The notes beneath the pieces were generated by a model. That model had not been told where the DNA came from. It made no database searches and worked only from the letters and a program-made list of their open reading frames with translations. Position numbers and translations under genes: made by a program. From a virus: a stretch of 49,349 nt of DNA. Location of the stretch: positions 1 through 49,349 of the IMG/VR virus record IMGVR_UViG_3300036857_000177; one strand, 5' to 3'. Of this stretch, positions 1-49,349 are shown piece by piece. Within the stretch, counting starts at the first letter, position 1; every line of letters starts with the position of its first letter.

Positions 1-42
1 GGAAAGGAACTTGGTAGGAGTCTCTTCTTTTTTGGTAGTCAT
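1..42 (-). CDS. start of a gene cut by the window edge
   Basis: Only the first 14 codons are present (MTTKKEETPTKFLS). The ATG at 42-40 follows a GAGGATG ribosome site. It lies directly downstream of the tail tube gene in the late operon, where tail assembly chaperones are often found, but the fragment is too short to assign. Confidence 0.6.
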   Translation of the reverse strand, partial: MTTKKEETPTKFLS

Positions 43-83
43 TTCATCCTCACACATACATTCACAGGATGACGTTGCCGGAA

Positions 84-530
84 CTAGCCGCCGATAACCA
101 CCCCGCCGATGATCATCTCCCCGGTCGGACGAATCGTGACGTTTGCGGTCAGAGCTCCATCGACCGGTGCCGTTGGCACGATGTTGGAAATGCCTCCCGA
201 GAAGACCCAGATCAGTGCCGGGTCACCCAGGTATTCCGGAAACTCCAGCTCCCAGCCGTCGACAAGATGATTGATGACAGAAGCGTAGAGGCCGGTCAGA
301 TGATTGTGCGACGGGTCGTTCGGCATGAAGTTCATCGGGAACGTCACTGCGCCACGCCGAAGGATGCCCTGCACGTATTGATCGATGTCGTTGTTGTGGG
401 TCGTTACTTCGATGTCGTTACGACCCAACGACGGAGGCGTGATGTTGCCGAGATTGGCAATCTCGACAAACGCACCTGTTCCACTCGCCTGACGGCGAAT
501 GAGTGTTCCGTGGGCTGGTCTTCCGCTCAT
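84..530 (-). CDS. major tail tube protein
   Basis: 148 residues, the usual size for a siphovirus tail tube subunit. The N-terminal half has the glycine- and polar-rich pattern of these beta-sandwich proteins, followed by a conserved-looking segment (GAVTFPMNFMPND) and an alpha segment with INHLVDGWELEFP, and it ends in hydrophobic beta strands. It would polymerise into the tube that carries DNA to the cell. A GGAGGGAG ribosome site precedes the ATG. It follows the tail terminator gene with no sheath gene between them, which argues for a non-contractile tail. Recognition is by sequence pattern and position. Confidence 0.75.
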   Translation of the reverse strand: MSGRPAHGTLIRRQASGTGAFVEIANLGNITPPSLGRNDIEVTTHNNDIDQYVQGILRRGAVTFPMNFMPNDPSHNHLTGLYASVINHLVDGWELEFPEYLGDPALIWVFSGGISNIVPTAPVDGALTANVTIRPTGEMIIGGVVIGG

Positions 531-547
531 GTTTGCTCCCTCCGTCG

Positions 548-958
548 CTAGGACGGTTCTTTCGTGACAACGGCATTGAACCCCGTTTGAGCTCTGCCGG
601 TATCATCCAAACCTCGGTCGCAGACGTTCTGCAAAAGGACCATGTCAAGATATTTCACTTGACCACCACCGAGTTTGGGTAAAAATACCCCGCGTATCTT
701 CTCGAAGAGTCGGTAGACTTCCTTGCACTTGTTATACGCCGCAGGATAGTCAGTTGCTCGCACGGTGACCTGAACGCTGTTGTGCTCCAAGTGACTCGGA
801 ATTTGATTCTGAATCCTTTCCCCCATGATTCCAGTTGTTTCAATCAACTGGATATATGGCCCAGTCCCTGTCGGGAGCGTTACCTTCGATGAAAGATACA
901 CCGTGGTCGCAATGCCGTTGGCCTTGATATACGCCGAGAGCTCATCCAGAAATGCCAT
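548..958 (-). CDS. tail terminator / minor capsid-like protein
   Basis: 136 residues beginning MAFLDELSAYIKANG, with central LPTGTGPYIQLIETTG and VQVTVRATDYPAAYNKCKEVY. This pattern fits the small alpha/beta tail terminator proteins (gpU-like, 'minor capsid protein' family) that cap the tail tube and join it to the head. It shares one base with the preceding gp10-like gene (958) and lies just before the tube gene, the normal order in siphoviruses. No catalytic function is expected. Confidence 0.65.
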   Translation of the reverse strand: MAFLDELSAYIKANGIATTVYLSSKVTLPTGTGPYIQLIETTGIMGERIQNQIPSHLEHNSVQVTVRATDYPAAYNKCKEVYRLFEKIRGVFLPKLGGGQVKYLDMVLLQNVCDRGLDDTGRAQTGFNAVVTKEPS

Positions 959-1362
959 TATGAACCAAACAAATCGGCTTCTGTTAAATGAACTCGCTTG
1001 GCAATTCTCGAAGCCATAAACGGCGCACTCTCAAAGAGCACGGACTCAATATACTTCGCCTGACCGTGTGGATGAAACATCGACAGATCTTCATGCACCG
1101 GCCACGCATAGTCTATTGAGTCATTTCCTGCCACGATTTCTACCGTTACTTTGTTCCACTTCCAGTGAGGACCCTCGAGATGTTCTGAGTCGCGAAGAGC
1201 TCCAGTCTTGACTGGTGTTCGTTCTTTTACCTCAACGAGCTCAATTCCCCACTCAATCATCATCGAGCGTTCGAGCTTTTTCGGCAGCTTCCTTGTCACT
1301 GCCTGAATCTTAGCACGCATCTCCGGAACTCCGGTGAGCGTGAACTTTGTTCTTCCAGCCAT
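958..1362 (-). CDS. HK97 gp10-like tail completion/neck protein
   Basis: 134 residues. The signature TPVKTGALRDS about a third to half way through, followed by a YAWPVHE segment and a C-terminal GQAKYIESVLFES helix, matches the HK97 gp10-like family that sits at the head-tail joint. Its place between the connectors and the tail terminator agrees, although a glycosyltransferase gene is inserted upstream. Confidence 0.7.
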   Translation of the reverse strand: MAGRTKFTLTGVPEMRAKIQAVTRKLPKKLERSMMIEWGIELVEVKERTPVKTGALRDSEHLEGPHWKWNKVTVEIVAGNDSIDYAWPVHEDLSMFHPHGQAKYIESVLFESAPFMASRIAKRVHLTEADLFGS

Positions 1363-2550
1363 TTAAAGAGTTTCGACTCTTCCTACTTCTTGCGGAGTTT
1401 CTCTCGTTTTTAAGAATTCCTCGAGAACACCGTGAAAAACAGCGCCGATATTTTCCCATCGATACTCAGGACGACTCACAAGTGCCAGTCCGCGCTCGCG
1501 CAGGGTCGCTCGCGCGACACGATTCGTATACAGATAGTTCATCGCCTGCATCATGAGCTTCTTGTCAGCGATGCCGCCGATGACGTTGATGTCTTGTGGA
1601 GTAGCAGCCTGAGTCGTGCAGGGTATCTTGATGGCAGCGTTTTCAGTCCACTCGCCTAGACCTGACCAGTCAGGAACAATTTGCGGAACTCCGCAAGCCA
1701 TTCCTTCCATCGTGCAAAGGCCCCACCCCTCACCCTGTGTCGTGGTGAACTGAGCATCAAAACAAGAATACATCCAAGGTAGAGCCTCGTCACCCAATTC
1801 TTCATTGACCGCTGGATCGAGGAGAATAACCTTCCCACCAAGGTCGTAATAACGAACGAGTTGACGGATGTCATATCCTTGGTCCCCGGTGGGCGCAACG
1901 TTCAGAAACAGATAGGCGTCCTCGATATGAGATTCACGAATCCACGTCGCAAAATAGTCAATGGCTAGATCGAGTCTCTTGCGCTGTTGATTCCGTCCCA
2001 CGACACCAAGGACGAAACCGTCCTGCATATACGAGGGGAGTCCTATGCGATTCTCCGACATCGCCTCGATGCGATCTTTTGGATGGAAGAGCTTCAGGTC
2101 CACGCCTAATGGAATTCGGGATACTAATCCCTTATATCCACCCTTGCGTGCTTCATCAACGGCAAAATTGGTCCAAAAGATGGCAAGGCTCAAACCTTGT
2201 AGATCATCTCCTCGACAATTCTTTCCGTCGACAGCCACCCAGCCAACAACAGGAATATCCCCTGCATACTTGAGATATGCTGGAAAATTCCAGGGGTCCT
2301 GAAGGATGACGATCAGGTCCCAGTGCTGATGCATGAATTTGGAAAAGCGACGAACCCCAAAAATGTCTTCCCGCTGAAAAACTCGAGCAGCAGGATAGAT
2401 CGGGTAGGGGTAGGAGTGCGGGTCACCGAAATGATTGATACCAAGAACTGAAACGTCCCAGGTGTGACGGAGAACATCAAGCACAGGATGAGTGCAACGA
2501 GCAAAGCCGCTAGGACAATTCGCATCGCCTACCCACAGAAGTCTACGCAT
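1363..2550 (-). CDS. GT-B glycosyltransferase (family 4-like)
   Basis: 395 residues with the two-Rossmann layout of family 4 glycosyltransferases. The donor-binding half starts near residue 178 (GFVLGVVGRNQQRKRLDL, with R186 and K191 in the usual phosphate-binding place), and the E-x7-E type motif is GEGWGLCTMEGMACGVP (E274, E282). It would transfer a sugar from a nucleotide sugar; the acceptor is unknown. It is embedded between connector and tail-completion genes, overlaps the upstream gene by one base, and would be expressed late. Virion protein, hypermodified DNA or a host surface glycan are all possible acceptors. No signal peptide or membrane segment is seen. Confidence 0.8.
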   Translation of the reverse strand: MRRLLWVGDANCPSGFARCTHPVLDVLRHTWDVSVLGINHFGDPHSYPYPIYPAARVFQREDIFGVRRFSKFMHQHWDLIVILQDPWNFPAYLKYAGDIPVVGWVAVDGKNCRGDDLQGLSLAIFWTNFAVDEARKGGYKGLVSRIPLGVDLKLFHPKDRIEAMSENRIGLPSYMQDGFVLGVVGRNQQRKRLDLAIDYFATWIRESHIEDAYLFLNVAPTGDQGYDIRQLVRYYDLGGKVILLDPAVNEELGDEALPWMYSCFDAQFTTTQGEGWGLCTMEGMACGVPQIVPDWSGLGEWTENAAIKIPCTTQAATPQDINVIGGIADKKLMMQAMNYLYTNRVARATLRERGLALVSRPEYRWENIGAVFHGVLEEFLKTRETPQEVGRVETL

Positions 2551-2924
2551 CAGAAGAGCACCTTTTCGTAAGCCGTTCCGTTTTCGTCTTCTTGCGTGAG
2601 AACTGAAATTGCCTTCGGCTGACGTCCGGTCAAATCATCAGGATCGGTTGGATTGGTAGAAAACCGAGGAGGAAGGGTAAACCGATCTTCACGATTTATA
2701 CCGAACACGCCACAGATCATCGCTTGCTGCATCGAAACTGTTTCTTGTCCACCTCGATCTATCACGGTTCGAACTTTACCGGTGATTTGCGCCTTTACGA
2801 TATACGGTATTCCATATCCAGAACTACCGTATTCATCCTCACCAGTATACGGCTCTATCGTCATCTCGTCAGGATATAAATCCTCGAGATCCTGTGTTAG
2901 AGGCGTATTAGGAAGTTCAGCCAT
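2550..2924 (-). CDS. head closure (stopper) protein
   Basis: 124 residues: a short N-terminal arm, then beta-rich sequence (YPDEMTIEPYTGEDEYG, AQITGKVRTVI, RFTLPPRF) ending ENGTAYEKVLF. This resembles the small beta-barrel stopper proteins of the SPP1 gp16 / HK97 gp7 type that close the connector after packaging. It overlaps the adaptor gene by one base. Assignment rests on pattern and gene order. Confidence 0.55.
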   Translation of the reverse strand: MAELPNTPLTQDLEDLYPDEMTIEPYTGEDEYGSSGYGIPYIVKAQITGKVRTVIDRGGQETVSMQQAMICGVFGINREDRFTLPPRFSTNPTDPDDLTGRQPKAISVLTQEDENGTAYEKVLF

Positions 2925-3259
2925 TAGCTCAGTGTTCGAAACGTCTTTGGTCTAGGTAAAAGTTCTTCAGCGCCACGTTCTTTAAGAGAGCGAATGTATT
3001 CCGTAAAAACGCTTTTCGCTGAACTATTGTCCGTCCAATGAAGCTGAAGTTCGGCTACCTTCTTCGTTACAATACCTCCTGTCTTCGCGATGTAAGCCTC
3101 ACACGCACGAGCAGCCGCGTAATATTTGTTGGGTTCTTCTTGCAGGAGAGCAGCAATCTCCTCATCCTGCAAGAAGGGCTTTGCTACGTTCCGATCTCCC
3201 GACAGAAATCGGACCCAATCCTTGTCCGTCGGGAGAGCGGTATCGTAGGTGGCGGCCAT
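2924..3259 (-). CDS. head-tail adaptor protein
   Basis: 111 mostly helical residues (DEEIAALLQEEPNKYYAAAR, ACEAYIAKTGG), the pattern of the adaptor proteins (SPP1 gp15 / HK97 gp6) that ring the portal. It sits between the capsid-side genes and the stopper gene. Many phages carry homologues annotated only as hypothetical. Confidence 0.55.
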   Translation of the reverse strand: MAATYDTALPTDKDWVRFLSGDRNVAKPFLQDEEIAALLQEEPNKYYAAARACEAYIAKTGGIVTKKVAELQLHWTDNSSAKSVFTEYIRSLKERGAEELLPRPKTFRTLS

Positions 3260-3260
3260 G

Positions 3261-3683
3261 TTACTCGCCAGCGCTCGGTCCGGTGCCTTCCTCTTCCGCC
3301 TTCGCGATTGCCGCGAAGTCGTGTGACAGATTCGTTGCTCTCCCGGGAGCTGCTGGAGGCAGCGGTTTCATGTCGGGAGACAACGGCATGTCGTTGTAGA
3401 GATTCACCGGCTTGTAGTTCTGCAGACGAGTCTGACCGCCGATGTCTTGCGGCACCTTGGACGTAGCCTGAGGTGCTACCTTGTCAGCCTCGTCTTCCTC
3501 AGGGGGTTCGTCTGCTCCCTCGAGAGGCTCAAGCCGGTCGGCGAACGCCACTGCCTCTTCCAGGGTCAAATCGACGCTCTCGCCCGGTCCAGCCATCTTT
3601 CCGTTCACCAGGATGCCCTTGGCTCCCTGCTTGACGGTGTATGCCTGGGTTTCCGGGGCATCGGGATCCGGGGTGTTCGTCAT
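3261..3683 (-). CDS. unknown virion-region protein, disordered
   Basis: 140 residues, rich in Pro, Glu, Asp and Ala. A short N-terminal structured part (VKQGAKGILVNGKMAGPGE, about residues 18-36) could be a small beta domain; an acidic linker (EPPEEDEADK) and a Pro/Ala-rich tail follow. It lies between major capsid and adaptor genes, where capsid accessory proteins occur. Function unknown. Confidence 0.6.
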   Translation of the reverse strand: MTNTPDPDAPETQAYTVKQGAKGILVNGKMAGPGESVDLTLEEAVAFADRLEPLEGADEPPEEDEADKVAPQATSKVPQDIGGQTRLQNYKPVNLYNDMPLSPDMKPLPPAAPGRATNLSHDFAAIAKAEEEGTGPSAGE

Positions 3684-3692
3684 GTGAACTCC

Positions 3693-4715
3693 TTACGCGA
3701 AGTGGGCGATGCCGGAACCGTGATCCGCGTTCGAACGAATCAGCGGAACGAGGATGTTGAACGCCTTGAACTCGACCTGCATCCCACCGTGAGAATCCCA
3801 CTGGATGGTCTGGGTCGACTCGCCTTCGATCATCTCGACGACGTCCTTCGTCGGCTGGAACATGATGACTTCACCCGAGGCGAGCTTGTCGACCGTCGCG
3901 ATACGGCTGATCTCCTCGATGTCATCAATGCGCTCACGAATGGTCTTGTCATAGCCGTCCTTGTAGTCCTCGGACAGCTTCAGGGACGCCGCAGTTCCGC
4001 CGATGTAGATCCAGTAGGGACCGTTGAATCCGTCGGCCTGAAGAGCCTTGATGCCGCTGAACACGTCGGCAATGACCTGAGGCCCTGTCTTCGCTGTCTG
4101 TGCCCAGTTGCCACCGGCACCGAACGCGACGACGTTTCGATCGGGATGGGTGCGGAACCCGTAAATGTTGAGACCTCCGAAAGCCTTGCCGCCATTGAAC
4201 AGCATGTCTTCGGACTTCTCACCGACCTTCCGGCCTGCCACACGGATGTAGGTCGTATCCATGGGTTCCGATCCCGTCCGCGAAGCCAGCAGCGCTCGCA
4301 GGTTGAGATAGAAATCCTTGTGGGTAATCGGCAGGGGCAAGCCAGCCGATTCGTACTCGATCCGATCGTTCTCCGAACGGTTGATGCCGTCCATCGAAAC
4401 GATCGCATCGTCCATGTCGCCGACCTTGTCGTACTGGAGAACGGTCTTTGCGAGACCGTTGGGAATGGTTTTGCTGAGGCCAGCGACGAGAAGATCCGCG
4501 ACGGCACGGAGACGTTCCTTGGCTCCCTCGACGATCTCGGTGTCGAACACCTTCCACTCCTCATTGCGGAGGAGCTCGTTCGTCCTCAGAGCCGCCGGTG
4601 AAAGAGGCTCGCCCTTCTGCATGGCGCGAACGAACTGATCGCACGCCCACCTGCCAGCCCCTCGCATGAAGCTACGGCCTGTGTCGAGCCGTGCTCCAGA
4701 ATTTTCTACTCCCAT
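3693..4715 (-). CDS. major capsid protein, encapsulin-like family
   Basis: 340 residues. The sequence matches the HK97-fold capsid family related to encapsulins: SMDGINRSENDRIEYES, the E-loop region LPLPITHKDFYLNL, the run FGGLNIYGFRTHPDRN, GPYWIYIGG, and the ending RSNADHGSGIAHFA. It forms the icosahedral shell. There is no long N-terminal delta domain, which fits a separate scaffold. The decoration and protease/scaffold genes lie directly upstream in the same operon. Confidence 0.85.
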   Translation of the reverse strand: MGVENSGARLDTGRSFMRGAGRWACDQFVRAMQKGEPLSPAALRTNELLRNEEWKVFDTEIVEGAKERLRAVADLLVAGLSKTIPNGLAKTVLQYDKVGDMDDAIVSMDGINRSENDRIEYESAGLPLPITHKDFYLNLRALLASRTGSEPMDTTYIRVAGRKVGEKSEDMLFNGGKAFGGLNIYGFRTHPDRNVVAFGAGGNWAQTAKTGPQVIADVFSGIKALQADGFNGPYWIYIGGTAASLKLSEDYKDGYDKTIRERIDDIEEISRIATVDKLASGEVIMFQPTKDVVEMIEGESTQTIQWDSHGGMQVEFKAFNILVPLIRSNADHGSGIAHFA

Positions 4716-4759
4716 CGTTTACTCCCTTGTAGAAGTTGACTGTCAGTGAACGTCGGTCC

Positions 4760-5179
4760 CTAGATAATCTCGACGCGAAGCCGACGAAGAGCGGTGACCG
4801 CGCCGGTGACTTCCAGAGAGCGACCCACAGGCTGAGTCGTCCCCTTCTTGAGCGTGCCATCGCCGTTGCTCTCGAGGAAGTCTCCCTTGATGAGATTCTG
4901 CCCCGAGGGAATCATCGCGTTCACGCGAGTTCCAGCAAAGAAGTGCCCGACCTTCACCGTGTCTCCGATGTTGTAGGGGACATCGATGTCGGCGCCCATC
5001 TCCTCCCGCTCGAGTGCGAACGTCGCGGCTGCTCTGGCCGACGCCGTCGCGTGCTTGATCAGATCACCGTTCCCATTGAACGTGACGAGATGACCGGGAA
5101 GGACAGCTTCCGCGGCCTTGTCGTCCTCGTTCGTGATGATGAACTCCTGCCCGAGAAGCCTGATTACTCGCTTTGCCAT
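4760..5179 (-). CDS. capsid decoration (cement) protein
   Basis: 139 residues, beta-rich, with VLPGHLVTFNGNGDL, a central ADIDVPYNIGDTVKVGHFF and a C-terminal LIKGDFLESNGDGTLKK. This is the pattern of small beta-barrel decoration proteins encoded next to encapsulin-like capsid genes. It would bind the outside of the expanded capsid and stabilise it. Position, between protease/scaffold and major capsid, agrees. Confidence 0.65.
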   Translation of the reverse strand: MAKRVIRLLGQEFIITNEDDKAAEAVLPGHLVTFNGNGDLIKHATASARAAATFALEREEMGADIDVPYNIGDTVKVGHFFAGTRVNAMIPSGQNLIKGDFLESNGDGTLKKGTTQPVGRSLEVTGAVTALRRLRVEII

Positions 5180-5237
5180 CGTAACTGCTCCTTGAAGTGT
5201 CCTTTCCCTCGGTCAGAGATCGGCTGGGAGCAGCCGA

Positions 5238-5846
5238 TTAGTGCGTCTTGGAACGAGCCGTGCGAATCTCGTCGATGATGCTCGGAGGCTTCGGAACACC
5301 CTCCGGCTTCTGCTCCGTGGCCCGAGGGAGGCCTGCCATGGAAAAGGTGGTCGGAGGAGGCACGTTGGCCAGCGCCAGAAGCCTCTCGAGACCCTGGATC
5401 GACATCCCGGCGAGTTCCTGATCGGAGAACTGGCAACGATTCGTCGACTTCAGAGCCGTGATGACGCTGTTCCTACGTTCAGTGGAGGCCCGGAGACCTT
5501 CACGGAGTGATTCCTGGATTTCCGCCGGTGCGAGACTGATGAACTGCTCGGCCGTCTGCGGCGTCACGCCCTGCTGAATCGGGGGCTGCTGGGCAGAGGT
5601 CGTCGGCTGCGCCGGAGGAATCGGAGGATTCGTCGGCATCGTGGGAGGAACCGGAGGCGTCTGAGCCGGATCGGCGAGCGGCGGTGCGGGAGGATTCTGA
5701 GGTTTCGGTTCCTCCTTCGCTCCGGCCGAAGCTTCCAGCGCAGACAGACGATCCTCGGGAACGCTTTCGAGCCAGGTCCTGTCCGTCTCGAGATACCGAC
5801 CATTGCTCTTCTCGATGAGCGCCTTGATGCGCTGCGCCTTATCCAT
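5238..5846 (-). CDS. nested scaffolding protein, in-frame internal start
   Basis: An ATG at 5846-5844 (codon 342 of the protease gene) is preceded by a perfect AAGGAGG at 5860-5854 with 7 bases of spacing, far better than the site of the full-length gene. It would yield 202 residues: helix KAQRIKALIEK, a Pro/Ala/Gln-rich linker and a helical C-terminus. Lambda C/Nu3 is the classic case of a scaffold expressed from within the protease gene. What is seen is the site; the separate protein is inferred. Confidence 0.65.
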   Translation of the reverse strand: MDKAQRIKALIEKSNGRYLETDRTWLESVPEDRLSALEASAGAKEEPKPQNPPAPPLADPAQTPPVPPTMPTNPPIPPAQPTTSAQQPPIQQGVTPQTAEQFISLAPAEIQESLREGLRASTERRNSVITALKSTNRCQFSDQELAGMSIQGLERLLALANVPPPTTFSMAGLPRATEQKPEGVPKPPSIIDEIRTARSKTH

Positions 5847-6869
5847 TTTGTTGCCTCCTTGGCAGCCGCATGAGGCGGCTTCGAACGTTGTCACAGGAAC
5901 GACTTCTTCCTTGTTCTCTCCGATCTTGGCCGTTCCGTCCGTTTTCATGCTGTAGGAACGGCGGAGCAAAAGGAACTTGTCCTCCGGCATGGCAGCGTAG
6001 ACGACAAGCTCCTCTTCGGGGTAGTAACGGTCGACTCCCAGATACCCAGGCTCGATGGCCCTCAATGCCTTATCGAGTGCCTGAGTGATGTCGCGGTCAC
6101 TGAACCCCTCAGCTGTGCCCTTCAGATTCCTGAAGGTCATCATGTCAAAAATGCGTTGACGGAGCGACTTCGGCTGCTCCTTCTCGCATTCGGGGCACTT
6201 CCCTTCAGCGTTCATTTCAACGCCATGTTTTTGACATTTCATGAAAGCTCCTACCAATCCTGCGTTCGTAATCAGATAGGCTGAAGCTGAACGAACGGCG
6301 CCACAGCCCATTTCGATGCTGCACGCACCGATCATGCCTTCAGGGAGCATGGCAAAATGATCCGGTACGATTCCACGCCAGATCGCTTCGTACTTCTTTC
6401 CTTTATAAGTACCCGATTTCGGTTCAACGCTGATAAACGCACCCGTCGAAATCTCAATCGGCTCCCCGGCTCGCGCGCGACGTACCACACTCTGCGCATC
6501 TTTGCCTACACGCTCCGCCTTAGTAGGATCAATCCAGGCTTCCGTATGAAGTTGATCGTTTTTGATTTCCGTATTGAAGAGACGACCGAAAGAAAGCGAT
6601 TCAAGAACTTCTGGAGTATTGGCTGAAACCTTATGGATCCCGTTGTCGGGATGATCCGCAACAACGGGTCTTCCATTCCATCCTTGAGGAGCGACGGAAA
6701 ACTCAGAGGCGAGCACCAACTCAGGTTGAGGTGAATTAACTGCCCATACTACACCCTCCACGAGTGCAATCGAGGGAACAACCAAGTGCTCACGATCCTC
6801 AAAAACGGCTGTCCTGATGACACCCGTAGCCCCCAATAATCGGAGCTTCCTCGACTGCGAGTTAGGCAT
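5238..6869 (-). CDS. capsid maturation protease fused to scaffold
   Basis: 543 residues. Residues 1-185 resemble the DUF2213-type prohead protease: H73 in GRPVVADHP, S141 in EISTGAF and H171 in VPDHFAMLP could form a Ser-His-His triad. A zinc-knuckle-like element (C212-x2-H215, C225-x2-C228) follows, then a domain of about 100 residues, a CGC tract, and a C-terminal part with a Pro-rich linker (about 389-431) and helices, as expected for a scaffold. The ATG has only a weak ribosome site. A second, strong start inside the gene is listed separately. The zinc-knuckle insertion is unusual. Confidence 0.75.
   Translation of the reverse strand: MPNSQSRKLRLLGATGVIRTAVFEDREHLVVPSIALVEGVVWAVNSPQPELVLASEFSVAPQGWNGRPVVADHPDNGIHKVSANTPEVLESLSFGRLFNTEIKNDQLHTEAWIDPTKAERVGKDAQSVVRRARAGEPIEISTGAFISVEPKSGTYKGKKYEAIWRGIVPDHFAMLPEGMIGACSIEMGCGAVRSASAYLITNAGLVGAFMKCQKHGVEMNAEGKCPECEKEQPKSLRQRIFDMMTFRNLKGTAEGFSDRDITQALDKALRAIEPGYLGVDRYYPEEELVVYAAMPEDKFLLLRRSYSMKTDGTAKIGENKEEVVPVTTFEAASCGCQGGNKMDKAQRIKALIEKSNGRYLETDRTWLESVPEDRLSALEASAGAKEEPKPQNPPAPPLADPAQTPPVPPTMPTNPPIPPAQPTTSAQQPPIQQGVTPQTAEQFISLAPAEIQESLREGLRASTERRNSVITALKSTNRCQFSDQELAGMSIQGLERLLALANVPPPTTFSMAGLPRATEQKPEGVPKPPSIIDEIRTARSKTH
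5854..5860 (-). promoter_or_regulatory. strong internal ribosome binding site
   Basis: AAGGAGG, fully complementary to the 16S anti-SD, 7 bases before the in-frame ATG at 5846. Inside an open reading frame such a site suggests a second product. Confidence 0.7.
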
Positions 6870-6976
6870 TTCGGGCGTGTATGATACTACATATTTTACT
6901 CCGAGTGTTGTACTATTTATAGAGTGGCAAAAATCTTTTTGGTTCGGTTGCGTCTATCGTCGAGCTTCGAACCACC

Positions 6977-8428
6977 TCACTGACCAGCTGCCTTTGGTAC
7001 CGGCTTCGGACCAGCTGGCGGCTGTGCTCCGAATGGCTTTGCTTCTGCCTGCGTCTTCTTGATATCCAAGTTGGCCTTTTCGGTCTCTTCCATCTTGGCC
7101 AAATCAGCTTCGTTAATTGGCGGCAGACCCAATACGCGATCCCGAATCTCGTTCGGCACGATCACCACTTTTGTAGAGTCTTTGTCACCGCCATTCTTCT
7201 GATTCACTCCTGCCCACTTCATCGCAATGTCCGCTCGCTCGCCGTCGGAGAGGTCATAAATCTGCGGCCAACGAACTTCATATTGCTTTGGAGTGGGTAG
7301 AATTCCGTGCTCAATCAGCCGATCAACGAGAGGTCGAATCATCAACGGACCCGCGTATTCCGTCCGTCGATCCTGGATGCGCTCAGCCCAATTGACACGA
7401 TCCTGCTGCGAAGCCAACTGGCCGCGCTCCGACCCCATCAGAATGCGCTGGGGAATACCCGTTCCAGAGCTGATCTGAGAGATGATGGAATCCACATTGC
7501 GATCAAACGTAGCAACATCGGAACCAAGAACTTTAAGGTCAAGACCGCGAGTACGAACAGCTCGAGAAACTCCATTAAGAAATGCGTCGACCTCTTCTTC
7601 GAGTTCCTCTTCGCCTTGAGAGTCCAACTTGGTGTCTTTGTCCAAGTTGAACTGATATCCTTGATGAGCGCGAAGCCAAAAAGCTTCAGCGCCTGCCCCA
7701 GTGACTTTTTCCAGGTCATCGAGGAGATTCCATACACGTTCGAGGCGTGGTTGACCGTTGATCTGGTCGTCCAGGAGTCCGTCCGCGATATGAATCACTC
7801 GAGACCAATGAACTTCGATTTCCTGTGCGGCTGCTCCTCCTGCGGCACCAGGAGCATTGGTGAGTCGCTTCACCGCATATGTGAGCGCTTGCCCAAATCG
7901 CTCATTATCTTTCGTTTCGAGCGTTTTGATTTTGGCCTCATCTTCTGCATAGCAGGATAGGAACATAAGGTTTTCCGGTGCCACGGAGGTTGGAAGTGGG
8001 GATGTAGGCGAGCCAGGAGCTCCAAGATAAAGAATAGCATAGTGGCCAAGACCCGAAAGAATGTCGACCTTCATCATGGTCGACCAGATTTTCAGTCTAA
8101 GAGAAAGTTCAGACCAGGCCTTCTCGAACTGCGTAATTTTCTTCGGATCTTCATCCTCAATGAGCTCTCCCGCAACACCACGCCACGTACTCCTCGGATA
8201 TGCCTCCACCACTCGCGCTGCCACCGCATTTCTCCGATATCGGAGACGATAGTCGTCTGGCGCAAGTGTCGGCTTATATCCGAGTGAGTCATAGATATTC
8301 CTCGACCCCCCGAAGGTCGTCCCCGCGCCTCCTCCGAGCCTCGCTCGAGCCGCGATCGTCGACCCGAGTGCTCTCAGATACCCGATTACGCCCGGATCAA
8401 CTCGTTTTTGCGGAACTTCTACAGCCAT
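6977..8428 (-). CDS. portal protein
   Basis: 483 residues of the DUF1073-type portal family: RNAVAARVVEAYPRSTWRG near residues 67-85, the central WSRVIHIADGLLDD, and SSGTGIPQRILMGSERGQL. It forms the dodecameric DNA channel at one capsid vertex and docks the terminase. The chosen ATG (8428) has AAGG 7 bases upstream; a GTG two codons earlier is possible. The C-terminus is a charged, Pro-rich tail. The gene begins two bases after the methyltransferase stop. Confidence 0.85.
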   Translation of the reverse strand: MAVEVPQKRVDPGVIGYLRALGSTIAARARLGGGAGTTFGGSRNIYDSLGYKPTLAPDDYRLRYRRNAVAARVVEAYPRSTWRGVAGELIEDEDPKKITQFEKAWSELSLRLKIWSTMMKVDILSGLGHYAILYLGAPGSPTSPLPTSVAPENLMFLSCYAEDEAKIKTLETKDNERFGQALTYAVKRLTNAPGAAGGAAAQEIEVHWSRVIHIADGLLDDQINGQPRLERVWNLLDDLEKVTGAGAEAFWLRAHQGYQFNLDKDTKLDSQGEEELEEEVDAFLNGVSRAVRTRGLDLKVLGSDVATFDRNVDSIISQISSGTGIPQRILMGSERGQLASQQDRVNWAERIQDRRTEYAGPLMIRPLVDRLIEHGILPTPKQYEVRWPQIYDLSDGERADIAMKWAGVNQKNGGDKDSTKVVIVPNEIRDRVLGLPPINEADLAKMEETEKANLDIKKTQAEAKPFGAQPPAGPKPVPKAAGQ

Positions 8429-8430
8429 TT

Positions 8431-9069
8431 TCACACCTTTTTCCGGCAGACAATGTGCGATTCTCCGCCGTGAAATGGATATTTTTTCGCGAAAATTACG
8501 TTGAAATCAAAGGATTCCCACGTTTTTGCCCAGTCAGAAACTGGCCATTTGTTGAGATGTGCTGGCTCATTGTCTCCAACCATGTCTGGAGTCACGTGGG
8601 CCGAATATCCACCGGGCTTCAGAACTCGAGAAATCTCCTGAATTCCCCGATCAACATCACCCAAATGCTCCATCACGTGCCGAGAACAGATCAAATCGAA
8701 GCTCTCGTCCGGAAAGAAGTACATGTCCTCGACGTAACCTTCGTAGATGAGCTTCCCATCGGCCTGAGCCTTCGTCACCAAGGGCTCGTAGAGATCGATG
8801 CCGACGATTGGATCTCCATGAGGTGTCCAGTCAGCCAGAATATTCCACTGACCTCCCGAGGCACTGCCAAGCTCCAAGATTCTCTTCCGGTTCCGAGGGA
8901 CATGAAAAAGTAGGGCTCGATAGGACTGTTCATCCACCGTAGCGATGACGTTCTGAAGACCGTCCTTGAGTCTTTGGTTGTGAAGCTCCGTCATCCTACG
9001 ATGATGATCGTAGTTTAACTCCTTCACTCGGTGCAAAGATGTCGTCAATGCGTTCTCCGTCTGCCCCAA
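8431..9069 (-). CDS. class I SAM-dependent methyltransferase
   Basis: 212 residues. Motif I is ELGSASGGQ (66-74), the acidic ribose-binding residue is D92 in VGIDLYEP, and HVMEHLGDVDRGI followed by RVLKPGG is the type-11 methyltransferase signature. The substrate is not evident; there is no DNA-methylase NPPY/DPPY motif. The start lies 25 bases inside the end of the large terminase gene, so the two are translationally linked, and the stop abuts the portal gene. A methyltransferase between terminase and portal is uncommon and suggests a virion protein or small-molecule target. Confidence 0.8.
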   Translation of the reverse strand: MGQTENALTTSLHRVKELNYDHHRRMTELHNQRLKDGLQNVIATVDEQSYRALLFHVPRNRKRILELGSASGGQWNILADWTPHGDPIVGIDLYEPLVTKAQADGKLIYEGYVEDMYFFPDESFDLICSRHVMEHLGDVDRGIQEISRVLKPGGYSAHVTPDMVGDNEPAHLNKWPVSDWAKTWESFDFNVIFAKKYPFHGGESHIVCRKKV

Positions 9070-10562
9070 GTGGCTCGACGCACGACCGGACGCGGCGGAG
9101 CCATGGCCAGCATAATCGATTCGGCACGATTCGGTGACGGAACATTTCGCTTCTGAGCTTCGATCTTTGTCTCGATCTGGATTTTACCGTTCGAATTCCG
9201 CTTGTATCGAACAGAAATCAACTCAGAAGCCAAATCTTCATCGTCAGCGTCTATATCGATTGTTCCTGCCTCAAAAAGATCTCGGAGATGCCACCAAAGT
9301 TCTGCGCGTCGGTTCACGAATCGCTTCTCGTCGTCCGGCTTTTCTCCTACGTTAATTCCCTCGACAGGTCGATTGAGCTCTGAGAGTCTATCGAACACTC
9401 CCTTACCGATGCCGACAAGATCGACCTTTGCTAGTGTTGCACTGGTCTCGTCTAGTGCATTGACGACTTTTCCAGTGGTAGCCATTGTATCTGGATTTCG
9501 GTCCTGCCATCGGACTCGCACCACGTTACCTCGACGATGTGCTCCGCACGAAGCATCTCCACCTCCTCCCACGTCAATACCGAGCTCGTTTTCTGATCCG
9601 GGAAGGAGTGTTCGCTCTTGAGCAGCACGGACCCATTGGAAAGGTATAAGGCCATCTTCCTCTGCTTGAATCGGAAACTCGCCCAGAACTTTACTCTGCC
9701 AAAAAGCTCCTGTCTGATGAATGTCCACGCCCGGCGGAGGGACCACCCGAACTCCCTCATCTGCGTCGGATGGATTTCCATCCTTGTCCACCCAGGTCCA
9801 GTTTCGTGCCCACTTACGTCGCTTTTCTTCAACGTATAAGCGGCCAATGAGCCTCTCCCTTAAATCCTGAGGAATATCTTCCCCAGTGAAATTCGGCGTA
9901 TCGAAGGCCCCAATCTTAATCACGTGCCATCCCGACCCAGGCTTACAAATCTCGCAGAATTCAGTGGTCGGGTCATCCGGGTTTCCGAAGGCCAACCCCC
10001 TCGAGTAGTCGTTAGCAATCAGCGAGTCCGCCGCTTCCCACAAGTTAAGAGGCATCCCACATGCCTCATCGAAGATGTAGAGCACCCGCTTCTCATGGAT
10101 GCCCTGAAAAGCGGCGGAGTCATAGTCACTTGGCTTTCTTCCGATTGCTACCTGCTCCTCTTTTCCCGGATTTCCGTTCTTTCCGGGCATCCGAATGATC
10201 CACTCGGTTTGATTGACCCTTCCTGCTAGATTTCCCTTCGTGTGTGCCCTTCCGATTTCCCGCCATAGAATTGTCCTCACCTGCGGCCCAGTGGGCGCAG
10301 ACGTTACGACGAAACTCTCTCCTGCTGGATGTATGTCGATCCACCAAGCGACAATTCGTCCCGAGATGAAGCTCTTACCGATTTCATGGCAGCTCTGCAC
10401 CGCCACTTTTCGGTACTTCCGAACAGCCTCGAGGATCTTCTTTTGTCCGGACCACAGGGTGTCTCCAAGTTTCTGCTCACACCACGCAGCCGGATCTTTT
10501 ATGTAAATGCGTCGAGCAATTTCCTGCTCGAGCCGTTCGAGTTCAGATCTTGTCTCGAGCAT
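9045..10562 (-). CDS. terL: terminase large subunit
   Basis: 505 residues. ATPase domain: Walker A-like SCHEIGKS (57-64), Walker B VLYIFDEA with D165-E166, coupling motif AFGNP (191-195). RNase H-like nuclease: first acidic residue D330 in ELGIDVGGGGD, a second at D381 in KVDLVGIGKGVFDRL, and a C-terminal SPNRAESIMLA where many homologues have SPDRAD. It cuts concatemers and pumps DNA into the prohead. It starts one base after the stop of the small membrane protein gene. Confidence 0.9.
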   Translation of the reverse strand: MLETRSELERLEQEIARRIYIKDPAAWCEQKLGDTLWSGQKKILEAVRKYRKVAVQSCHEIGKSFISGRIVAWWIDIHPAGESFVVTSAPTGPQVRTILWREIGRAHTKGNLAGRVNQTEWIIRMPGKNGNPGKEEQVAIGRKPSDYDSAAFQGIHEKRVLYIFDEACGMPLNLWEAADSLIANDYSRGLAFGNPDDPTTEFCEICKPGSGWHVIKIGAFDTPNFTGEDIPQDLRERLIGRLYVEEKRRKWARNWTWVDKDGNPSDADEGVRVVPPPGVDIHQTGAFWQSKVLGEFPIQAEEDGLIPFQWVRAAQERTLLPGSENELGIDVGGGGDASCGAHRRGNVVRVRWQDRNPDTMATTGKVVNALDETSATLAKVDLVGIGKGVFDRLSELNRPVEGINVGEKPDDEKRFVNRRAELWWHLRDLFEAGTIDIDADDEDLASELISVRYKRNSNGKIQIETKIEAQKRNVPSPNRAESIMLAMAPPRPVVRRATWGRRRTH

Positions 10563-10563
10563 A

Positions 10564-10704
10564 CTAAGCGCGGATCACTACAGGGAGGAGCAGTGCCAAG
10601 GAGAGAAGAATGACTGCGATGGATAGAACCATCACATGGCGAGTCGTGTAGTTGGCGTAGATTGCGGTGAACAGTGCCAGGAGTGCGAATATGGGTACTA
10701 CCAT
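10564..10704 (-). CDS. 46-residue two-helix membrane protein
   Basis: ATG at 10704-10702 with GAGGAGG just upstream. It reads MVVPIFALLALFTAIYANYT, a short polar turn (TRH), then a second hydrophobic helix and a VIRA end. The stop is one base before the large terminase start. Two membrane spans with a tight turn would suit a small holin-like or regulatory membrane protein, but nothing else supports lysis. Function unknown. Confidence 0.6.
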   Translation of the reverse strand: MVVPIFALLALFTAIYANYTTRHVMVLSIAVILLSLALLLPVVIRA

Positions 10705-10776
10705 CTCTACCTCCTCTGAGAACGGCGGCTCAGCAAGTGGCCGTTACCAAGCCGCCGTCTCCTCCCCTACCCACCC

Positions 10777-11358
10777 TCAGTGGACCGACTTGTCTGTGGA
10801 TTTGACTACTTCAGCATCGATGACTTGACTCCCGTCGCCAATGAGTCCCTGTTTCATCAGCGCCCTCGTGAGGAGCCGATGCCGTTCGAGCAGATCCTGA
10901 TCCGTCAGCTTGGAGTAATCCTCCTCCGGTTTCTCTACCTCCAGAGTTGCCTTCGGACCGTATCCGCTCCGATCCAAGATAGCGACTGCTGCTCTGACTG
11001 CCGTCGGCAAGTCATTACTCGCCATCGCCCTTCTTAGCGTCGCAAAGGCCGGTTCCACCAAGCAGAGTAGCCGCATCTTCGCGGCCTGCCTCATGGCGTG
11101 CGTAGTGCCTCCGTGCTCCTCACACACCGAGGACCCAGGCGGAGCCATTCGTAGGCAGACGTCACCTGTAAGCGGGTCTCCTAGACACTGCTTGGGTTCG
11201 TATTTTCTAGCGTATGCTCGTCTACGCCGGAGTTCCAGGTTCTTCTCGGCCTCGATTCGGGCCAAGTGATCCAGCTGCTTCTGCTGGAGATCCTCCAGGC
11301 GTTTGTCGACGCGCGATTCGCTCATCGAGTAGGATTTGGGCTTTTCACCGAGGGACAT
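10777..11358 (-). CDS. terminase small subunit-like protein
   Basis: 193 residues from ATG 11358. Order: charged coiled coil (KRLEDLQQKQLDHLARIEAE), a metal-binding-like cluster (CLGDPLTGDVC, then SSVCEEHGG), and a helical region (TAVRAAVAILDRSGYGPKA) as in many phage small terminases. It would bind packaging DNA and regulate the large subunit. A TTG at 11403 in the same frame overlaps the -35 box of the promoter, so it cannot be the start. The predicted leader is only about 10 bases; ATG 11325 is an alternative. It is the first gene of the late operon. Confidence 0.6.
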   Translation of the reverse strand: MSLGEKPKSYSMSESRVDKRLEDLQQKQLDHLARIEAEKNLELRRRRAYARKYEPKQCLGDPLTGDVCLRMAPPGSSVCEEHGGTTHAMRQAAKMRLLCLVEPAFATLRRAMASNDLPTAVRAAVAILDRSGYGPKATLEVEKPEEDYSKLTDQDLLERHRLLTRALMKQGLIGDGSQVIDAEVVKSTDKSVH

Positions 11359-11374
11359 ATATGACTCAAGCTCG

Positions 11375-11403
11375 AGGATAACACACCTGCTTATGGAATG
11401 CAA
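11375..11403 (-). promoter_or_regulatory. late operon promoter (minus strand)
   Basis: Read on the minus strand: GCGTTTTTCCC then TTGCAT (11403-11398), 17 bases, TATCCT (11380-11375). The T-rich run plus CCCTTGC matches the plus-strand promoters at 30282 and 48093. It reads towards the small terminase and so the structural cassette. Confidence 0.65.
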
Positions 11404-11574
11404 GGGAAAAACGCTCAGGTTGCAGGGGATGGGCTTCGAGTTACTGGGCGCGGAGTTGTTAACTTGTTATCTGAGTCACGGGAGAAATGGTGAGAGGAGT
11501 TGTTTAGTTGTTAACTCTGAGAGAGATGAATCGCGCGTATAGGGGCACCACCTCCGGCCAGGTTCTAGGCTCGC

Positions 11575-11630
11575 TTACAAAACTGCAATCCGTTGCAAGC
11601 CTCATGCCGATTACGAGACTGTAATCCAGA
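11575..11630. repeat. TTACA / TGCAAG-type repeat element
   Basis: Contains TTACAAAACTGCAATCCG, TGCAAGCCTCATGCC (11594-11608) and an inverted ATTAC-GTAAT pair. These are degenerate versions of the TTACA and TGCAAGAGCCGTGCC elements found 1.7 kb away at 13247-13619. The stretch 11404-11574 holds no recognisable gene. Confidence 0.5.
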
Positions 11631-11660
11631 GCCGAGCCACGCGACGTGTAAATCTTACAC

Positions 11661-11898
11661 AATAGATCTAGTATCACCGAGCATCACGCATACTAGATAT
11701 AGTGCTACTACCGATAGTGTCGCCCCGAGCCAGTGAACTAGATCTAGTGCCACTCCCCCTAGTGCCATGCACTCACCCTCATACAAGATATAGTACACTA
11801 GATATAGTGTCACGCCACCATGCCATACTAGATCTAGTTCACTCGCTACACACCACTACATATACACTCACCCCCACTACCCACCCACTACATCTAGT
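11661..11898. repeat. cluster of 12-bp palindromes ACTAGAT(A/C)TAGT
   Basis: Near-perfect copies at 11661-11672, 11692-11703, 11737-11748, 11783-11794, 11797-11808, 11827-11838 and 11887-11898, plus half sites such as CCTAGTGCC near 11759. Several are followed by G-C/T. Spacing is irregular at about 14-50 bases. A dyad-symmetric 12-mer in many copies between divergent operons fits operators for a dimeric regulator or origin-binding sites. No gene is seen here. Confidence 0.75.
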
Positions 11899-12001
11899 GG
11901 TGGGTGGGGAGGCAGGCCTCCGCCTCACTGCCCTACTTACGGTTATGTAACCCCTAACTGTTGTAGACAAAGGACTTACGGGCACGCATCCGCGTGCCGC
12001 T

Positions 12002-12124
12002 AACCCCATTGCCTACAACACTTAGCCACCCCAGCTTGTAAAGTGTTGCAAACATTGGTAGTTACAGCCCCCATCGACCAGGGGGTGTATGCCCGCGAAC
12101 CCCATTGTTTACAAGCACTTAGCC
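12002..12124. repeat. two direct repeats of about 27 bp
   Basis: AACCCCATTG then CTACAACACTTAGCC at 12002-12027, and AACCCCATTG then TTACAAGCACTTAGCC at 12098-12124, 96 bases apart and just upstream of the promoter at 12130. A related fragment (TGTAACCCCTAACTG) lies near 11945. Iteron or regulator sites are possible. Confidence 0.55.
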
Positions 12125-12129
12125 CCCAG

Positions 12130-12157
12130 TTGCGTGCTTTTTATAGCGTGCTATGAT
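12130..12157 (+). promoter_or_regulatory. promoter of first plus-strand paralogue gene
   Basis: TTGCGT (12130-12135), 16 bases, TATGAT (12152-12157). It gives a leader of about 80 bases before GTG 12243. The -10 box covers the ATG at 12153, which is therefore not a start. Confidence 0.6.
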
Positions 12158-12242
12158 GTCTTTGTTGGTGCGGCGGGCGGGACGGGGCGACGCGGTTCTC
12201 GCGGCAGGCCGGTTCAGTCGGCACCAAATCGAGGTGAGTGAA

Positions 12243-12584
12243 GTGCAGAAGACCTTCTCGTATGTCGGCGTCAAGTCGGGCTACCTGGCGTTCCAGGTGG
12301 CGGGCCTCCGCGGGACCGTCTACGTCCCCAAGGGGTTCTTCGCGGCAAACTCGGTGCCGTCGACGTTCGTCGTCGACGCGCCGTTCGCGGAGCCCGCGCC
12401 CACGCCCGCCAGCGTGAGCGCGCTCCAGGCGGAGATCGAGGCCCTCAAGGCCCAGCTCGCCGCCTCGGCCGTCCCGGCCACCACGGAGGCGACCCCGGAG
12501 CCGGTCGTCCCGGAGCAGCCCGCTCCGGCGGCGGAGGAGCCGGTCGCCGAGCCGGTCGCCGAGCCCAAGCGCAAGCGCGCCTAG
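12243..12584 (+). CDS. KSGY/RGTVYVPKGFF family small protein, copy A
   Basis: 113 residues from GTG 12243, with GAGGTGA a few bases upstream. The core, about residues 6-50, is YVGVKSGYLAF ... LRGTVYVPKGFFAANSVPS ... FAEP, clearly paralogous to the genes at 15322, 23247 and 26251. A short heptad-like helix (SALQAEIEALKAQLAAS) and an Ala/Pro/Glu-rich tail ending KRKRA follow. I do not recognise the family. Its own promoter and a following hairpin suggest a separately and strongly expressed product. GC content is much higher than in neighbouring regions. Confidence 0.75.
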   Translation: MQKTFSYVGVKSGYLAFQVAGLRGTVYVPKGFFAANSVPSTFVVDAPFAEPAPTPASVSALQAEIEALKAQLAASAVPATTEATPEPVVPEQPAPAAEEPVAEPVAEPKRKRA

Positions 12585-12597
12585 CAAGACCCATGCC

Positions 12598-12619
12598 GGG
12601 CGACCCTCCGGGGTCGCTC
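12598..12619 (+). terminator. hairpin after copy A
   Basis: Stem GCGACCC / GGGTCGC closed by a C(UCCG)G tetraloop, extendable by two pairs. There is no T-run, so termination is uncertain; it may be a 3-prime stabiliser. Confidence 0.5.
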
Positions 12620-12696
12620 GGCACTTCCCCGGCAGGGGGATCGCGACCTGCGCTTCACGGAGCGCAGATCGAGCTCCCCGGCTCAAGGAGACAGAC

Positions 12697-12951
12697 ATGC
12701 TCAAGCAGATCCGTTCGTTCGTCGTCACCTCCGTTTCGCTCAAGTTCTCGGCTGGCGCCAGCGCGCAGGACGTCGCCGCCGCGCTCCAGTCCGGTCCGGT
12801 CGAGACCGCCTCGCTCCTCGCCTCCGCGTTCGTCGAGCGCGCGACGATCACGGAAACGCGTCGGATCGTCCTCGACGCTCGCGGCCGCGAGATCGCCCCG
12901 GAGCAGGACGAGCCGATCGCGATCGACGCGATCTCCGCCGTCCGCCGCTAG
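12697..12951 (+). CDS. unknown 84-residue protein
   Basis: Good AAGGAGA site before the ATG. The sequence is MLKQIRSFVVTSVSLKFSAG, an Ala-rich helix (SAQDVAAALQSG), then ASAFVERATITETRRIVLDA and an acidic end. It looks like a small alpha/beta protein. It is flanked by perfect hairpins on both sides and shares the high GC of copy A. Function unknown. Confidence 0.65.
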   Translation: MLKQIRSFVVTSVSLKFSAGASAQDVAAALQSGPVETASLLASAFVERATITETRRIVLDARGREIAPEQDEPIAIDAISAVRR

Positions 12952-12957
12952 TCCACC

Positions 12958-12985
12958 GCGACCGGCCTGCACGCAGGCCGGTCGC
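12958..12985. terminator. perfect 13-bp hairpin
   Basis: GCGACCGGCCTGC and its exact reverse complement separated by AC. It is followed by CCCCTCTCTT rather than a T-run. Probably a terminator or processing hairpin between two tiny genes. Confidence 0.55.
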
Positions 12986-13006
12986 CCCTCTCTTCAGGAG
13001 AAGCCC

Positions 13007-13078
13007 ATGGAACCGCTCATCGCCGTCGCCTGCCTCTTCGCGTTCGCCTGCCTCTGCGTCATCATCGCCCTCGACTGA
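13007..13078 (+). CDS. 23-residue membrane peptide
   Basis: AGGAGA then ATG 13007, reading MEPLIAVACLFAFACLCVII and ALD before TGA. A single hydrophobic helix with three cysteines. It lies between two perfect hairpins. Possibly a membrane-acting small protein; no family recognised. Confidence 0.5.
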   Translation: MEPLIAVACLFAFACLCVIIALD

Positions 13079-13088
13079 CCCTCCCCTC

Positions 13089-13115
13089 GAGCCGCTCGGA
13101 CGGTCCGAGCGGCTC
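13089..13115. terminator. perfect 12-bp hairpin after the membrane peptide gene
   Basis: GAGCCGCTCGGA and its reverse complement with a CGG loop, followed by a pyrimidine-rich stretch. Likely terminator of the small-gene unit. Confidence 0.55.
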
Positions 13116-13154
13116 CCTCCTCTCCTCTCTGACGCGTTCTTCGAACCACCCCCT

Positions 13155-13685
13155 CTAGTCCCAGTAAAGACCCCCCAAATTCTCGTTCCTTCTCGGGCTC
13201 CGCAGAGGCCTTCTCGGGCATTCTCACACGAACCAGTTAGCGCGACTTACAATTTTGTTCGCGGGATTACAGTTCCGTTCTCCCCTGCAAGAGCCGTGCC
13301 TTACAGATCTGTTTGAGCGATTACATTTTGCGTCCGTGGACTTTTCCGGCGTCCGATTACAGTTCTGTTCGCCGATGCAAGAGCCGTGCCGACAATTCCC
13401 GGCATCCGCCTTGCATTGAGTGTATCAAAATCGCACATGGGCCTAAAACGCGCAAAGCTCCGCTCTGCGGGACTTTCGCCCATGCCCATCTAGTCCCAGT
13501 AAAGACCCCCTGCCGGATCGTCCCGGAGAACGGATCCTAGCGCGTTTTCGGGCCTACTCACGGCCAGGCCGTTAGCCCCTACGAGTTACGATTCAGTAAG
13601 CGAATGCAAGCACCGTGCCGATGATGCCCCTAGAGGCCGCTGTGAGCGGGGCAAAACGCCCCACGGACCCCCAGTAAAGGCCCCC
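13155..13685. repeat. degenerate long tandem repeats in the control region
   Basis: The marker CCCAGTAAAGACCCCC occurs at about 13160-13175, 13495-13510 and, with one change, 13670-13685. Between the markers lie TTACA-nn-TCTGTTCG elements (13247, 13267, 13301, 13321, 13357), TGCAAGAGCCGTGCC at 13286-13300 and 13376-13390 (degenerate TGCAAGCACCGTGCC at 13605-13619), and GTTTTCGGGCC-n-CTCACG at about 13543 and 13719. So a unit of roughly 175-335 bp is repeated with drift. No coding frame runs through it. A replication origin, partition or packaging site, or regulator array are candidates. Confidence 0.65.
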
Positions 13686-13775
13686 TGCTGAGAACCGCGT
13701 GAGACGGGCGGAGAACGCGTTTTCGGGCCACCTCACGCGGGCGCCGCACCCGCAAGGCCAGGAGAGGAGAGGAGG

Positions 13776-13973
13776 ATGGAGCCCAGGCCAGAGGCTGAGC
13801 CTCTTTTATCGTTTATCAGGCAGAACTACGAGAGCGAGCGCTCGAAGAGCGCTCGATCTCTCTCCGAGATCTCGACTCCGCGGCCGCGGGGACTTCCGAG
13901 AGAGAACCTGAGAAAACCGAGGTCGTCGTCGAGACGACGAGATCTCATGACGCGTCGGCTCGGACTACGATGA
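13776..13973 (+). CDS. doubtful small ORF, 65 residues
   Basis: Preceded by the purine-rich AGGAGAGGAGAGGAGG, but the frame is Arg/Ser-rich low-complexity sequence that runs through a perfect hairpin (CGAGCGCTC-gaa-GAGCGCTCG, 13835-13855). More likely part of the non-coding region. Confidence 0.25.
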   Translation: MEPRPEAEPLLSFIRQNYESERSKSARSLSEISTPRPRGLPRENLRKPRSSSRRRDLMTRRLGLR

Positions 13974-14003
13974 TGAAACCTGAAAAACCCTCTCGTAGTA
14001 AAA

Positions 14004-14020
14004 AGTACGAGACTCGTACT
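14004..14020. promoter_or_regulatory. 17-bp palindrome AGTACGAG-a-CTCGTACT
   Basis: Perfect dyad with one central base, upstream of the promoter at 14049. A possible regulator site; it continues into TAGATAC, which resembles part of the ACTAGAT palindromes. Confidence 0.45.
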
Positions 14021-14048
14021 AGATACGCCCGGGCGGAACATTTTGTGC

Positions 14049-14078
14049 TTGCGTCGAAGGCACTTTCGATGGTACACT
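14049..14078 (+). promoter_or_regulatory. promoter in front of the putative large RNA
   Basis: TTGCGT (14049-14054), 18 bases, TACACT (14073-14078), as in the phage's other promoters. The -10 box overlaps a palindrome shared with the promoter at 43928. No good ORF follows for 1.2 kb. Confidence 0.55.
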
Positions 14079-14090
14079 TGCGTAGCAAGT
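14076..14090. promoter_or_regulatory. operator-like palindrome ACTTGCGTAGCAAGT
   Basis: The core CTTGCGTAGCAAG is identical to 43956-43968 and in both places begins inside the -10 hexamer. This placement suits a repressor site; in RNA it would be a 5-prime hairpin. Confidence 0.55.
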
Positions 14091-14990
14091 GCGGCGGGCG
14101 GCGGAGCGAGGCGGGCGGGGTCACAGCCCCGAGCGGCAAGCAAAGCCGGAGTTCTTCGACAACTGAATACGCAAGCGGCGTGGGCGGAACATCGTAGTTC
14201 GCACGCACGCAGAGCAGCCTAGTATGGGCGGAACATGCACCGCTGGGCGCAAGCACCGTGGTAGTGATGGGCTCCTTTCTAAGAGCTTAGCTCGGTCGTT
14301 CGTTAGGGCGGTAAACGCCTGATATACGGCGGCTTGGCGAAAGTTACGAGGCAGGAGGAGAGGACGAGCCAGACCACGAAGGCGCGCAACAAGGCTGATA
14401 AGGGGAAACCCGAACGGCTGCTCTGAGAGTTTCAACACGGTTACTGCAACAGGAGTGCTACGGCGCTACCTGATGCCGAAGGTCTATGCCTAGGTTCGGC
14501 CCCTACCCGCGGGGCTGTGGCATTTCGAATTTCGGTGTCTAGGTCAGCGCCGTAGGTCCAGTTGAACGGTCAGGTGGTCGGTGGTAGGGAATCTCTACAA
14601 TCGAACGTCGGACACGAGATTGAAAGGTCCCGTATCTAGGTCTAGGTCTTGAACCGGATCGGCGAACGGGAACCTTCTTAAAATGCGTCGGCTAGTGTCG
14701 GTCCATGCGTGCATGGCGAGCAGTGCTAGCGGAATCTCGTGGATGGCGTCGGTTCCGAGGTTAAATGCCCAATGGCGTAATTCCTGGCGAGGTGCATCTA
14801 CGGCCTACAATATCCTACGATCGGAACATCGGCCAAGGGCTCCGGCCCTTGGTCGAGGGGACCAGGCCGCTGAGACGACATACGAGAATACGGCGGTTTT
14901 GCTCATAATGCGGGTAGGGCCGTCGTTATTGCTTATTTGCGTCTTAGCGTCCTGAGAGCCCCGATTTACTGGGGTCTTCTACCTATTCTC
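14085..14990 (+). ncRNA. putative large structured RNA, about 0.9 kb
   Basis: This stretch lacks convincing ORFs and is dense in stable hairpins: GAGC-TTA-GCTC (14283-14293), GGGCG-GTAAA-CGCCT (14306-14320), UGGC-GAAA-GUUA (14335-14346), GGG-GAAA-CCC (14402-14411), CCATG-CGTG-CATGG (14703-14716) and CCAAGGGC-UCCG-GCCCUUGG (14833-14852). Two GNRA and one UNCG tetraloops are typical of folded RNA. A promoter lies at 14049 and a weak hairpin (GAGCCCC / GGGGTCTTC) near 14965-14985. GGGCGGAACAT occurs at 14031, 14182 and 14226. Size and setting recall phage giant RNAs such as GOLLD or ROOL, but I cannot confirm homology. Ends are approximate. Confidence 0.45.
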
Positions 14991-15036
14991 TTTTAACTAC
15001 TTATATAAGAAGTATTTAAAGAGAGTAGGGGAGGTG

Positions 15037-15061
15037 GTATAGATAGTAGATACATCTATAC
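15037..15061. promoter_or_regulatory. inverted repeat GTATAGAT ... ATCTATAC
   Basis: Perfect 8-bp arms with a 9-base loop in an AT-rich stretch upstream of copy B. Possible regulator site; the rest of 14990-15321 shows no gene. Confidence 0.4.
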
Positions 15062-15321
15062 TTACTCTGAGAAGGTCAAGAAAAAGTACCAGTGAGATGT
15101 TATGGCGGTTACAACTCCGATCGACGGACTTGGCTGTAACCGGCACGCGTCTTGCAAGTCGCAGTCGTGTATTGAATCTATGCAAATCGGTGAAAAACCT
15201 GATAATTCTCGTCGATGTTGAGGGCACCGGCACATATGCAGCGGCGTCGCGCCTAGAAGCTTCGACTCTCATTGAAGCTTCTCGGGGCAATATCGCCCAT
15301 CCGTGTCAAAGGACAAACATC

Positions 15322-15690
15322 GTGAGCACAAACAACTCGTCGTCGAACGTCGTCGTCAACACCGTCAACAACACCGTCAACCAGGAGCAGATCGTGGAAA
15401 ACACCAACAAGACCATCACCCTCACCTACGTCGGCGTCAAGAGCGGCTACCTCGCCTTCACGACTCCCGACCTCCGCGGCACCGTCTACGTCCCGAAGGG
15501 CTTTTTCGCGGCTAACGCCGTCCCCTCGTCCTTCTCCGTGACGTCGTCGTTCGCGGCGCCAAAGCTCGCGGCCCCCAAGGTCGCCGAGCTTCAGGCCGAG
15601 GTCGACGCGCTGAAGGCCAAGCTCGCCGCGCTCAAGTCGGCCGAGCAGCCCGCGGCCAGCGAGCAGGCGCCGGTCGAGAAGACCGCCTAG
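15322..15690 (+). CDS. KSGY/RGTVYVPKGFF family small protein, copy B
   Basis: 122 residues from GTG 15322, with AAAGGA about 8 bases upstream. An Asn/Val-rich lead (residues 2-32) precedes the core YVGVKSGYLAFTTPDLRG, TVYVPKGFFAANAVPS and FAAPK, nearly identical to copy A. A heptad helix (AELQAEVDALKAKLAALKSA) and a polar tail follow. The longer upstream frame is poor in coding signal and lacks a ribosome site, so the GTG is preferred. Family unknown. Confidence 0.75.
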   Translation: MSTNNSSSNVVVNTVNNTVNQEQIVENTNKTITLTYVGVKSGYLAFTTPDLRGTVYVPKGFFAANAVPSSFSVTSSFAAPKLAAPKVAELQAEVDALKAKLAALKSAEQPAASEQAPVEKTA

Positions 15691-15713
15691 TTCGTCGAGG
15701 CACATCGCAAGTC

Positions 15714-15744
15714 GAGGAGCGCGGGCGCCGGGCCTGCGCTCCTC
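15714..15744 (+). terminator. terminator hairpin after copy B
   Basis: GAGGAGCGC and its reverse complement GCGCTCCTC around a GC-rich loop, followed by GCCTTTCG. Confidence 0.6.
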
Positions 15745-15752
15745 GCCTTTCG

Positions 15753-15890
15753 CCCTACCCGCTGAACTTCGCGGGTATGGGGTGAGAACTCAAGTTCTCA
15801 CCTTTCTGCCTGCCCCGTGAGGTTCTGCGAGTAGCTACTCTACAATCACTCTGAAATGTAGAGCGGGGCAGACAGAAAGGAGATAGAAAC
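15753..15890 (+). promoter_or_regulatory. structured leader with three stem-loops
   Basis: Hairpin 1: CCCTACCCGC (15753-15762) with GCGGGTATGGGG (15771-15782). Hairpin 2: GGTGAGAACT / AGTTCTCACC (15781-15802) followed by TTTCT. Hairpin 3: arms 15802-15817 and 15864-15879 pair at 15 of 16 positions and enclose GAGTAGCTACTC and CTCTACA/TGTAGAG. The 3-prime arm of hairpin 3 overlaps the AAAGGAG ribosome site of the next gene. A terminator/antiterminator or translational switch is plausible; no known riboswitch class is recognised. Confidence 0.5.
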
Positions 15891-16046
15891 GTGAGTCAGA
15901 AAGCACACGACGAGCTTCAGCGCATCCGCGAAGAAGCTCTCCACAGGCAGGTGCTCTGCGCATGGTGTGGAAAACTCTGCAAACATGCTGATCATCTGTT
16001 TATCCACATTCTTCTCAATCACCCGATGAAAGGACAGGATGAGTAA
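15891..16046 (+). CDS. 51-residue C2H2-like zinc finger protein
   Basis: GTG 15891 with AAAGGAGA upstream. A basic/acidic helix is followed by CAWCGKLCKHADHLF, then IHILLNH: C-x2-C-x12-H-x4-H, close to a classical C2H2 finger. It may bind DNA or protein. It is first in a run of overlapping small genes and its leader is structured. It overlaps the next gene by 8 bases. Confidence 0.6.
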   Translation: MSQKAHDELQRIREEALHRQVLCAWCGKLCKHADHLFIHILLNHPMKGQDE

Positions 16047-16245
16047 ATTCGCCAAGTGCGACATCTGTGGCAGAGAATGCTTCTGCCATCAGGGAGTCGA
16101 CGAGAATCGTCTGGAAAGCGTCTGCGTTGGCTGCTATGGCTGGCTGCGGAGGCTCGTGTTTTACCGCGTCGGCATCAAGATCACAATCGATCTTCGGCCG
16201 ACACCTACCCACGGACTGCGTGGGGCACTCGGAGGGAAAATCTGA
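16039..16245 (+). CDS. small zinc-binding protein, 68 residues
   Basis: CDICGRECFCHQG near the N-terminus and CVGCYGW further on give two Cys pairs for a zinc site; the rest is basic. Translation is probably coupled to the previous gene (overlap) and the next (TGATG overlap). Function unknown. Confidence 0.6.
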   Translation: MSKFAKCDICGRECFCHQGVDENRLESVCVGCYGWLRRLVFYRVGIKITIDLRPTPTHGLRGALGGKI

Positions 16246-16469
16246 TGTCTGCAACCGCACGCAATCGTGAGGAAGATCAGGAAGACCTGAACGCCCTCTT
16301 CGAACTCAAGCCCACGGACGGGGCCATCATCGACTACATCAACGACAGGCTCGAGGTCTTGACCGAATCGAACGACCCGCGCCGCGTCATCCGCGCGAAG
16401 CGTCTCCTCGAGGAAATGGCCAAGCTCATCGACGGATACACCGCCGAAATCGAGTGGCGGAAGAAGTAG
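16245..16469 (+). CDS. unknown 74-residue helical protein
   Basis: GGAGGGAA precedes the ATG, which overlaps the previous stop. Charged helices: REEDQEDLNALFELK and RVIRAKRLLEEMAKL. Probably a small cytoplasmic protein; no family recognised. Confidence 0.65.
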   Translation: MSATARNREEDQEDLNALFELKPTDGAIIDYINDRLEVLTESNDPRRVIRAKRLLEEMAKLIDGYTAEIEWRKK

Positions 16470-16481
16470 GAGCATAAAGAG

Positions 16482-16661
16482 ATGCCGATGTTTGGAATCA
16501 GCGGGTGGTCCGACAATGAAGACGAAGTCTTCGTCGTCGAGGCCACAGACGAAATCAACGCCACCCTCCAGTTTATGAAATGGCTGGACGAACAACCAGA
16601 AGAGGTTCGGATGCAGGCCATCTCCTGGTTTGTCCAGCAATTCGACACGAAGGTCCACTAA
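16482..16661 (+). CDS. unknown acidic 59-residue protein
   Basis: ATG 16482, MPMFGISGWSDNEDEVFVVE then TLQFMKWLDEQPEEVRMQA. Small, acidic and tryptophan-containing. Ends one base before the next ATG. Confidence 0.55.
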   Translation: MPMFGISGWSDNEDEVFVVEATDEINATLQFMKWLDEQPEEVRMQAISWFVQQFDTKVH

Positions 16662-16662
16662 G

Positions 16663-16872
16663 ATGGAACAAGTCTTCACGCTTTGGGCAGAACGCGACGG
16701 CCAGAGGAAGCGCATCGGCGCTGTCCAAGACTTCACAGACGCGGAGCAGATGATCTGCGACGCAGAGCGGGACGGCTCGTGGCCCGAGGGCTACGAGGCG
16801 ATTCTCGAAATCCCCGGTCGGTTCCGCAGCAAGTTCTTCGTCTACCAGGACGTTTGGGTCGAACACATCTAG
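16663..16872 (+). CDS. unknown 69-residue protein
   Basis: MEQVFTLWAERDGQRKRIGA with alternating strand/helix pattern and a FFVYQDVWVEHI end. Weak ribosome site; likely coupled to the preceding gene. No family recognised. Confidence 0.6.
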   Translation: MEQVFTLWAERDGQRKRIGAVQDFTDAEQMICDAERDGSWPEGYEAILEIPGRFRSKFFVYQDVWVEHI

Positions 16873-16881
16873 GAGATTCCA

Positions 16882-17109
16882 GTGCGAAAACTCGTTTTCG
16901 GAGCCATCCTTCTTTCCCTCGGAGGCTGCGCAGCTTCCCCCACTGATGACACCAAGGTCCGCTGCTACCATGACGCGGCCAAGGTCGAAACCGTCGTGAC
17001 CGACGAGGCGGGTACGAGGACCACTATCGGACGCGAGTATTACGGCTGTTCGCAGAACGGCCACATCGTCACCGTCATCTTCGAAAAGCAGACTGACGAG
17101 ACGAAGTGA
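16882..17109 (+). CDS. phage-encoded lipoprotein
   Basis: 75 residues from GTG 16882 with TAGGAGA upstream. The N-terminus MRKLVFGAILLSLGGCAAS is a textbook lipoprotein signal with C16 as the lipidation site. The mature part (about 60 residues) has two further cysteines (C28 and C56, which could form a disulfide) and is otherwise polar. It would be membrane-anchored on the extracytoplasmic side. Small phage lipoproteins often block superinfection or form spanin subunits; there is no lysis gene nearby, so exclusion is the better guess. Confidence 0.7.
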   Translation: MRKLVFGAILLSLGGCAASPTDDTKVRCYHDAAKVETVVTDEAGTRTTIGREYYGCSQNGHIVTVIFEKQTDETK

Positions 17110-17118
17110 CCAAGTGCC

Positions 17119-17147
17119 ACCCCCGGCTGCTTTTGAGCCGGGGGGTG
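17119..17147 (+). terminator. hairpin CCCCCGGCT ... AGCCGGGGG
   Basis: Nine-pair stem with loop GCTTTTG after the lipoprotein gene; no T-run follows. Its reverse complement closely resembles the hairpin at 18533-18563. Confidence 0.55.
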
Positions 17148-17201
17148 GGCGTCAGGCCTCGTTCGAAGCCTTCAGTCATGAAGGCTTCGCAGGAGGACTG
17201 A

Positions 17202-17402
17202 ATGGAATACGGATGCAACATCTGTGGGCTCAGCTTCAAGGCCCACGGAGACGACCCAGAGGCAGACTGCCCGAAGGCAGAATGTCCGCTGCACGGTCGT
17301 CGGCTCGTATCGGAACTGCTGAAAGACGGCTGCATAAACTGTCGTCGAGTCGCAGAACTCTACCTCAGGGAGGTCGGCTGTGAAGATGAATTCCGAGCTT
17401 AG
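17202..17402 (+). CDS. Cys-rich 66-residue zinc protein
   Basis: CAGGAGG ribosome site. CNICGLSFKAHG, then CPKAECPLHGRR and GCINCRRVAEL: several Cys/His pairs consistent with one or two zinc sites. Overlaps the next gene by 23 bases. Function unknown. Confidence 0.6.
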   Translation: MEYGCNICGLSFKAHGDDPEADCPKAECPLHGRRLVSELLKDGCINCRRVAELYLREVGCEDEFRA

Positions 17403-17661
17403 GTCCATCCTTTTCGAAGGTTGGCGCGATCACTACTACCACCACATCTACGAGTGGTCGGAGATGGGTGACTACACCGGGGAGAATCCCTCTCTCCGGG
17501 TCCGCCTCAAGGCTGCCTGGCGCACTCTTGAGGATCGTTTCATCGGTCTTGTCTGCCTGTCTCGGGGACACGACTTTATCGTCGACGGCTGCGACGCGGA
17601 GAATGGGAGCGAAGAGCTCCACTGTCTGCGCTGCGGCTACAACCAGACCGTGAGGTTCTAA
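17380..17661 (+). CDS. unknown 93-residue protein with C-terminal zinc knuckle
   Basis: GTG 17380 (GGGAGG 6 bases upstream) or ATG 17386. Aromatic N-terminal half (FEGWRDHYYHHIYEWSEMGD) and a zinc-type end: VCLSRGHDF then HCLRCGYNQTVRF. Function unknown. Confidence 0.6.
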   Translation: MKMNSELRSILFEGWRDHYYHHIYEWSEMGDYTGENPSLRVRLKAAWRTLEDRFIGLVCLSRGHDFIVDGCDAENGSEELHCLRCGYNQTVRF

Positions 17662-17662
17662 C

Positions 17663-17914
17663 GTGATCTACCAGAGGAAACTCATCGATCCCCGCGAGAT
17701 CTCGACGCAGACGATCCCGCACCCGAGGGCTATCAACAAGATGAAGGAGGTTCTCACCAAACAGGGTCAGATCGAACCGCTCCAGGTGAAGGTCGTCGGA
17801 TACAAGCTCAAGACCCACGTCGAAGATGCGTGGGGCGACGAGATTGTGTTCGCGGCCATCGAACTGGGATGGTCCCACATCGACATCATCATCAACACGA
17901 GGTATGAACAGTGA
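17663..17914 (+). CDS. ParB/sulfiredoxin-fold-like small protein
   Basis: 83 residues from GTG 17663. IPHPRAINKMKEVLTKQGQI followed by EPLQVKVV, and later DEIVFAAIELGWSHIDIII, resembles the ParB N-terminal nucleotide-binding fold (parameter line, dispersal from neighbours, return strand). It lacks a DNA-binding helix-turn-helix domain, so partitioning is unlikely; stand-alone ParB-like domains occur in phage regulatory and modification proteins. Confidence 0.45.
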   Translation: MIYQRKLIDPREISTQTIPHPRAINKMKEVLTKQGQIEPLQVKVVGYKLKTHVEDAWGDEIVFAAIELGWSHIDIIINTRYEQ

Positions 17915-18039
17915 TTTCCAAAGCCACCAAAGCCGTCTGGGGCGGCTCCGTCGGGTTCTACTTTCTCTCGGATTACCGCCGAAGGTCCATCCTTCGGCCG
18001 TATCTGTCCGCTCACCTCGTCCTGCGAGAAATCGCATGA
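17911..18039 (+). CDS. 42-residue basic protein
   Basis: GTG 17911 overlapping the previous stop, ACGAGG upstream. MISKATKAVWGGSVGFYFLS then DYRRRSILRPYLSAH: a short hydrophobic stretch followed by a basic segment. It ends in an ATGA overlap with the next gene, which supports expression. Confidence 0.45.
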   Translation: MISKATKAVWGGSVGFYFLSDYRRRSILRPYLSAHLVLREIA

Positions 18040-18224
18040 CGGTCACCTTCACCAGCATGGGTGGAAAGTTCTACGAGTTCCCCCACGTCGCCCACATCTC
18101 AGAAATCGGAGGTCACACCTACGAGATTCTGCAGACGCGTCCATTCACCGGCGAGCGGATTAAGACCCGCATCGTCGAGGTCTGTTCGATCAGCATCCAG
18201 ACCATGGAGGATCTCCGTGCCTAA
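18036..18224 (+). CDS. unknown 62-residue protein
   Basis: MTVTFTSMGGKFYEFPHVAH then TYEILQTRPFTGERIKTRI: looks all-beta, as a small barrel. Start and stop both overlap neighbours. No family recognised. Confidence 0.5.
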   Translation: MTVTFTSMGGKFYEFPHVAHISEIGGHTYEILQTRPFTGERIKTRIVEVCSISIQTMEDLRA

Positions 18225-18495
18225 CTGTTTCTGCCTCATGCGCAAAGGCTCCAAGGAGCCTGTCAAGTTCTGCGACATTGACGACGAGATCTGCGCTCAT
18301 CTCGGCGTCACACCTCATCCCACGCTCTACTACGAGGGGTGGTACGACGTCATCGGGATGTGTATCGCGTGCGGGAAAGCACTCGGGTCACGCGAGCTCT
18401 ACGAACATCTCCAGAGGTATTCGCCGCGACTGCTTCCGGTCTTGGCGTATCTGGTGGAACACTACACGTCGGACGCGTGGTATCAGGTCCGGTGA
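18217..18495 (+). CDS. unknown 92-residue Cys-containing protein
   Basis: GTG 18217 with GGAGG 6 bases upstream gives VPNCFCLMRKGSKEP; later FCDIDDEICAHLG and GMCIACGKALGSRELYEHL. Cys pairs suggest zinc. Last gene before the long hairpin at 18503-18581. Confidence 0.55.
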   Translation: MPNCFCLMRKGSKEPVKFCDIDDEICAHLGVTPHPTLYYEGWYDVIGMCIACGKALGSRELYEHLQRYSPRLLPVLAYLVEHYTSDAWYQVR

Positions 18496-18502
18496 ACCTC
18501 AA

Positions 18503-18581
18503 GGTCGGCCCCACGCGCAGATAGGAATCTGCCCACCCCCAGCTCAAAAGCAGCTGGGGGTGGCCTTCGGCGGGGCCGTCT
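18503..18581 (+). terminator. two-part hairpin element
   Basis: Inner perfect 12-bp stem CCACCCCCAGCT / AGCTGGGGGTGG (18533-18563, loop CAAAAGC). Outer arms GGTCGGCCCC (18503-18512) and GGGGCCGTCT (18572-18581). The outer arms recur at 19820 and 27460. It ends just before TTGGAGG, the ribosome site of the next gene, so it may act as a leader structure as well as a terminator. Confidence 0.55.
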
Positions 18582-18593
18582 TGGAGGCTCGCA

Positions 18594-18692
18594 ATGGGTA
18601 GACCACTGATGATCCTCGTGCTCTATGTCGTAGTGTTCTTGTTCATCATGCTCGTCATCGAGTTCATGTGCTCGATGTCAATCTGCACCTAG
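18594..18692 (+). CDS. 32-residue membrane peptide
   Basis: TTGGAGG, 7 bases, ATG 18594. MGRPLMILVLYVVVFLFIML and then VIEFMCSMSICT: one strongly hydrophobic helix. The stop merges with the next gene's AGGAGG. No family. Confidence 0.55.
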   Translation: MGRPLMILVLYVVVFLFIMLVIEFMCSMSICT

Positions 18693-18700
18693 GAGGTGAA

Positions 18701-18889
18701 ATGGATCCGTTGACTGTGAAAGAATTGATCGAACTACTCCAGAAGTGCGATCAGAAACAGAAGGTCGTGTTCTCCGACGTCAAGTATGGAGATTTCGACT
18801 GCGTCGGCTCACTCGGGATCTCGCTCAGCGAGGACAACTTCGTGAAGGACAAGCGGCCCATCTTTCGACTTGCGAAAAGGAGAGACTAG
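18701..18889 (+). CDS. TVKELI family protein, copy 1 (62 residues)
   Basis: AGGAGGTGAA before ATG 18701. MDPLTVKELIELLQKCDQKQ followed by VVFSDVKYGDFDCVGSLG: a helix then a beta region. Paralogues at 19639, 19869 and 43991 share the TVKELI-x-LL start. Such proteins are widespread in phages with no known function. Confidence 0.65.
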   Translation: MDPLTVKELIELLQKCDQKQKVVFSDVKYGDFDCVGSLGISLSEDNFVKDKRPIFRLAKRRD

Positions 18890-19219
18890 ATGTTGCACAT
18901 TCAGATCATCGACCGATCCGACCTCGACGAAGTGATCGCGGTGAAGCCACTCGGGGACGGGAAGGCACTCAACATCACCCGACGTGATGACCTCGAGCGC
19001 GGCAGGATCCCTCGGAACGACGTCATCCTGGCATACAGCTACAAGACGGAGAAGCAGTATGCGGTCTACGTGACCGCCGACGGCTTCTACGGCGACACGT
19101 GGCTCCTCGAGGTCGTTACTGACGATCAGCTGAAGGAGATCAACCGAATCGCCGAGAAGATGCGCGCAAACGCGGAGATCTATCCGCCGTCCAAGATCCT
19201 GCTTCATGGAGTCTACTGA
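18890..19219 (+). CDS. unknown 109-residue protein
   Basis: AAAGGAGAG site. MLHIQIIDRSDLDEVIAVKP ... YAVYVTADGFYGDTWLLEVV ... LKEINRIAEKMRANAEIYP. Mixed alpha/beta; overlaps the next start by one base. No family recognised. Confidence 0.65.
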   Translation: MLHIQIIDRSDLDEVIAVKPLGDGKALNITRRDDLERGRIPRNDVILAYSYKTEKQYAVYVTADGFYGDTWLLEVVTDDQLKEINRIAEKMRANAEIYPPSKILLHGVY

Positions 19220-19548
19220 TGTTCCCAGACCTGTCGGTTCGCATCTACGGGGACCACAACGACACGGACATCCACTTCGAGCTGCACACATTCGATCCGG
19301 ATGCCGACGACGACGGGCGTGCTCGTGACTACGGGCACGCGCTCATCGAGGGAGGCTTCATTGTCGCCGATTTGTCGACTAATGAAATTGCCCGCCTAGG
19401 TTCGCTGATCGAAAATTCGGTTCCGATGTTTGAACTCCTGAAATCGATTCGGGATGGTCGCATCGGAATGCCGGAAATTCAGAGGCGCGCGGAAACACTC
19501 GTCAACCGGATCGTCGGTGGGGAGATGATCCACACATTTCAGCTATGA
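19219..19548 (+). CDS. unknown 109-residue acidic protein
   Basis: MFPDLSVRIYGDHNDTDIHF with an Asp-rich stretch (DPDADDDGRARD), then helices. Overlaps genes at both ends. No family recognised. Confidence 0.65.
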   Translation: MFPDLSVRIYGDHNDTDIHFELHTFDPDADDDGRARDYGHALIEGGFIVADLSTNEIARLGSLIENSVPMFELLKSIRDGRIGMPEIQRRAETLVNRIVGGEMIHTFQL

Positions 19549-19739
19549 AACACGATTTTTGGTCGTGTGAGTGTCCGGAGTGTGAGACGCACCGGACTCG
19601 GATGGAACTTCGATATCTCAGTGAAAGGTGGTTACTGTATGACGATACGCGAACTGATCCGACAGCTCGAACAACTCGAAAGGCTCATCCAGAGCAAAAC
19701 GAAGTACGAACCCCACGTCTTCGTAAAGATGGACGATGA
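19545..19739 (+). CDS. possible small Cys protein
   Basis: ATG overlaps the previous stop. MKHDFWSCECPECETHRTRM looks like a real zinc-knuckle start, but the second half is in a different frame of the next gene and reads as low-quality sequence. It may be a real short gene with a non-selected tail. Confidence 0.35.
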   Translation: MKHDFWSCECPECETHRTRMELRYLSERWLLYDDTRTDPTARTTRKAHPEQNEVRTPRLRKDGR

Positions 19740-19812
19740 CACGAGCTTCGCTGTCACGTCCATCGTCCCGGACGAGAACTACGACGTTCTCATCCGCACC
19801 GACTACGACTGA
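19639..19812 (+). CDS. TVKELI family protein, copy 2 (57 residues)
   Basis: GAAAGGTGG upstream of ATG 19639. MTIRELIRQLEQLERLIQSK then HVFVKMDDDTSFAVTSIVPD. Same helix-then-beta arrangement as 18701 and 19869. Confidence 0.6.
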   Translation: MTIRELIRQLEQLERLIQSKTKYEPHVFVKMDDDTSFAVTSIVPDENYDVLIRTDYD

Positions 19813-19819
19813 TGAACAA

Positions 19820-19845
19820 GGTCGGCCCTTTGCGGAGGGCCGTCT
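19820..19845 (+). terminator. recurring leader hairpin GGTCGGCCCT / AGGGCCGTCT
   Basis: Short loop, followed by TGGTTT and then the GGAGG of the next gene. Same arms as 18503/18572 and 27460. Terminator or leader element. Confidence 0.55.
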
Positions 19846-19868
19846 TGGTTTATCGATCGGAGGTTAAA

Positions 19869-20027
19869 ATGACGGTGAAAGAATTGATAGAATTGCTTCT
19901 CCGAGTTCCAGAGAGCTTTGAAGTACTCATCTATCGAGGCGGAGCATATAGTTCCGTCGAGGGTGTCGAAGTAAATGAAGACACTCGTGAAGTTTTCGTT
20001 TCCAACGAGAAGGATGAACTGCGATGA
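19869..20027 (+). CDS. TVKELI family protein, copy 3 (52 residues)
   Basis: GGAGG site, ATG 19869. MTVKELIELLLRVPESFEVL then YRGGAYSSVEGVEVNED. Overlaps the next start by 4 bases. Confidence 0.65.
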   Translation: MTVKELIELLLRVPESFEVLIYRGGAYSSVEGVEVNEDTREVFVSNEKDELR

Positions 20028-20449
20028 AAAGGCTGGTTATTATCCGGGGACTGCCCGGATCCGGAAAGACCACCGAAGCCCTCAAGCACGTAAAGGCAGC
20101 GGTAGATCTTGATCTATCGGTGGCCCACAACGAGGCCGACGACTACTTCATGGAAGGTCTGACCTACAGATTCGACCCGCGACTCCTAGGTCGCGCCCAC
20201 AACCGCTGCCTCACGATGACTATCGAAGAGATGGGTAGAGGCACGAACTTGGTGATCGTGTCGAACACATTCAGCGAGTATTGGGAAATGGCTCCGTATC
20301 GTCGAGCGGCAGAGGCTATTGGGTACGAGCAGCGCATTATAACTCTGTTCGACGCCGGATTCAGCGACGAGCAACTCGTCGAACGAGCAAAGGGACACCA
20401 GGTGCCCCTGGAGAGTATCCAAGCCATGAGGGCTCGGTGGGAGGAATGA
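20024..20449 (+). CDS. P-loop kinase (AAA_33 / polynucleotide kinase-like)
   Basis: 141 residues. Walker A GLPGSGKTT at about 9-17, LVIVSNTF as the second acidic/polar strand, and a C-terminal helix. Resembles the small AAA_33 kinases related to T4 Pnk and NEDD4BP2. It may phosphorylate a nucleotide or nucleic-acid end. It lacks a phosphatase domain. It differs from the RGTSGSGKS kinases at 38.4 kb. Confidence 0.65.
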   Translation: MKRLVIIRGLPGSGKTTEALKHVKAAVDLDLSVAHNEADDYFMEGLTYRFDPRLLGRAHNRCLTMTIEEMGRGTNLVIVSNTFSEYWEMAPYRRAAEAIGYEQRIITLFDAGFSDEQLVERAKGHQVPLESIQAMRARWEE

Positions 20450-20730
20450 TGAAAAAAGAGTGGACAGTCCGCGTCATCAACTACATCGGGGAAGAGAAGA
20501 GGGTCCCCAACAACACGCTTCCCGGTGTCTGGGTCGAGCAGCTCCGCTACATGAGCCTCGTTTCAGTTCTCGCTAAGAACGAACTCGTCGGGAGCTCGTC
20601 ACAATACGACGACTACGAGGTGTTGGAGTTCTACGCTCCGCCGAAGGTCGACACGAAAATCTGGGCGGAGCAGAATGCCGACCGAATGAAGAGCTTCGGC
20701 ATCAACGCCGTCGCCGCGCCGAAGTGGTAA
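20449..20730 (+). CDS. unknown 93-residue protein
   Basis: Two adjacent ATGs (20446, 20449) follow GGGAGG; the second has better spacing. MKKEWTVRVINYIGEEKRVP ... DYEVLEFYAPPKVDTKIW. Alpha/beta. No family recognised. Confidence 0.6.
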   Translation: MKKEWTVRVINYIGEEKRVPNNTLPGVWVEQLRYMSLVSVLAKNELVGSSSQYDDYEVLEFYAPPKVDTKIWAEQNADRMKSFGINAVAAPKW

Positions 20731-20732
20731 AT

Positions 20733-21623
20733 ATGCACTTCGCATCAGAAGCACTCGAAAAGAAGGTCCAGGCACGCCTGGACCTTCAACGACTCACTTC
20801 GAGTCCAGTAATCCAAAGCCTCATCCGCTCTGACGAGTTGAAGCAATGGCAGACCGACATGATCTGTCTGGCTCAAGCTCAACCCTACTACTTCTCGGCG
20901 CGCTGCACGGACCTGATTGTTCAGGCTATGCAAGACTTCAATCTCGCTGAGATTGACGCGTCGAGACACATGGTCTATACGGATACCGGCTTCTGCTGGT
21001 TCGGTGAGAAGGCGCCCTTCGAACTGGAGAGCTTCCCGGAGAAAGAGCGGTTTCCGGTGAAAGCTATCTCATGGTATGTCTTCTCTATGAGGAGCATTCC
21101 ATACATTGGGATGACGGCCTTCGCGCACAACCCACTCGGCGAAGTGATGCCGACCATCTGGAGTTGCACCGATCTTGGCAACAAGATGAACTCCCAGATA
21201 GACGGTCCACGACTCTCGTTCAAAGGCTTCTTTGACGAGCGCACCAACTGGGAAATCGACCAGATGAAGAAGTTCGTCTGCGCGTCGGGAACATTCATGC
21301 GCCAAAAGCTGATGGCTGTGGAACGAGTTCCACTCGAACGGCACGCGCGGAAGCGTCTGGCCAAACTCGGCAATCCGAAGGAACAGGACCACGTGTCTGT
21401 CGTTTCGCTGCGAAGGTCCGCGTCCAAGGAAAAATCGCATCAGACTGACGTCCAGTCCTCGAGGGAGTTTGCGTGGCAGTGGACGGTCCGCGGTCACGTC
21501 CGACAGCAGTTCTACGCTACGCTCAACGAGCATCTTCCGGTCTACATCCACCCGTATCTGAAGGGTCCGGAAGACAAGCCGCTGAAGCCTAGGTCGACGC
21601 CGATCTATTCAGTTTCTAAGTGA
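20733..21623 (+). CDS. unknown 296-residue protein with WTVRGHVRQQFY end
   Basis: ATG 20733 chosen over GTG 20724; neither has a clear ribosome site. The N-terminal two thirds are mixed alpha/beta (GFCWFGEKAPFELE, WYVFSMRSIPYIGM). The C-terminus WQWTVRGHVRQQFYATLN then HLPVYIHPYLKGPEDKPLK belongs to a conserved module seen in many actinobacterial plasmid and phage proteins of unknown role; the basic and aromatic residues suggest nucleic-acid binding. Confidence 0.7.
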   Translation: MHFASEALEKKVQARLDLQRLTSSPVIQSLIRSDELKQWQTDMICLAQAQPYYFSARCTDLIVQAMQDFNLAEIDASRHMVYTDTGFCWFGEKAPFELESFPEKERFPVKAISWYVFSMRSIPYIGMTAFAHNPLGEVMPTIWSCTDLGNKMNSQIDGPRLSFKGFFDERTNWEIDQMKKFVCASGTFMRQKLMAVERVPLERHARKRLAKLGNPKEQDHVSVVSLRRSASKEKSHQTDVQSSREFAWQWTVRGHVRQQFYATLNEHLPVYIHPYLKGPEDKPLKPRSTPIYSVSK

Positions 21624-21629
21624 GGTGCC

Positions 21630-22046
21630 ATGAAAACACATGACGGATTGCTCTGGAAGGATCGAACCTCAGAGCAATGGAAGGCTCTGCCCATATTCCA
21701 ATGCGATTGTGGGCAGAAGTTCTATCAGCAGTGTCTTGGAATTGTCGACTGCGATGATTGCATCTCTGCCGATAAGGCCACCTACACGACCTGGTCCGAG
21801 TATTACTGGGTCACACGAGGGGAACGGGACTACGAGTGGATCTGGTCCGTCAAGCAGATGGAAAAGCTGCTCGGACGCTCGTGTTCCGAGGAATACCTCG
21901 ACAACTGCACGGGAAACATCGACACGTGTCAGAACGACGAGTGCATGATTTGTTCAATCAAGGACTGTCCTGAAGATGATGCACTCCATTACCATCACGA
22001 CGGATGTCCGTCGTGTTACGAAAAGGAGCAAGGAGCCAGTGAGTAA
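21630..22046 (+). CDS. Cys-rich 138-residue protein
   Basis: GAGGTG site. FQCDCGQKFYQQC and VDCDDC near the N-terminus; CTGNIDTCQNDECMIC, DC and HYHHDGCPSCYEK at the C-terminus. At least 13 Cys suggest several zinc sites. Acidic overall. Function unknown. Confidence 0.6.
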   Translation: MKTHDGLLWKDRTSEQWKALPIFQCDCGQKFYQQCLGIVDCDDCISADKATYTTWSEYYWVTRGERDYEWIWSVKQMEKLLGRSCSEEYLDNCTGNIDTCQNDECMICSIKDCPEDDALHYHHDGCPSCYEKEQGASE

Positions 22047-22245
22047 TCTCAAAAGGGCGGCTCTAGAAAGAGCCGCCGACCATCTGTCAGAGGCCATCGA
22101 GGAGCTAATCCTCGCAGAGCAAGAAAACAGAACCAGCGGCCCAGATATCGTGGCTGCGATCCAGAACTGTGGAATGTATGTTCTGACAGTTCAGAGGATT
22201 CTCAAGGATCTTCTGAAAGGAAACGATGAAGAGCGAAGTCACTGA
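22039..22245 (+). CDS. unknown helical protein, 68 residues
   Basis: GTG 22039 with AAGGAG upstream. LKRAALERAADHLSEAIEEL and QRILKDLLKGNDE: all-helical, likely a small coiled-coil. Overlaps both neighbours. Confidence 0.6.
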   Translation: MSNLKRAALERAADHLSEAIEELILAEQENRTSGPDIVAAIQNCGMYVLTVQRILKDLLKGNDEERSH

Positions 22246-22414
22246 GTTCATCTGTGAGTCCGGCCACAAGCTGCGGAAGTATCCGATGCAGGAAGGTCCG
22301 GGCTTCATGCTTCTTTGTCCGATCTGCGATTCCGAAGAAGTGCGTGGCTGGGTTCGCGCCCAAGCTGCGTGGGAGGCCAAACAGTGGAGCTCAAAGTTCT
22401 TTATCAAAAAATGA
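22226..22414 (+). CDS. zinc-ribbon-like 62-residue protein
   Basis: FICESGHKLRKYPMQEGPGF and LLCPICDSEEV give a two-knuckle C-x3-H / C-x2-C ribbon. AAAGG site. Overlaps the next ATG by 4 bases. Confidence 0.6.
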   Translation: MKSEVTEFICESGHKLRKYPMQEGPGFMLLCPICDSEEVRGWVRAQAAWEAKQWSSKFFIKK

Positions 22415-22743
22415 GCGAACTGACGGAACCCGAGTGCCGCAAGTGCCGGGTTCCACAGTCGTGCTGCGATGAATTCTACTGCAATCTCGCGGCTGCGCAC
22501 GCACTCGAGGAAGGAGTCGTCCTGGAAAAAACGGGACATCCGAAGTTGCCGTTCATGGGTCCGGAGGGATGTATTGTTCCTCCGCACCTGCGACCGCTCT
22601 GCACGCTCCACGTCTGCTCGATTCAGGCATACGGATGTAAGCCTGACGACGCAGAGTTCACGAAGCAATACTTCAATCTGCGAGACATGATTGAAGATCT
22701 CGAACTACGACGACACTACAAGGAGGATACGGATGCCAGCTAA
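22411..22743 (+). CDS. Cys-cluster protein, 110 residues
   Basis: MSELTEPECRKCRVPQSCC, then DEFYCN, PEGCIVP, and HVCSIQAYGCKPDD: a cysteine layout that could bind zinc or an iron-sulfur cluster. The upstream GTG in frame lacks a ribosome site too. Function unknown. Confidence 0.55.
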   Translation: MSELTEPECRKCRVPQSCCDEFYCNLAAAHALEEGVVLEKTGHPKLPFMGPEGCIVPPHLRPLCTLHVCSIQAYGCKPDDAEFTKQYFNLRDMIEDLELRRHYKEDTDAS

Positions 22744-22864
22744 GAAGATCTACGTCACCGAAAAGATGCTGAACAACCGGAAAAGAATTTCCTGGTTGTT
22801 GCATCACGGCTACATTCTGCAACTTCAACCGAAGGTGGCAGAATCTCGTTTCGACCGCCGATGA
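22733..22864 (+). CDS. 43-residue basic protein
   Basis: AAGGAGG 6 bases before ATG 22733. MPAKKIYVTEKMLNNRKRIS then WLLHHGYILQLQPKV. Basic; overlaps the next ATG in ATGA fashion. Confidence 0.55.
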   Translation: MPAKKIYVTEKMLNNRKRISWLLHHGYILQLQPKVAESRFDRR

Positions 22865-23034
22865 AAGAACTAGTCTTCGAGATCTACGATAACGGTGCCT
22901 GCGAGGGCATCGGCTGGACCGTGAGCGATGGGTTCGAAGAAGGACTGACGTGGATCGAGATTCTTGAGCTTGTCGAAGACAAGCATCTCGACAAGCGGTT
23001 CACGTGGACCATCTATTTCGAGGAACCCGCGTAG
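22861..23034 (+). CDS. 57-residue acidic protein
   Basis: MKELVFEIYDNGACEGIGWT ... WIEILELVEDKHLDKRF ... TIYFEEPA. Small alpha/beta, acidic. Last gene before a strong terminator. Confidence 0.6.
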   Translation: MKELVFEIYDNGACEGIGWTVSDGFEEGLTWIEILELVEDKHLDKRFTWTIYFEEPA

Positions 23035-23047
23035 GGGTTCTTAGGTA

Positions 23048-23111
23048 ATCTGCCCTACTCTGAGGCCGTTTGTGCGACGAACGGCCTCGGGGTAGGCAGA
23101 TAACATTTTTT
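23048..23111 (+). terminator. strong intrinsic terminator
   Basis: Long stem: ATCTGCC-TAC then GAGGCCGTT paired with AACGGCCTC and GTAGGCAGAT, followed by AACATTTTTTG. Ends the early unit before promoter 23132. Confidence 0.8.
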
Positions 23112-23131
23112 GACACTTCGGCGTTATCTGC

Positions 23132-23161
23132 TTGCATCGAGTTGTTATTTTGTGCTAGACT
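23132..23161 (+). promoter_or_regulatory. promoter of copy C
   Basis: TTGCAT (23132-23137), 18 bases, TAGACT (23156-23161), directly after a terminator and 86 bases before the gene. The -10 overlaps the small dyad GACTGTAGTC. Confidence 0.6.
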
Positions 23162-23246
23162 GTAGTCGTTGGGTCGGGGTTACGCGGAGGCCGCTTCCGC
23201 CGGGAGCGGCACTCGGGCAATCCAGCCCACAAGGAGAGTAGTTAGT

Positions 23247-23702
23247 ATGAAGAGCATCGTGATCAAGTCGCAGGGAATCAAGTCGGGTTACCAGGCCTTC
23301 GGTTCGGCCGATTACCGGGGAACGATCTACATCCCCAAGGGTTTCTTCAGCGAGGTGCCCGCGGAGATGACGCTCGAGGGCGACTTCGCGGACCCGAAGC
23401 CGGAAGCGGTTCGTGGCCCGAAGGATCCCGCAAAGGCTCAGGCAGCGGCGGCCAAGGCCCAGGAGACGGCGAGCAAGGCGCAGGCTCGCGCCGACAAGCT
23501 CAAGGAGCAGGTCGAGCGCATCAAGGCCAAGATGGCGGCGGCAGGTCAGGGCGAGGTAGTTCCGGTCACGCCGACGGAGCAGCAGACGATGGCGGCCACG
23601 GAGTCGGCGACTCCGGCAGGCGAGCCGGTCGTCCCGGCGACGCCGACCACGACGGCCGAGGCCAAGGCCAAGGGCGGACGTCGTCAGCCGACCGCGGTCT
23701 AG
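23247..23702 (+). CDS. KSGY/RGTVYVPKGFF family small protein, copy C
   Basis: 151 residues, AAGGAGAG site. The family core begins at once: MKSIVIKSQGIKSGYQAF, YRGTIYIPKGFFSEVPAE, GDFADPK. A long Ala/Lys/Glu coiled coil follows (about residues 60-105), then a Pro/Thr/Ala-rich tail ending GGRRQPTAV. It is a complete unit with its own promoter and terminator, which suggests high expression and independent control. Confidence 0.75.
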   Translation: MKSIVIKSQGIKSGYQAFGSADYRGTIYIPKGFFSEVPAEMTLEGDFADPKPEAVRGPKDPAKAQAAAAKAQETASKAQARADKLKEQVERIKAKMAAAGQGEVVPVTPTEQQTMAATESATPAGEPVVPATPTTTAEAKAKGGRRQPTAV

Positions 23703-23714
23703 TTCAAAGAGATT

Positions 23715-23746
23715 GGGGGAGCCAACGAGGCTCCCCTTTTCTTTTT
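23715..23746 (+). terminator. intrinsic terminator of copy C
   Basis: GGGGAGCC-AACGA-GGCTCCCC followed by TTTTCTTTTT. Textbook form. Confidence 0.85.
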
Positions 23747-23753
23747 CTAGGTC

Positions 23754-23969
23754 ATGCCGACCTCACTCGAGTCCTATTTCCTACGAGTGGCCACACTCGA
23801 GGGACCCGGTGCAGCCCTCACGGAATTTCGACAAATCCAAGAAGCGTTGAGAGTCTTTGTGAGAGAAGGCTCTGAAAAAGAGGCTGGGATTGCGCTGATG
23901 CTATTGGCGCAAATCTCTACGACAGAAACCAAAATCTTAATGATGATGGAGAAACCGCATGGCATTTAA
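23754..23969 (+). CDS. unknown helical 71-residue protein
   Basis: MPTSLESYFLRVATLEGPGA ... LTEFRQIQEALRVFVRE ... ALMLLAQISTTETKILM. Helical. Weak ribosome site right after a terminator, so some readthrough or a missed promoter is implied. Confidence 0.5.
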   Translation: MPTSLESYFLRVATLEGPGAALTEFRQIQEALRVFVREGSEKEAGIALMLLAQISTTETKILMMMEKPHGI

Positions 23970-24354
23970 GCTCTCCAAGGGCGACTTGGAAAAGAAGAAG
24001 TCCATTCGTGAAGAGCTTCAGCGTGCTTACGAGCACATGCGTAAGACGATCAATGACGCGAACGTGATCATCGCCGACGCGGTCAGCGAAACGAACGCGT
24101 CCATCCGCGAATACAGCGCGGCAGTCGAGGAAGCGAAGGCGTTCTGCAAGGAAGTGGCCGAGGAGTGGCAGGGCGACTTCGACGACAGGAGCGAGAAGTG
24201 GCAGGAAGGTGAGGCGGGTGAAGCCGTTAGCCAGGCCATTTCGGACTGGGAAGGTTTTGATCCGGACGAAGTCGAAGAAGTCGAGTTCGACGGTTTCGAC
24301 ACTCCCGACCCCTACCACGAGGATTTCGAGGAACTTCCGGAAGGCACCGAGTAG
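23959..24354 (+). CDS. acidic coiled-coil protein, 131 residues
   Basis: Basic start (MAFKLSKGDLEKKKSIREEL), long helix to about residue 90, then a strongly acidic tail (DPDEVEEVEFDGFD, EDFEELPEGTE). Such tails can mimic DNA or engage ssDNA-binding partners; here it is only a possibility. A terminator follows. Confidence 0.65.
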   Translation: MAFKLSKGDLEKKKSIREELQRAYEHMRKTINDANVIIADAVSETNASIREYSAAVEEAKAFCKEVAEEWQGDFDDRSEKWQEGEAGEAVSQAISDWEGFDPDEVEEVEFDGFDTPDPYHEDFEELPEGTE

Positions 24355-24361
24355 CAGAGGT

Positions 24362-24390
24362 GGGCCGCCAGCAATGGCGGCCCTTTTCAT
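24362..24390 (+). terminator. intrinsic terminator with GCAA tetraloop
   Basis: GGGCCGCCA-GCAA-TGGCGGCCC then TTTTCATT. Confidence 0.8.
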
Positions 24391-24391
24391 T

Positions 24392-24706
24392 ATGACAAAA
24401 TGGGATCTGAGAGTCGGCGACATGGTAGAGGCTGACGTTCCCTACAATTATCGTATCGAAGGTATCAAAACCAAGGGGCTTCTTCGAGGTTTCATAACTC
24501 GAATCGAAGGTGACTGGTGTTTTGTGAGGCCTTCGGACAAACGACGGTCGATAGCCGTCGAAGTTTTCAAGATCCGCGTGTTAAAGGAAGCTCCACCTGA
24601 GATCGTTCAGCGGATGGAGAAGAAACCGTTCACGCGGCGCCACACCAAGTCTTGGTCAGAAGCTCGCTTCAAGGTTGATCATCCTCATTCTTGGAGGAAA
24701 TTCTGA
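24392..24706 (+). CDS. unknown basic 104-residue protein
   Basis: ATG 24392 lies just after the terminator and lacks a ribosome site; ATG 24422 is an alternative. MTKWDLRVGDMVEADVPYNY ... GFITRIEGDWCFVRPSDKRR looks like a small beta barrel (KOW/SH3-like), then a basic tail (KKPFTRRHTKSWSEARFK). Possible nucleic-acid binding. Confidence 0.5.
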   Translation: MTKWDLRVGDMVEADVPYNYRIEGIKTKGLLRGFITRIEGDWCFVRPSDKRRSIAVEVFKIRVLKEAPPEIVQRMEKKPFTRRHTKSWSEARFKVDHPHSWRKF

Positions 24707-25185
24707 TGAATCAAAATGAGTTAAAAACTCGCGATGATCTTGAAAAGTATCTTCATGCCAAGCGAGAAGAATTCAAAGGTCAACAGATAAGAGAAGTAAA
24801 TGACCTGATTGCTCAGTTCAAAAAAGTCACCACTGAGTTAGCTGATCGTTTAATCGAAGGTCTTACAGAAATCCAGTTCAACCAAATGGCTCATCGTAAG
24901 ATCTTTTTTGATGAACTGGAAGCTTTTCGTGATGAGTGGATTAGAAACGTGGACAATCTTACCGAAGATTTCACAATCTATGAAAACGGTTGTCCTAATT
25001 TCAAGCACACACCTCAACGATATCTTTTTGTCTGCGCGACCAACACTCCATGGATGAATGTGACGGCTCATCAGATTGTGCAATATTCAATCCGAAGCGG
25101 TGTATCAAGAGCAGATTTAGAAAGGATATGTCGAGAACGAGGCTATAAACTCGATACCGACATGCGACGCGATGAACTGATGTAG
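24706..25185 (+). CDS. unknown 159-residue coiled-coil protein
   Basis: GGAGGAAA then ATG 24706 overlapping the previous stop. Helical N-terminal half (KYLHAKREEFKGQQIREVND, LIAQFKKVTTELADRL), C-terminal half with VTAHQIVQYSIRSGVSRADL. Noticeably more AT-rich than neighbours, suggesting separate ancestry. Confidence 0.65.
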   Translation: MNQNELKTRDDLEKYLHAKREEFKGQQIREVNDLIAQFKKVTTELADRLIEGLTEIQFNQMAHRKIFFDELEAFRDEWIRNVDNLTEDFTIYENGCPNFKHTPQRYLFVCATNTPWMNVTAHQIVQYSIRSGVSRADLERICRERGYKLDTDMRRDELM

Positions 25186-25193
25186 GAGGGTCT

Positions 25194-25319
25194 ATGCCAT
25201 TCAAGAAAGTCGGCAAAAACAAGTATCGCTCGCCGAGCGGTAGGACCTTCACGTTGAAACAAGTACGAGCATACTACGCCACGAAAGGATTCAAGCGCAA
25301 ACCACGAAAGAAGAGGTAG
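25194..25319 (+). CDS. 41-residue basic protein
   Basis: TAGGAGGG site. MPFKKVGKNKYRSPSGRTFT then LKQVRAYYATKGFKRKPRKK. Very basic; a recurrent small phage protein type (KYRSPSGRxFT-QVRAYY) of unknown function, perhaps DNA or RNA binding. Confidence 0.65.
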   Translation: MPFKKVGKNKYRSPSGRTFTLKQVRAYYATKGFKRKPRKKR

Positions 25320-25321
25320 AA

Positions 25322-25603
25322 ATGGCTCTATTGATCAAACCAGACGGAACAGAGGAAATCGTCAAGTCGAAGGGACGACGATGGACGATTACTGAATGGC
25401 AGACACTGATCGGCGGATACGTCGAGAAAATGCCTGGCATCCAGCAGACGGTGCTTTTTGATGAAGACGGTAAGAGAAAACATCTCGACTTCAATCAGAA
25501 AGCCACGGAGAGGGTCCTGCTCCTACTTTCAGGGATGCCCCTTCGATACGTGCCGCAACTCGTCGGCCCGGTTCTCTTTCTCACGCCAGAGGATAAGGTA
25601 TGA
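25322..25603 (+). CDS. DUF3846-like protein
   Basis: 93 residues. MALLIKPDGTEEIVKSKGRR, LIGGYVEKMPG, VLFDEDGKRKHLDFNQKAT and LVGPVLFLTPED match the general pattern of DUF3846 proteins common in phages and plasmids. Function unknown. Confidence 0.55.
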   Translation: MALLIKPDGTEEIVKSKGRRWTITEWQTLIGGYVEKMPGIQQTVLFDEDGKRKHLDFNQKATERVLLLLSGMPLRYVPQLVGPVLFLTPEDKV

Positions 25604-25806
25604 ATGAGAAAGATATCTACGCGAGGGCATACAAGGCGGCTCGTGCCGCCGGAATCGAAACTCACCGTGCGAATGCCATCGCCGGAAAGATCCAAGCGGA
25701 AATCCATCTCCTTGTCGTCGTTTCTCTCGAGGAGAAGATTAAGGAGGAGGTCAAGAAAAACATCCCGCCGACGTCGTCAGTCCTTCGCGTAACTACGGGA
25801 GAGTGA
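25600..25806 (+). CDS. unknown helical 68-residue protein
   Basis: ATGA overlap with the previous gene. YARAYKAARAAGIETHRANA ... EEKIKEEVKKNIPP. Helical, Ala/Lys/Glu-rich. Confidence 0.6.
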   Translation: MNEKDIYARAYKAARAAGIETHRANAIAGKIQAEIHLLVVVSLEEKIKEEVKKNIPPTSSVLRVTTGE

Positions 25807-25808
25807 AC

Positions 25809-26099
25809 ATGGAAAAGGTGTTCGAGCATCATTGGAGTCGACAGCTGACTCCTCGCAAAGACGGACAGCCTGACGACATCACGTGGGAGAATCTCGTCAT
25901 CATGCTTCGGCAGGACGGACCCTACATCGGATGGGCGTTCAGAGCGGGCTACGTCGGCACTCCGCAGGCCAACGCCACCTCCTACATGGCGGTGGCGTTG
26001 CATGGGGCACTCGAGCGAATTCGAGAGCTTCAGGAGCAGTTGGCGTCGGCCAACGCCGCTTACGAGTCCCTCGCCAACAACGGTCTGGAGGAGGTGTAG
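25809..26099 (+). CDS. unknown 96-residue protein
   Basis: GGGAGAG before ATG 25809. ITWENLVIMLRQDGPYIGWA followed by FRAGYVGTPQANATSYMAVA and a C-terminal helix (ERIRELQEQLASANAAYESL). No family recognised. Confidence 0.6.
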   Translation: MEKVFEHHWSRQLTPRKDGQPDDITWENLVIMLRQDGPYIGWAFRAGYVGTPQANATSYMAVALHGALERIRELQEQLASANAAYESLANNGLEEV

Positions 26100-26176
26100 T
26101 CGAAATCTGACCCCTAGGTCCGAACCTGTTTGAAGACGGCCAGGGAAAATAATCCGCCTAGTCGAGCGTTTTTCAC

Positions 26177-26205
26177 TTGCGTTCGACAGGGTGGAGCGTT
26201 ATCAT
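26177..26205 (+). promoter_or_regulatory. promoter of copy D
   Basis: GCGTTTTTCAC then TTGCGT (26177-26182), 17 bases, TATCAT (26200-26205). Same extended -35 context as 38374 and the late promoter. Confidence 0.7.
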
Positions 26206-26250
26206 TGTATTCGTTACGTGGCAAGCACGTCAGTTAAAGGAGAGAATGAA

Positions 26251-26607
26251 ATGGAGCTCAATCTTCGGAAGGTCGACAAGAACGGACTGGCAATCTACGA
26301 AATCCCGAATCTTCGTGGCAGCGTCTACATCACGAAGTCGATGTTGAAGGGCGAACCACCGGCAAAGCTCACGGTCGAGGGCGTCGAGTTCGCGGAGCCG
26401 GGGCTGAATGGATCGCGGGTCTCGATCGACCCCGAGAAGGTCCGCAAGGCCGAGGAAGCGGCAACGAAGGCTCAGGAGCGCGCGACGAAGGCCAAGGAGA
26501 AGGCCGAGGCGCTCGCGAAGCGGGCGTCGGAGATCGTCGGCGGTCAGACCCAGGGCACGGTTCCGGAGTCGGTCGGCGAGGTCAAGGAAGTTCACGCCAC
26601 CGCGTGA
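26251..26607 (+). CDS. KSGY/RGTVYVPKGFF family small protein, copy D
   Basis: 118 residues, AAAGGAGAG site. The most divergent copy: MELNLRKVDKNGLAIYEIPN, LRGSVYITKSMLKGEPP, VEFAEPG, then a coiled coil with repeated K-AEEAATKAQERATKAKEKA pattern (about 68-100) and a Val/Glu tail. It retains the LRGSVYI strand and P-A-LTVEG ... FAEP spacing. Own promoter and terminator. Confidence 0.7.
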   Translation: MELNLRKVDKNGLAIYEIPNLRGSVYITKSMLKGEPPAKLTVEGVEFAEPGLNGSRVSIDPEKVRKAEEAATKAQERATKAKEKAEALAKRASEIVGGQTQGTVPESVGEVKEVHATA

Positions 26608-26619
26608 ATGCTGAGGAAG

Positions 26620-26648
26620 AGGTCGGCGCAAGCCGACCTTTTTCTTTG
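26620..26648 (+). terminator. intrinsic terminator of copy D
   Basis: AGGTCGGC-GCAA-GCCGACCT followed by TTTTCTTT; GNRA loop. Confidence 0.85.
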
Positions 26649-26678
26649 CCGTGAGTTAACAACTCGGGAAAGGTTCCT

Positions 26679-26891
26679 ATGCAACGTCTTCACTTGAACA
26701 TCACGGTTGAAGCTGTCGTGCCGCAATTCATGTTCAAATTGCTCACGCAAGATCCACCGGATCAACGCACCGTGAACGTCTTAGAGAGACTTTTCGCTGA
26801 GAAGCTAGTCTCTGCGACGAGGCATTCAGGAATCGGTATCAGGATAAAGGATGTGACCATTAACGATGTTTCGCGACGGGAGATGCCTTGA
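26679..26891 (+). CDS. unknown 70-residue protein
   Basis: MQRLHLNITVEAVVPQFMFK ... TVNVLERLFAEKLVSA ... GIGIRIKDVTINDVS. Beta-alpha-beta-like. AAAGG site. Overlaps the next gene. Confidence 0.6.
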   Translation: MQRLHLNITVEAVVPQFMFKLLTQDPPDQRTVNVLERLFAEKLVSATRHSGIGIRIKDVTINDVSRREMP

Positions 26892-27124
26892 GCGCTGAGA
26901 TCATTCCCATCACCCCAATCACTCCTTACACTATTCAGTTTGCAACTGAAGAACCACAACCGTTGCCGCGGATTAGTCCAGCAACGGTGAGACAGGCTCG
27001 AATTGTGGCAGAGTTCCTTCTTGGAGAACTGCTGCCGATCGAACCGGGTGCCACGTTTCCAGACTTTCGTATCTTTGACGTGAATGACGAGGTAGTTTTT
27101 CATGGGTTGGGACGCTTACTGTGA
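26888..27124 (+). CDS. unknown 78-residue protein, TTG start
   Basis: TTG 26888 overlaps the previous TGA with GGGAGA upstream. SAEIIPITPITPYTIQFATE then QARIVAEFLLGELLPIEPGA. No family recognised. Overlaps the next start by 23 bases. Confidence 0.5.
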   Translation: MSAEIIPITPITPYTIQFATEEPQPLPRISPATVRQARIVAEFLLGELLPIEPGATFPDFRIFDVNDEVVFHGLGRLL

Positions 27125-27452
27125 TCCAATGGGATGCTCGCTTCTTGGCAACAAAGGCGAGTATCCCTATGCTCTCCGGGCCAAGAAGCTGCAAGCCGAG
27201 GGATATGTAGTCGATGGCCTCCTGAAATTTGGAGGCCTCGACTGCGATCTTTCTGGAACTATGCTTCAAAAAGCGACTGGGATGAATGTCTACGGCAATG
27301 CGTGGGATGCCGAGACGGTTGCTAAGCTCAACAAGAATGCCGACTGGGATTTCCCACTTGATCATCCTCGTGACGCGTGGGCGCGAGAATCTGCTCGCGC
27401 ATTTCTCGAAGTCACGGCTACGCTAAAAAGAGGCATCCGCTTCTCTTGGTGA
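27102..27452 (+). CDS. unknown 116-residue protein
   Basis: GAGGTAG site. MGWDAYCDPMGCSLLGNKGE ... DGLLKFGGLDCDLSG ... ETVAKLNKNADWDFP ... ESARAFLEVTATLKRG. The MGWDAYC start is a recurrent motif in small phage proteins; role unknown. Confidence 0.6.
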   Translation: MGWDAYCDPMGCSLLGNKGEYPYALRAKKLQAEGYVVDGLLKFGGLDCDLSGTMLQKATGMNVYGNAWDAETVAKLNKNADWDFPLDHPRDAWARESARAFLEVTATLKRGIRFSW

Positions 27453-27459
27453 ACTTCGC

Positions 27460-27485
27460 GGTCCGCCCTTCAAGGAGGGCGGTCT
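27460..27485 (+). terminator. recurring leader hairpin GGTCCGCCCT / AGGGCGGTCT
   Basis: Variant of the 18503 and 19820 elements with compensating changes (C-G swapped to G-C in the arms), upstream of the helicase gene. No T-run. Confidence 0.5.
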
Positions 27486-27521
27486 GGGCAGTTCGCCCAA
27501 TACAACGTGTGAGGTGTCAGA

Positions 27522-28976
27522 ATGGAATGGTCCAGTCAACAGAGGGCAATCTTCAATGCCTTCGCAGAGAACGGTAACACGCCCAGGAAGAACAAGGTCA
27601 TCAGTGCCTTGGCCGGAACGGGCAAGACGACAACCATCGTGGAAGGTGGGCGCTACGCTCCCGAAGAGCGAATCGTCTACTGCGCTTTCAACAAGCGCAT
27701 TGAGCAGGAGCTCAATGTCCGACTCCCCGAGGTGAATCCGCGAGCTAAGTCTCAGACGCTTCACAGCGCGGGCTTCGGGTTTTGCCGAAAGGCGTGGACG
27801 GGTCTGACCATGAGCAAGGGCTATGATCGTTCTGACGATCTTGCCAACCAAGTCTGTCCGTCGACGACGCCCGACCCCATCCGCCGCTTGGTTCGTGATT
27901 TGAGCACCAAAGGTCGGGAGATCAATCCGTGGGCGCGCAACATGGGAGAGCTGACGGACTTGATGTATAAGTTCGATCTCCTGCCTGATGAGTCGTGGGT
28001 GGCGTCGGGATGGGACGAAGCGTTCATCGAGAAGAAGGCACTCGAAGCAATGGACCTCGCCGCTAAGGTGAAGCCCATCAAAACCGGCATCGACTTCTCC
28101 GACATGATCTATCTGCCAGTGCGGAACAACTGGTTGCATCACATGCACGATCTCGTCGTCGTCGACGAAGCGCAGGACATGAACATGGCGCAGTTGGCCA
28201 TTGCTCAGGGCATGTGCGCGGGTCGGATGATCGTCGTCGGCGATCCCAACCAGGCCATCTACGCATTCCGTGGCGCCGACAGTGAATCGATCGATCGTCT
28301 GACGCGGGAACTCAATGCAGAGGTCCTTGGCCTGACCGTCACGTATCGCTGCGGCAAGCGGATCGTTGCGCTGGCGCAGGAAATCGTCCCACACTTCGAA
28401 GCGGATCCGGACAACTCCGAAGGTGAAATCCAGGAGATCGCGGCCGACAAGGTCGTGCTTGCCGCCGAAGGTGGGGACTTCATTCTGTCCCGTACGAATG
28501 CCCCGCTCGTCAGCTACGCCATGATGCTTCTGCGAAATCAGAAGCGAGCTCGGATCGCGGGCCGGGATCTTGGTAGCGGTCTGAAGTCGCTCATTCGGAA
28601 GTTCAACGCACGGTCCGTTCCGGAACTGATGAAGAAGATCACGGCGTGGGAAGAGCGTCAGGTGATTCGGTTCGCTCAGGCCGGGAAGGAAGACAAGATC
28701 GAGGAAACTCGCGACAAAGCCGAAACGCTGCGCGTGCTCCTCGAGGGAGCGAAGTCGGTCACGGAAGCGGAGAACACGATCGACGCGCTGTTTACCGATG
28801 ACGGTCTCGGTCAGAAGAGCGTCATCACCTGCTCCTCGGTTCACAAGGCCAAGGGGTTGGAGGCGGATCGGGTTTTCGTGCTGAAGAGCACACTTCGGGA
28901 CTACAACCAGGAGGAGAGGAACATTCAGTACGTCGCAATCACGCGGGCACGTAAGACGCTCGTCTGGATCGTGTAG
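27522..28976 (+). CDS. SF1 DNA helicase, UvrD/Rep type
   Basis: 484 residues with the full SF1A motif set: Q-motif SSQQ (4-7), Walker A ALAGTGKTTT (29-38), motif Ia/Ib region, motif II VVDEAQD (213-219), motif III GDPNQAIYAFRGA (240-252), VTYRCGKRI, VHKAKGLEADRVFVL (motif V), and motif VI YVAITRARK near the C-terminus. ATP-driven 3-prime to 5-prime translocation on ssDNA is expected. Much shorter than UvrD, so some 1B/2B subdomain sequence is reduced. Likely works in phage replication or recombination. Confidence 0.9.
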   Translation: MEWSSQQRAIFNAFAENGNTPRKNKVISALAGTGKTTTIVEGGRYAPEERIVYCAFNKRIEQELNVRLPEVNPRAKSQTLHSAGFGFCRKAWTGLTMSKGYDRSDDLANQVCPSTTPDPIRRLVRDLSTKGREINPWARNMGELTDLMYKFDLLPDESWVASGWDEAFIEKKALEAMDLAAKVKPIKTGIDFSDMIYLPVRNNWLHHMHDLVVVDEAQDMNMAQLAIAQGMCAGRMIVVGDPNQAIYAFRGADSESIDRLTRELNAEVLGLTVTYRCGKRIVALAQEIVPHFEADPDNSEGEIQEIAADKVVLAAEGGDFILSRTNAPLVSYAMMLLRNQKRARIAGRDLGSGLKSLIRKFNARSVPELMKKITAWEERQVIRFAQAGKEDKIEETRDKAETLRVLLEGAKSVTEAENTIDALFTDDGLGQKSVITCSSVHKAKGLEADRVFVLKSTLRDYNQEERNIQYVAITRARKTLVWIV

Positions 28977-28984
28977 GAGGTCAG

Positions 28985-29191
28985 ATGAAAATGTTCGAGG
29001 TCTATGGGTGGGCCATGGTCCCCCAAGACTACGCGATGGTGATGGCTGACGATGAGAACGAAGCCATCAAGAAGTTCGCTGCGTTCCTCAAGAACAAACC
29101 AGAGGAAGCAGAAGTGTCAAAACCAGTGGCTGACTGGTTCGTGCTCCCCGCAGTCTTCGAAGACGATGTGCGTATCGTTCGAGGTGACTAG
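28985..29191 (+). CDS. unknown 68-residue protein
   Basis: AGGAGG site. MKMFEVYGWAMVPQDYAMVM then ADDENEAIKKFAAFLKN. Fits a small alpha/beta fold. No family recognised. Confidence 0.6.
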   Translation: MKMFEVYGWAMVPQDYAMVMADDENEAIKKFAAFLKNKPEEAEVSKPVADWFVLPAVFEDDVRIVRGD

Positions 29192-29370
29192 TGGATCTTT
29201 CTAACGTCAAAAGTCTCCTCCAGACTATCGTGGAGATTTCCTACAGTGGACATCCAGACGGGAGAGAAACCCGTCTGGAACTTATCAATCGTTATGCGAA
29301 AATCGCGCTGAAGGAGTTTCAGAATGAAGGACATGCCGGAAAGCGTGAAACTGACGATCGAAGCTCCTAA
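29191..29370 (+). CDS. unknown 59-residue protein
   Basis: GTG 29191 with CGAGGTGA upstream. VDLSNVKSLLQTIVEISYSG then RETRLELINRYAKIALKEF. Overlaps the next gene by 47 bases, so the tail may be unselected. Confidence 0.45.
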   Translation: MDLSNVKSLLQTIVEISYSGHPDGRETRLELINRYAKIALKEFQNEGHAGKRETDDRSS

Positions 29371-29554
29371 CTTCAAAATTACCTATTCGGGTTCGGAACT
29401 TCCGAATCCGAACAAGGACGACAAAGCCTTCGTGAAGTGGTGTCGGAACAATCTCAGAGACGATTTCGTTCGGGCATTCATCTTTGCCGTGGCTGATGCC
29501 AATGCCAAGACGATGGCTGACGACGTCATCGATGGCTCTAAGGAGGGTGTGTGA
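29324..29554 (+). CDS. unknown 76-residue protein
   Basis: AAGGAG site. MKDMPESVKLTIEAPNFKIT ... DDFVRAFIFAVADANAKTMA. ATGA-like overlap with the next gene. No family recognised. Confidence 0.6.
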   Translation: MKDMPESVKLTIEAPNFKITYSGSELPNPNKDDKAFVKWCRNNLRDDFVRAFIFAVADANAKTMADDVIDGSKEGV

Positions 29555-29868
29555 AGATTCAAGGAGAATTCACCGACGGCGATTACGGCCAAGTCTTTCT
29601 TGATGATGTGCCGCTTCCTCTTCGTCCCTCGCTGAAAGTCCGCCGCCATAGCCCCACCGGATTCGCGTGGGGCTATGAGGGTTCCGGACCGGCTCAGTTG
29701 GCACTCGCAATCTTGCTGGAGTCGGGCTGTGGAACAGCCACAGCCGAACTTCTCTATCAAGACTTCAAGCGGAAGTTTATCGCCCGATTCCCTCAAGGTG
29801 CGTTCGTGACTCACATTGATGTGGATCAATGGGTCAAGGAAGAACTCGAGAGAAGAGGTTACGAATGA
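29551..29868 (+). CDS. DUF6166-like protein
   Basis: 105 residues from GTG 29551. GFAWGYEGSGPAQLALAILL is the hallmark of this family, followed by LLYQDFKRKFIARFPQGAF and a C-terminal helix. Widespread in phages and plasmids; function unknown. Confidence 0.65.
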   Translation: MKIQGEFTDGDYGQVFLDDVPLPLRPSLKVRRHSPTGFAWGYEGSGPAQLALAILLESGCGTATAELLYQDFKRKFIARFPQGAFVTHIDVDQWVKEELERRGYE

Positions 29869-30107
29869 GAAATCAGCCGAAGAGCAAGATCCCCAAGATG
29901 CAGGTCAGCGCCTACGCTCACAAGAAGATCCGTGAGGCGGTGGAGCGCGACTCTATTCGGTGGCAGTGCTCCAAATCGTGGATCATTGCGACGGCACTCG
30001 CTGCGTTCTACGACATCGACATCTTGGCCTTCGACAAGGCCGACAAGAAGAAGCATGGCAAGAATCAAAAGCAAGGATCAGCTTTCGCTTTTCGACGAAC
30101 CGCCTAA
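29865..30107 (+). CDS. ribbon-helix-helix-like protein
   Basis: 80 residues from ATG 29865 overlapping the previous stop. IPKMQVSAYAHKKIREAVER then CSKSWIIATALAAFYDI resembles an RHH repressor (strand, helix, SxSxxI helix). Basic Lys/Gln tail. Possible transcription regulator. Confidence 0.5.
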   Translation: MRNQPKSKIPKMQVSAYAHKKIREAVERDSIRWQCSKSWIIATALAAFYDIDILAFDKADKKKHGKNQKQGSAFAFRRTA

Positions 30108-30273
30108 GCCGAAGCGTGAGCTTCCGCAACTTCCATGGATTGACTGCCTGCGGGAACAAATCATCCGCGACAGCAAATCTTTACTCGACTGCGATGAATG
30201 TGATCGAACTTTTTTCGAAGAACGCATCTCATCTTACAGAATGGAGGTTTTGCGCCTAGAACAAAAATCCTAA
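30055..30273 (+). CDS. small protein with sliding-clamp-binding motif
   Basis: 72 residues from ATG 30055. Residues 9-13 are QLSLF, the consensus bacterial beta-clamp (DnaN) binding pentapeptide, in MARIKSKDQLSLFDEPPKPK. A helical region with CDECD follows. It overlaps the previous gene by 53 bases, which lowers confidence in the start, but the motif lies just after a natural ATG in an exposed N-terminal segment. It might recruit or inhibit the host clamp. Confidence 0.55.
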   Translation: MARIKSKDQLSLFDEPPKPKRELPQLPWIDCLREQIIRDSKSLLDCDECDRTFFEERISSYRMEVLRLEQKS

Positions 30274-30281
30274 TTTTTCCC

Positions 30282-30311
30282 TTGCGCTCGGGTTAACAAC
30301 TGTGCTACACT
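30282..30311 (+). promoter_or_regulatory. promoter before 30345 gene
   Basis: ATTTTTCCC then TTGCGC (30282-30287), 18 bases, TACACT (30306-30311). Confidence 0.65.
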
Positions 30312-30344
30312 GTACTCGGACTTACACAACAGGAGGACACAAAA

Positions 30345-30605
30345 GTGGAAACAGGAGAAGACAAAATCAAACAGCAAATCTTGAGTTATCTCAAGATGAG
30401 TGCCATTCTTGCCGACACTATCCAGGAGATAAAGTCGGTACCATCTGGGCATCTTTATGCCATGGTGATGGGCAAGATGGACATCAACACTTACAACCAC
30501 TTGATTGATACGCTTATCAAGGGTGGCGTCGTTCGTCGAGAACCGTCGCATCTACTTGTGTGGATCGGCGGGAGCAGCAAGGTTCTTCCTAGCATCGAGA
30601 GATAG
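30345..30605 (+). CDS. winged-helix-like protein, 86 residues
   Basis: GTG 30345, AGGAGG upstream. KIKQQILSYLKMSAILADTI ... MDINTYNHLIDTLIKGGVV then HLLVWIGG fits a small winged helix (helices then a beta wing). It stands first after its own promoter, so a regulator is plausible. Low GC relative to neighbours. Confidence 0.5.
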   Translation: METGEDKIKQQILSYLKMSAILADTIQEIKSVPSGHLYAMVMGKMDINTYNHLIDTLIKGGVVRREPSHLLVWIGGSSKVLPSIER

Positions 30606-30695
30606 AGCAGCACCGGGGCCAAACCGAAAGAATCCACCGCTGTCACGATAGGTGGTTACTCACATCTTAGGTTTGTATGACTGCCCGGTTGGGGC

Positions 30696-30722
30696 GGGGC
30701 GGAAGTCGTGACCTTCCGCTCC
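30696..30722 (+). promoter_or_regulatory. leader hairpin before 30743 gene
   Basis: GGGGCGGAAG / CTTCCGCTCC (10 pairs including one G-U, loop TCGTGAC), ending 12 bases before the AAAGGAG of the next gene. No T-run. The rest of 30606-30742 holds no gene. Confidence 0.45.
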
Positions 30723-30742
30723 ATTCCCCCGAAAGGAGACAC

Positions 30743-30943
30743 ATGGCGACGATTGGAGAGTTGACTGGAATGCGCCAGCCGCTCCCCTGTGACAGAAAGG
30801 AAGCCCATCGGTCGATGGGCAAGGCAAGAGCGGCACTACGCGCACGTCTGAAAGATGACACGAAGGTCCGGGAAGCGAAGACACTGAATGCCTATAAGTG
30901 TCCTCACTGTCCCTTTTTCCATGTAGGACACAAATCAAGATGA
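30743..30943 (+). CDS. zinc-knuckle protein, 66 residues
   Basis: AAAGGAGA site. KARAALRARLKDDTKVREAK basic helix, then NAYKCPHCPFFHVGHKSR, the common phage C-terminal zinc hairpin (CPxC ... H-x-GH). Probably nucleic-acid binding. Confidence 0.65.
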   Translation: MATIGELTGMRQPLPCDRKEAHRSMGKARAALRARLKDDTKVREAKTLNAYKCPHCPFFHVGHKSR

Positions 30944-31236
30944 TTGCTTTCACTCCAGCAGAAAAGGCCCATCTGAAAGAAAAACTCCAGAAGGGCTTCG
31001 ACACCTACAAGCTCCCGACTCATACGGAATCGAGTCTGGAAAGCTACATCCTTCAGGGAATCCCCACCGGGGGTTTCCTCCAGGCCGTTCTCAGCAACAA
31101 TCTTCGTGAAGCTGTGTCGCGTGCCGATGATCAAAATCAGCGAGCACTCGTCAACATCGTGAAGTTCCTTTACAACCATGCCCCATCCGCGTGCTGGGGT
31201 AGCGAGGGCTACTACAGGGACTGGATTAAAAGATAG
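30940..31236 (+). CDS. unknown conserved-type phage protein, 98 residues
   Basis: SLESYILQGIPTGGFLQAVL then NNLREAVSRADDQNQRALVN, VKFLYNHAPSACWGS. This pattern (Y--G---GGFL-AVL-N-L--A---AD--N) recurs in small phage proteins with no known function. ATGA overlap with the previous gene. Confidence 0.65.
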   Translation: MIAFTPAEKAHLKEKLQKGFDTYKLPTHTESSLESYILQGIPTGGFLQAVLSNNLREAVSRADDQNQRALVNIVKFLYNHAPSACWGSEGYYRDWIKR

Positions 31237-31475
31237 CTCCAACATCCTCTACTCTCAGAGGGGGCAAAACTGATTTCTGCCGGTCTTTTTCAGTTGTTGG
31301 AGCTACCACAAAAGACCGGCACTGAATTTAGAAATGAGTGGCAACGCAGCGCGGTAAGGAGAATCGCCCGAAGCTCTTCGGAGCTAAGTTATTCGATTCT
31401 CCCTCGGGGCGTCGGGAAAAAGCGCAGACATCATCGTAGGCCGTCGACTACGAAGGATTGGCAATCTGATGTCGC
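31235..31475 (+). ncRNA. putative structured RNA upstream of DNA polymerase
   Basis: Potential pseudoknot: AGCTCCAACA (31235-31244) with TGTTGGAGCT (31295-31304), interleaved with TGCCGGTCTTTT (31278-31289) and AAAAGACCGGCA (31310-31321). Loop 1 contains CCTCT/AGAGG. Then GGAGAATCG / CGATTCTCC (31358-31366, 31394-31402) encloses AGCTC-UUCG-GAGCT (31372-31385, a C(UUCG)G tetraloop). Finally GACATCA / TGATGTC (31427-31433, 31467-31473) encloses TCGTAG / CTACGA and ATT-GGC-AAT. All arms listed are perfect. No ORF or T-run. No known class recognised (tmRNA and RNase P features absent). The first 2 bases overlap the preceding stop codon. Confidence 0.55.
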
Positions 31476-31526
31476 CAGCGAAATGGATGAATCGCAAGAC
31501 GCCTGCCACTCAGTTAAGGAGTTCTC

Positions 31527-31727
31527 ATGAGTCATCGAAAGAAACCCAAAGCTCGACCGAAGTGGTGTTACCACAAGTGTCAGAAATGTTTCCGGAGCTG
31601 GAAGCATCGTCCGGTCATGAAGTGTGATCTGATGACCATGGCACTCTGTGGTGACTGCTTCATGGACAACAGGCGGGAAAATACGATCTACGTCGTCGAT
31701 GATGTCCTTCCAGACGATGCTATTTGA
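31527..31727 (+). CDS. zinc-binding protein, 66 residues
   Basis: AAGGAG site. WCYHKCQKCFRSWKH and KCDLMTMALCGDCFMDN: two Cys pairs plus a basic start (MSHRKKPKARPK). Overlaps the polymerase start by 11 bases. Confidence 0.6.
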   Translation: MSHRKKPKARPKWCYHKCQKCFRSWKHRPVMKCDLMTMALCGDCFMDNRRENTIYVVDDVLPDDAI

Positions 31728-33609
31728 TCTCAGGAAACGGATTCCTGAATTCACAGGAGAGTGGAAGCTGCCGGAGCTTCCCTCACTGAGCAATGTTAAG
31801 GAGCTTTATCTTAACGTCGAAGCTACAGGTCTCAAATGGTGGCGTCGCGATCAGCCGGTAGGTCTTAGTGTCATTTTCGGTGATCAAAACTATTATCTCC
31901 CCTTCGGTCATGCTGGCGGCAATCTCCCCGAGGAACAGGTAAAATACTGGGCACAGCGTGAGCTCCGCGGCAAGCGGATTACGAACATTAACATCAAGTT
32001 TGACATCCATATGCTCCGCCAGTGGGGCGTAGATCTTGAAGAGCAAGGATGTGAAGTCGCTGATGTTGCCCATCAAGCGGCGCTGCTTGACGATCATCGG
32101 CAACGTTTCGCGCTAGACATTTTAGTCCCAGAGTTCTTGAAGATAGCTCCCATGCCACGACTCGATGAGTCGCGTATGGCAGAACATCATGCTGGGCAAG
32201 TAGCGCCGCGTGCCATATATAATGTATGGGCGGTTCGGGAGCTCGAGAAAATCTTCCGTCCGGAAATGACGAAGCAGGATCTTGACCGAGTTCGTAAACT
32301 CGAAGAAGAGGTCATTTTCGTTGTTTGTGAGATGGAAAAGAACGCAGCAAAGATTGATGTTGAAAAGCTCAATCTGTGGTGTGTTCTCATTCAACAGAAG
32401 ATCGAAGAACTCAAGTGGCGTATCTGGAAGAATACCGGACTCAAATTCAATCCGACGCCCCTGCATTGGGTCAAGCTCTTCCAACATGAACGTGTCAACA
32501 ATACCGAACTGACTCCGGGCGGGAAGCCTAGTTTTCACGACAGCGTTCTCAAGAACATCCCAAATGAAAATATCCAGATTGCTCGTCGTATCGCTCGCCT
32601 AGCGAGTATCAATAGCAAATATCTTCAGAAATACCAGCGGACCGTCGGCAGCGATGGCATCCTGCGATTCGCCCTGCATCAGCTTCGTACTCAAAAAGAC
32701 GAATATGATTCAATGGACGTCGGTACGATCTCTGGTCGATTCTCATCGACCGGGATTGACGACGAAGAAGGAGCGAATATTCAGCAGGTAATGAAAGTCG
32801 CTAAACAGAGAGTTTTATTCGGATATGACGAGAACGATGGATCACACGATGATGAAATTTTCATCATCCGTGAACTTCATATTCCGGAAGAGGGAGAACA
32901 CTTGTCGGCGGATGCGATGCAAATCGAATATCGCATTTTCGCAGATAAGACGCGATCCGAAAAACTTCTAAAGAAGTATCAAGAAGATCCCAAGGCCAGC
33001 TTCCACCGCATGATTGAAGCTGACATCAAACCGCATCGACCGAAGTTCACCTATCGTCAGGTAAAAGACTTGAACTTTGCCACCATCTATGCCGCGGGTC
33101 TCTGTAAGAAGGCGTGGATGTTGGAGTTCATTACGAAGACTCAGTTTGAAGAGTTGAATCGGGAATACAACAATCGTGTCCCGCGCTCTCATCCACTTTT
33201 AGCTGACGCCCTCGAGATAGACAAAATCTACGCCCGTGAGCTTCCAGAAGCTGGGCCGCTAATCAAGTTGGCCAGCGACATCGCCGCTAAACGAGGGTAT
33301 GTGCGAACCCTGCTGGGTCGCCGGATTCGTTTCCCTCAGAAGATTCGGTTGCATAAGGCTCTTAACGGAGTCATTCAAGGCTCCGCAGCCGACGTTGCGA
33401 AGAAGAAATCAGTAGAACTTCATAAGGAACGGAAGTGGACGGGACTGCTTCTACGCTATCCGGTTCATGATGAGTTCGACGGTGATGCTCGAATTCCTGA
33501 AACGAAGGTTCGGGTTCAAGAAATTTTAGATACACAGTCGTTTCCACAGATGAAGATTCCTATACTTTGGGAAGTCAATACCGGAAAGACGTGGAAGGAT
33601 TGCGCGTGA
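31717..33609 (+). CDS. family A DNA polymerase with degenerate Exo I motif
   Basis: 630 residues from ATG 31717 (ATG 31702 is possible; no clear ribosome site for either). Exonuclease domain: Exo I reads LYLNVEATGL, with Asn33 where the catalytic Asp of D-x-E is expected; Exo II NIKFDIHML is intact. Polymerase: RFSSTGIDDEEGANIQQV, motif A LSADAMQIEYRIFA, motif B RQVKDLNFATIYAAG, motif C YPVHDEFD near residue 585. No 5-prime nuclease domain. The Asn suggests weak or absent proofreading. Structured RNA and a zinc protein precede it; a VRR-type nuclease overlaps its stop. Confidence 0.9.
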   Translation: MLFDLRKRIPEFTGEWKLPELPSLSNVKELYLNVEATGLKWWRRDQPVGLSVIFGDQNYYLPFGHAGGNLPEEQVKYWAQRELRGKRITNINIKFDIHMLRQWGVDLEEQGCEVADVAHQAALLDDHRQRFALDILVPEFLKIAPMPRLDESRMAEHHAGQVAPRAIYNVWAVRELEKIFRPEMTKQDLDRVRKLEEEVIFVVCEMEKNAAKIDVEKLNLWCVLIQQKIEELKWRIWKNTGLKFNPTPLHWVKLFQHERVNNTELTPGGKPSFHDSVLKNIPNENIQIARRIARLASINSKYLQKYQRTVGSDGILRFALHQLRTQKDEYDSMDVGTISGRFSSTGIDDEEGANIQQVMKVAKQRVLFGYDENDGSHDDEIFIIRELHIPEEGEHLSADAMQIEYRIFADKTRSEKLLKKYQEDPKASFHRMIEADIKPHRPKFTYRQVKDLNFATIYAAGLCKKAWMLEFITKTQFEELNREYNNRVPRSHPLLADALEIDKIYARELPEAGPLIKLASDIAAKRGYVRTLLGRRIRFPQKIRLHKALNGVIQGSAADVAKKKSVELHKERKWTGLLLRYPVHDEFDGDARIPETKVRVQEILDTQSFPQMKIPILWEVNTGKTWKDCA

Positions 33610-34025
33610 ACGAAGCAACACTCAAACAAGCACTCTGTCAAGATTTACGGACTCTTACTAAGTCGGTCGTGCTCCGGCATGAAGATGTCTTCCGTGCTGG
33701 TAATCCAGACATCTCAGTTACGTGGAGTGGCCTGACGGTTTGGCTGGAAGTAAAATACGACACCAAGACTCGTCGTATGGAGAGTCGTGGCATCCAAAAT
33801 CTGACATGTCGTCAGTTAGCACTCGCTGGATGGTGCTTCTATGTAATCTACGAAGACTTGGAGGAGAAGCAAACTCTCATCGTTGATCCAGAAAACTTTG
33901 AGAACGGTCGGATCGTAAACAGAGACTTTAACAAATACTGGGGGCAGGGTATCGCCAAAGGATTTAGTCATAGCTCTGTGACAAATTTCATTAGGAATCT
34001 TGCTAATGGCCATCACCACCGATAG
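33606..34025 (+). CDS. VRR-NUC-like nuclease
   Basis: 139 residues from GTG 33606 (GTGA overlap with the polymerase). N-terminal E3, then RAGNPDISVTW (D35) and LTVWLEVKY (E48-x-K50) form a PD-(D/E)xK core; later RQLALAGW is the usual post-catalytic helix. Proteins of this size in phages often cut branched DNA. Works with the adjacent polymerase in replication or recombination. Confidence 0.7.
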   Translation: MNEATLKQALCQDLRTLTKSVVLRHEDVFRAGNPDISVTWSGLTVWLEVKYDTKTRRMESRGIQNLTCRQLALAGWCFYVIYEDLEEKQTLIVDPENFENGRIVNRDFNKYWGQGIAKGFSHSSVTNFIRNLANGHHHR

Positions 34026-34248
34026 AAACGAATACCTACCGTCTCATGTCACACAGCGAGTAAAACGCGCTGTACGACTGGAAGCTGCCAACCGAAGTAT
34101 GTCGGCATCGGCACTCGTGTTTGAAATTCTCCAAGAACGGATGCGAGAGCTTGGCTACGAGGTGGATGCAAATGAATTCATGGATTCATCAGATTCACGA
34201 GACCACGCCGGTGCAGATGAAAGGCCAAACCTGGTTCAAAAGGGATGA
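34006..34248 (+). CDS. ribbon-helix-helix protein, 80 residues
   Basis: ATG 34006. YLPSHVTQRVKRAVRLEAAN then RSMSASALVFEILQERMREL: Arc/CopG-type RHH with a polar tail. Likely a transcription regulator. The last 77 bases overlap the PLP enzyme gene. Confidence 0.6.
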   Translation: MAITTDRNEYLPSHVTQRVKRAVRLEAANRSMSASALVFEILQERMRELGYEVDANEFMDSSDSRDHAGADERPNLVQKG

Positions 34249-35143
34249 CCTCTTTGCTCCACTAGGCGCGGGCGGGATCAATGGCGCGAAGCTTCGTCAG
34301 TGCATCTGGCTCGTGCATCGGGCTTATGAAGCGAATATCCCCGGCTTGGTTTCAGGAGCTAGCGTCAAGAGTCCACAGTTGATGATGACGAGTGCCGTCG
34401 CGCATCACTTCGGCATGAAGAGTCATCATGTGATCGGTGCTACCAAAGAAAGCACGATGCGGAATCACGTGTCGGTCGACATCGCCGCGGAATACGGAGC
34501 GACCTTTACAATCCTGAATATTGGGTTCAATCCCAATCTTCAGCGAGAAGTCACACGTCTCGTTAACTCAGACATCTCAGCCTATCAAGGCTGGCTCCAT
34601 CTGGAATACGGAATCTCGCTTAACCATCTGTTTCATCCACCTGAAGACATTGAGAAGTTTCATTGGATCGGTGGACAACAAGCTCGCAACATCCCAGAAG
34701 AAGTGGAGACTCTCATTGTTCCTGCTGGCTCATGCAATTCTGCTACTTCTGTTCTTTATGGGATTGCGATGTATCCACCGCCCAATCTCAAAAAAGTGAT
34801 TCTTATCGGCATCGGTCCATCTAAGCTCCAATGGATGGAACGACGTCTTGATATTATCAGAGACATCTCTGGTGAAGATGTTGAGCATCCTGCATCCAAA
34901 GTTCGCAAGTGGAACTGGATGTATTGTGATCTCCACGGCGCCGGGATCTACTCATACCAAGACGAAGCTGAATACTTTCTGGAAGACATCACGTTCCATC
35001 CGACCTACGAGGGGAAATGTATGAACTACCTCATGGCTCGGATGCCGGAAGTCTTCAACCCCACGACTTGCTTCTGGATCATCGGCGGTCCTGTGGACAG
35101 GAACTACATGAAGGATCTCGCAACCCGTTCAGTGAGGGGATAA
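34172..35143 (+). CDS. PLP-dependent enzyme, Trp synthase beta superfamily
   Basis: 323 residues from ATG 34172 (GAGG 9 bases upstream; ATG 34166 is possible). WFKRDDLFAPLGAGGINGAK followed by LRQ gives the PLP lysine K40, as in ACC deaminase/D-cysteine desulfhydrase relatives. Then SGASVKSPQL, HHVIGATK, AAEYGATF and C-terminal VPAGSCNSATSVLYG (the glycine/serine phosphate cup). A small amino acid or an amino-acid adduct on DNA is the expected substrate. In hypermodifying phages such enzymes trim the amino acid attached to thymine. It heads the block of modification-type genes. Confidence 0.75.
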   Translation: MNSWIHQIHETTPVQMKGQTWFKRDDLFAPLGAGGINGAKLRQCIWLVHRAYEANIPGLVSGASVKSPQLMMTSAVAHHFGMKSHHVIGATKESTMRNHVSVDIAAEYGATFTILNIGFNPNLQREVTRLVNSDISAYQGWLHLEYGISLNHLFHPPEDIEKFHWIGGQQARNIPEEVETLIVPAGSCNSATSVLYGIAMYPPPNLKKVILIGIGPSKLQWMERRLDIIRDISGEDVEHPASKVRKWNWMYCDLHGAGIYSYQDEAEYFLEDITFHPTYEGKCMNYLMARMPEVFNPTTCFWIIGGPVDRNYMKDLATRSVRG

Positions 35144-35385
35144 TGATTGAAATTAGAATTAGTAAACGGATTTGGGGAGATAGTCCTGAATCTTTAGCTA
35201 GTATCCGTAATCACATTTTGAGCGGAAAACCATTTCTAGCTAAATGCCCAAATTGTGAAGAGGGACCAGTGCTAGGTCGTTGTACCTCAAGAGACGGCAC
35301 TGAAGGACTATACTGTGTCGGTTGTGGAAAAGTTCATCCTCTTCCTGGAGATGAAATTCATCTTTTCAATGTTTTCTTTGACTAA
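35143..35385 (+). CDS. zinc-ribbon protein, 80 residues
   Basis: GAGGGG site, ATG overlapping the previous stop. FLAKCPNCEEGPVLGRCTS and GLYCVGCGKVHPLPG: two C-x2-C knuckles. The stop is one base from the tRNA. Function unknown. Confidence 0.6.
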   Translation: MIEIRISKRIWGDSPESLASIRNHILSGKPFLAKCPNCEEGPVLGRCTSRDGTEGLYCVGCGKVHPLPGDEIHLFNVFFD

Positions 35386-35386
35386 A

Positions 35387-35462
35387 GTCCTTTTCGTCTA
35401 GAGGCCTAGGATATCGCCCTTTCACGGCGAAGACACGGGTTCGAATCCCGTAGAGGACACCA
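35387..35462 (+). tRNA. tRNA-Glu (UUC), CCA encoded
   Basis: Acceptor GTCCTTT pairs with AGAGGAC; D arm TCTAGAGGCCTAGGA; anticodon stem CGCC/GGCG with loop CTTTCAC giving anticodon UUC; T arm ACGGG-TTCGAAT-CCCGT. Discriminator A59 is followed by CCA (35460-35462). Closely resembles E. coli tRNA-Glu. It lies inside an operon, one base after a stop codon. Its last A is the first base of the next gene's AAGGAGG. Confidence 0.95.
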
Positions 35463-35472
35463 AGGAGGAAAA

Positions 35473-36213
35473 ATGAAAATCGCACTTGTCTGCGAGAAGT
35501 GGCGACTTCCTGTTATGCCGGGGAAAGCGGCGATTGTTCCAGGCGAAGACAAGCGAGTGCTTGGATACTACGAGTATATCAATGCGAAGTCGCACGAAGT
35601 GGGTCGAAATGCCTTCTGCATTGAGTTTCTACTTAATCGACTCCCGAAGGGACTCGCTGTGGTTGAGGCCTTCGGTGGCGTCGGCGTCTTCGCGACCATT
35701 GTGCAGAATGTCATCAAACCCTCTTTTCATCTGATCATGGACCTCGATGACGACTGCTATCACCAACTTCAGAATGCTTTTAATCCAGATGAAGTTAACA
35801 ACATCTTAGTCGAGCAAGCGGATGCTCGGCTAGTGATGACACAGGTCGCTGCGGACCTTTATCTGCTGGACTTTCCGTTTTTCACGATGGTTCAGTATTC
35901 CAAGTGGAAGGATGAATGGGACGCGATCGTCGCACATCAACCGAAGGCCATCGTCTGGATGGACGGTGCTTCCAAGTATCTCCATCTGCATACAGAACTC
36001 TATTCAAAGGTTTCAGAATTCCCCATTTCCGACCACACCACGTATATTCAAGGAGTGCGTAAGTTCATCCTTGAACGTCACAACTATACCGTGACCGCGT
36101 GCGCGTTCTCCACTGGGTGTTACTACTTCCTCGCTGAGCCTGGCTGGCATCAAGAACCTCCGGTAATCGTTCAAGAAAAGAGACAGGGAGGTCTGAAATG
36201 GATAGCTCAGTAG
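35473..36213 (+). CDS. SAM methyltransferase-like protein, 246 residues
   Basis: AAGGAGG overlaps the tRNA end. Rossmann motif I VVEAFGGVGVFATI (64-71 core), acidic motif MDLDDDC (89-95), VEQADARLVM, and motif IV-like LLDFPFFT (133-138), resembling the DPPF type but with DFP. The end is YFLAEPGWHQEPP. The substrate could be a base or an adduct on DNA. Overlaps the amino-acid:DNA transferase gene by 16 bases, suggesting shared pathway. No target-recognition domain is apparent. Confidence 0.6.
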   Translation: MKIALVCEKWRLPVMPGKAAIVPGEDKRVLGYYEYINAKSHEVGRNAFCIEFLLNRLPKGLAVVEAFGGVGVFATIVQNVIKPSFHLIMDLDDDCYHQLQNAFNPDEVNNILVEQADARLVMTQVAADLYLLDFPFFTMVQYSKWKDEWDAIVAHQPKAIVWMDGASKYLHLHTELYSKVSEFPISDHTTYIQGVRKFILERHNYTVTACAFSTGCYYFLAEPGWHQEPPVIVQEKRQGGLKWIAQ

Positions 36214-37325
36214 GCCGTTGGTCCGACATCAATGAAGTAGATGAAATTTCCGATCTGGAAACGGGCATGGACTTTCGAAAGCCCGAATACCGTCGGGAAG
36301 TGTTTCTGCGCTTCTATCAGTTCCACACGAAATACAAGGCTCATCCGGGTGGCGTGTATTATCTCATCCCAGCACTATCCGAGGTCTTTGAGTGGGACAT
36401 AGAAGAACAATTATGGTGGGCGTTCTTGAATGGCAATACTCAGAACCCGATCATATCCACGATCATCATGCAGAGCTTTCCGTATCTCGCGGAAACCGAT
36501 CCAGTGGAGCTCCAAAACTATTTGGATACCAACTGGCATCGTCTTCATTTTGATACGGACCGGCGCTACTGGAAGAAGGAGCTCGCAAACTGTGTCGCGA
36601 ACTATCAGCGTCAGCTGAATGGTGAGACACAGCGGAGTTTCTTTGAGAAGTATTGTCAGGCTCAAAGTAAAGCCTCAAACTTCATGATGATGTGGGACAA
36701 GGTGCGAAATGACTTCTATGGTTTTGGTCGCTTATCCACATGGTCCTACTTGGAATATCTATTTATTCTTGGATTGCCGATCGATCCAGGAACTCTGTTC
36801 CTCGAGGACCGGGACGGTTCAAAATCACTTCGAAATGGTCTCTGTAAAGTACTCGGCAGGGACGATTTGGATTGGCACGATTCTAACCCGACCTTTAACG
36901 GAAAATACGCTCCTGAGCTTATTCACTGGCTAGATGGTGAAGCCAATCTACTTCTGTGGGAAGCTAAGGAGCGGATGCCCAACGAACCGTCCATCAGCCA
37001 CTTTACCCTCGAAAGCACGTTCTGCTCTTACAAGAGTTGGTTTCGTCCAAATCGTCGTTATCCTAACGTCTATAACGACATGATGAACGAACGCATCAAG
37101 AAAGCTGAAGCTGACTGGAAAGATGACGCGGGTTTAGATCTCGATCTCTTCTGGCAACTCCGGAAGGCTTTCTTGCCGAAAAACCTGCGGCTGGAAGACA
37201 ATCCCAATGATCTCGGCATTCACCCCACCAAGCAGAATCACTTCCGTCTGACTGGCCAGGTGATCATGATGGAACGTGATTGGAGTTGTTTCGCTAACGA
37301 TTACTCAAAGAGGTTAGTGGAATGA
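36198..37325 (+). CDS. amino-acid:DNA transferase-like (aGPT-Pplase) protein 1
   Basis: 375 residues, all-helical. DFRKPEYRREVFLRFYQFHT opens the domain; FGRLSTWSYLEYLFILG (176-192) and DGSKSLRNGLCKVLGRDD (206-223) match my recollection of the alpha-glutamyl/putrescinyl thymine pyrophosphorylase family, which displaces pyrophosphate from 5-pyrophosphoryloxymethyl-uracil in DNA with an amino acid or amine. Starts inside the methyltransferase gene and ends in an ATGA overlap with the HD gene. Assignment is from sequence pattern plus the kinase and thymidylate synthase homologues nearby. Confidence 0.65.
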   Translation: MDSSVGRWSDINEVDEISDLETGMDFRKPEYRREVFLRFYQFHTKYKAHPGGVYYLIPALSEVFEWDIEEQLWWAFLNGNTQNPIISTIIMQSFPYLAETDPVELQNYLDTNWHRLHFDTDRRYWKKELANCVANYQRQLNGETQRSFFEKYCQAQSKASNFMMMWDKVRNDFYGFGRLSTWSYLEYLFILGLPIDPGTLFLEDRDGSKSLRNGLCKVLGRDDLDWHDSNPTFNGKYAPELIHWLDGEANLLLWEAKERMPNEPSISHFTLESTFCSYKSWFRPNRRYPNVYNDMMNERIKKAEADWKDDAGLDLDLFWQLRKAFLPKNLRLEDNPNDLGIHPTKQNHFRLTGQVIMMERDWSCFANDYSKRLVE

Positions 37326-37909
37326 TCACGACGTTCACATTGAAAAGAGTCGATCCATTGAATGTGCGGGTTGAAGACATCGATATTGAAGACATTGCAC
37401 ATTCACTGTCTCTAATCAATCGATTCGCGGGACACTCGTCGATTCCTATTTCCGTTGCCCAGCACTCGTGCTACGTGGCGTGGCTCTGCGAAGGACAAGA
37501 GCCTTACATTCAGCTACAGGCACTTCTGCACGATGCCGCGGAAGCCTATCTCGGGGACGTCACCAAATGGCTGAAACACTCGCCAGAATTCGATAACTTC
37601 CGTCTCCTCGAGGATGACGTCCAGCGCGTCATCTTCACATGGGCTGGCTGTCCTCTAGAGTTGCATCCGTCGGTCGAAACAGCCGACAAGCTGATGGTCA
37701 AGTTTGAGGCTAAGAAAGCCTATGGTCCGAACTATATCATCGATCGTCCTGGCTACGGAGAAATTTCTGATGAAGAATACCACTGGATTCAGTCTCAGAC
37801 TCTGTGGCCGTGGACCGTGTGGAACTGGAGAAGGACAGAAGAGCGATTTCTAAACCTCCACAAAGCTCTGCTAGGTCGCTGCGCGGCGCAAGGGTCGGGC
37901 ATTGCGTAA
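37322..37909 (+). CDS. HD-domain hydrolase (YfbR-like 5-prime nucleotidase)
   Basis: 195 residues. INRFAGHSSIPISVAQHS (H48), LLHDAAEAYLGDV with H70-D71, and ETADKLMVKFE carry the metal-binding HD pattern. YfbR-type enzymes remove phosphate from dNMPs. In a phage that replaces thymine, this could drain the normal nucleotide pool. Overlaps the transferase gene by 4 bases. Confidence 0.75.
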   Translation: MITTFTLKRVDPLNVRVEDIDIEDIAHSLSLINRFAGHSSIPISVAQHSCYVAWLCEGQEPYIQLQALLHDAAEAYLGDVTKWLKHSPEFDNFRLLEDDVQRVIFTWAGCPLELHPSVETADKLMVKFEAKKAYGPNYIIDRPGYGEISDEEYHWIQSQTLWPWTVWNWRRTEERFLNLHKALLGRCAAQGSGIA

Positions 37910-37924
37910 AAGGCAATCCTAGGC

Positions 37925-38015
37925 CCCTCACAGCCCCGTGAGCACGCTTTGGGGCTGCCGCCAAAGGCAATGCAAGGGGCGGTTTGCGCGGCGTTCTCAC
38001 GGCCTGTGAGCGGTT
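37925..38015. repeat. CCTCACAGCCCCGTGAGC repeat and relative
   Basis: The 18-mer at 37926-37943 is exact to 47935-47952; a degenerate form (TCTCACGGCCTGTGAGCG) follows at about 37995. CTCAC and GTGAG arms can pair. The intergenic region also repeats GGCAAT-type words. It separates the HD gene from two small AT-rich genes. Confidence 0.55.
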
Positions 38016-38035
38016 TCACAAACAGGAGAATACGC

Positions 38036-38221
38036 ATGAGATCTGATAAATTACTAAGAAATCTTCCAGATAAAAAAGTCTTAATAGATTGTCTCTACGC
38101 AAGATGCGACTGCACACAGCATTCTGCTTATGGTAGAATTTGTGAAGAGGTATATCTACATATGGTTGATTGGTGTACTCCTTGTTTGATGAAAGCTGCA
38201 ATAGATCTTTTAAGACAGTGA
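38036..38221 (+). CDS. unknown Cys-containing protein, 61 residues
   Basis: CAGGAGA site. MRSDKLLRNLPDKKVLIDCL, ARCDCTQHSAYGRICEEVYL, WCTPCLMKAAIDLLRQ: CxC, C and C-x2-C suggest zinc. AT-rich compared with neighbours. Confidence 0.55.
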   Translation: MRSDKLLRNLPDKKVLIDCLYARCDCTQHSAYGRICEEVYLHMVDWCTPCLMKAAIDLLRQ

Positions 38222-38233
38222 AAGAGGCTGGTT

Positions 38234-38356
38234 ATGATGATATGGCTTTTCTGCTGTAATCTATGGAATTTATGTCATGAGTTCCTGCGACGTGAACGAT
38301 TTGACGTGACGCGATACATGTCTCGCGAGTGGATTGCGGAGCAGAAGAAAAAGTAA
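38234..38356 (+). CDS. 40-residue basic protein
   Basis: AAAGAGG site. MMIWLFCCNLWNLCHEFLRR then TRYMSREWIAEQKKK. Short hydrophobic N-terminus, basic rest; possibly membrane-associated. No family. Confidence 0.45.
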   Translation: MMIWLFCCNLWNLCHEFLRRERFDVTRYMSREWIAEQKKK

Positions 38357-38373
38357 ACCTCAGCGTTTTTCAC

Positions 38374-38402
38374 TTGCCTTTTGTTAACTCATAGTATAGT
38401 GT
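38374..38402 (+). promoter_or_regulatory. promoter of the kinase-transferase-TS operon
   Basis: GCGTTTTTCAC then TTGCCT (38374-38379), 17 bases, TAGTGT (38397-38402); TATAGT at 38395 with 15-base spacing is an alternative -10. It lies 18-25 bases before the first kinase ATG. Confidence 0.6.
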
Positions 38403-38419
38403 ATAGGTGACTGCCGCCT

Positions 38420-38980
38420 ATGATTATCAACGTTCGAGGGACGTCAGGGTCCGGCAAGAGCTTCTTGGTTCGACGTATTATGGACCAATATGAGGCCATT
38501 GTCCCTTACTTCACAGATGGCCGAAGGAAGCCTCTCTACTACGTTTGCTCCACAAATCTCAAAAAGCCGGTAATTTCAATTGGGCATTATGAGACACCCT
38601 GTGGAGGTTGCGACACCCTCAAGACAGTCGATCAAGTATATGACATCGTTCGTGAATCAGCTCGGTCAGGTTTTCATGTCATATACGAAGGCATCATGGT
38701 CAGCGGCGAGTCTCGTCGCTGCATTCAGCTTCACAAAGACAGTCTTCCGATTCATGTGATAGCACTCGATGTGCCGCTTGAGCAGTGTCTGGAATCAGTC
38801 AGATCCCGACGCGAAGCTCGTGGTGCTAAGAGTGAATTCAATCCTGAACGTACTCAGCGTCGTGCTCGTGAAGTTCGTAGCATGATGGAACACCTCAAAA
38901 TTGCTGGGGTTAAAACCGAGTGGCTTCCACGAGATGAAGCTCTGGTCCGTTGCATTGAACTTTTTAACGAGGCGATATGA
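38420..38980 (+). CDS. P-loop kinase, 5-hmdU DNA kinase-like, copy 1
   Basis: 186 residues. Walker A GTSGSGKS (7-14) after MIINVR, signature GHYETPCGGCDT (55-66), VIYEGIMVSGESRR (second acidic strand), DVPLEQCLESVRSRREARG lid, and a C-terminal PRDEAL element. Such kinases sit beside aGPT-Pplase genes in hypermodifying phages and are proposed to phosphorylate 5-hydroxymethyl-uracil in DNA. First gene of an operon of ATGA-linked genes. Confidence 0.7.
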   Translation: MIINVRGTSGSGKSFLVRRIMDQYEAIVPYFTDGRRKPLYYVCSTNLKKPVISIGHYETPCGGCDTLKTVDQVYDIVRESARSGFHVIYEGIMVSGESRRCIQLHKDSLPIHVIALDVPLEQCLESVRSRREARGAKSEFNPERTQRRAREVRSMMEHLKIAGVKTEWLPRDEALVRCIELFNEAI

Positions 38981-39531
38981 TCGTAAACATTCGAGGCACA
39001 CATGGTTCAGGAAAAAGTACACTTGTCAGGAAAATTCTTGATAGTTCATCTGAGTGGGATCGAGTTTATGTTTTCGACCGGAAACGCCCCTTTGGATATC
39101 TTCATAACGAAGGTAAACTTTGGGTCCTCGGACATTACGAACTCGAGGGCGGTTGTGGAGGATGCGATACGATTCCCATCGTCGACGACATGTTCGATTC
39201 TATCAAAGCTCAGTCAGCCGTCGGTCTAAACGTGCTCTACGAGGGCATTCTCGCACAGCACGGCGTTCCTCGAGTGATTGAGCTTCACAAGCTCTATCCA
39301 ACCACCGTTATCATTCTCACCACACCTGAGCAAGAGTGCATCGATGCGGTTAATGCTCGTCGTGCTCAGAAAGGCAAAGGTCCTCTCGACCCACCGGATA
39401 GCATCACGGGAGAATTTCGATCGGTGCTTTCTGCTGGCAAGAAACTGCTCGCAGCAGGTGTCGATGTTCGCTACCATTCTCGAGAAGAAGCCCTCCGAGT
39501 AACTAAGGAGCTTCTGAAGTGGAACTATTAG
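38977..39531 (+). CDS. P-loop kinase, 5-hmdU DNA kinase-like, copy 2
   Basis: 184 residues, clear paralogue of the previous gene: Walker A GTHGSGKS (7-14), GHYELEGGCGGCDT (52-65), VLYEGILAQHGVPRVIELHK, PEQECIDAVNARRAQKG, SREEAL. The GG inserted before CGGCDT and a shorter middle distinguish it. Overlaps copy 1 by 4 bases and the transferase by 13. The pair may add successive phosphates or act on different bases. Confidence 0.7.
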   Translation: MIVNIRGTHGSGKSTLVRKILDSSSEWDRVYVFDRKRPFGYLHNEGKLWVLGHYELEGGCGGCDTIPIVDDMFDSIKAQSAVGLNVLYEGILAQHGVPRVIELHKLYPTTVIILTTPEQECIDAVNARRAQKGKGPLDPPDSITGEFRSVLSAGKKLLAAGVDVRYHSREEALRVTKELLKWNY

Positions 39532-40400
39532 AGCAGTATTTCCGCACTGCGCGCGAGCGCGAGCGCATCCGCATACATCGGTCTCAAGGACTCGAACCGA
39601 AAGACTGGACTGTAGATCCTGTCTTTCAGTTTTGGCGCTTCTGTAACGTGCGACGAGAAGATGACAAGACTACGGTATGGTTCCGTGAAAATGTTCGAAA
39701 TGCACTTCTCTCGCCATATCGAGTTACTGCGGCCACCGTCATCTTCCGCTGGTTCAACAGAATTGAAACTGGTGAGCTAATCAAAGATCTGCTTCTCGAG
39801 GAGTGGAACACGGAAGAGGCTCGGCGACGTCTCAAGGATGTAACTCCTGTTGTCACCGGAGCCTACATCATCAAAGGCCCTGACTACATGACGAAGCTGG
39901 ACGGCGTACTCTATTGCGTAGATCGAGCACTTCCTCAGTTGAAAGTCATGGTTGAGAACTGGGGACCGTCACTTCAGTCCGCGTGGGAAGATCTTTGCAC
40001 GATTTACTATCTCGGCAAGTTCATGTCGTATGAGGTCGTGAGCGATCTCCGCTGGACGCCGGTGCTGAATCAAGCCAAAGACATCTGCACGTGGGCCAAC
40101 GCTGGACCCGGCTGTGCTCGTGGCCTCGGTTGGGTGCTGCGGAACAATTCTAGCACTTTCAATTCTGAGTCCAAAGTGGATCAGAAGATCATGTTGGAGT
40201 TGATGGAAGCCCTGCTCTACGCCTCGAGAGAAGACAAATACTGGCCTGTCGAATTTCCTCGGTGGGAAATGCGGGAAGTGGAGCATTGGGCTTGTGAGTT
40301 CGACAAATACAAACGAGGTGAGAGCGGCAACAAGCTCAAAAGGAGGTTCAATGGACCCTCTGCGTCAAAAGCTGATCAACGAACGATACAAGGAGTTTAG
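39519..40400 (+). CDS. amino-acid:DNA transferase-like / hmdU kinase helical partner
   Basis: 293 residues from GTG 39519, AAGGAG upstream. RERERIRIHRSQGLEPKDWT with VDP, then FCNVRREDDKTT (41-52), matches the helical family that includes aGPT-Pplase clade 2 proteins and the helical domain of 5-hmdU DNA kinases. The central LGKFMSYEVVSDLRWTP and GPGCARGLGWVLRNN are typical. It directly follows the second kinase with overlap, so it could be either a transferase or a kinase-associated domain on its own chain. Distinct in sequence from 36198. Confidence 0.65.
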   Translation: MELLEQYFRTARERERIRIHRSQGLEPKDWTVDPVFQFWRFCNVRREDDKTTVWFRENVRNALLSPYRVTAATVIFRWFNRIETGELIKDLLLEEWNTEEARRRLKDVTPVVTGAYIIKGPDYMTKLDGVLYCVDRALPQLKVMVENWGPSLQSAWEDLCTIYYLGKFMSYEVVSDLRWTPVLNQAKDICTWANAGPGCARGLGWVLRNNSSTFNSESKVDQKIMLELMEALLYASREDKYWPVEFPRWEMREVEHWACEFDKYKRGESGNKLKRRFNGPSASKADQRTIQGV

Positions 40401-40548
40401 AAACGCCGGGGATGACCCGATGAACGCGGCTCTGAGACTCGACGATATTGGATCGACCGTGGATGAGACGCGAGCGGCCATGGTAGAATATGGTGATAGC
40501 TCCGAAACGATGACAGATAACTTTGACGAATTTTGCGATGAGGACTAG
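40351..40548 (+). CDS. unknown acidic 65-residue protein
   Basis: AAGGAGG site; overlaps the previous gene by 50 bases. MDPLRQKLINERYKEFRNAG then DPMNAALRLDDIGSTVDETR and an acidic end (FDEFCDED). Stop adjoins the next ATG. Confidence 0.6.
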   Translation: MDPLRQKLINERYKEFRNAGDDPMNAALRLDDIGSTVDETRAAMVEYGDSSETMTDNFDEFCDED

Positions 40549-41565
40549 ATGAGAGTTCTGGAAGTGCGGAACGTCAACGAAGCTCTCCCAAAAGGACTAG
40601 ACATCCTTTTCAAGCACGGAGTTCGTCGAAACAGTAGAAACGGTGAAGTCTTCGTTTATCCGACTCCCGTCACTACTGCTTACTCTCATCCTCTCGAGCG
40701 CGTCCTGTTCGACCGACGTCGCGATGCCAACCCGTTCTTTCATCTCTATGAGTCACTCTGGATGTTGAACGGTCGTTGGGATGTGCAACCACTCACTCGT
40801 TACGTGAAGCGGTTTAAGGATTTCTCCGATGATGGCGAATCTCTGCATGGTGCCTACGGGCGCAGGTGGAGAAAGCTGTTCGCCCTTCCGAATGGCGAAG
40901 GCACCGATCAGCTAGCCATCATCGCAGAAACTCTTATCAAGAATCCCGACGATCGTCGCTGCGTCCTCCAGATGTGGTCCGCGTCCAATGATCTTGGCAG
41001 TCCCTCAAAGGATGTGCCGTGCAATTTGATGATCACATTTCAAGTCAATGCTCTGAATTGCTTGGACATGACCGTCTTTTGTCGGTCAAATGACATCGTC
41101 TGGGGTGCCTACGGAGCTAACGCGGTTCATTTCGCGTTTCTGCTCGAATACATGGCACTTTGGATAAATCGACCCGTAGGTTCCATGTATCAAATTTCAG
41201 TTAACTGGCATGGATATTTGAAAACGATTGAGCCGCTGAAAGAATTAGCGATGCCAATCGTTCCTCATAATCCATATCCTACCACGGTTCGCTACGTGCC
41301 GATGGCACTCGACGGTGACATTAACCGAGTAAATGAACTGTTGCTCGATCTCATCGAAGATGCCGACACGCATTATCCGACGCCTGCCCAACCAGAAGAT
41401 GATTCTCCGTGGGCGCAAATGGTTTGGAGAATGCTCTCAGCTCACGAAATCTATAAGCGTGAGTCAGTCGACGCCGCCCTCCGGCATCTCTATGACGCCG
41501 ATACCTCAATTGACTGGATCAAGGCTGGAATCCTTTGGCTGGAAAGGCGGAATAAGAAGGCATGA
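40549..41565 (+). CDS. thymidylate synthase / dUMP hydroxymethylase homologue
   Basis: 338 residues. Catalytic C158 in SKDVPCNLMITFQ, phosphate-binding R136-R137, RSNDIVWGAYGANAVHF with N191 at the base-reading position where dCMP enzymes have Asp, so dUMP is the likely substrate. LHGAYGRRWR replaces the LGPVYGxQWR of cellular enzymes. Could be a true thymidylate synthase or a dUMP hydroxymethylase giving hmdUMP. Context with kinases and transferases favours the hydroxymethylase. Overlaps the DEDD exonuclease gene by 4 bases. Confidence 0.8.
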   Translation: MRVLEVRNVNEALPKGLDILFKHGVRRNSRNGEVFVYPTPVTTAYSHPLERVLFDRRRDANPFFHLYESLWMLNGRWDVQPLTRYVKRFKDFSDDGESLHGAYGRRWRKLFALPNGEGTDQLAIIAETLIKNPDDRRCVLQMWSASNDLGSPSKDVPCNLMITFQVNALNCLDMTVFCRSNDIVWGAYGANAVHFAFLLEYMALWINRPVGSMYQISVNWHGYLKTIEPLKELAMPIVPHNPYPTTVRYVPMALDGDINRVNELLLDLIEDADTHYPTPAQPEDDSPWAQMVWRMLSAHEIYKRESVDAALRHLYDADTSIDWIKAGILWLERRNKKA

Positions 41566-42134
41566 CTCACGTGATGCTCGACCTGGAAACCATGAGTACT
41601 CGGTACAATGCGGCGGTGGCTTCGATCGGTGCGTGCATTTTTGAGCCTGCTGCTTTGGAGAGCTATACCGATTTTACTCCGGATCGTCTCTTTTATGTGA
41701 AGCTCGATCTCTCCAAGCAGAGAGGTCGAGACTTTGACGGAGACACGATCTACTGGTGGATGGCTCAGGAGCAGGAAGCTCGCGACACACTCCGGATGCA
41801 CATCGTTCATCCTCACGAGGCCTTACGGCAGTTTGCTGAATGGTATCGGACGAAAGAGGGTGGCGTAACGTGGAGCTTGGGCGCTAACTTCGACCACGTT
41901 ATCCTTCAGGATCTTTACAACTGGATTGGGATGAAGAATCCCATAAATTATCGTGATCAGCTTTGCATGAGGACGGTGGTGAAAATGACCGCCGAACAGC
42001 CTCCGGCAATCCCCGAGATCGTAGGACATCGAGCAATCGACGACGCCATTCTCCAGGCCATTTGGCTTCAGCGCGCACTCGCAGCGACCAAAGGAATGTG
42101 GAATGTTTATCAGAAGCAAGGCACGGTTCTTTGA
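41562..42134 (+). CDS. DEDDh 3-prime to 5-prime exonuclease
   Basis: 190 residues. Exo I VMLDLETMST (D7, E9), Exo II ANFDHVIL (D111), Exo III GHRAIDDAILQA (H156, D161): a complete DEDDh set like the phage RNase T/ExoVIII-type family. It could provide proofreading in trans for the polymerase that lacks its Exo I aspartate. Confidence 0.75.
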   Translation: MTHVMLDLETMSTRYNAAVASIGACIFEPAALESYTDFTPDRLFYVKLDLSKQRGRDFDGDTIYWWMAQEQEARDTLRMHIVHPHEALRQFAEWYRTKEGGVTWSLGANFDHVILQDLYNWIGMKNPINYRDQLCMRTVVKMTAEQPPAIPEIVGHRAIDDAILQAIWLQRALAATKGMWNVYQKQGTVL

Positions 42135-42663
42135 ACTCTGGGAAGCTGGAGTTCTTGGCAACCGAACTCGTCTTTGGCGTGATCCGGAAGAAGCGTGTGA
42201 CTTCGGACGAAAGAATCGTGTAGGCATCGGATTTCGTGAAATTCGTCCGGCAGGAACTTCCGGAGCGGGTTGGTGGGAACGTGTGCATTGGTCCGAGACC
42301 ATTAAAACGGCTGAAAAGTGGAAACAAGCCGGGAAAGTGTTTATCATGGACGACGGCTGTCCAGATGATAAGCGCATTCTTCAGGGTGAGGTCTGCCGAA
42401 CCTACCGAGGGTTAGAGGGATGGTTAGACCAGATTAGCAAACTCCCGATGCGTCCCGCGATGGCTGCTGGGCACATGAAATACACCAGTCCTCTACAGAC
42501 CTTGATGCTCTTGCAGCGGCACATGGATCCTTCTTCATTAGAAGATCTGTGGGCACTCTTAGATCTTTATCCCGACGCTGCAATCGAGTTTTCTACGTTC
42601 ACTACGAACGTCGGAGTATTTCCTGGCCGAAATACCTTATTTTGGGAGACTAGGAACTACTAA
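42103..42663 (+). CDS. unknown 186-residue protein
   Basis: FFELWEAGVLGNRTRLWRDP near the start, RPAGTSGAGWWERV, VFIMDDGCPDDKRILQG, and MAAGHMKYTSPLQTLMLL. Not recognised; overlaps neighbours in the modification/replication operon, so a role there is possible. Confidence 0.6.
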   Translation: MFIRSKARFFELWEAGVLGNRTRLWRDPEEACDFGRKNRVGIGFREIRPAGTSGAGWWERVHWSETIKTAEKWKQAGKVFIMDDGCPDDKRILQGEVCRTYRGLEGWLDQISKLPMRPAMAAGHMKYTSPLQTLMLLQRHMDPSSLEDLWALLDLYPDAAIEFSTFTTNVGVFPGRNTLFWETRNY

Positions 42664-42893
42664 TGGATAAGATGGAAGGAATCATTACTCGTGTCTTCCC
42701 TCGACGCGGGTTTGCCTTTGTTCAAGGCACCGACGGATTTACACGATTCATCCATTGTCGTGATATGGTGAATCCTGTAGACTGGGATTTCATGCGTGAA
42801 GGGAAAGGCGTCAAATTCATTCCGATTGACACTAGCGATTATCCTTACGCGACTGGTAACAAGATGAGAGCAATTCAAGTGGAGGTAATTTAA
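42663..42893 (+). CDS. cold-shock-domain-like protein
   Basis: 76 residues: EGIITRVFPRRGFAFVQGTD then FTRFIHCRDMV has the RNP1/RNP2-like aromatic pattern of an OB-fold cold-shock domain (K/R-GFAFV, FIH). Could bind ssDNA or RNA. Confidence 0.65.
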   Translation: MDKMEGIITRVFPRRGFAFVQGTDGFTRFIHCRDMVNPVDWDFMREGKGVKFIPIDTSDYPYATGNKMRAIQVEVI

Positions 42894-43525
42894 TGGTTCC
42901 TCGCAAGGGAAAGCCCTATGTCTGGGTCACCTGGATTACAGGTCTTCTTGCCGGAGTCGATCGCTGTGCGTGGCGAGCTTGGATCAAGTCTCACTACTAT
43001 TACGATAAGTCTCCGGATACGGGCGATAATGAGCAGTTAAAAACGTGGATCAAAACTCACGATGCGATGACTGCCAATCGTGTCAATCGACTTAAATCAG
43101 AGGGCTACGCTGTTCTCGTGGAAGAAGAGGGAGCTTTCAAGCTCGAGGGCACACACGCCACGCTCGGCGGAAAGCCAGATATCGTTGCAGTGAAGGAAGA
43201 TGACCAATACGCCGTGGTTATCGACGAAAAATCCGGCAAGGTCAAGACTCAATACATTTGGCAGGTAAAACTCTACATCTTCGCCATGGGTTTGACTCGT
43301 TTCCAAAACTGGCGCATTCGTGGAGAAGTCGAATACAAAGATTCTGTGGTGCCGGTCAATGAGATTATCAAACCAGACATTGACCAAATCAGCTCTGTCA
43401 TGAAAGTCGTTGGCGGTGATAAAGAGCCGCCGCGAGTGCCTTCCGAATACGAGTGCGAATACTGCGACATTCTGCGCTGCCCGGATCGCTGGAAGGCCAC
43501 TACCGATGCCACGAAATACTTCTAA
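42893..43525 (+). CDS. Cas4/RecB-like nuclease with 4-Cys cluster
   Basis: 210 residues. Nuclease core: GGKPDIVAV (D96), VVIDEKSGK (E112-x-K114 region), YIWQVKLYIFA (Q124). Cysteines C25 (DRCAWRAW) and C188-x2-C191-x4-C196 match the Fe-S arrangement of Cas4 and AddB. No Cas1/Cas2 or CRISPR array is present, so a DNA end-processing role in replication or recombination is more likely. Confidence 0.75.
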   Translation: MVPRKGKPYVWVTWITGLLAGVDRCAWRAWIKSHYYYDKSPDTGDNEQLKTWIKTHDAMTANRVNRLKSEGYAVLVEEEGAFKLEGTHATLGGKPDIVAVKEDDQYAVVIDEKSGKVKTQYIWQVKLYIFAMGLTRFQNWRIRGEVEYKDSVVPVNEIIKPDIDQISSVMKVVGGDKEPPRVPSEYECEYCDILRCPDRWKATTDATKYF

Positions 43526-43604
43526 AATCATCCTTTCATGGAAACCTGTCATCTTCTCTCGAGTTGTAACTCGTCGAGATGCGATCTATTACGTAGGAGG
43601 TAAG

Positions 43605-43823
43605 ATGGAGTTTCCCGCTCAAGAAATCGCCCGCCGAGACATCACGAGACGGTCCCCGCAGGAACAGGGCGAGTTTCTGCAAACTCAAGTGGCGAACTTC
43701 ATGTTTAACACGAAGTCCGTTTCTTCACCGCGGCCTCAAAGCGATGACATCATGCTCATCTGGAAGGCTGATCTCGACGAAATGAAACGCCAAATCAAAG
43801 AATACGAGAAAGTCGCCGAATGA
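43605..43823 (+). CDS. unknown 72-residue protein
   Basis: AGGAGG 5 bases before ATG 43605. MEFPAQEIARRDITRRSPQE ... VANFMFNTKSVSS ... WKADLDEMKRQIKEYEK. The frame extends upstream to ATG 43507 without a ribosome site. No family recognised. Confidence 0.6.
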   Translation: MEFPAQEIARRDITRRSPQEQGEFLQTQVANFMFNTKSVSSPRPQSDDIMLIWKADLDEMKRQIKEYEKVAE

Positions 43824-43906
43824 AAGAAGGAGAGCAAGCATTCGTAGGAGCCATTCTTATCATTATCATAGCGATTGCTGTGATAGCGATATTCCTACTA
43901 AAATAG
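43820..43906 (+). CDS. 28-residue membrane peptide
   Basis: ATGA overlap with the previous gene. MKEGEQAFVGAILIIIIAIA then VIAIFLLK: one Ile-rich helix. Unknown function. Confidence 0.55.
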   Translation: MKEGEQAFVGAILIIIIAIAVIAIFLLK

Positions 43907-43927
43907 GTAGAGCTGAGTGCTTTTCAC

Positions 43928-43957
43928 TTGCTCTAGCTACCTGAAGTATGTTATGCT
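43928..43957 (+). promoter_or_regulatory. promoter with palindrome over the -10
   Basis: CTTTTCAC then TTGCTC (43928-43933), 18 bases, TATGCT (43952-43957). Drives the coiled-coil / ssDNA-binding-type gene unit. Confidence 0.65.
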
Positions 43958-43969
43958 TGCGTAGCAAGC
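43955..43969. promoter_or_regulatory. operator-like palindrome GCTTGCGTAGCAAGC
   Basis: Perfect dyad starting inside the -10; the inner 13 bases are identical to 14077-14089. Confidence 0.6.
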
Positions 43970-43990
43970 AACACAAGAGGAGGCAAACTG

Positions 43991-44179
43991 ATGAAAGTTA
44001 AGGATCTGTTGGAAGACCTGAAGATCGCGGACCCCGACGATCCGATCGTTGTGGTTGTCGACGACGGCGTCGATGTAGAAGCTCTTCAGGAACTCGAGGA
44101 AGGTTCGGTGCTGGAAATCGCCGAATCAGGCGGCTTCATTCCGGGCGTGGGCCGCACCATCCGTGTGAAACCCCGGTAG
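43991..44179 (+). CDS. TVKELI family protein, copy 4 (62 residues)
   Basis: AGAGGAGG site. MKVKDLLEDLKIADPDDPIV followed by VVDDGVDVEALQELEEGS. More divergent than the 18.7-20.0 kb copies but with the same start and acidic loop. Confidence 0.6.
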   Translation: MKVKDLLEDLKIADPDDPIVVVVDDGVDVEALQELEEGSVLEIAESGGFIPGVGRTIRVKPR

Positions 44180-44190
44180 GAGGAAGTAGT

Positions 44191-44712
44191 ATGGGGCGTG
44201 GAAAATACGCGGAGATCATAGACGATCTGCCGCGTCTCAAGGCAGAAAATCCAACCTACCAGAATAAGGTCAACGATCGCAAGAAGGAAATTCTGGAAGA
44301 GATTGGAGACGCACTCAGTTCTTCGTCCTTAGCTCTGTTGTATCGACAGCAGCGACAAGAGAAGGAAGAGATCGAGGCGCAACTCTCCCTCGCGAATCTG
44401 GACTTGGAAGCGATCACACAGCTTCTGACCGACCGCTACGAGATTGACGAAATCTCTAGCGTTTCGTTGGATGACGGCGACACGGTCCGCGTGGATTTGG
44501 AGCCGTATGCCAAGATTGAAGACGCTCAGAAACTGTGGGACTGGGCGAAGGCCAATGACATGGAGCGCTCGATGCAGCTTCCATGGCAGACAGTGAACAG
44601 CATGATGAAGGAAATGCTGTTGCAGGGAATGAACGAACCGGACGGTGTCGTCGCGTACCAACGGCCGAAGATTGTTTTCACTCGCGCGAAGAAGGTAGCC
44701 GCTGCTGAATGA
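44191..44712 (+). CDS. unknown coiled-coil protein, 173 residues
   Basis: AGGAGG site. Helical region ALLYRQQRQEKEEIEAQLSL, then DLEAITQLLTDRYEID, and a C-terminal part WDWAKANDMERSMQLPWQTV. It precedes the candidate ssDNA-binding gene in the same unit, suggesting a replication or recombination role. Not recognised. Confidence 0.6.
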   Translation: MGRGKYAEIIDDLPRLKAENPTYQNKVNDRKKEILEEIGDALSSSSLALLYRQQRQEKEEIEAQLSLANLDLEAITQLLTDRYEIDEISSVSLDDGDTVRVDLEPYAKIEDAQKLWDWAKANDMERSMQLPWQTVNSMMKEMLLQGMNEPDGVVAYQRPKIVFTRAKKVAAAE

Positions 44713-44930
44713 AAGACTCCCGGGAAAGCTCGTTATCTCCGGTAATCGAGAAATGCCGGGGCTGTGGAAGTTGGGTTCGCTGGACGCCGATCTATGGTGA
44801 CTGGTGTAGGATCTGCAAGCCGAGGGACACGACACCGGATGGCCAAAAAAGCGCCTGTTCTGGGACCAAGCCTGTTCGACGTGATCGACAGGCAAATTCG
44901 CGCCGAACGACCGAAGACAACCCCCGATAA
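44709..44930 (+). CDS. zinc-ribbon protein, 73 residues
   Basis: ATGA overlap. EKCRGCGSWVRWTPIYGDWC then RICKPRD: C-x2-C and C-x2-C. The second half is basic and overlaps the next gene by 92 bases, so its end may be unselected. Confidence 0.5.
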   Translation: MKDSRESSLSPVIEKCRGCGSWVRWTPIYGDWCRICKPRDTTPDGQKSACSGTKPVRRDRQANSRRTTEDNPR

Positions 44931-45042
44931 CTGTCCAGAGCATGAGTGGAAGAAAACACTTACGATTTGGACAGGAGAATACGAAGAACGACTGACATGG
45001 ACCTGCGTGTGGTGCGACCTGATACGGGGTCGCTTTTCGTAA
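44839..45042 (+). CDS. Cys/His protein, 67 residues
   Basis: MAKKAPVLGPSLFDVIDRQI, DNCPEHEWKK, TWTCVWCDLIRG: C-x2-H and C-x2-C form a likely zinc site. Ends shortly before AAGGAG of the next gene. Confidence 0.55.
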   Translation: MAKKAPVLGPSLFDVIDRQIRAERPKTTPDNCPEHEWKKTLTIWTGEYEERLTWTCVWCDLIRGRFS

Positions 45043-45060
45043 GGAGAAGGAGTGCATGAA

Positions 45061-45822
45061 ATGGCTGAAGTAAAAAAGGGCGAACTCGTGGAGCAGCCCC
45101 AAAACGTCTCCCTTGAGCAGCGACCCGCTTGGATCGAGGTGGGAGACAAGACTGGCACGGAAGAGATCACGGCGAATGACATTCGGCTCCCCCGGCTGTG
45201 CATCGCGCAGGGTCTCTCCCCTGAGATGGACTCGGCAAGTTCATCTTATATCGATGGATTGAAGCTGTATGAACTGTTCAACGATCTCACGGGCGAGATC
45301 TACGGCAGGGAACAGCTTCGATTCATGGTCGTCGCTCGCAAGGTCAAGCACATCGAGTATGACCCGGACAATCGTGGCGTTGTCCTGGACATGGACGTTC
45401 CCAATGGGGATCCTCGGTTGCAGTGGACGACGGGCGACGGCGGAGAACGGTTTCCTCCCGCTGCTACCACCTACATCGACTTCGTTTCACTTCTCCTGAA
45501 GAAGGACGGCAGCTCGGAACCGATCGTCATTTCCATCAAGACGACGAACAAGTTCCAGACCAAGGCCGCGGAGCGACTGACGGGTTTCATCAAGTTCAAG
45601 AACGCTCCCATCTACTCCGGTGTCTACACCATCCAGTCCAAGAGCGAGAAGTCGGCCAACGGACCGTTCGGTGTGTTCGCGATCGGCCAGGCAGGGTTCG
45701 TGCAAAACGAGGCGCTGTATCGTTCGGCGAAGGCGTTCCACGAATCGCTCGCGGGCAAGACGATCATCATCAATCGCGAACCAGGGATGGAAGACGAATC
45801 GTTCGATACGGACCGCATGTAA
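45061..45822 (+). CDS. candidate ssDNA-binding protein
   Basis: 253 residues from ATG 45061. LPRLCIAQGLSPEMDSASSS, FNDLTGEIYGREQLRFMVVA, VISIKTTNKFQTKAAERL and YTIQSKSEKSANGPFGVFAI suggest an OB-type beta barrel, with an acidic end (GMEDESFDTDRM) like many SSBs. A strong terminator directly follows, as for a highly expressed gene. Not a firm family match. Confidence 0.5.
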   Translation: MAEVKKGELVEQPQNVSLEQRPAWIEVGDKTGTEEITANDIRLPRLCIAQGLSPEMDSASSSYIDGLKLYELFNDLTGEIYGREQLRFMVVARKVKHIEYDPDNRGVVLDMDVPNGDPRLQWTTGDGGERFPPAATTYIDFVSLLLKKDGSSEPIVISIKTTNKFQTKAAERLTGFIKFKNAPIYSGVYTIQSKSEKSANGPFGVFAIGQAGFVQNEALYRSAKAFHESLAGKTIIINREPGMEDESFDTDRM

Positions 45823-45828
45823 TGAGGT

Positions 45829-45858
45829 GGTGCCCCATTTCGGTGGGGCACCTCTTTT
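45829..45858 (+). terminator. intrinsic terminator
   Basis: GGTGCCCCA / TGGGGCACC then TCTTTTAT. Confidence 0.85.
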
Positions 45859-46035
45859 ATGCCTATGTGGTTCGATATCTGGATTACCGTGCTCGTCTGG
45901 GCGATCATCGCCATGCTGTGGTTGATACACCTCCGTGTCCAACGCCTCAAGCGTCTCATCCGTAGGAGGAATCAATGGCTAAGCACGAAGATGGAGAGAA
46001 AGTACTCGTCTCCAAAAAGAACATCTGGGTCATGA
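45859..46035 (+). CDS. small membrane protein, 58 residues
   Basis: ATG 45859 sits right after the terminator without a ribosome site. MPMWFDIWITVLVWAIIAML then WLIHLRVQRLKRLIRRRNQW: one membrane helix and a strongly basic tail. The coding half upstream of 45975 is convincing; the rest overlaps the next gene. Confidence 0.45.
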   Translation: MPMWFDIWITVLVWAIIAMLWLIHLRVQRLKRLIRRRNQWLSTKMERKYSSPKRTSGS

Positions 46036-46226
46036 ACGCTGTTCAGGACTACAAAGACCTTTCCACGAACGACATCAAACAGGAGCGTAAGCTCATTCTC
46101 TGCGAGATGCAGGCAATCGAAGAAACGCTCAACGAAATTCAAAGTCGAATCGTCAATCTCAAGGCCCGTCACAAAGAGCTCACCGCAAAGTTCGAAGGAC
46201 TCAACATTGTCTTAGGGAATCGATAG
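45975..46226 (+). CDS. coiled-coil protein, 83 residues
   Basis: TAGGAGGAA site. MNAVQDYKDLSTNDIKQERK ... EMQAIEETLNEIQSRIVNLK ... ARHKELTAKFEGLNIVLG. Heptad pattern through most of the length. Unknown function. Confidence 0.6.
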   Translation: MAKHEDGEKVLVSKKNIWVMNAVQDYKDLSTNDIKQERKLILCEMQAIEETLNEIQSRIVNLKARHKELTAKFEGLNIVLGNR

Positions 46227-46405
46227 TGCCCCATAGATCTCTATCAGACTTAATCTGGCGCTGGTGTGAGGATAAATGCAAGCGCTGGGTTCAAGTTAAA
46301 CGGACCACGAGAGTTTGCCCCGGTTGTCGGAAAGACCTGTGGTGGCTGAAACCTCCTGACAGTAGACCGTCAGCTCCACCCAGGCGTTACGGAGGTGAGG
46401 CGTGA
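46226..46405 (+). CDS. basic zinc protein, 59 residues
   Basis: GTG 46226. LIWRWCEDKCKRWVQVKRTT and RVCPGCRKDLWWLKPP: two Cys pairs, basic and Trp-rich. GTGA overlap with the beta-helix gene. Confidence 0.55.
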   Translation: MPHRSLSDLIWRWCEDKCKRWVQVKRTTRVCPGCRKDLWWLKPPDSRPSAPPRRYGGEA

Positions 46406-47868
46406 ACAAAGCACTCGAGTTGGCAAAGCAGATCGAAGCGTTGGTTAAGGAACAGATCCAAGTGCTGGAGAATCCTTCTCCAGACGTCGAAACGATTTCG
46501 ACAGTGGATGCGCTGGTAAAAGCTCTTTCTACCGGCGGCTCATATAAGCTCGCAGATGGCGACTATAAGGGCAACTTCGTATCGTCAAAGCCAATCAACC
46601 TCGTCGCACAGAGCACCAACGCTCGTCTCTTGAACGCAGTTCCCACTTCTCCAACACTCGTAGTGAAGACTGGCGGCGGCTCAGTGTTTTCTGGGCTGTG
46701 GATTCAGAGCGGGGCGCCCGACCGCGAGTGCGTAGTGGTCGGGGATGATGCGGCAACAAGTGTCGATACTCAGCCAGACGGCGTGACATTCATGAATGTC
46801 GTGCTTCAGGCTCAGGCCAACGGCGGTCATCGAGGCTTTGCACTTCACGGCAAGAATATCTCGTTGAAGACTTGCCAAGTGCTCAACTTCTTTGAGCTCG
46901 GACGTGATAGCAATGGCATCTGGATCAACAACGGTCCGGGTCCGTATATCGTCGATAACTGCTACGTAGAAGCTTCAGGTGAGGGAATCATTACCGGCGG
47001 CAGCGACGTCAACATCCCAAACTGCGTGCCTGCTGACATCCGTATCACAAACAATACGTTCTTCAAGCCCGATAGCTGGCGTCCGGTCACAAACACGAAG
47101 GGTGTCAAGGTCGTTTTTGACAAAGACGGCAATCTGACACCCGAAGCCCTCGCCGCGTTCCCAGTCGTGAAGAACGCGATGGAGCTCAAAAACGCGAAGC
47201 GAGTGCTGATGGAGGGTAACACTGCCGATGGCTGCTGGAGGAGCGGGCAGGACGGCAATCCGATCGTGCTGACTGTACGAAACCAGTATGGCCGAACGCC
47301 GTGGGCCATCGTGGATGACGTCATCGTGCGCGGGAATCACACGAAGCGGTGCAAGGAAGGCTGTGCGCTGTCGATCCTCGGCTACGACAACAACTACCCG
47401 AGTCAGCAGAGTCAGACCATGCTGATTGAGCACAACCTGTTCGAAGACTCGCCGCTGGGATTCGGGATTAGCAACGGCGTGGCGACGGCGTTGTCGATCC
47501 GGAATAACACGTTGCCGAAGACGACGTATGTGATGATGCGGCTGGGCGATACGCGGAGCGATGCGTCGAAACCACCGGATTGGACGAAGGCGGTGCAGTC
47601 GCCGATCACGTTCGTCGAGAACATCGCGCTGTCCGGGTCGTACGGCATCTCGGGCACCGACAGCACGGTGGGCGAGCCCGCGCTGAACAACTACACGGAT
47701 GTGCAGGACTGGCGTGGCAACGTGATCGAGAAGACGCCGGAGCGCACGATCAAGTGGCCGAACCCGGCGACGAACTGGTTGCTGGACCCCGGCGGTCTTG
47801 CGAAGATCCTCGATCCAACGACGTTTAAGCTCCTACCAGGAACCCCTTACGGGAACGCTGGGTACTAA
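46402..47868 (+). CDS. right-handed parallel beta-helix protein
   Basis: 488 residues from GTG 46402. A helical start (MNKALELAKQIEALVKEQIQ) leads to repeated strands with Asn ladders: VFSGLWIQSGAP, VTFMNVVLQAQANGG, YIVDNCYVEASGEGIITGG, IRITNNTFFKPDSW, RVLMEGNTADGCW, VIVRGNHTKRCKEG, LIEHNLFEDSPLGFGISNG. Typical of tailspike depolymerases and pectate-lyase-like surface proteins; the VLTVRNQYGRTPWAIVDDV stretch resembles soil-bacterial proteins of this fold. No signal peptide. GC rises in the last third. It is far from the tail genes. Confidence 0.75.
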   Translation: MNKALELAKQIEALVKEQIQVLENPSPDVETISTVDALVKALSTGGSYKLADGDYKGNFVSSKPINLVAQSTNARLLNAVPTSPTLVVKTGGGSVFSGLWIQSGAPDRECVVVGDDAATSVDTQPDGVTFMNVVLQAQANGGHRGFALHGKNISLKTCQVLNFFELGRDSNGIWINNGPGPYIVDNCYVEASGEGIITGGSDVNIPNCVPADIRITNNTFFKPDSWRPVTNTKGVKVVFDKDGNLTPEALAAFPVVKNAMELKNAKRVLMEGNTADGCWRSGQDGNPIVLTVRNQYGRTPWAIVDDVIVRGNHTKRCKEGCALSILGYDNNYPSQQSQTMLIEHNLFEDSPLGFGISNGVATALSIRNNTLPKTTYVMMRLGDTRSDASKPPDWTKAVQSPITFVENIALSGSYGISGTDSTVGEPALNNYTDVQDWRGNVIEKTPERTIKWPNPATNWLLDPGGLAKILDPTTFKLLPGTPYGNAGY

Positions 47869-47934
47869 TTTCTCACACCTTTTGCGCCCGGTCCGGCGTG
47901 CCGCCGGACCACGCGCAGAAGGCACGTGAGGGGG

Positions 47935-48015
47935 CCTCACAGCCCCGTGAGCGCGTTTTGCCGTGTGTGGGGTTAAGACACTATGGGCGCCGTTTTGAGC
48001 CGCTTAAAACGGCGC
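47935..48015. repeat. CCTCACAGCCCCGTGAGC repeat and perfect hairpin
   Basis: 47935-47952 is an exact copy of 37926-37943. Then GCGCCGTTTT (47987-47996) pairs perfectly with AAAACGGCGC (48006-48015), loop GAGCCGCTT; outer CACTATG / CATAGTG (47979-47985, 48036-48042) extends the fold. Likely a terminator region; no gene between 47869 and 48175. Confidence 0.6.
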
Positions 48016-48092
48016 TCACAGGGTCGTCCGAGAATCATAGTGAGCAGGTCGTGTACTGTTTTAATACGTCCGGTTTATTCTGCAAATTTCCC

Positions 48093-48121
48093 TTGCCTGA
48101 GATTTACACAGGTGTTAGAAT
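48093..48121 (+). promoter_or_regulatory. promoter of the primase gene
   Basis: AATTTCCC then TTGCCT (48093-48098), 17 bases, TAGAAT (48116-48121). Confidence 0.65.
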
Positions 48122-48175
48122 AACAAGGCTTTTCACGAGAATGGCCATTTCGACTTTTCACGGAGCGTGCGTGTT

Positions 48176-49349
48176 TTGGAGAAGCTGCCAGCAAATATCA
48201 AAAATGCTGCTGCGCTCTACATTTCACGAGGATGGGAAGTTGTTCCACTAGCGTCTAGCTCAAAGCTATGTAACGAACCCAACTGGCCTGAGCGGACGTT
48301 TGGTGTCGAGCACTTTAAGCCCAACAGTAACATTGGGCTCAAAACTATCAACGGCCTCGTTGATGTAGATTGCGACTGTCCAGAAGCTGTAGCGATGGCC
48401 TCAGTTTTTCTGCCGCCTACAGGTCTCGTTTTTGGGAGAAATGCTCAACCTCGTCATTGGTTTTACAACTCCGAATTTTCTAAAGGTCAGTTCTTTCGGG
48501 ACTTGACACAGGAAGAGGCTAAGAAGGCCACTATCCTAGAAATTCGCGTCAACAATCAGACGATGGTCCCTCCCTCGATTCATCCGAGTGGGGGAGAAAT
48601 AAGATGGGTAAGCGACCTCGGTGAACCGGCAGCAGTAGAAGCAGAAGTACTGCTGCGAGCCGCTAAGCTCGTCGTCACCGCAGCCCTCGTTGCTCGCCAC
48701 TACAATCCTCCCGGCAATCGACATGACTGGGGTTTGAGTCTTGCAGGCTTCTTTCGTGCGCTCAAGATTACGGAAGAAGAGATGTTCAAGATTATCAAAG
48801 CTGCCGCGTATTATGTCCACGATACCGAAGTCTTGGATAGAATGGGCGCCATTCAGTCTACGTACCGTCGTGGAGAAGATTTGCCGGTTCGAGCAGCGAG
48901 TGGTCTCAAAGAGTTGATGATTGACGGTGACAAGTTCGTCCTTACCCTTCAACGTATCTGGAACACCGGAAATTCAATCTTTGTCCAAGACCAAAAGAAT
49001 GATAAAGTCTTGGCCAACAGTCAAGAGAACATTCGACGGGCCTTAGACAAGCTCAACGTCAAGCTGTATTACGATGCCTTCTGTCAACGACCTCAAGTTC
49101 AATATCGAAATTACCACGGACCCCTTGAAGACCGAATCCGGAATAGAATATGGCTGGACATTGACCGCGAATTTCACTTTCGCCCAATGCCGGACTTTTT
49201 TGACGTGGTGCTATCTGATATTGCCGACAAGAATCAGGTGCATCCCGTTAAGACCTACCTCAACGATCTCCAGTGGGATGGACAGCCCCGAATCGATACG
49301 TGGCTGATTCGCAGCGCCAAAGCCGCCAACACAGAATTCGTTCAAAAAA
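48176..49349 (+). CDS. primase-polymerase / VapE-like helicase, 3-prime end cut
   Basis: At least 391 residues, running off the window. TTG 48176 has GGAG 10 bases upstream; GTG 48167 is too close to it. N-terminal Prim-Pol-like part: ISRGWEVVPLASSSKLCNEP, acidic LVDVDCDCPEAVAM, and GRNAQPRHWFYN. The C-terminal part begins a VapE/D5-type helicase: VKTYLNDLQWDGQPRIDTWL. It would prime and unwind DNA at the origin. It follows its own promoter. Confidence 0.75.
   Translation, partial: MEKLPANIKNAAALYISRGWEVVPLASSSKLCNEPNWPERTFGVEHFKPNSNIGLKTINGLVDVDCDCPEAVAMASVFLPPTGLVFGRNAQPRHWFYNSEFSKGQFFRDLTQEEAKKATILEIRVNNQTMVPPSIHPSGGEIRWVSDLGEPAAVEAEVLLRAAKLVVTAALVARHYNPPGNRHDWGLSLAGFFRALKITEEEMFKIIKAAAYYVHDTEVLDRMGAIQSTYRRGEDLPVRAASGLKELMIDGDKFVLTLQRIWNTGNSIFVQDQKNDKVLANSQENIRRALDKLNVKLYYDAFCQRPQVQYRNYHGPLEDRIRNRIWLDIDREFHFRPMPDFFDVVLSDIADKNQVHPVKTYLNDLQWDGQPRIDTWLIRSAKAANTEFVQK

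What the first reader, a model, noticed from the sequence alone, without database searches (positions are those of the whole stretch)
11661..11898. Seven-copy ACTAGATnTAGT palindrome array
Dyad-symmetric 12-mers in multiple copies between the late promoter and the first early promoter. The number and spacing fit cooperative binding by a repressor or an origin-binding protein.
Basis: seen in the sequence. Interest (0 to 1): 0.56.

Follow-up and report, generated by a model that had tools for sequence, protein, structure and literature searches.

The report
Phage array of host NrdR boxes
A phage carries seven copies of the DNA site that bacteria use to sense their stock of DNA building blocks, placed between its early and late genes, which suggests that it uses a bacterial sensor to time, or feed, its own multiplication.

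Summary
The array is real: seven ACTAGATNTAGT-like palindromes at 11661-11898, none elsewhere in the window with at most one mismatch. By sequence they are NrdR boxes, the sites of the bacterial dATP/ATP-sensing repressor of ribonucleotide reductase (RNR) genes. A matrix built only from bacterial boxes ranks exactly these seven first in the window. In bacterial genomes the same palindrome pair, 31-33 bp apart, lies at RNR or nrdR genes in 21 of 27 loci. No NrdR and no class I/II RNR was found in the window; its boxes lie between a leftward putative terS-terL operon and the rightward early genes. The layout recurs: of 55 non-coding viral loci from the pair scan, 35 lie within 2.5 kb of terL, while 0 of 93 viral loci show an RNR or nrdR gene. 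In one lineage a TTGAC motif sits inside the pair just before the portal gene. Best explanation: host NrdR is recruited as a dNTP-responsive repressor of the late-gene region, released when replication drains dATP. A decoy that titrates NrdR is the main rival. Binding was not tested. No prior report was found in the searches run.

The parts
11661..11672 (.). NrdR box 1, AATAGATCTAGT; pairs with box 2 at 31 bp
   Evidence: matrix score 17.5 bits
11692..11703 (.). NrdR box 2, ACTAGATATAGT
   Evidence: 22.6 bits
11737..11748 (.). NrdR box 3, ACTAGATCTAGT, 45 bp from box 2 and 46 bp from box 4
   Evidence: 20.5 bits
11783..11794 (.). NrdR box 4, ACAAGATATAGT, 14 bp from box 5
   Evidence: 16.5 bits
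11797..11808 (.). NrdR box 5, ACTAGATATAGT in the full 16-mer ACACTAGATATAGTGT; pairs with box 6 at 30 bp
   Evidence: 25.1 bits
11827..11838 (.). NrdR box 6, ACTAGATCTAGT
   Evidence: 20.7 bits
11887..11898 (.). NrdR box 7, ACTACATCTAGT, 60 bp from box 6; same 12-mer as one E. coli nrdH box
   Evidence: 23.7 bits
11404..12152 (.). divergent intergenic region that holds the array
   Evidence: ORF list
10777..11403 (-). putative terS (small terminase), by position upstream of terL; family match weak and of unknown function
9045..10562 (-). terL, terminase large subunit (phrog_2, E 2e-22)
12153..12584 (+). first rightward gene, unknown function, one of four paralogues
11785..11813 (-). only sigma-70-like match in the region (GTGACA-17-TATCTT, leftward), lying on boxes 4 and 5; not above chance (1 found, shuffles mean 0.8)

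Best explanation
The array is a cluster of NrdR boxes bound by the host's NrdR repressor. NrdR loaded with dATP plus ATP binds pairs of boxes about three (or four) helical turns apart and kinks the DNA. Bound to this array it would hold back transcription from the divergent intergenic region, most likely the leftward terS-terL/structural operon, while dNTPs are plentiful. When phage replication draws down dATP, NrdR lets go and the late genes come on. In effect the phage uses the host's dNTP gauge as a replication-coupled timer. Shown here: the motif, its pair spacing, its association with RNR and nrdR genes in bacteria, its place between the two gene blocks, and its recurrence near terL or portal genes in other phages. 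Inferred: that the host's NrdR binds here, that the leftward operon is the target, and the direction of control. I put the NrdR-box identification at about 0.93 and the operator reading at the confidence given.
For: Motif: the bacterial-only matrix ranks the seven boxes first to seventh in the window; the same pair in bacteria lies at RNR/nrdR genes in 21 of 27 loci; E. coli nrd promoters hold matching sites 31 bp apart. Spacing: boxes 1-2 (31 bp) and 5-6 (30 bp) fall in the range NrdR binds well; in 55 non-coding viral loci, with spacing free from 22 to 52 bp, 38 of 58 spacings are 30-33 bp. Position: TerL within 2.5 kb in 35 of 55 loci, 0 of 12 loci of a control palindrome; array within 1.2 kb upstream of terL in 30 of 37 loci that hold a terL, expected 5.4 (any position) or 13.3 (non-ORF position); per lineage 6.9 of 10 against 1.3 or 3.1. 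Promoter geometry elsewhere: TTGAC between the boxes just before the portal gene in 7 of 7 loci of one lineage; a box pair before terS in L009/L089 and, degenerate, in the named phage phiPsal1. Physiology: in pneumococcus infected by phage SpSL1 the NrdR-controlled operons are the most induced host genes at 50 and 90 min, when the phage late operon is high (PMC6755750, section read).
Against: No binding or expression data. In the window no strong promoter overlaps the boxes, and only two of the six neighbouring spacings are canonical; 44-46 and 60 bp are outside the tested optimum. A looser motif at fixed 31-33 bp gave 93 further viral loci of which only 16 are near TerL, so late genes are not the only targets. 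Named relatives by TerL mostly lack boxes. The phage may carry hypermodified thymidine, whose effect on NrdR binding is unknown. The host is unknown.
Confidence: 0.55

Rival explanations
1. DNA decoy. The seven near-consensus boxes, multiplied by phage replication, titrate host NrdR off the host nrd promoters, so that host RNR is derepressed and supplies dNTPs to a phage in which no RNR was found. No phage promoter need be controlled.
For: Seven boxes, most of them close to the consensus; no class I/II RNR or NrdR found in the window; arrays of four to seven boxes in a marine phage group; 0 of 93 viral loci with an RNR or nrdR gene nearby.
Against: A decoy could lie anywhere, yet the strict-motif sites concentrate upstream of terL; most other phages have just one pair; several pairs sit directly at gene starts. 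In SpSL1 infection the NrdR regulon is induced although that phage has no box pair, so a decoy is not needed for derepression.
Confidence: 0.22
2. Packaging-site element. The boxes are part of a cos/pac region beside terS and bind terminase or a host architectural protein (NrdR in the manner of IHF at lambda cosB, recalled) to help DNA packaging.
For: Position near terS/terL; several contigs end close to the boxes (L009, L025, L049, L089); in the L010 group the pair is embedded in other ACTAAC-type repeats next to a G-rich stretch.
Against: Terminases of at least nine or ten lineages would have to share NrdR's motif and spacing; other pairs lie between terL and portal or away from terL. Contig ends can also come from assembly.
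Confidence: 0.1
3. A phage-encoded regulator, not host NrdR, has come to use the same palindrome.
For: Most window genes have no assigned function; NrdR-annotated genes exist in some phages (PMC8790148, passage).
Against: 0 of 37 viral records, window included, have a NrdR Zn-ribbon above the family cut-off; exact agreement with bacterial boxes in several phage lineages.
Confidence: 0.08
4. Origin of replication: the palindromes are iterons for an initiator protein.
For: Intergenic repeated sites; the cumulative GC skew minimum lies roughly 1-2.5 kb to the right.
Against: The skew turns where gene orientation turns; the motif is NrdR's; no initiator was recognised among the genes tested.
Confidence: 0.03

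Closest known systems
NrdR boxes of bacterial RNR promoters (E. coli nrdAB, nrdHIEF, nrdDG; consensus acaCwAtATaTwGtg)
   Same: Same palindrome and, for boxes 1-2 and 5-6, the same pair spacing
   Different: No RNR gene found downstream; seven boxes instead of two; lies in a phage beside terS-terL
Listeria monocytogenes nrdAB promoter with four NrdR boxes (PMC12051234, passages)
   Same: More than one pair of boxes in one regulatory region
   Different: Controls RNR in a bacterium; pairs are all canonical, here only two of the six neighbouring spacings are
Pseudomonas aeruginosa topA with a single NrdR box (PMC4409342, passages)
   Same: NrdR box at a gene other than RNR
   Different: Single box, activation reported, bacterial gene
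Host NrdR regulon induced by pneumococcal phage SpSL1 (PMC6755750, section and passages)
   Same: Phage infection frees NrdR-controlled promoters in step with late genes
   Different: SpSL1 itself has no box pair; the effect is on host genes
Phages that use host LexA as a repressor of their own genes (recalled, no call)
   Same: A host sensor-repressor times phage genes
   Different: The signal would be dNTP depletion, not DNA damage

Membership tests
NrdR box (binding-site sequence) | 16-bp palindrome fitting the bacterial NrdR consensus | tested here: met
   Seven boxes score 16.5-25.1 bits with a matrix made without the window, next site 9.6; with six E. coli boxes alone all seven are in the top ten but mixed with three other sites
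NrdR box (binding-site sequence) | Pairs with centres about three or four helical turns apart (30-33 or 40-43 bp) | tested here: met
   Boxes 1-2 31 bp and 5-6 30 bp; the other neighbouring spacings (45, 46, 14, 60) are not canonical
NrdR box (binding-site sequence) | Bound by NrdR loaded with dATP and ATP | not testable with these tools
   Needs EMSA or MST; host unknown
NrdR-controlled RNR promoter | RNR or nrdR gene directly downstream | tested here: not met
   No RNR barrel domain, small chain, ATP-cone or NrdR Zn-ribbon in the window; the array is therefore not filed as an RNR promoter. NrdD was not searched by family in the window
NrdR-controlled RNR promoter | Boxes overlap the RNA polymerase site | tested here: inconclusive
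   One weak leftward promoter-like match on boxes 4-5, not above chance
cos/pac packaging site | Cut or bound by terminase at physical genome ends | not testable with these tools
   Ends of this phage are unknown; only position near terS/terL was seen
Iteron replication origin | Replication starts at the array | tested here: inconclusive
   GC skew turns nearby but together with gene orientation

The most novel reading that the evidence does not exclude
Many unrelated phages have adopted the bacterial NrdR operator as a dNTP gauge for their own genes. Late packaging and structural genes stay off while dATP is high and come on when replication drains it, and multi-box arrays such as this one also soak up NrdR so that host ribonucleotide reductase keeps feeding replication.
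Probability: 0.35. Interest if true: 0.85.

Novelty: new variant of a known kind. Interest (0 to 1): 0.7.

Why it matters
How phages without a recognised late activator time their packaging and structural genes, and how they draw dNTPs from the host, is open for most environmental phages. A host dATP sensor used as a phage operator would tie late expression directly to replication. It makes the question testable with one host gene deletion (nrdR) and would extend NrdR control beyond the bacterial RNR and topA genes. It also gives a searchable DNA signature for phage regulation in metagenomes.

Tried and rejected
Origin reading: GC skew cannot separate it from the strand switch. Rfam over 11300-12300 gave two sub-threshold animal microRNA models, taken as chance. 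Relatives of the window: no near match in 50,697 phage records for window 1-25000; the best TerL relative is 42.5% identical; the one close contig is identical and uninformative.

Coding artefact found and removed: 37 of the 92 loci of the first viral pair scan lie inside long ORFs, with spacings a multiple of three in 39 of 40 cases; they were dropped before the TerL counts, leaving 55. These 55 fall into 25 groups by flank similarity, of which 11 have a member within 2.5 kb of TerL. One of the 55 (L079) is the window's own phage.

RNR-bearing phages: PF02867 was searched in 49 of the viral records; 5 have a match (4 strong, 1 weak). In the four strong ones boxes occur in two or three pairs, none found at the RNR gene, which argues against the simple idea that phage NrdR boxes serve phage RNR. 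In the looser scan 2 of 93 new loci do lie at class III RNR fragments.

Nearest downstream genes there are mixed: portal, endolysin, HNH, NrdD (2 members), many without a family shown.

Named phages without a pair: HTVC027P (terL region only), HTVC023P (first 50 kb), Kaijohn, Pam1, SpSL1, Cp-1; DSL-LC04 and CRP-901 were looked at only around terL and show none; 023Pt_psg01 has one box 249 bp before terL. In phiPsal1 the pair missed the three-mismatch filter and was seen with the matrix.

A tRNA/tmRNA-like 3' end before the pair in one lineage was checked with ARAGORN: 0 genes in 4 of 4 loci.

Literature: searches for NrdR with phage and NrdR box, bacteriophage (19), terminase (63) and prophage (96). 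No paper describing NrdR boxes in phage genomes was seen in those listings (abstract starts only), nor in passages of PMC12051234, PMC12176259, PMC9110341, PMC4409342, PMC4009431, PMC4840434, PMC6755750, PMC4989314, PMC8790148, PMC5894146 and PMC10294663. PMC8790148 and PMC5894146 list a virus-encoded NrdR. Rodionov and Gelfand 2005 was not read.

Full report
What was checked. The window is a 49,349-base virus record for which no completeness is given; it is probably partial, since few tail genes were recognised. Five fit ACTAGATNTAGT exactly when both strands are read and two have one mismatch. With the symmetric form ACTANATNTAGT, 7 of 7 sites with at most one mismatch in the whole window lie here; 60 dinucleotide shuffles give a mean of 0.40 per window and never more than one in 240 bp.

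Surroundings. Genes run leftward from 11403 down (putative terS 10777-11403, terL 9045-10562, capsid-like gene 3693-4715) and rightward from 12153 up (unknown genes, then helicase, DNA polymerase and a thymidine-hypermodification cluster). The array therefore sits in the divergent region between the packaging/structural block and the early block. No sigma-70-like promoter stands above chance there; the single match, leftward, lies on boxes 4 and 5.

Identity of the motif. The palindrome resembled the box of NrdR, the bacterial repressor of ribonucleotide reductase genes (first recalled, then tested). Literature: NrdR boxes are 16-bp palindromes in pairs, mostly with 15-16 bp spacers, and a second affinity optimum lies at 24-27 bp (PMC12051234, passages); consensus acaCwAtATaTwGtg (PMC4009431, passages); the dATP/ATP-loaded tetramer suits two boxes about three turns apart and kinks the DNA (PMC9110341, passages). 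Tests: E. coli K-12 nrdA, nrdH and nrdD upstream regions hold matching sites 31 bp apart, and one nrdH box has the same 12-mer as box 7. A scan of the held bacterial and archaeal genomes (one for each of 84,980 species) for the exact pair at 31-33 bp returned 27 loci; in 21 of 27 an RNR or nrdR gene lies beside the pair. The other six are two integrase-side loci of one species (L107, L108), a pair inside a long repeat ORF (L121), and L114, L125 and L127. A matrix from 48 bacterial boxes, none from the window, ranks the seven window boxes first to seventh (25.1 to 16.5 bits, next 9.6). With only the six E. coli boxes, all seven stay within the top ten but are mixed with three other sites. I regard the sequence identification as secure (about 0.93); binding is not shown.

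No RNR or NrdR of its own was found. The window has no match to the ATP-cone, the RNR barrel domain, the RNR small chain or the NrdR Zn-ribbon. Class III NrdD was not searched by family in the window, and a missing part of the genome could hold one. The sister contig is identical and adds nothing.

Is this one phage's quirk? A scan of 2.9 million viral contigs for two ACTAGATNTAGT 22-52 bp apart gave 92 loci, against 12 and 0 for two composition-matched control palindromes. I dropped 37 loci that lie in long ORFs (39 of 40 spacings are multiples of three). In the remaining 55 the spacing, though free, is 30-33 bp in 38 of 58 cases, or 19 of 26 with one member per flank group: NrdR's own spacing. 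Flanking proteins of these loci (113 scanned) match terminase large subunit families most often and no RNR family among the 25 shown. TerL lies within 2.5 kb in 35 of 55 (11 of 25 flank groups), against 0 of 12 loci of the control palindrome, 9 of which lie in ORFs. Where a TerL is on the locus (37), the array is within 1.2 kb upstream of its start in 30, against 5.4 expected for a random position and 13.3 for a random non-ORF position; per TerL lineage (ten at 40% identity, one of them the window's own phage) it is 6.9 against 1.3 and 3.1. A local search for RNR and NrdR found none in 93 of 93 viral loci.

Promoter geometry. In the lineage of L012, L046, L048, L071, L191, L235 and L245 the pair is about 30 bp before the portal gene and a TTGAC motif lies between the boxes in all seven. 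In L009 and L089 the pair is just before terS; in L093 it is before a small gene upstream of terS-terL. The Pontimonas phage phiPsal1, a named record with a named host, has a degenerate pair 32 bp apart just before terS (19.1 bits against a maximum of 9.6 in 20 shuffles). These resemble repression sites. In the window itself this geometry is not visible.

Results against a simple late-gene story. Four RNR-encoding phage records have two or three box pairs, none found at the RNR gene. Thus phages seem to use NrdR boxes at several kinds of promoter; the terL position is the main one only for the strict motif. Several named phages related by TerL lack boxes.

How it most likely works. Host NrdR with dATP and ATP binds boxes 1-2 and 5-6 (canonical pairs) and perhaps the others, and keeps the intergenic region silent; replication lowers dATP, NrdR lets go, and the leftward late operon is freed. 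Supporting physiology from another system: in SpSL1 infection the NrdR-controlled operons are the most induced host genes at 50 and 90 min, when the phage's own late operon is highly expressed (PMC6755750, section 9 read). SpSL1 itself has no box pair, so infection alone can free NrdR promoters. A protein of phage Cp-1 is listed as interacting with an NrdR-family regulator (PMC4840434, table passage). The decoy reading remains open, above all for a seven-box array; packaging-site, phage-regulator and origin readings are less likely, for the reasons in their entries.

Recurring fine structure. The triple box - 14/15 bp - box - 30/32 bp - box seen in the window (boxes 4, 5, 6) also occurs in L022/L096, L070 (same record as L156), L083 and L161; L008 and L094, also listed, are coding loci. 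Spacings of 44-46 bp between pairs recur in the group of L007. This may mean a higher-order NrdR complex; it is unexplained.

Caveats. The host is unknown. The phage has hypermodification genes (ADDT, 5-hmdU kinase domains, thymidylate-synthase-like), so its thymines may be modified; whether NrdR binds such boxes is unknown. Many viral contigs are short fragments, so absence of RNR on them is not absence from the virus.

Novelty. NrdR boxes are known; their use in phages away from RNR genes was not found in the searches named under Tried and rejected. I rate it a new variant of a known kind: the operator of a host metabolite-sensing repressor redeployed in phage genomes.

Noticed in passing
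window 12153-12584, 15097-15690, 23169-23702, 26191-26607 (+): Four paralogous small proteins sharing a ...GVKSGYLAF...LRGTVYVPKGFF... core with Ala/Pro-rich tails, spread over the rightward block; no or only weak family match.
   Followed up: partly
window 11580-11627 and 13264-13365: A second short motif, RAACTGTAATCC, has 5 matches with up to 1 mismatch (chance 0.31), two just left of the array and two near 13.3 kb; next to it GATTAC-N6-GTAATC is an inverted repeat. Possibly promoters or another operator.
   Followed up: no
window 11954-12025 and 11997-12127: A 34-nt-arm imperfect inverted repeat and two direct repeats (CCGCTAACCCCATTGCCTACAA type) between the array and the first rightward gene; no Rfam family above threshold.
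   Followed up: partly
window 34121-42134 (+): Thymidine-hypermodification cluster: amino acid:DNA transferase (ADDT), 5-hmdU DNA kinase domains, thymidylate-synthase-like protein, dNMP phosphatase-like protein.
   Followed up: partly
L010, L025, L082, L095 around the box pair: In this terL lineage the NrdR pair is embedded in further ACTAAC-type repeats next to a GACCGGGGGAGGGGG-like stretch, perhaps a packaging site.
   Followed up: no
L012, L046 and relatives, upstream of the box pair: A tRNA/tmRNA-like 3' end (GGTTCGATTCC...) lies between terL and the box pair; ARAGORN finds no gene in 4 of 4 loci.
   Followed up: partly
L085, L107, L108 (Longispora albida): NrdR box pairs beside integrase genes at two places of one bacterium, one of them (L108) the same element as viral locus L085 by matching gene layout: use of the site in integrated elements.
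   Followed up: no
G041, G011, G035, G045: RNR-encoding phage records with two or three NrdR box pairs each, at 31-32 bp, away from their RNR gene.
   Followed up: partly
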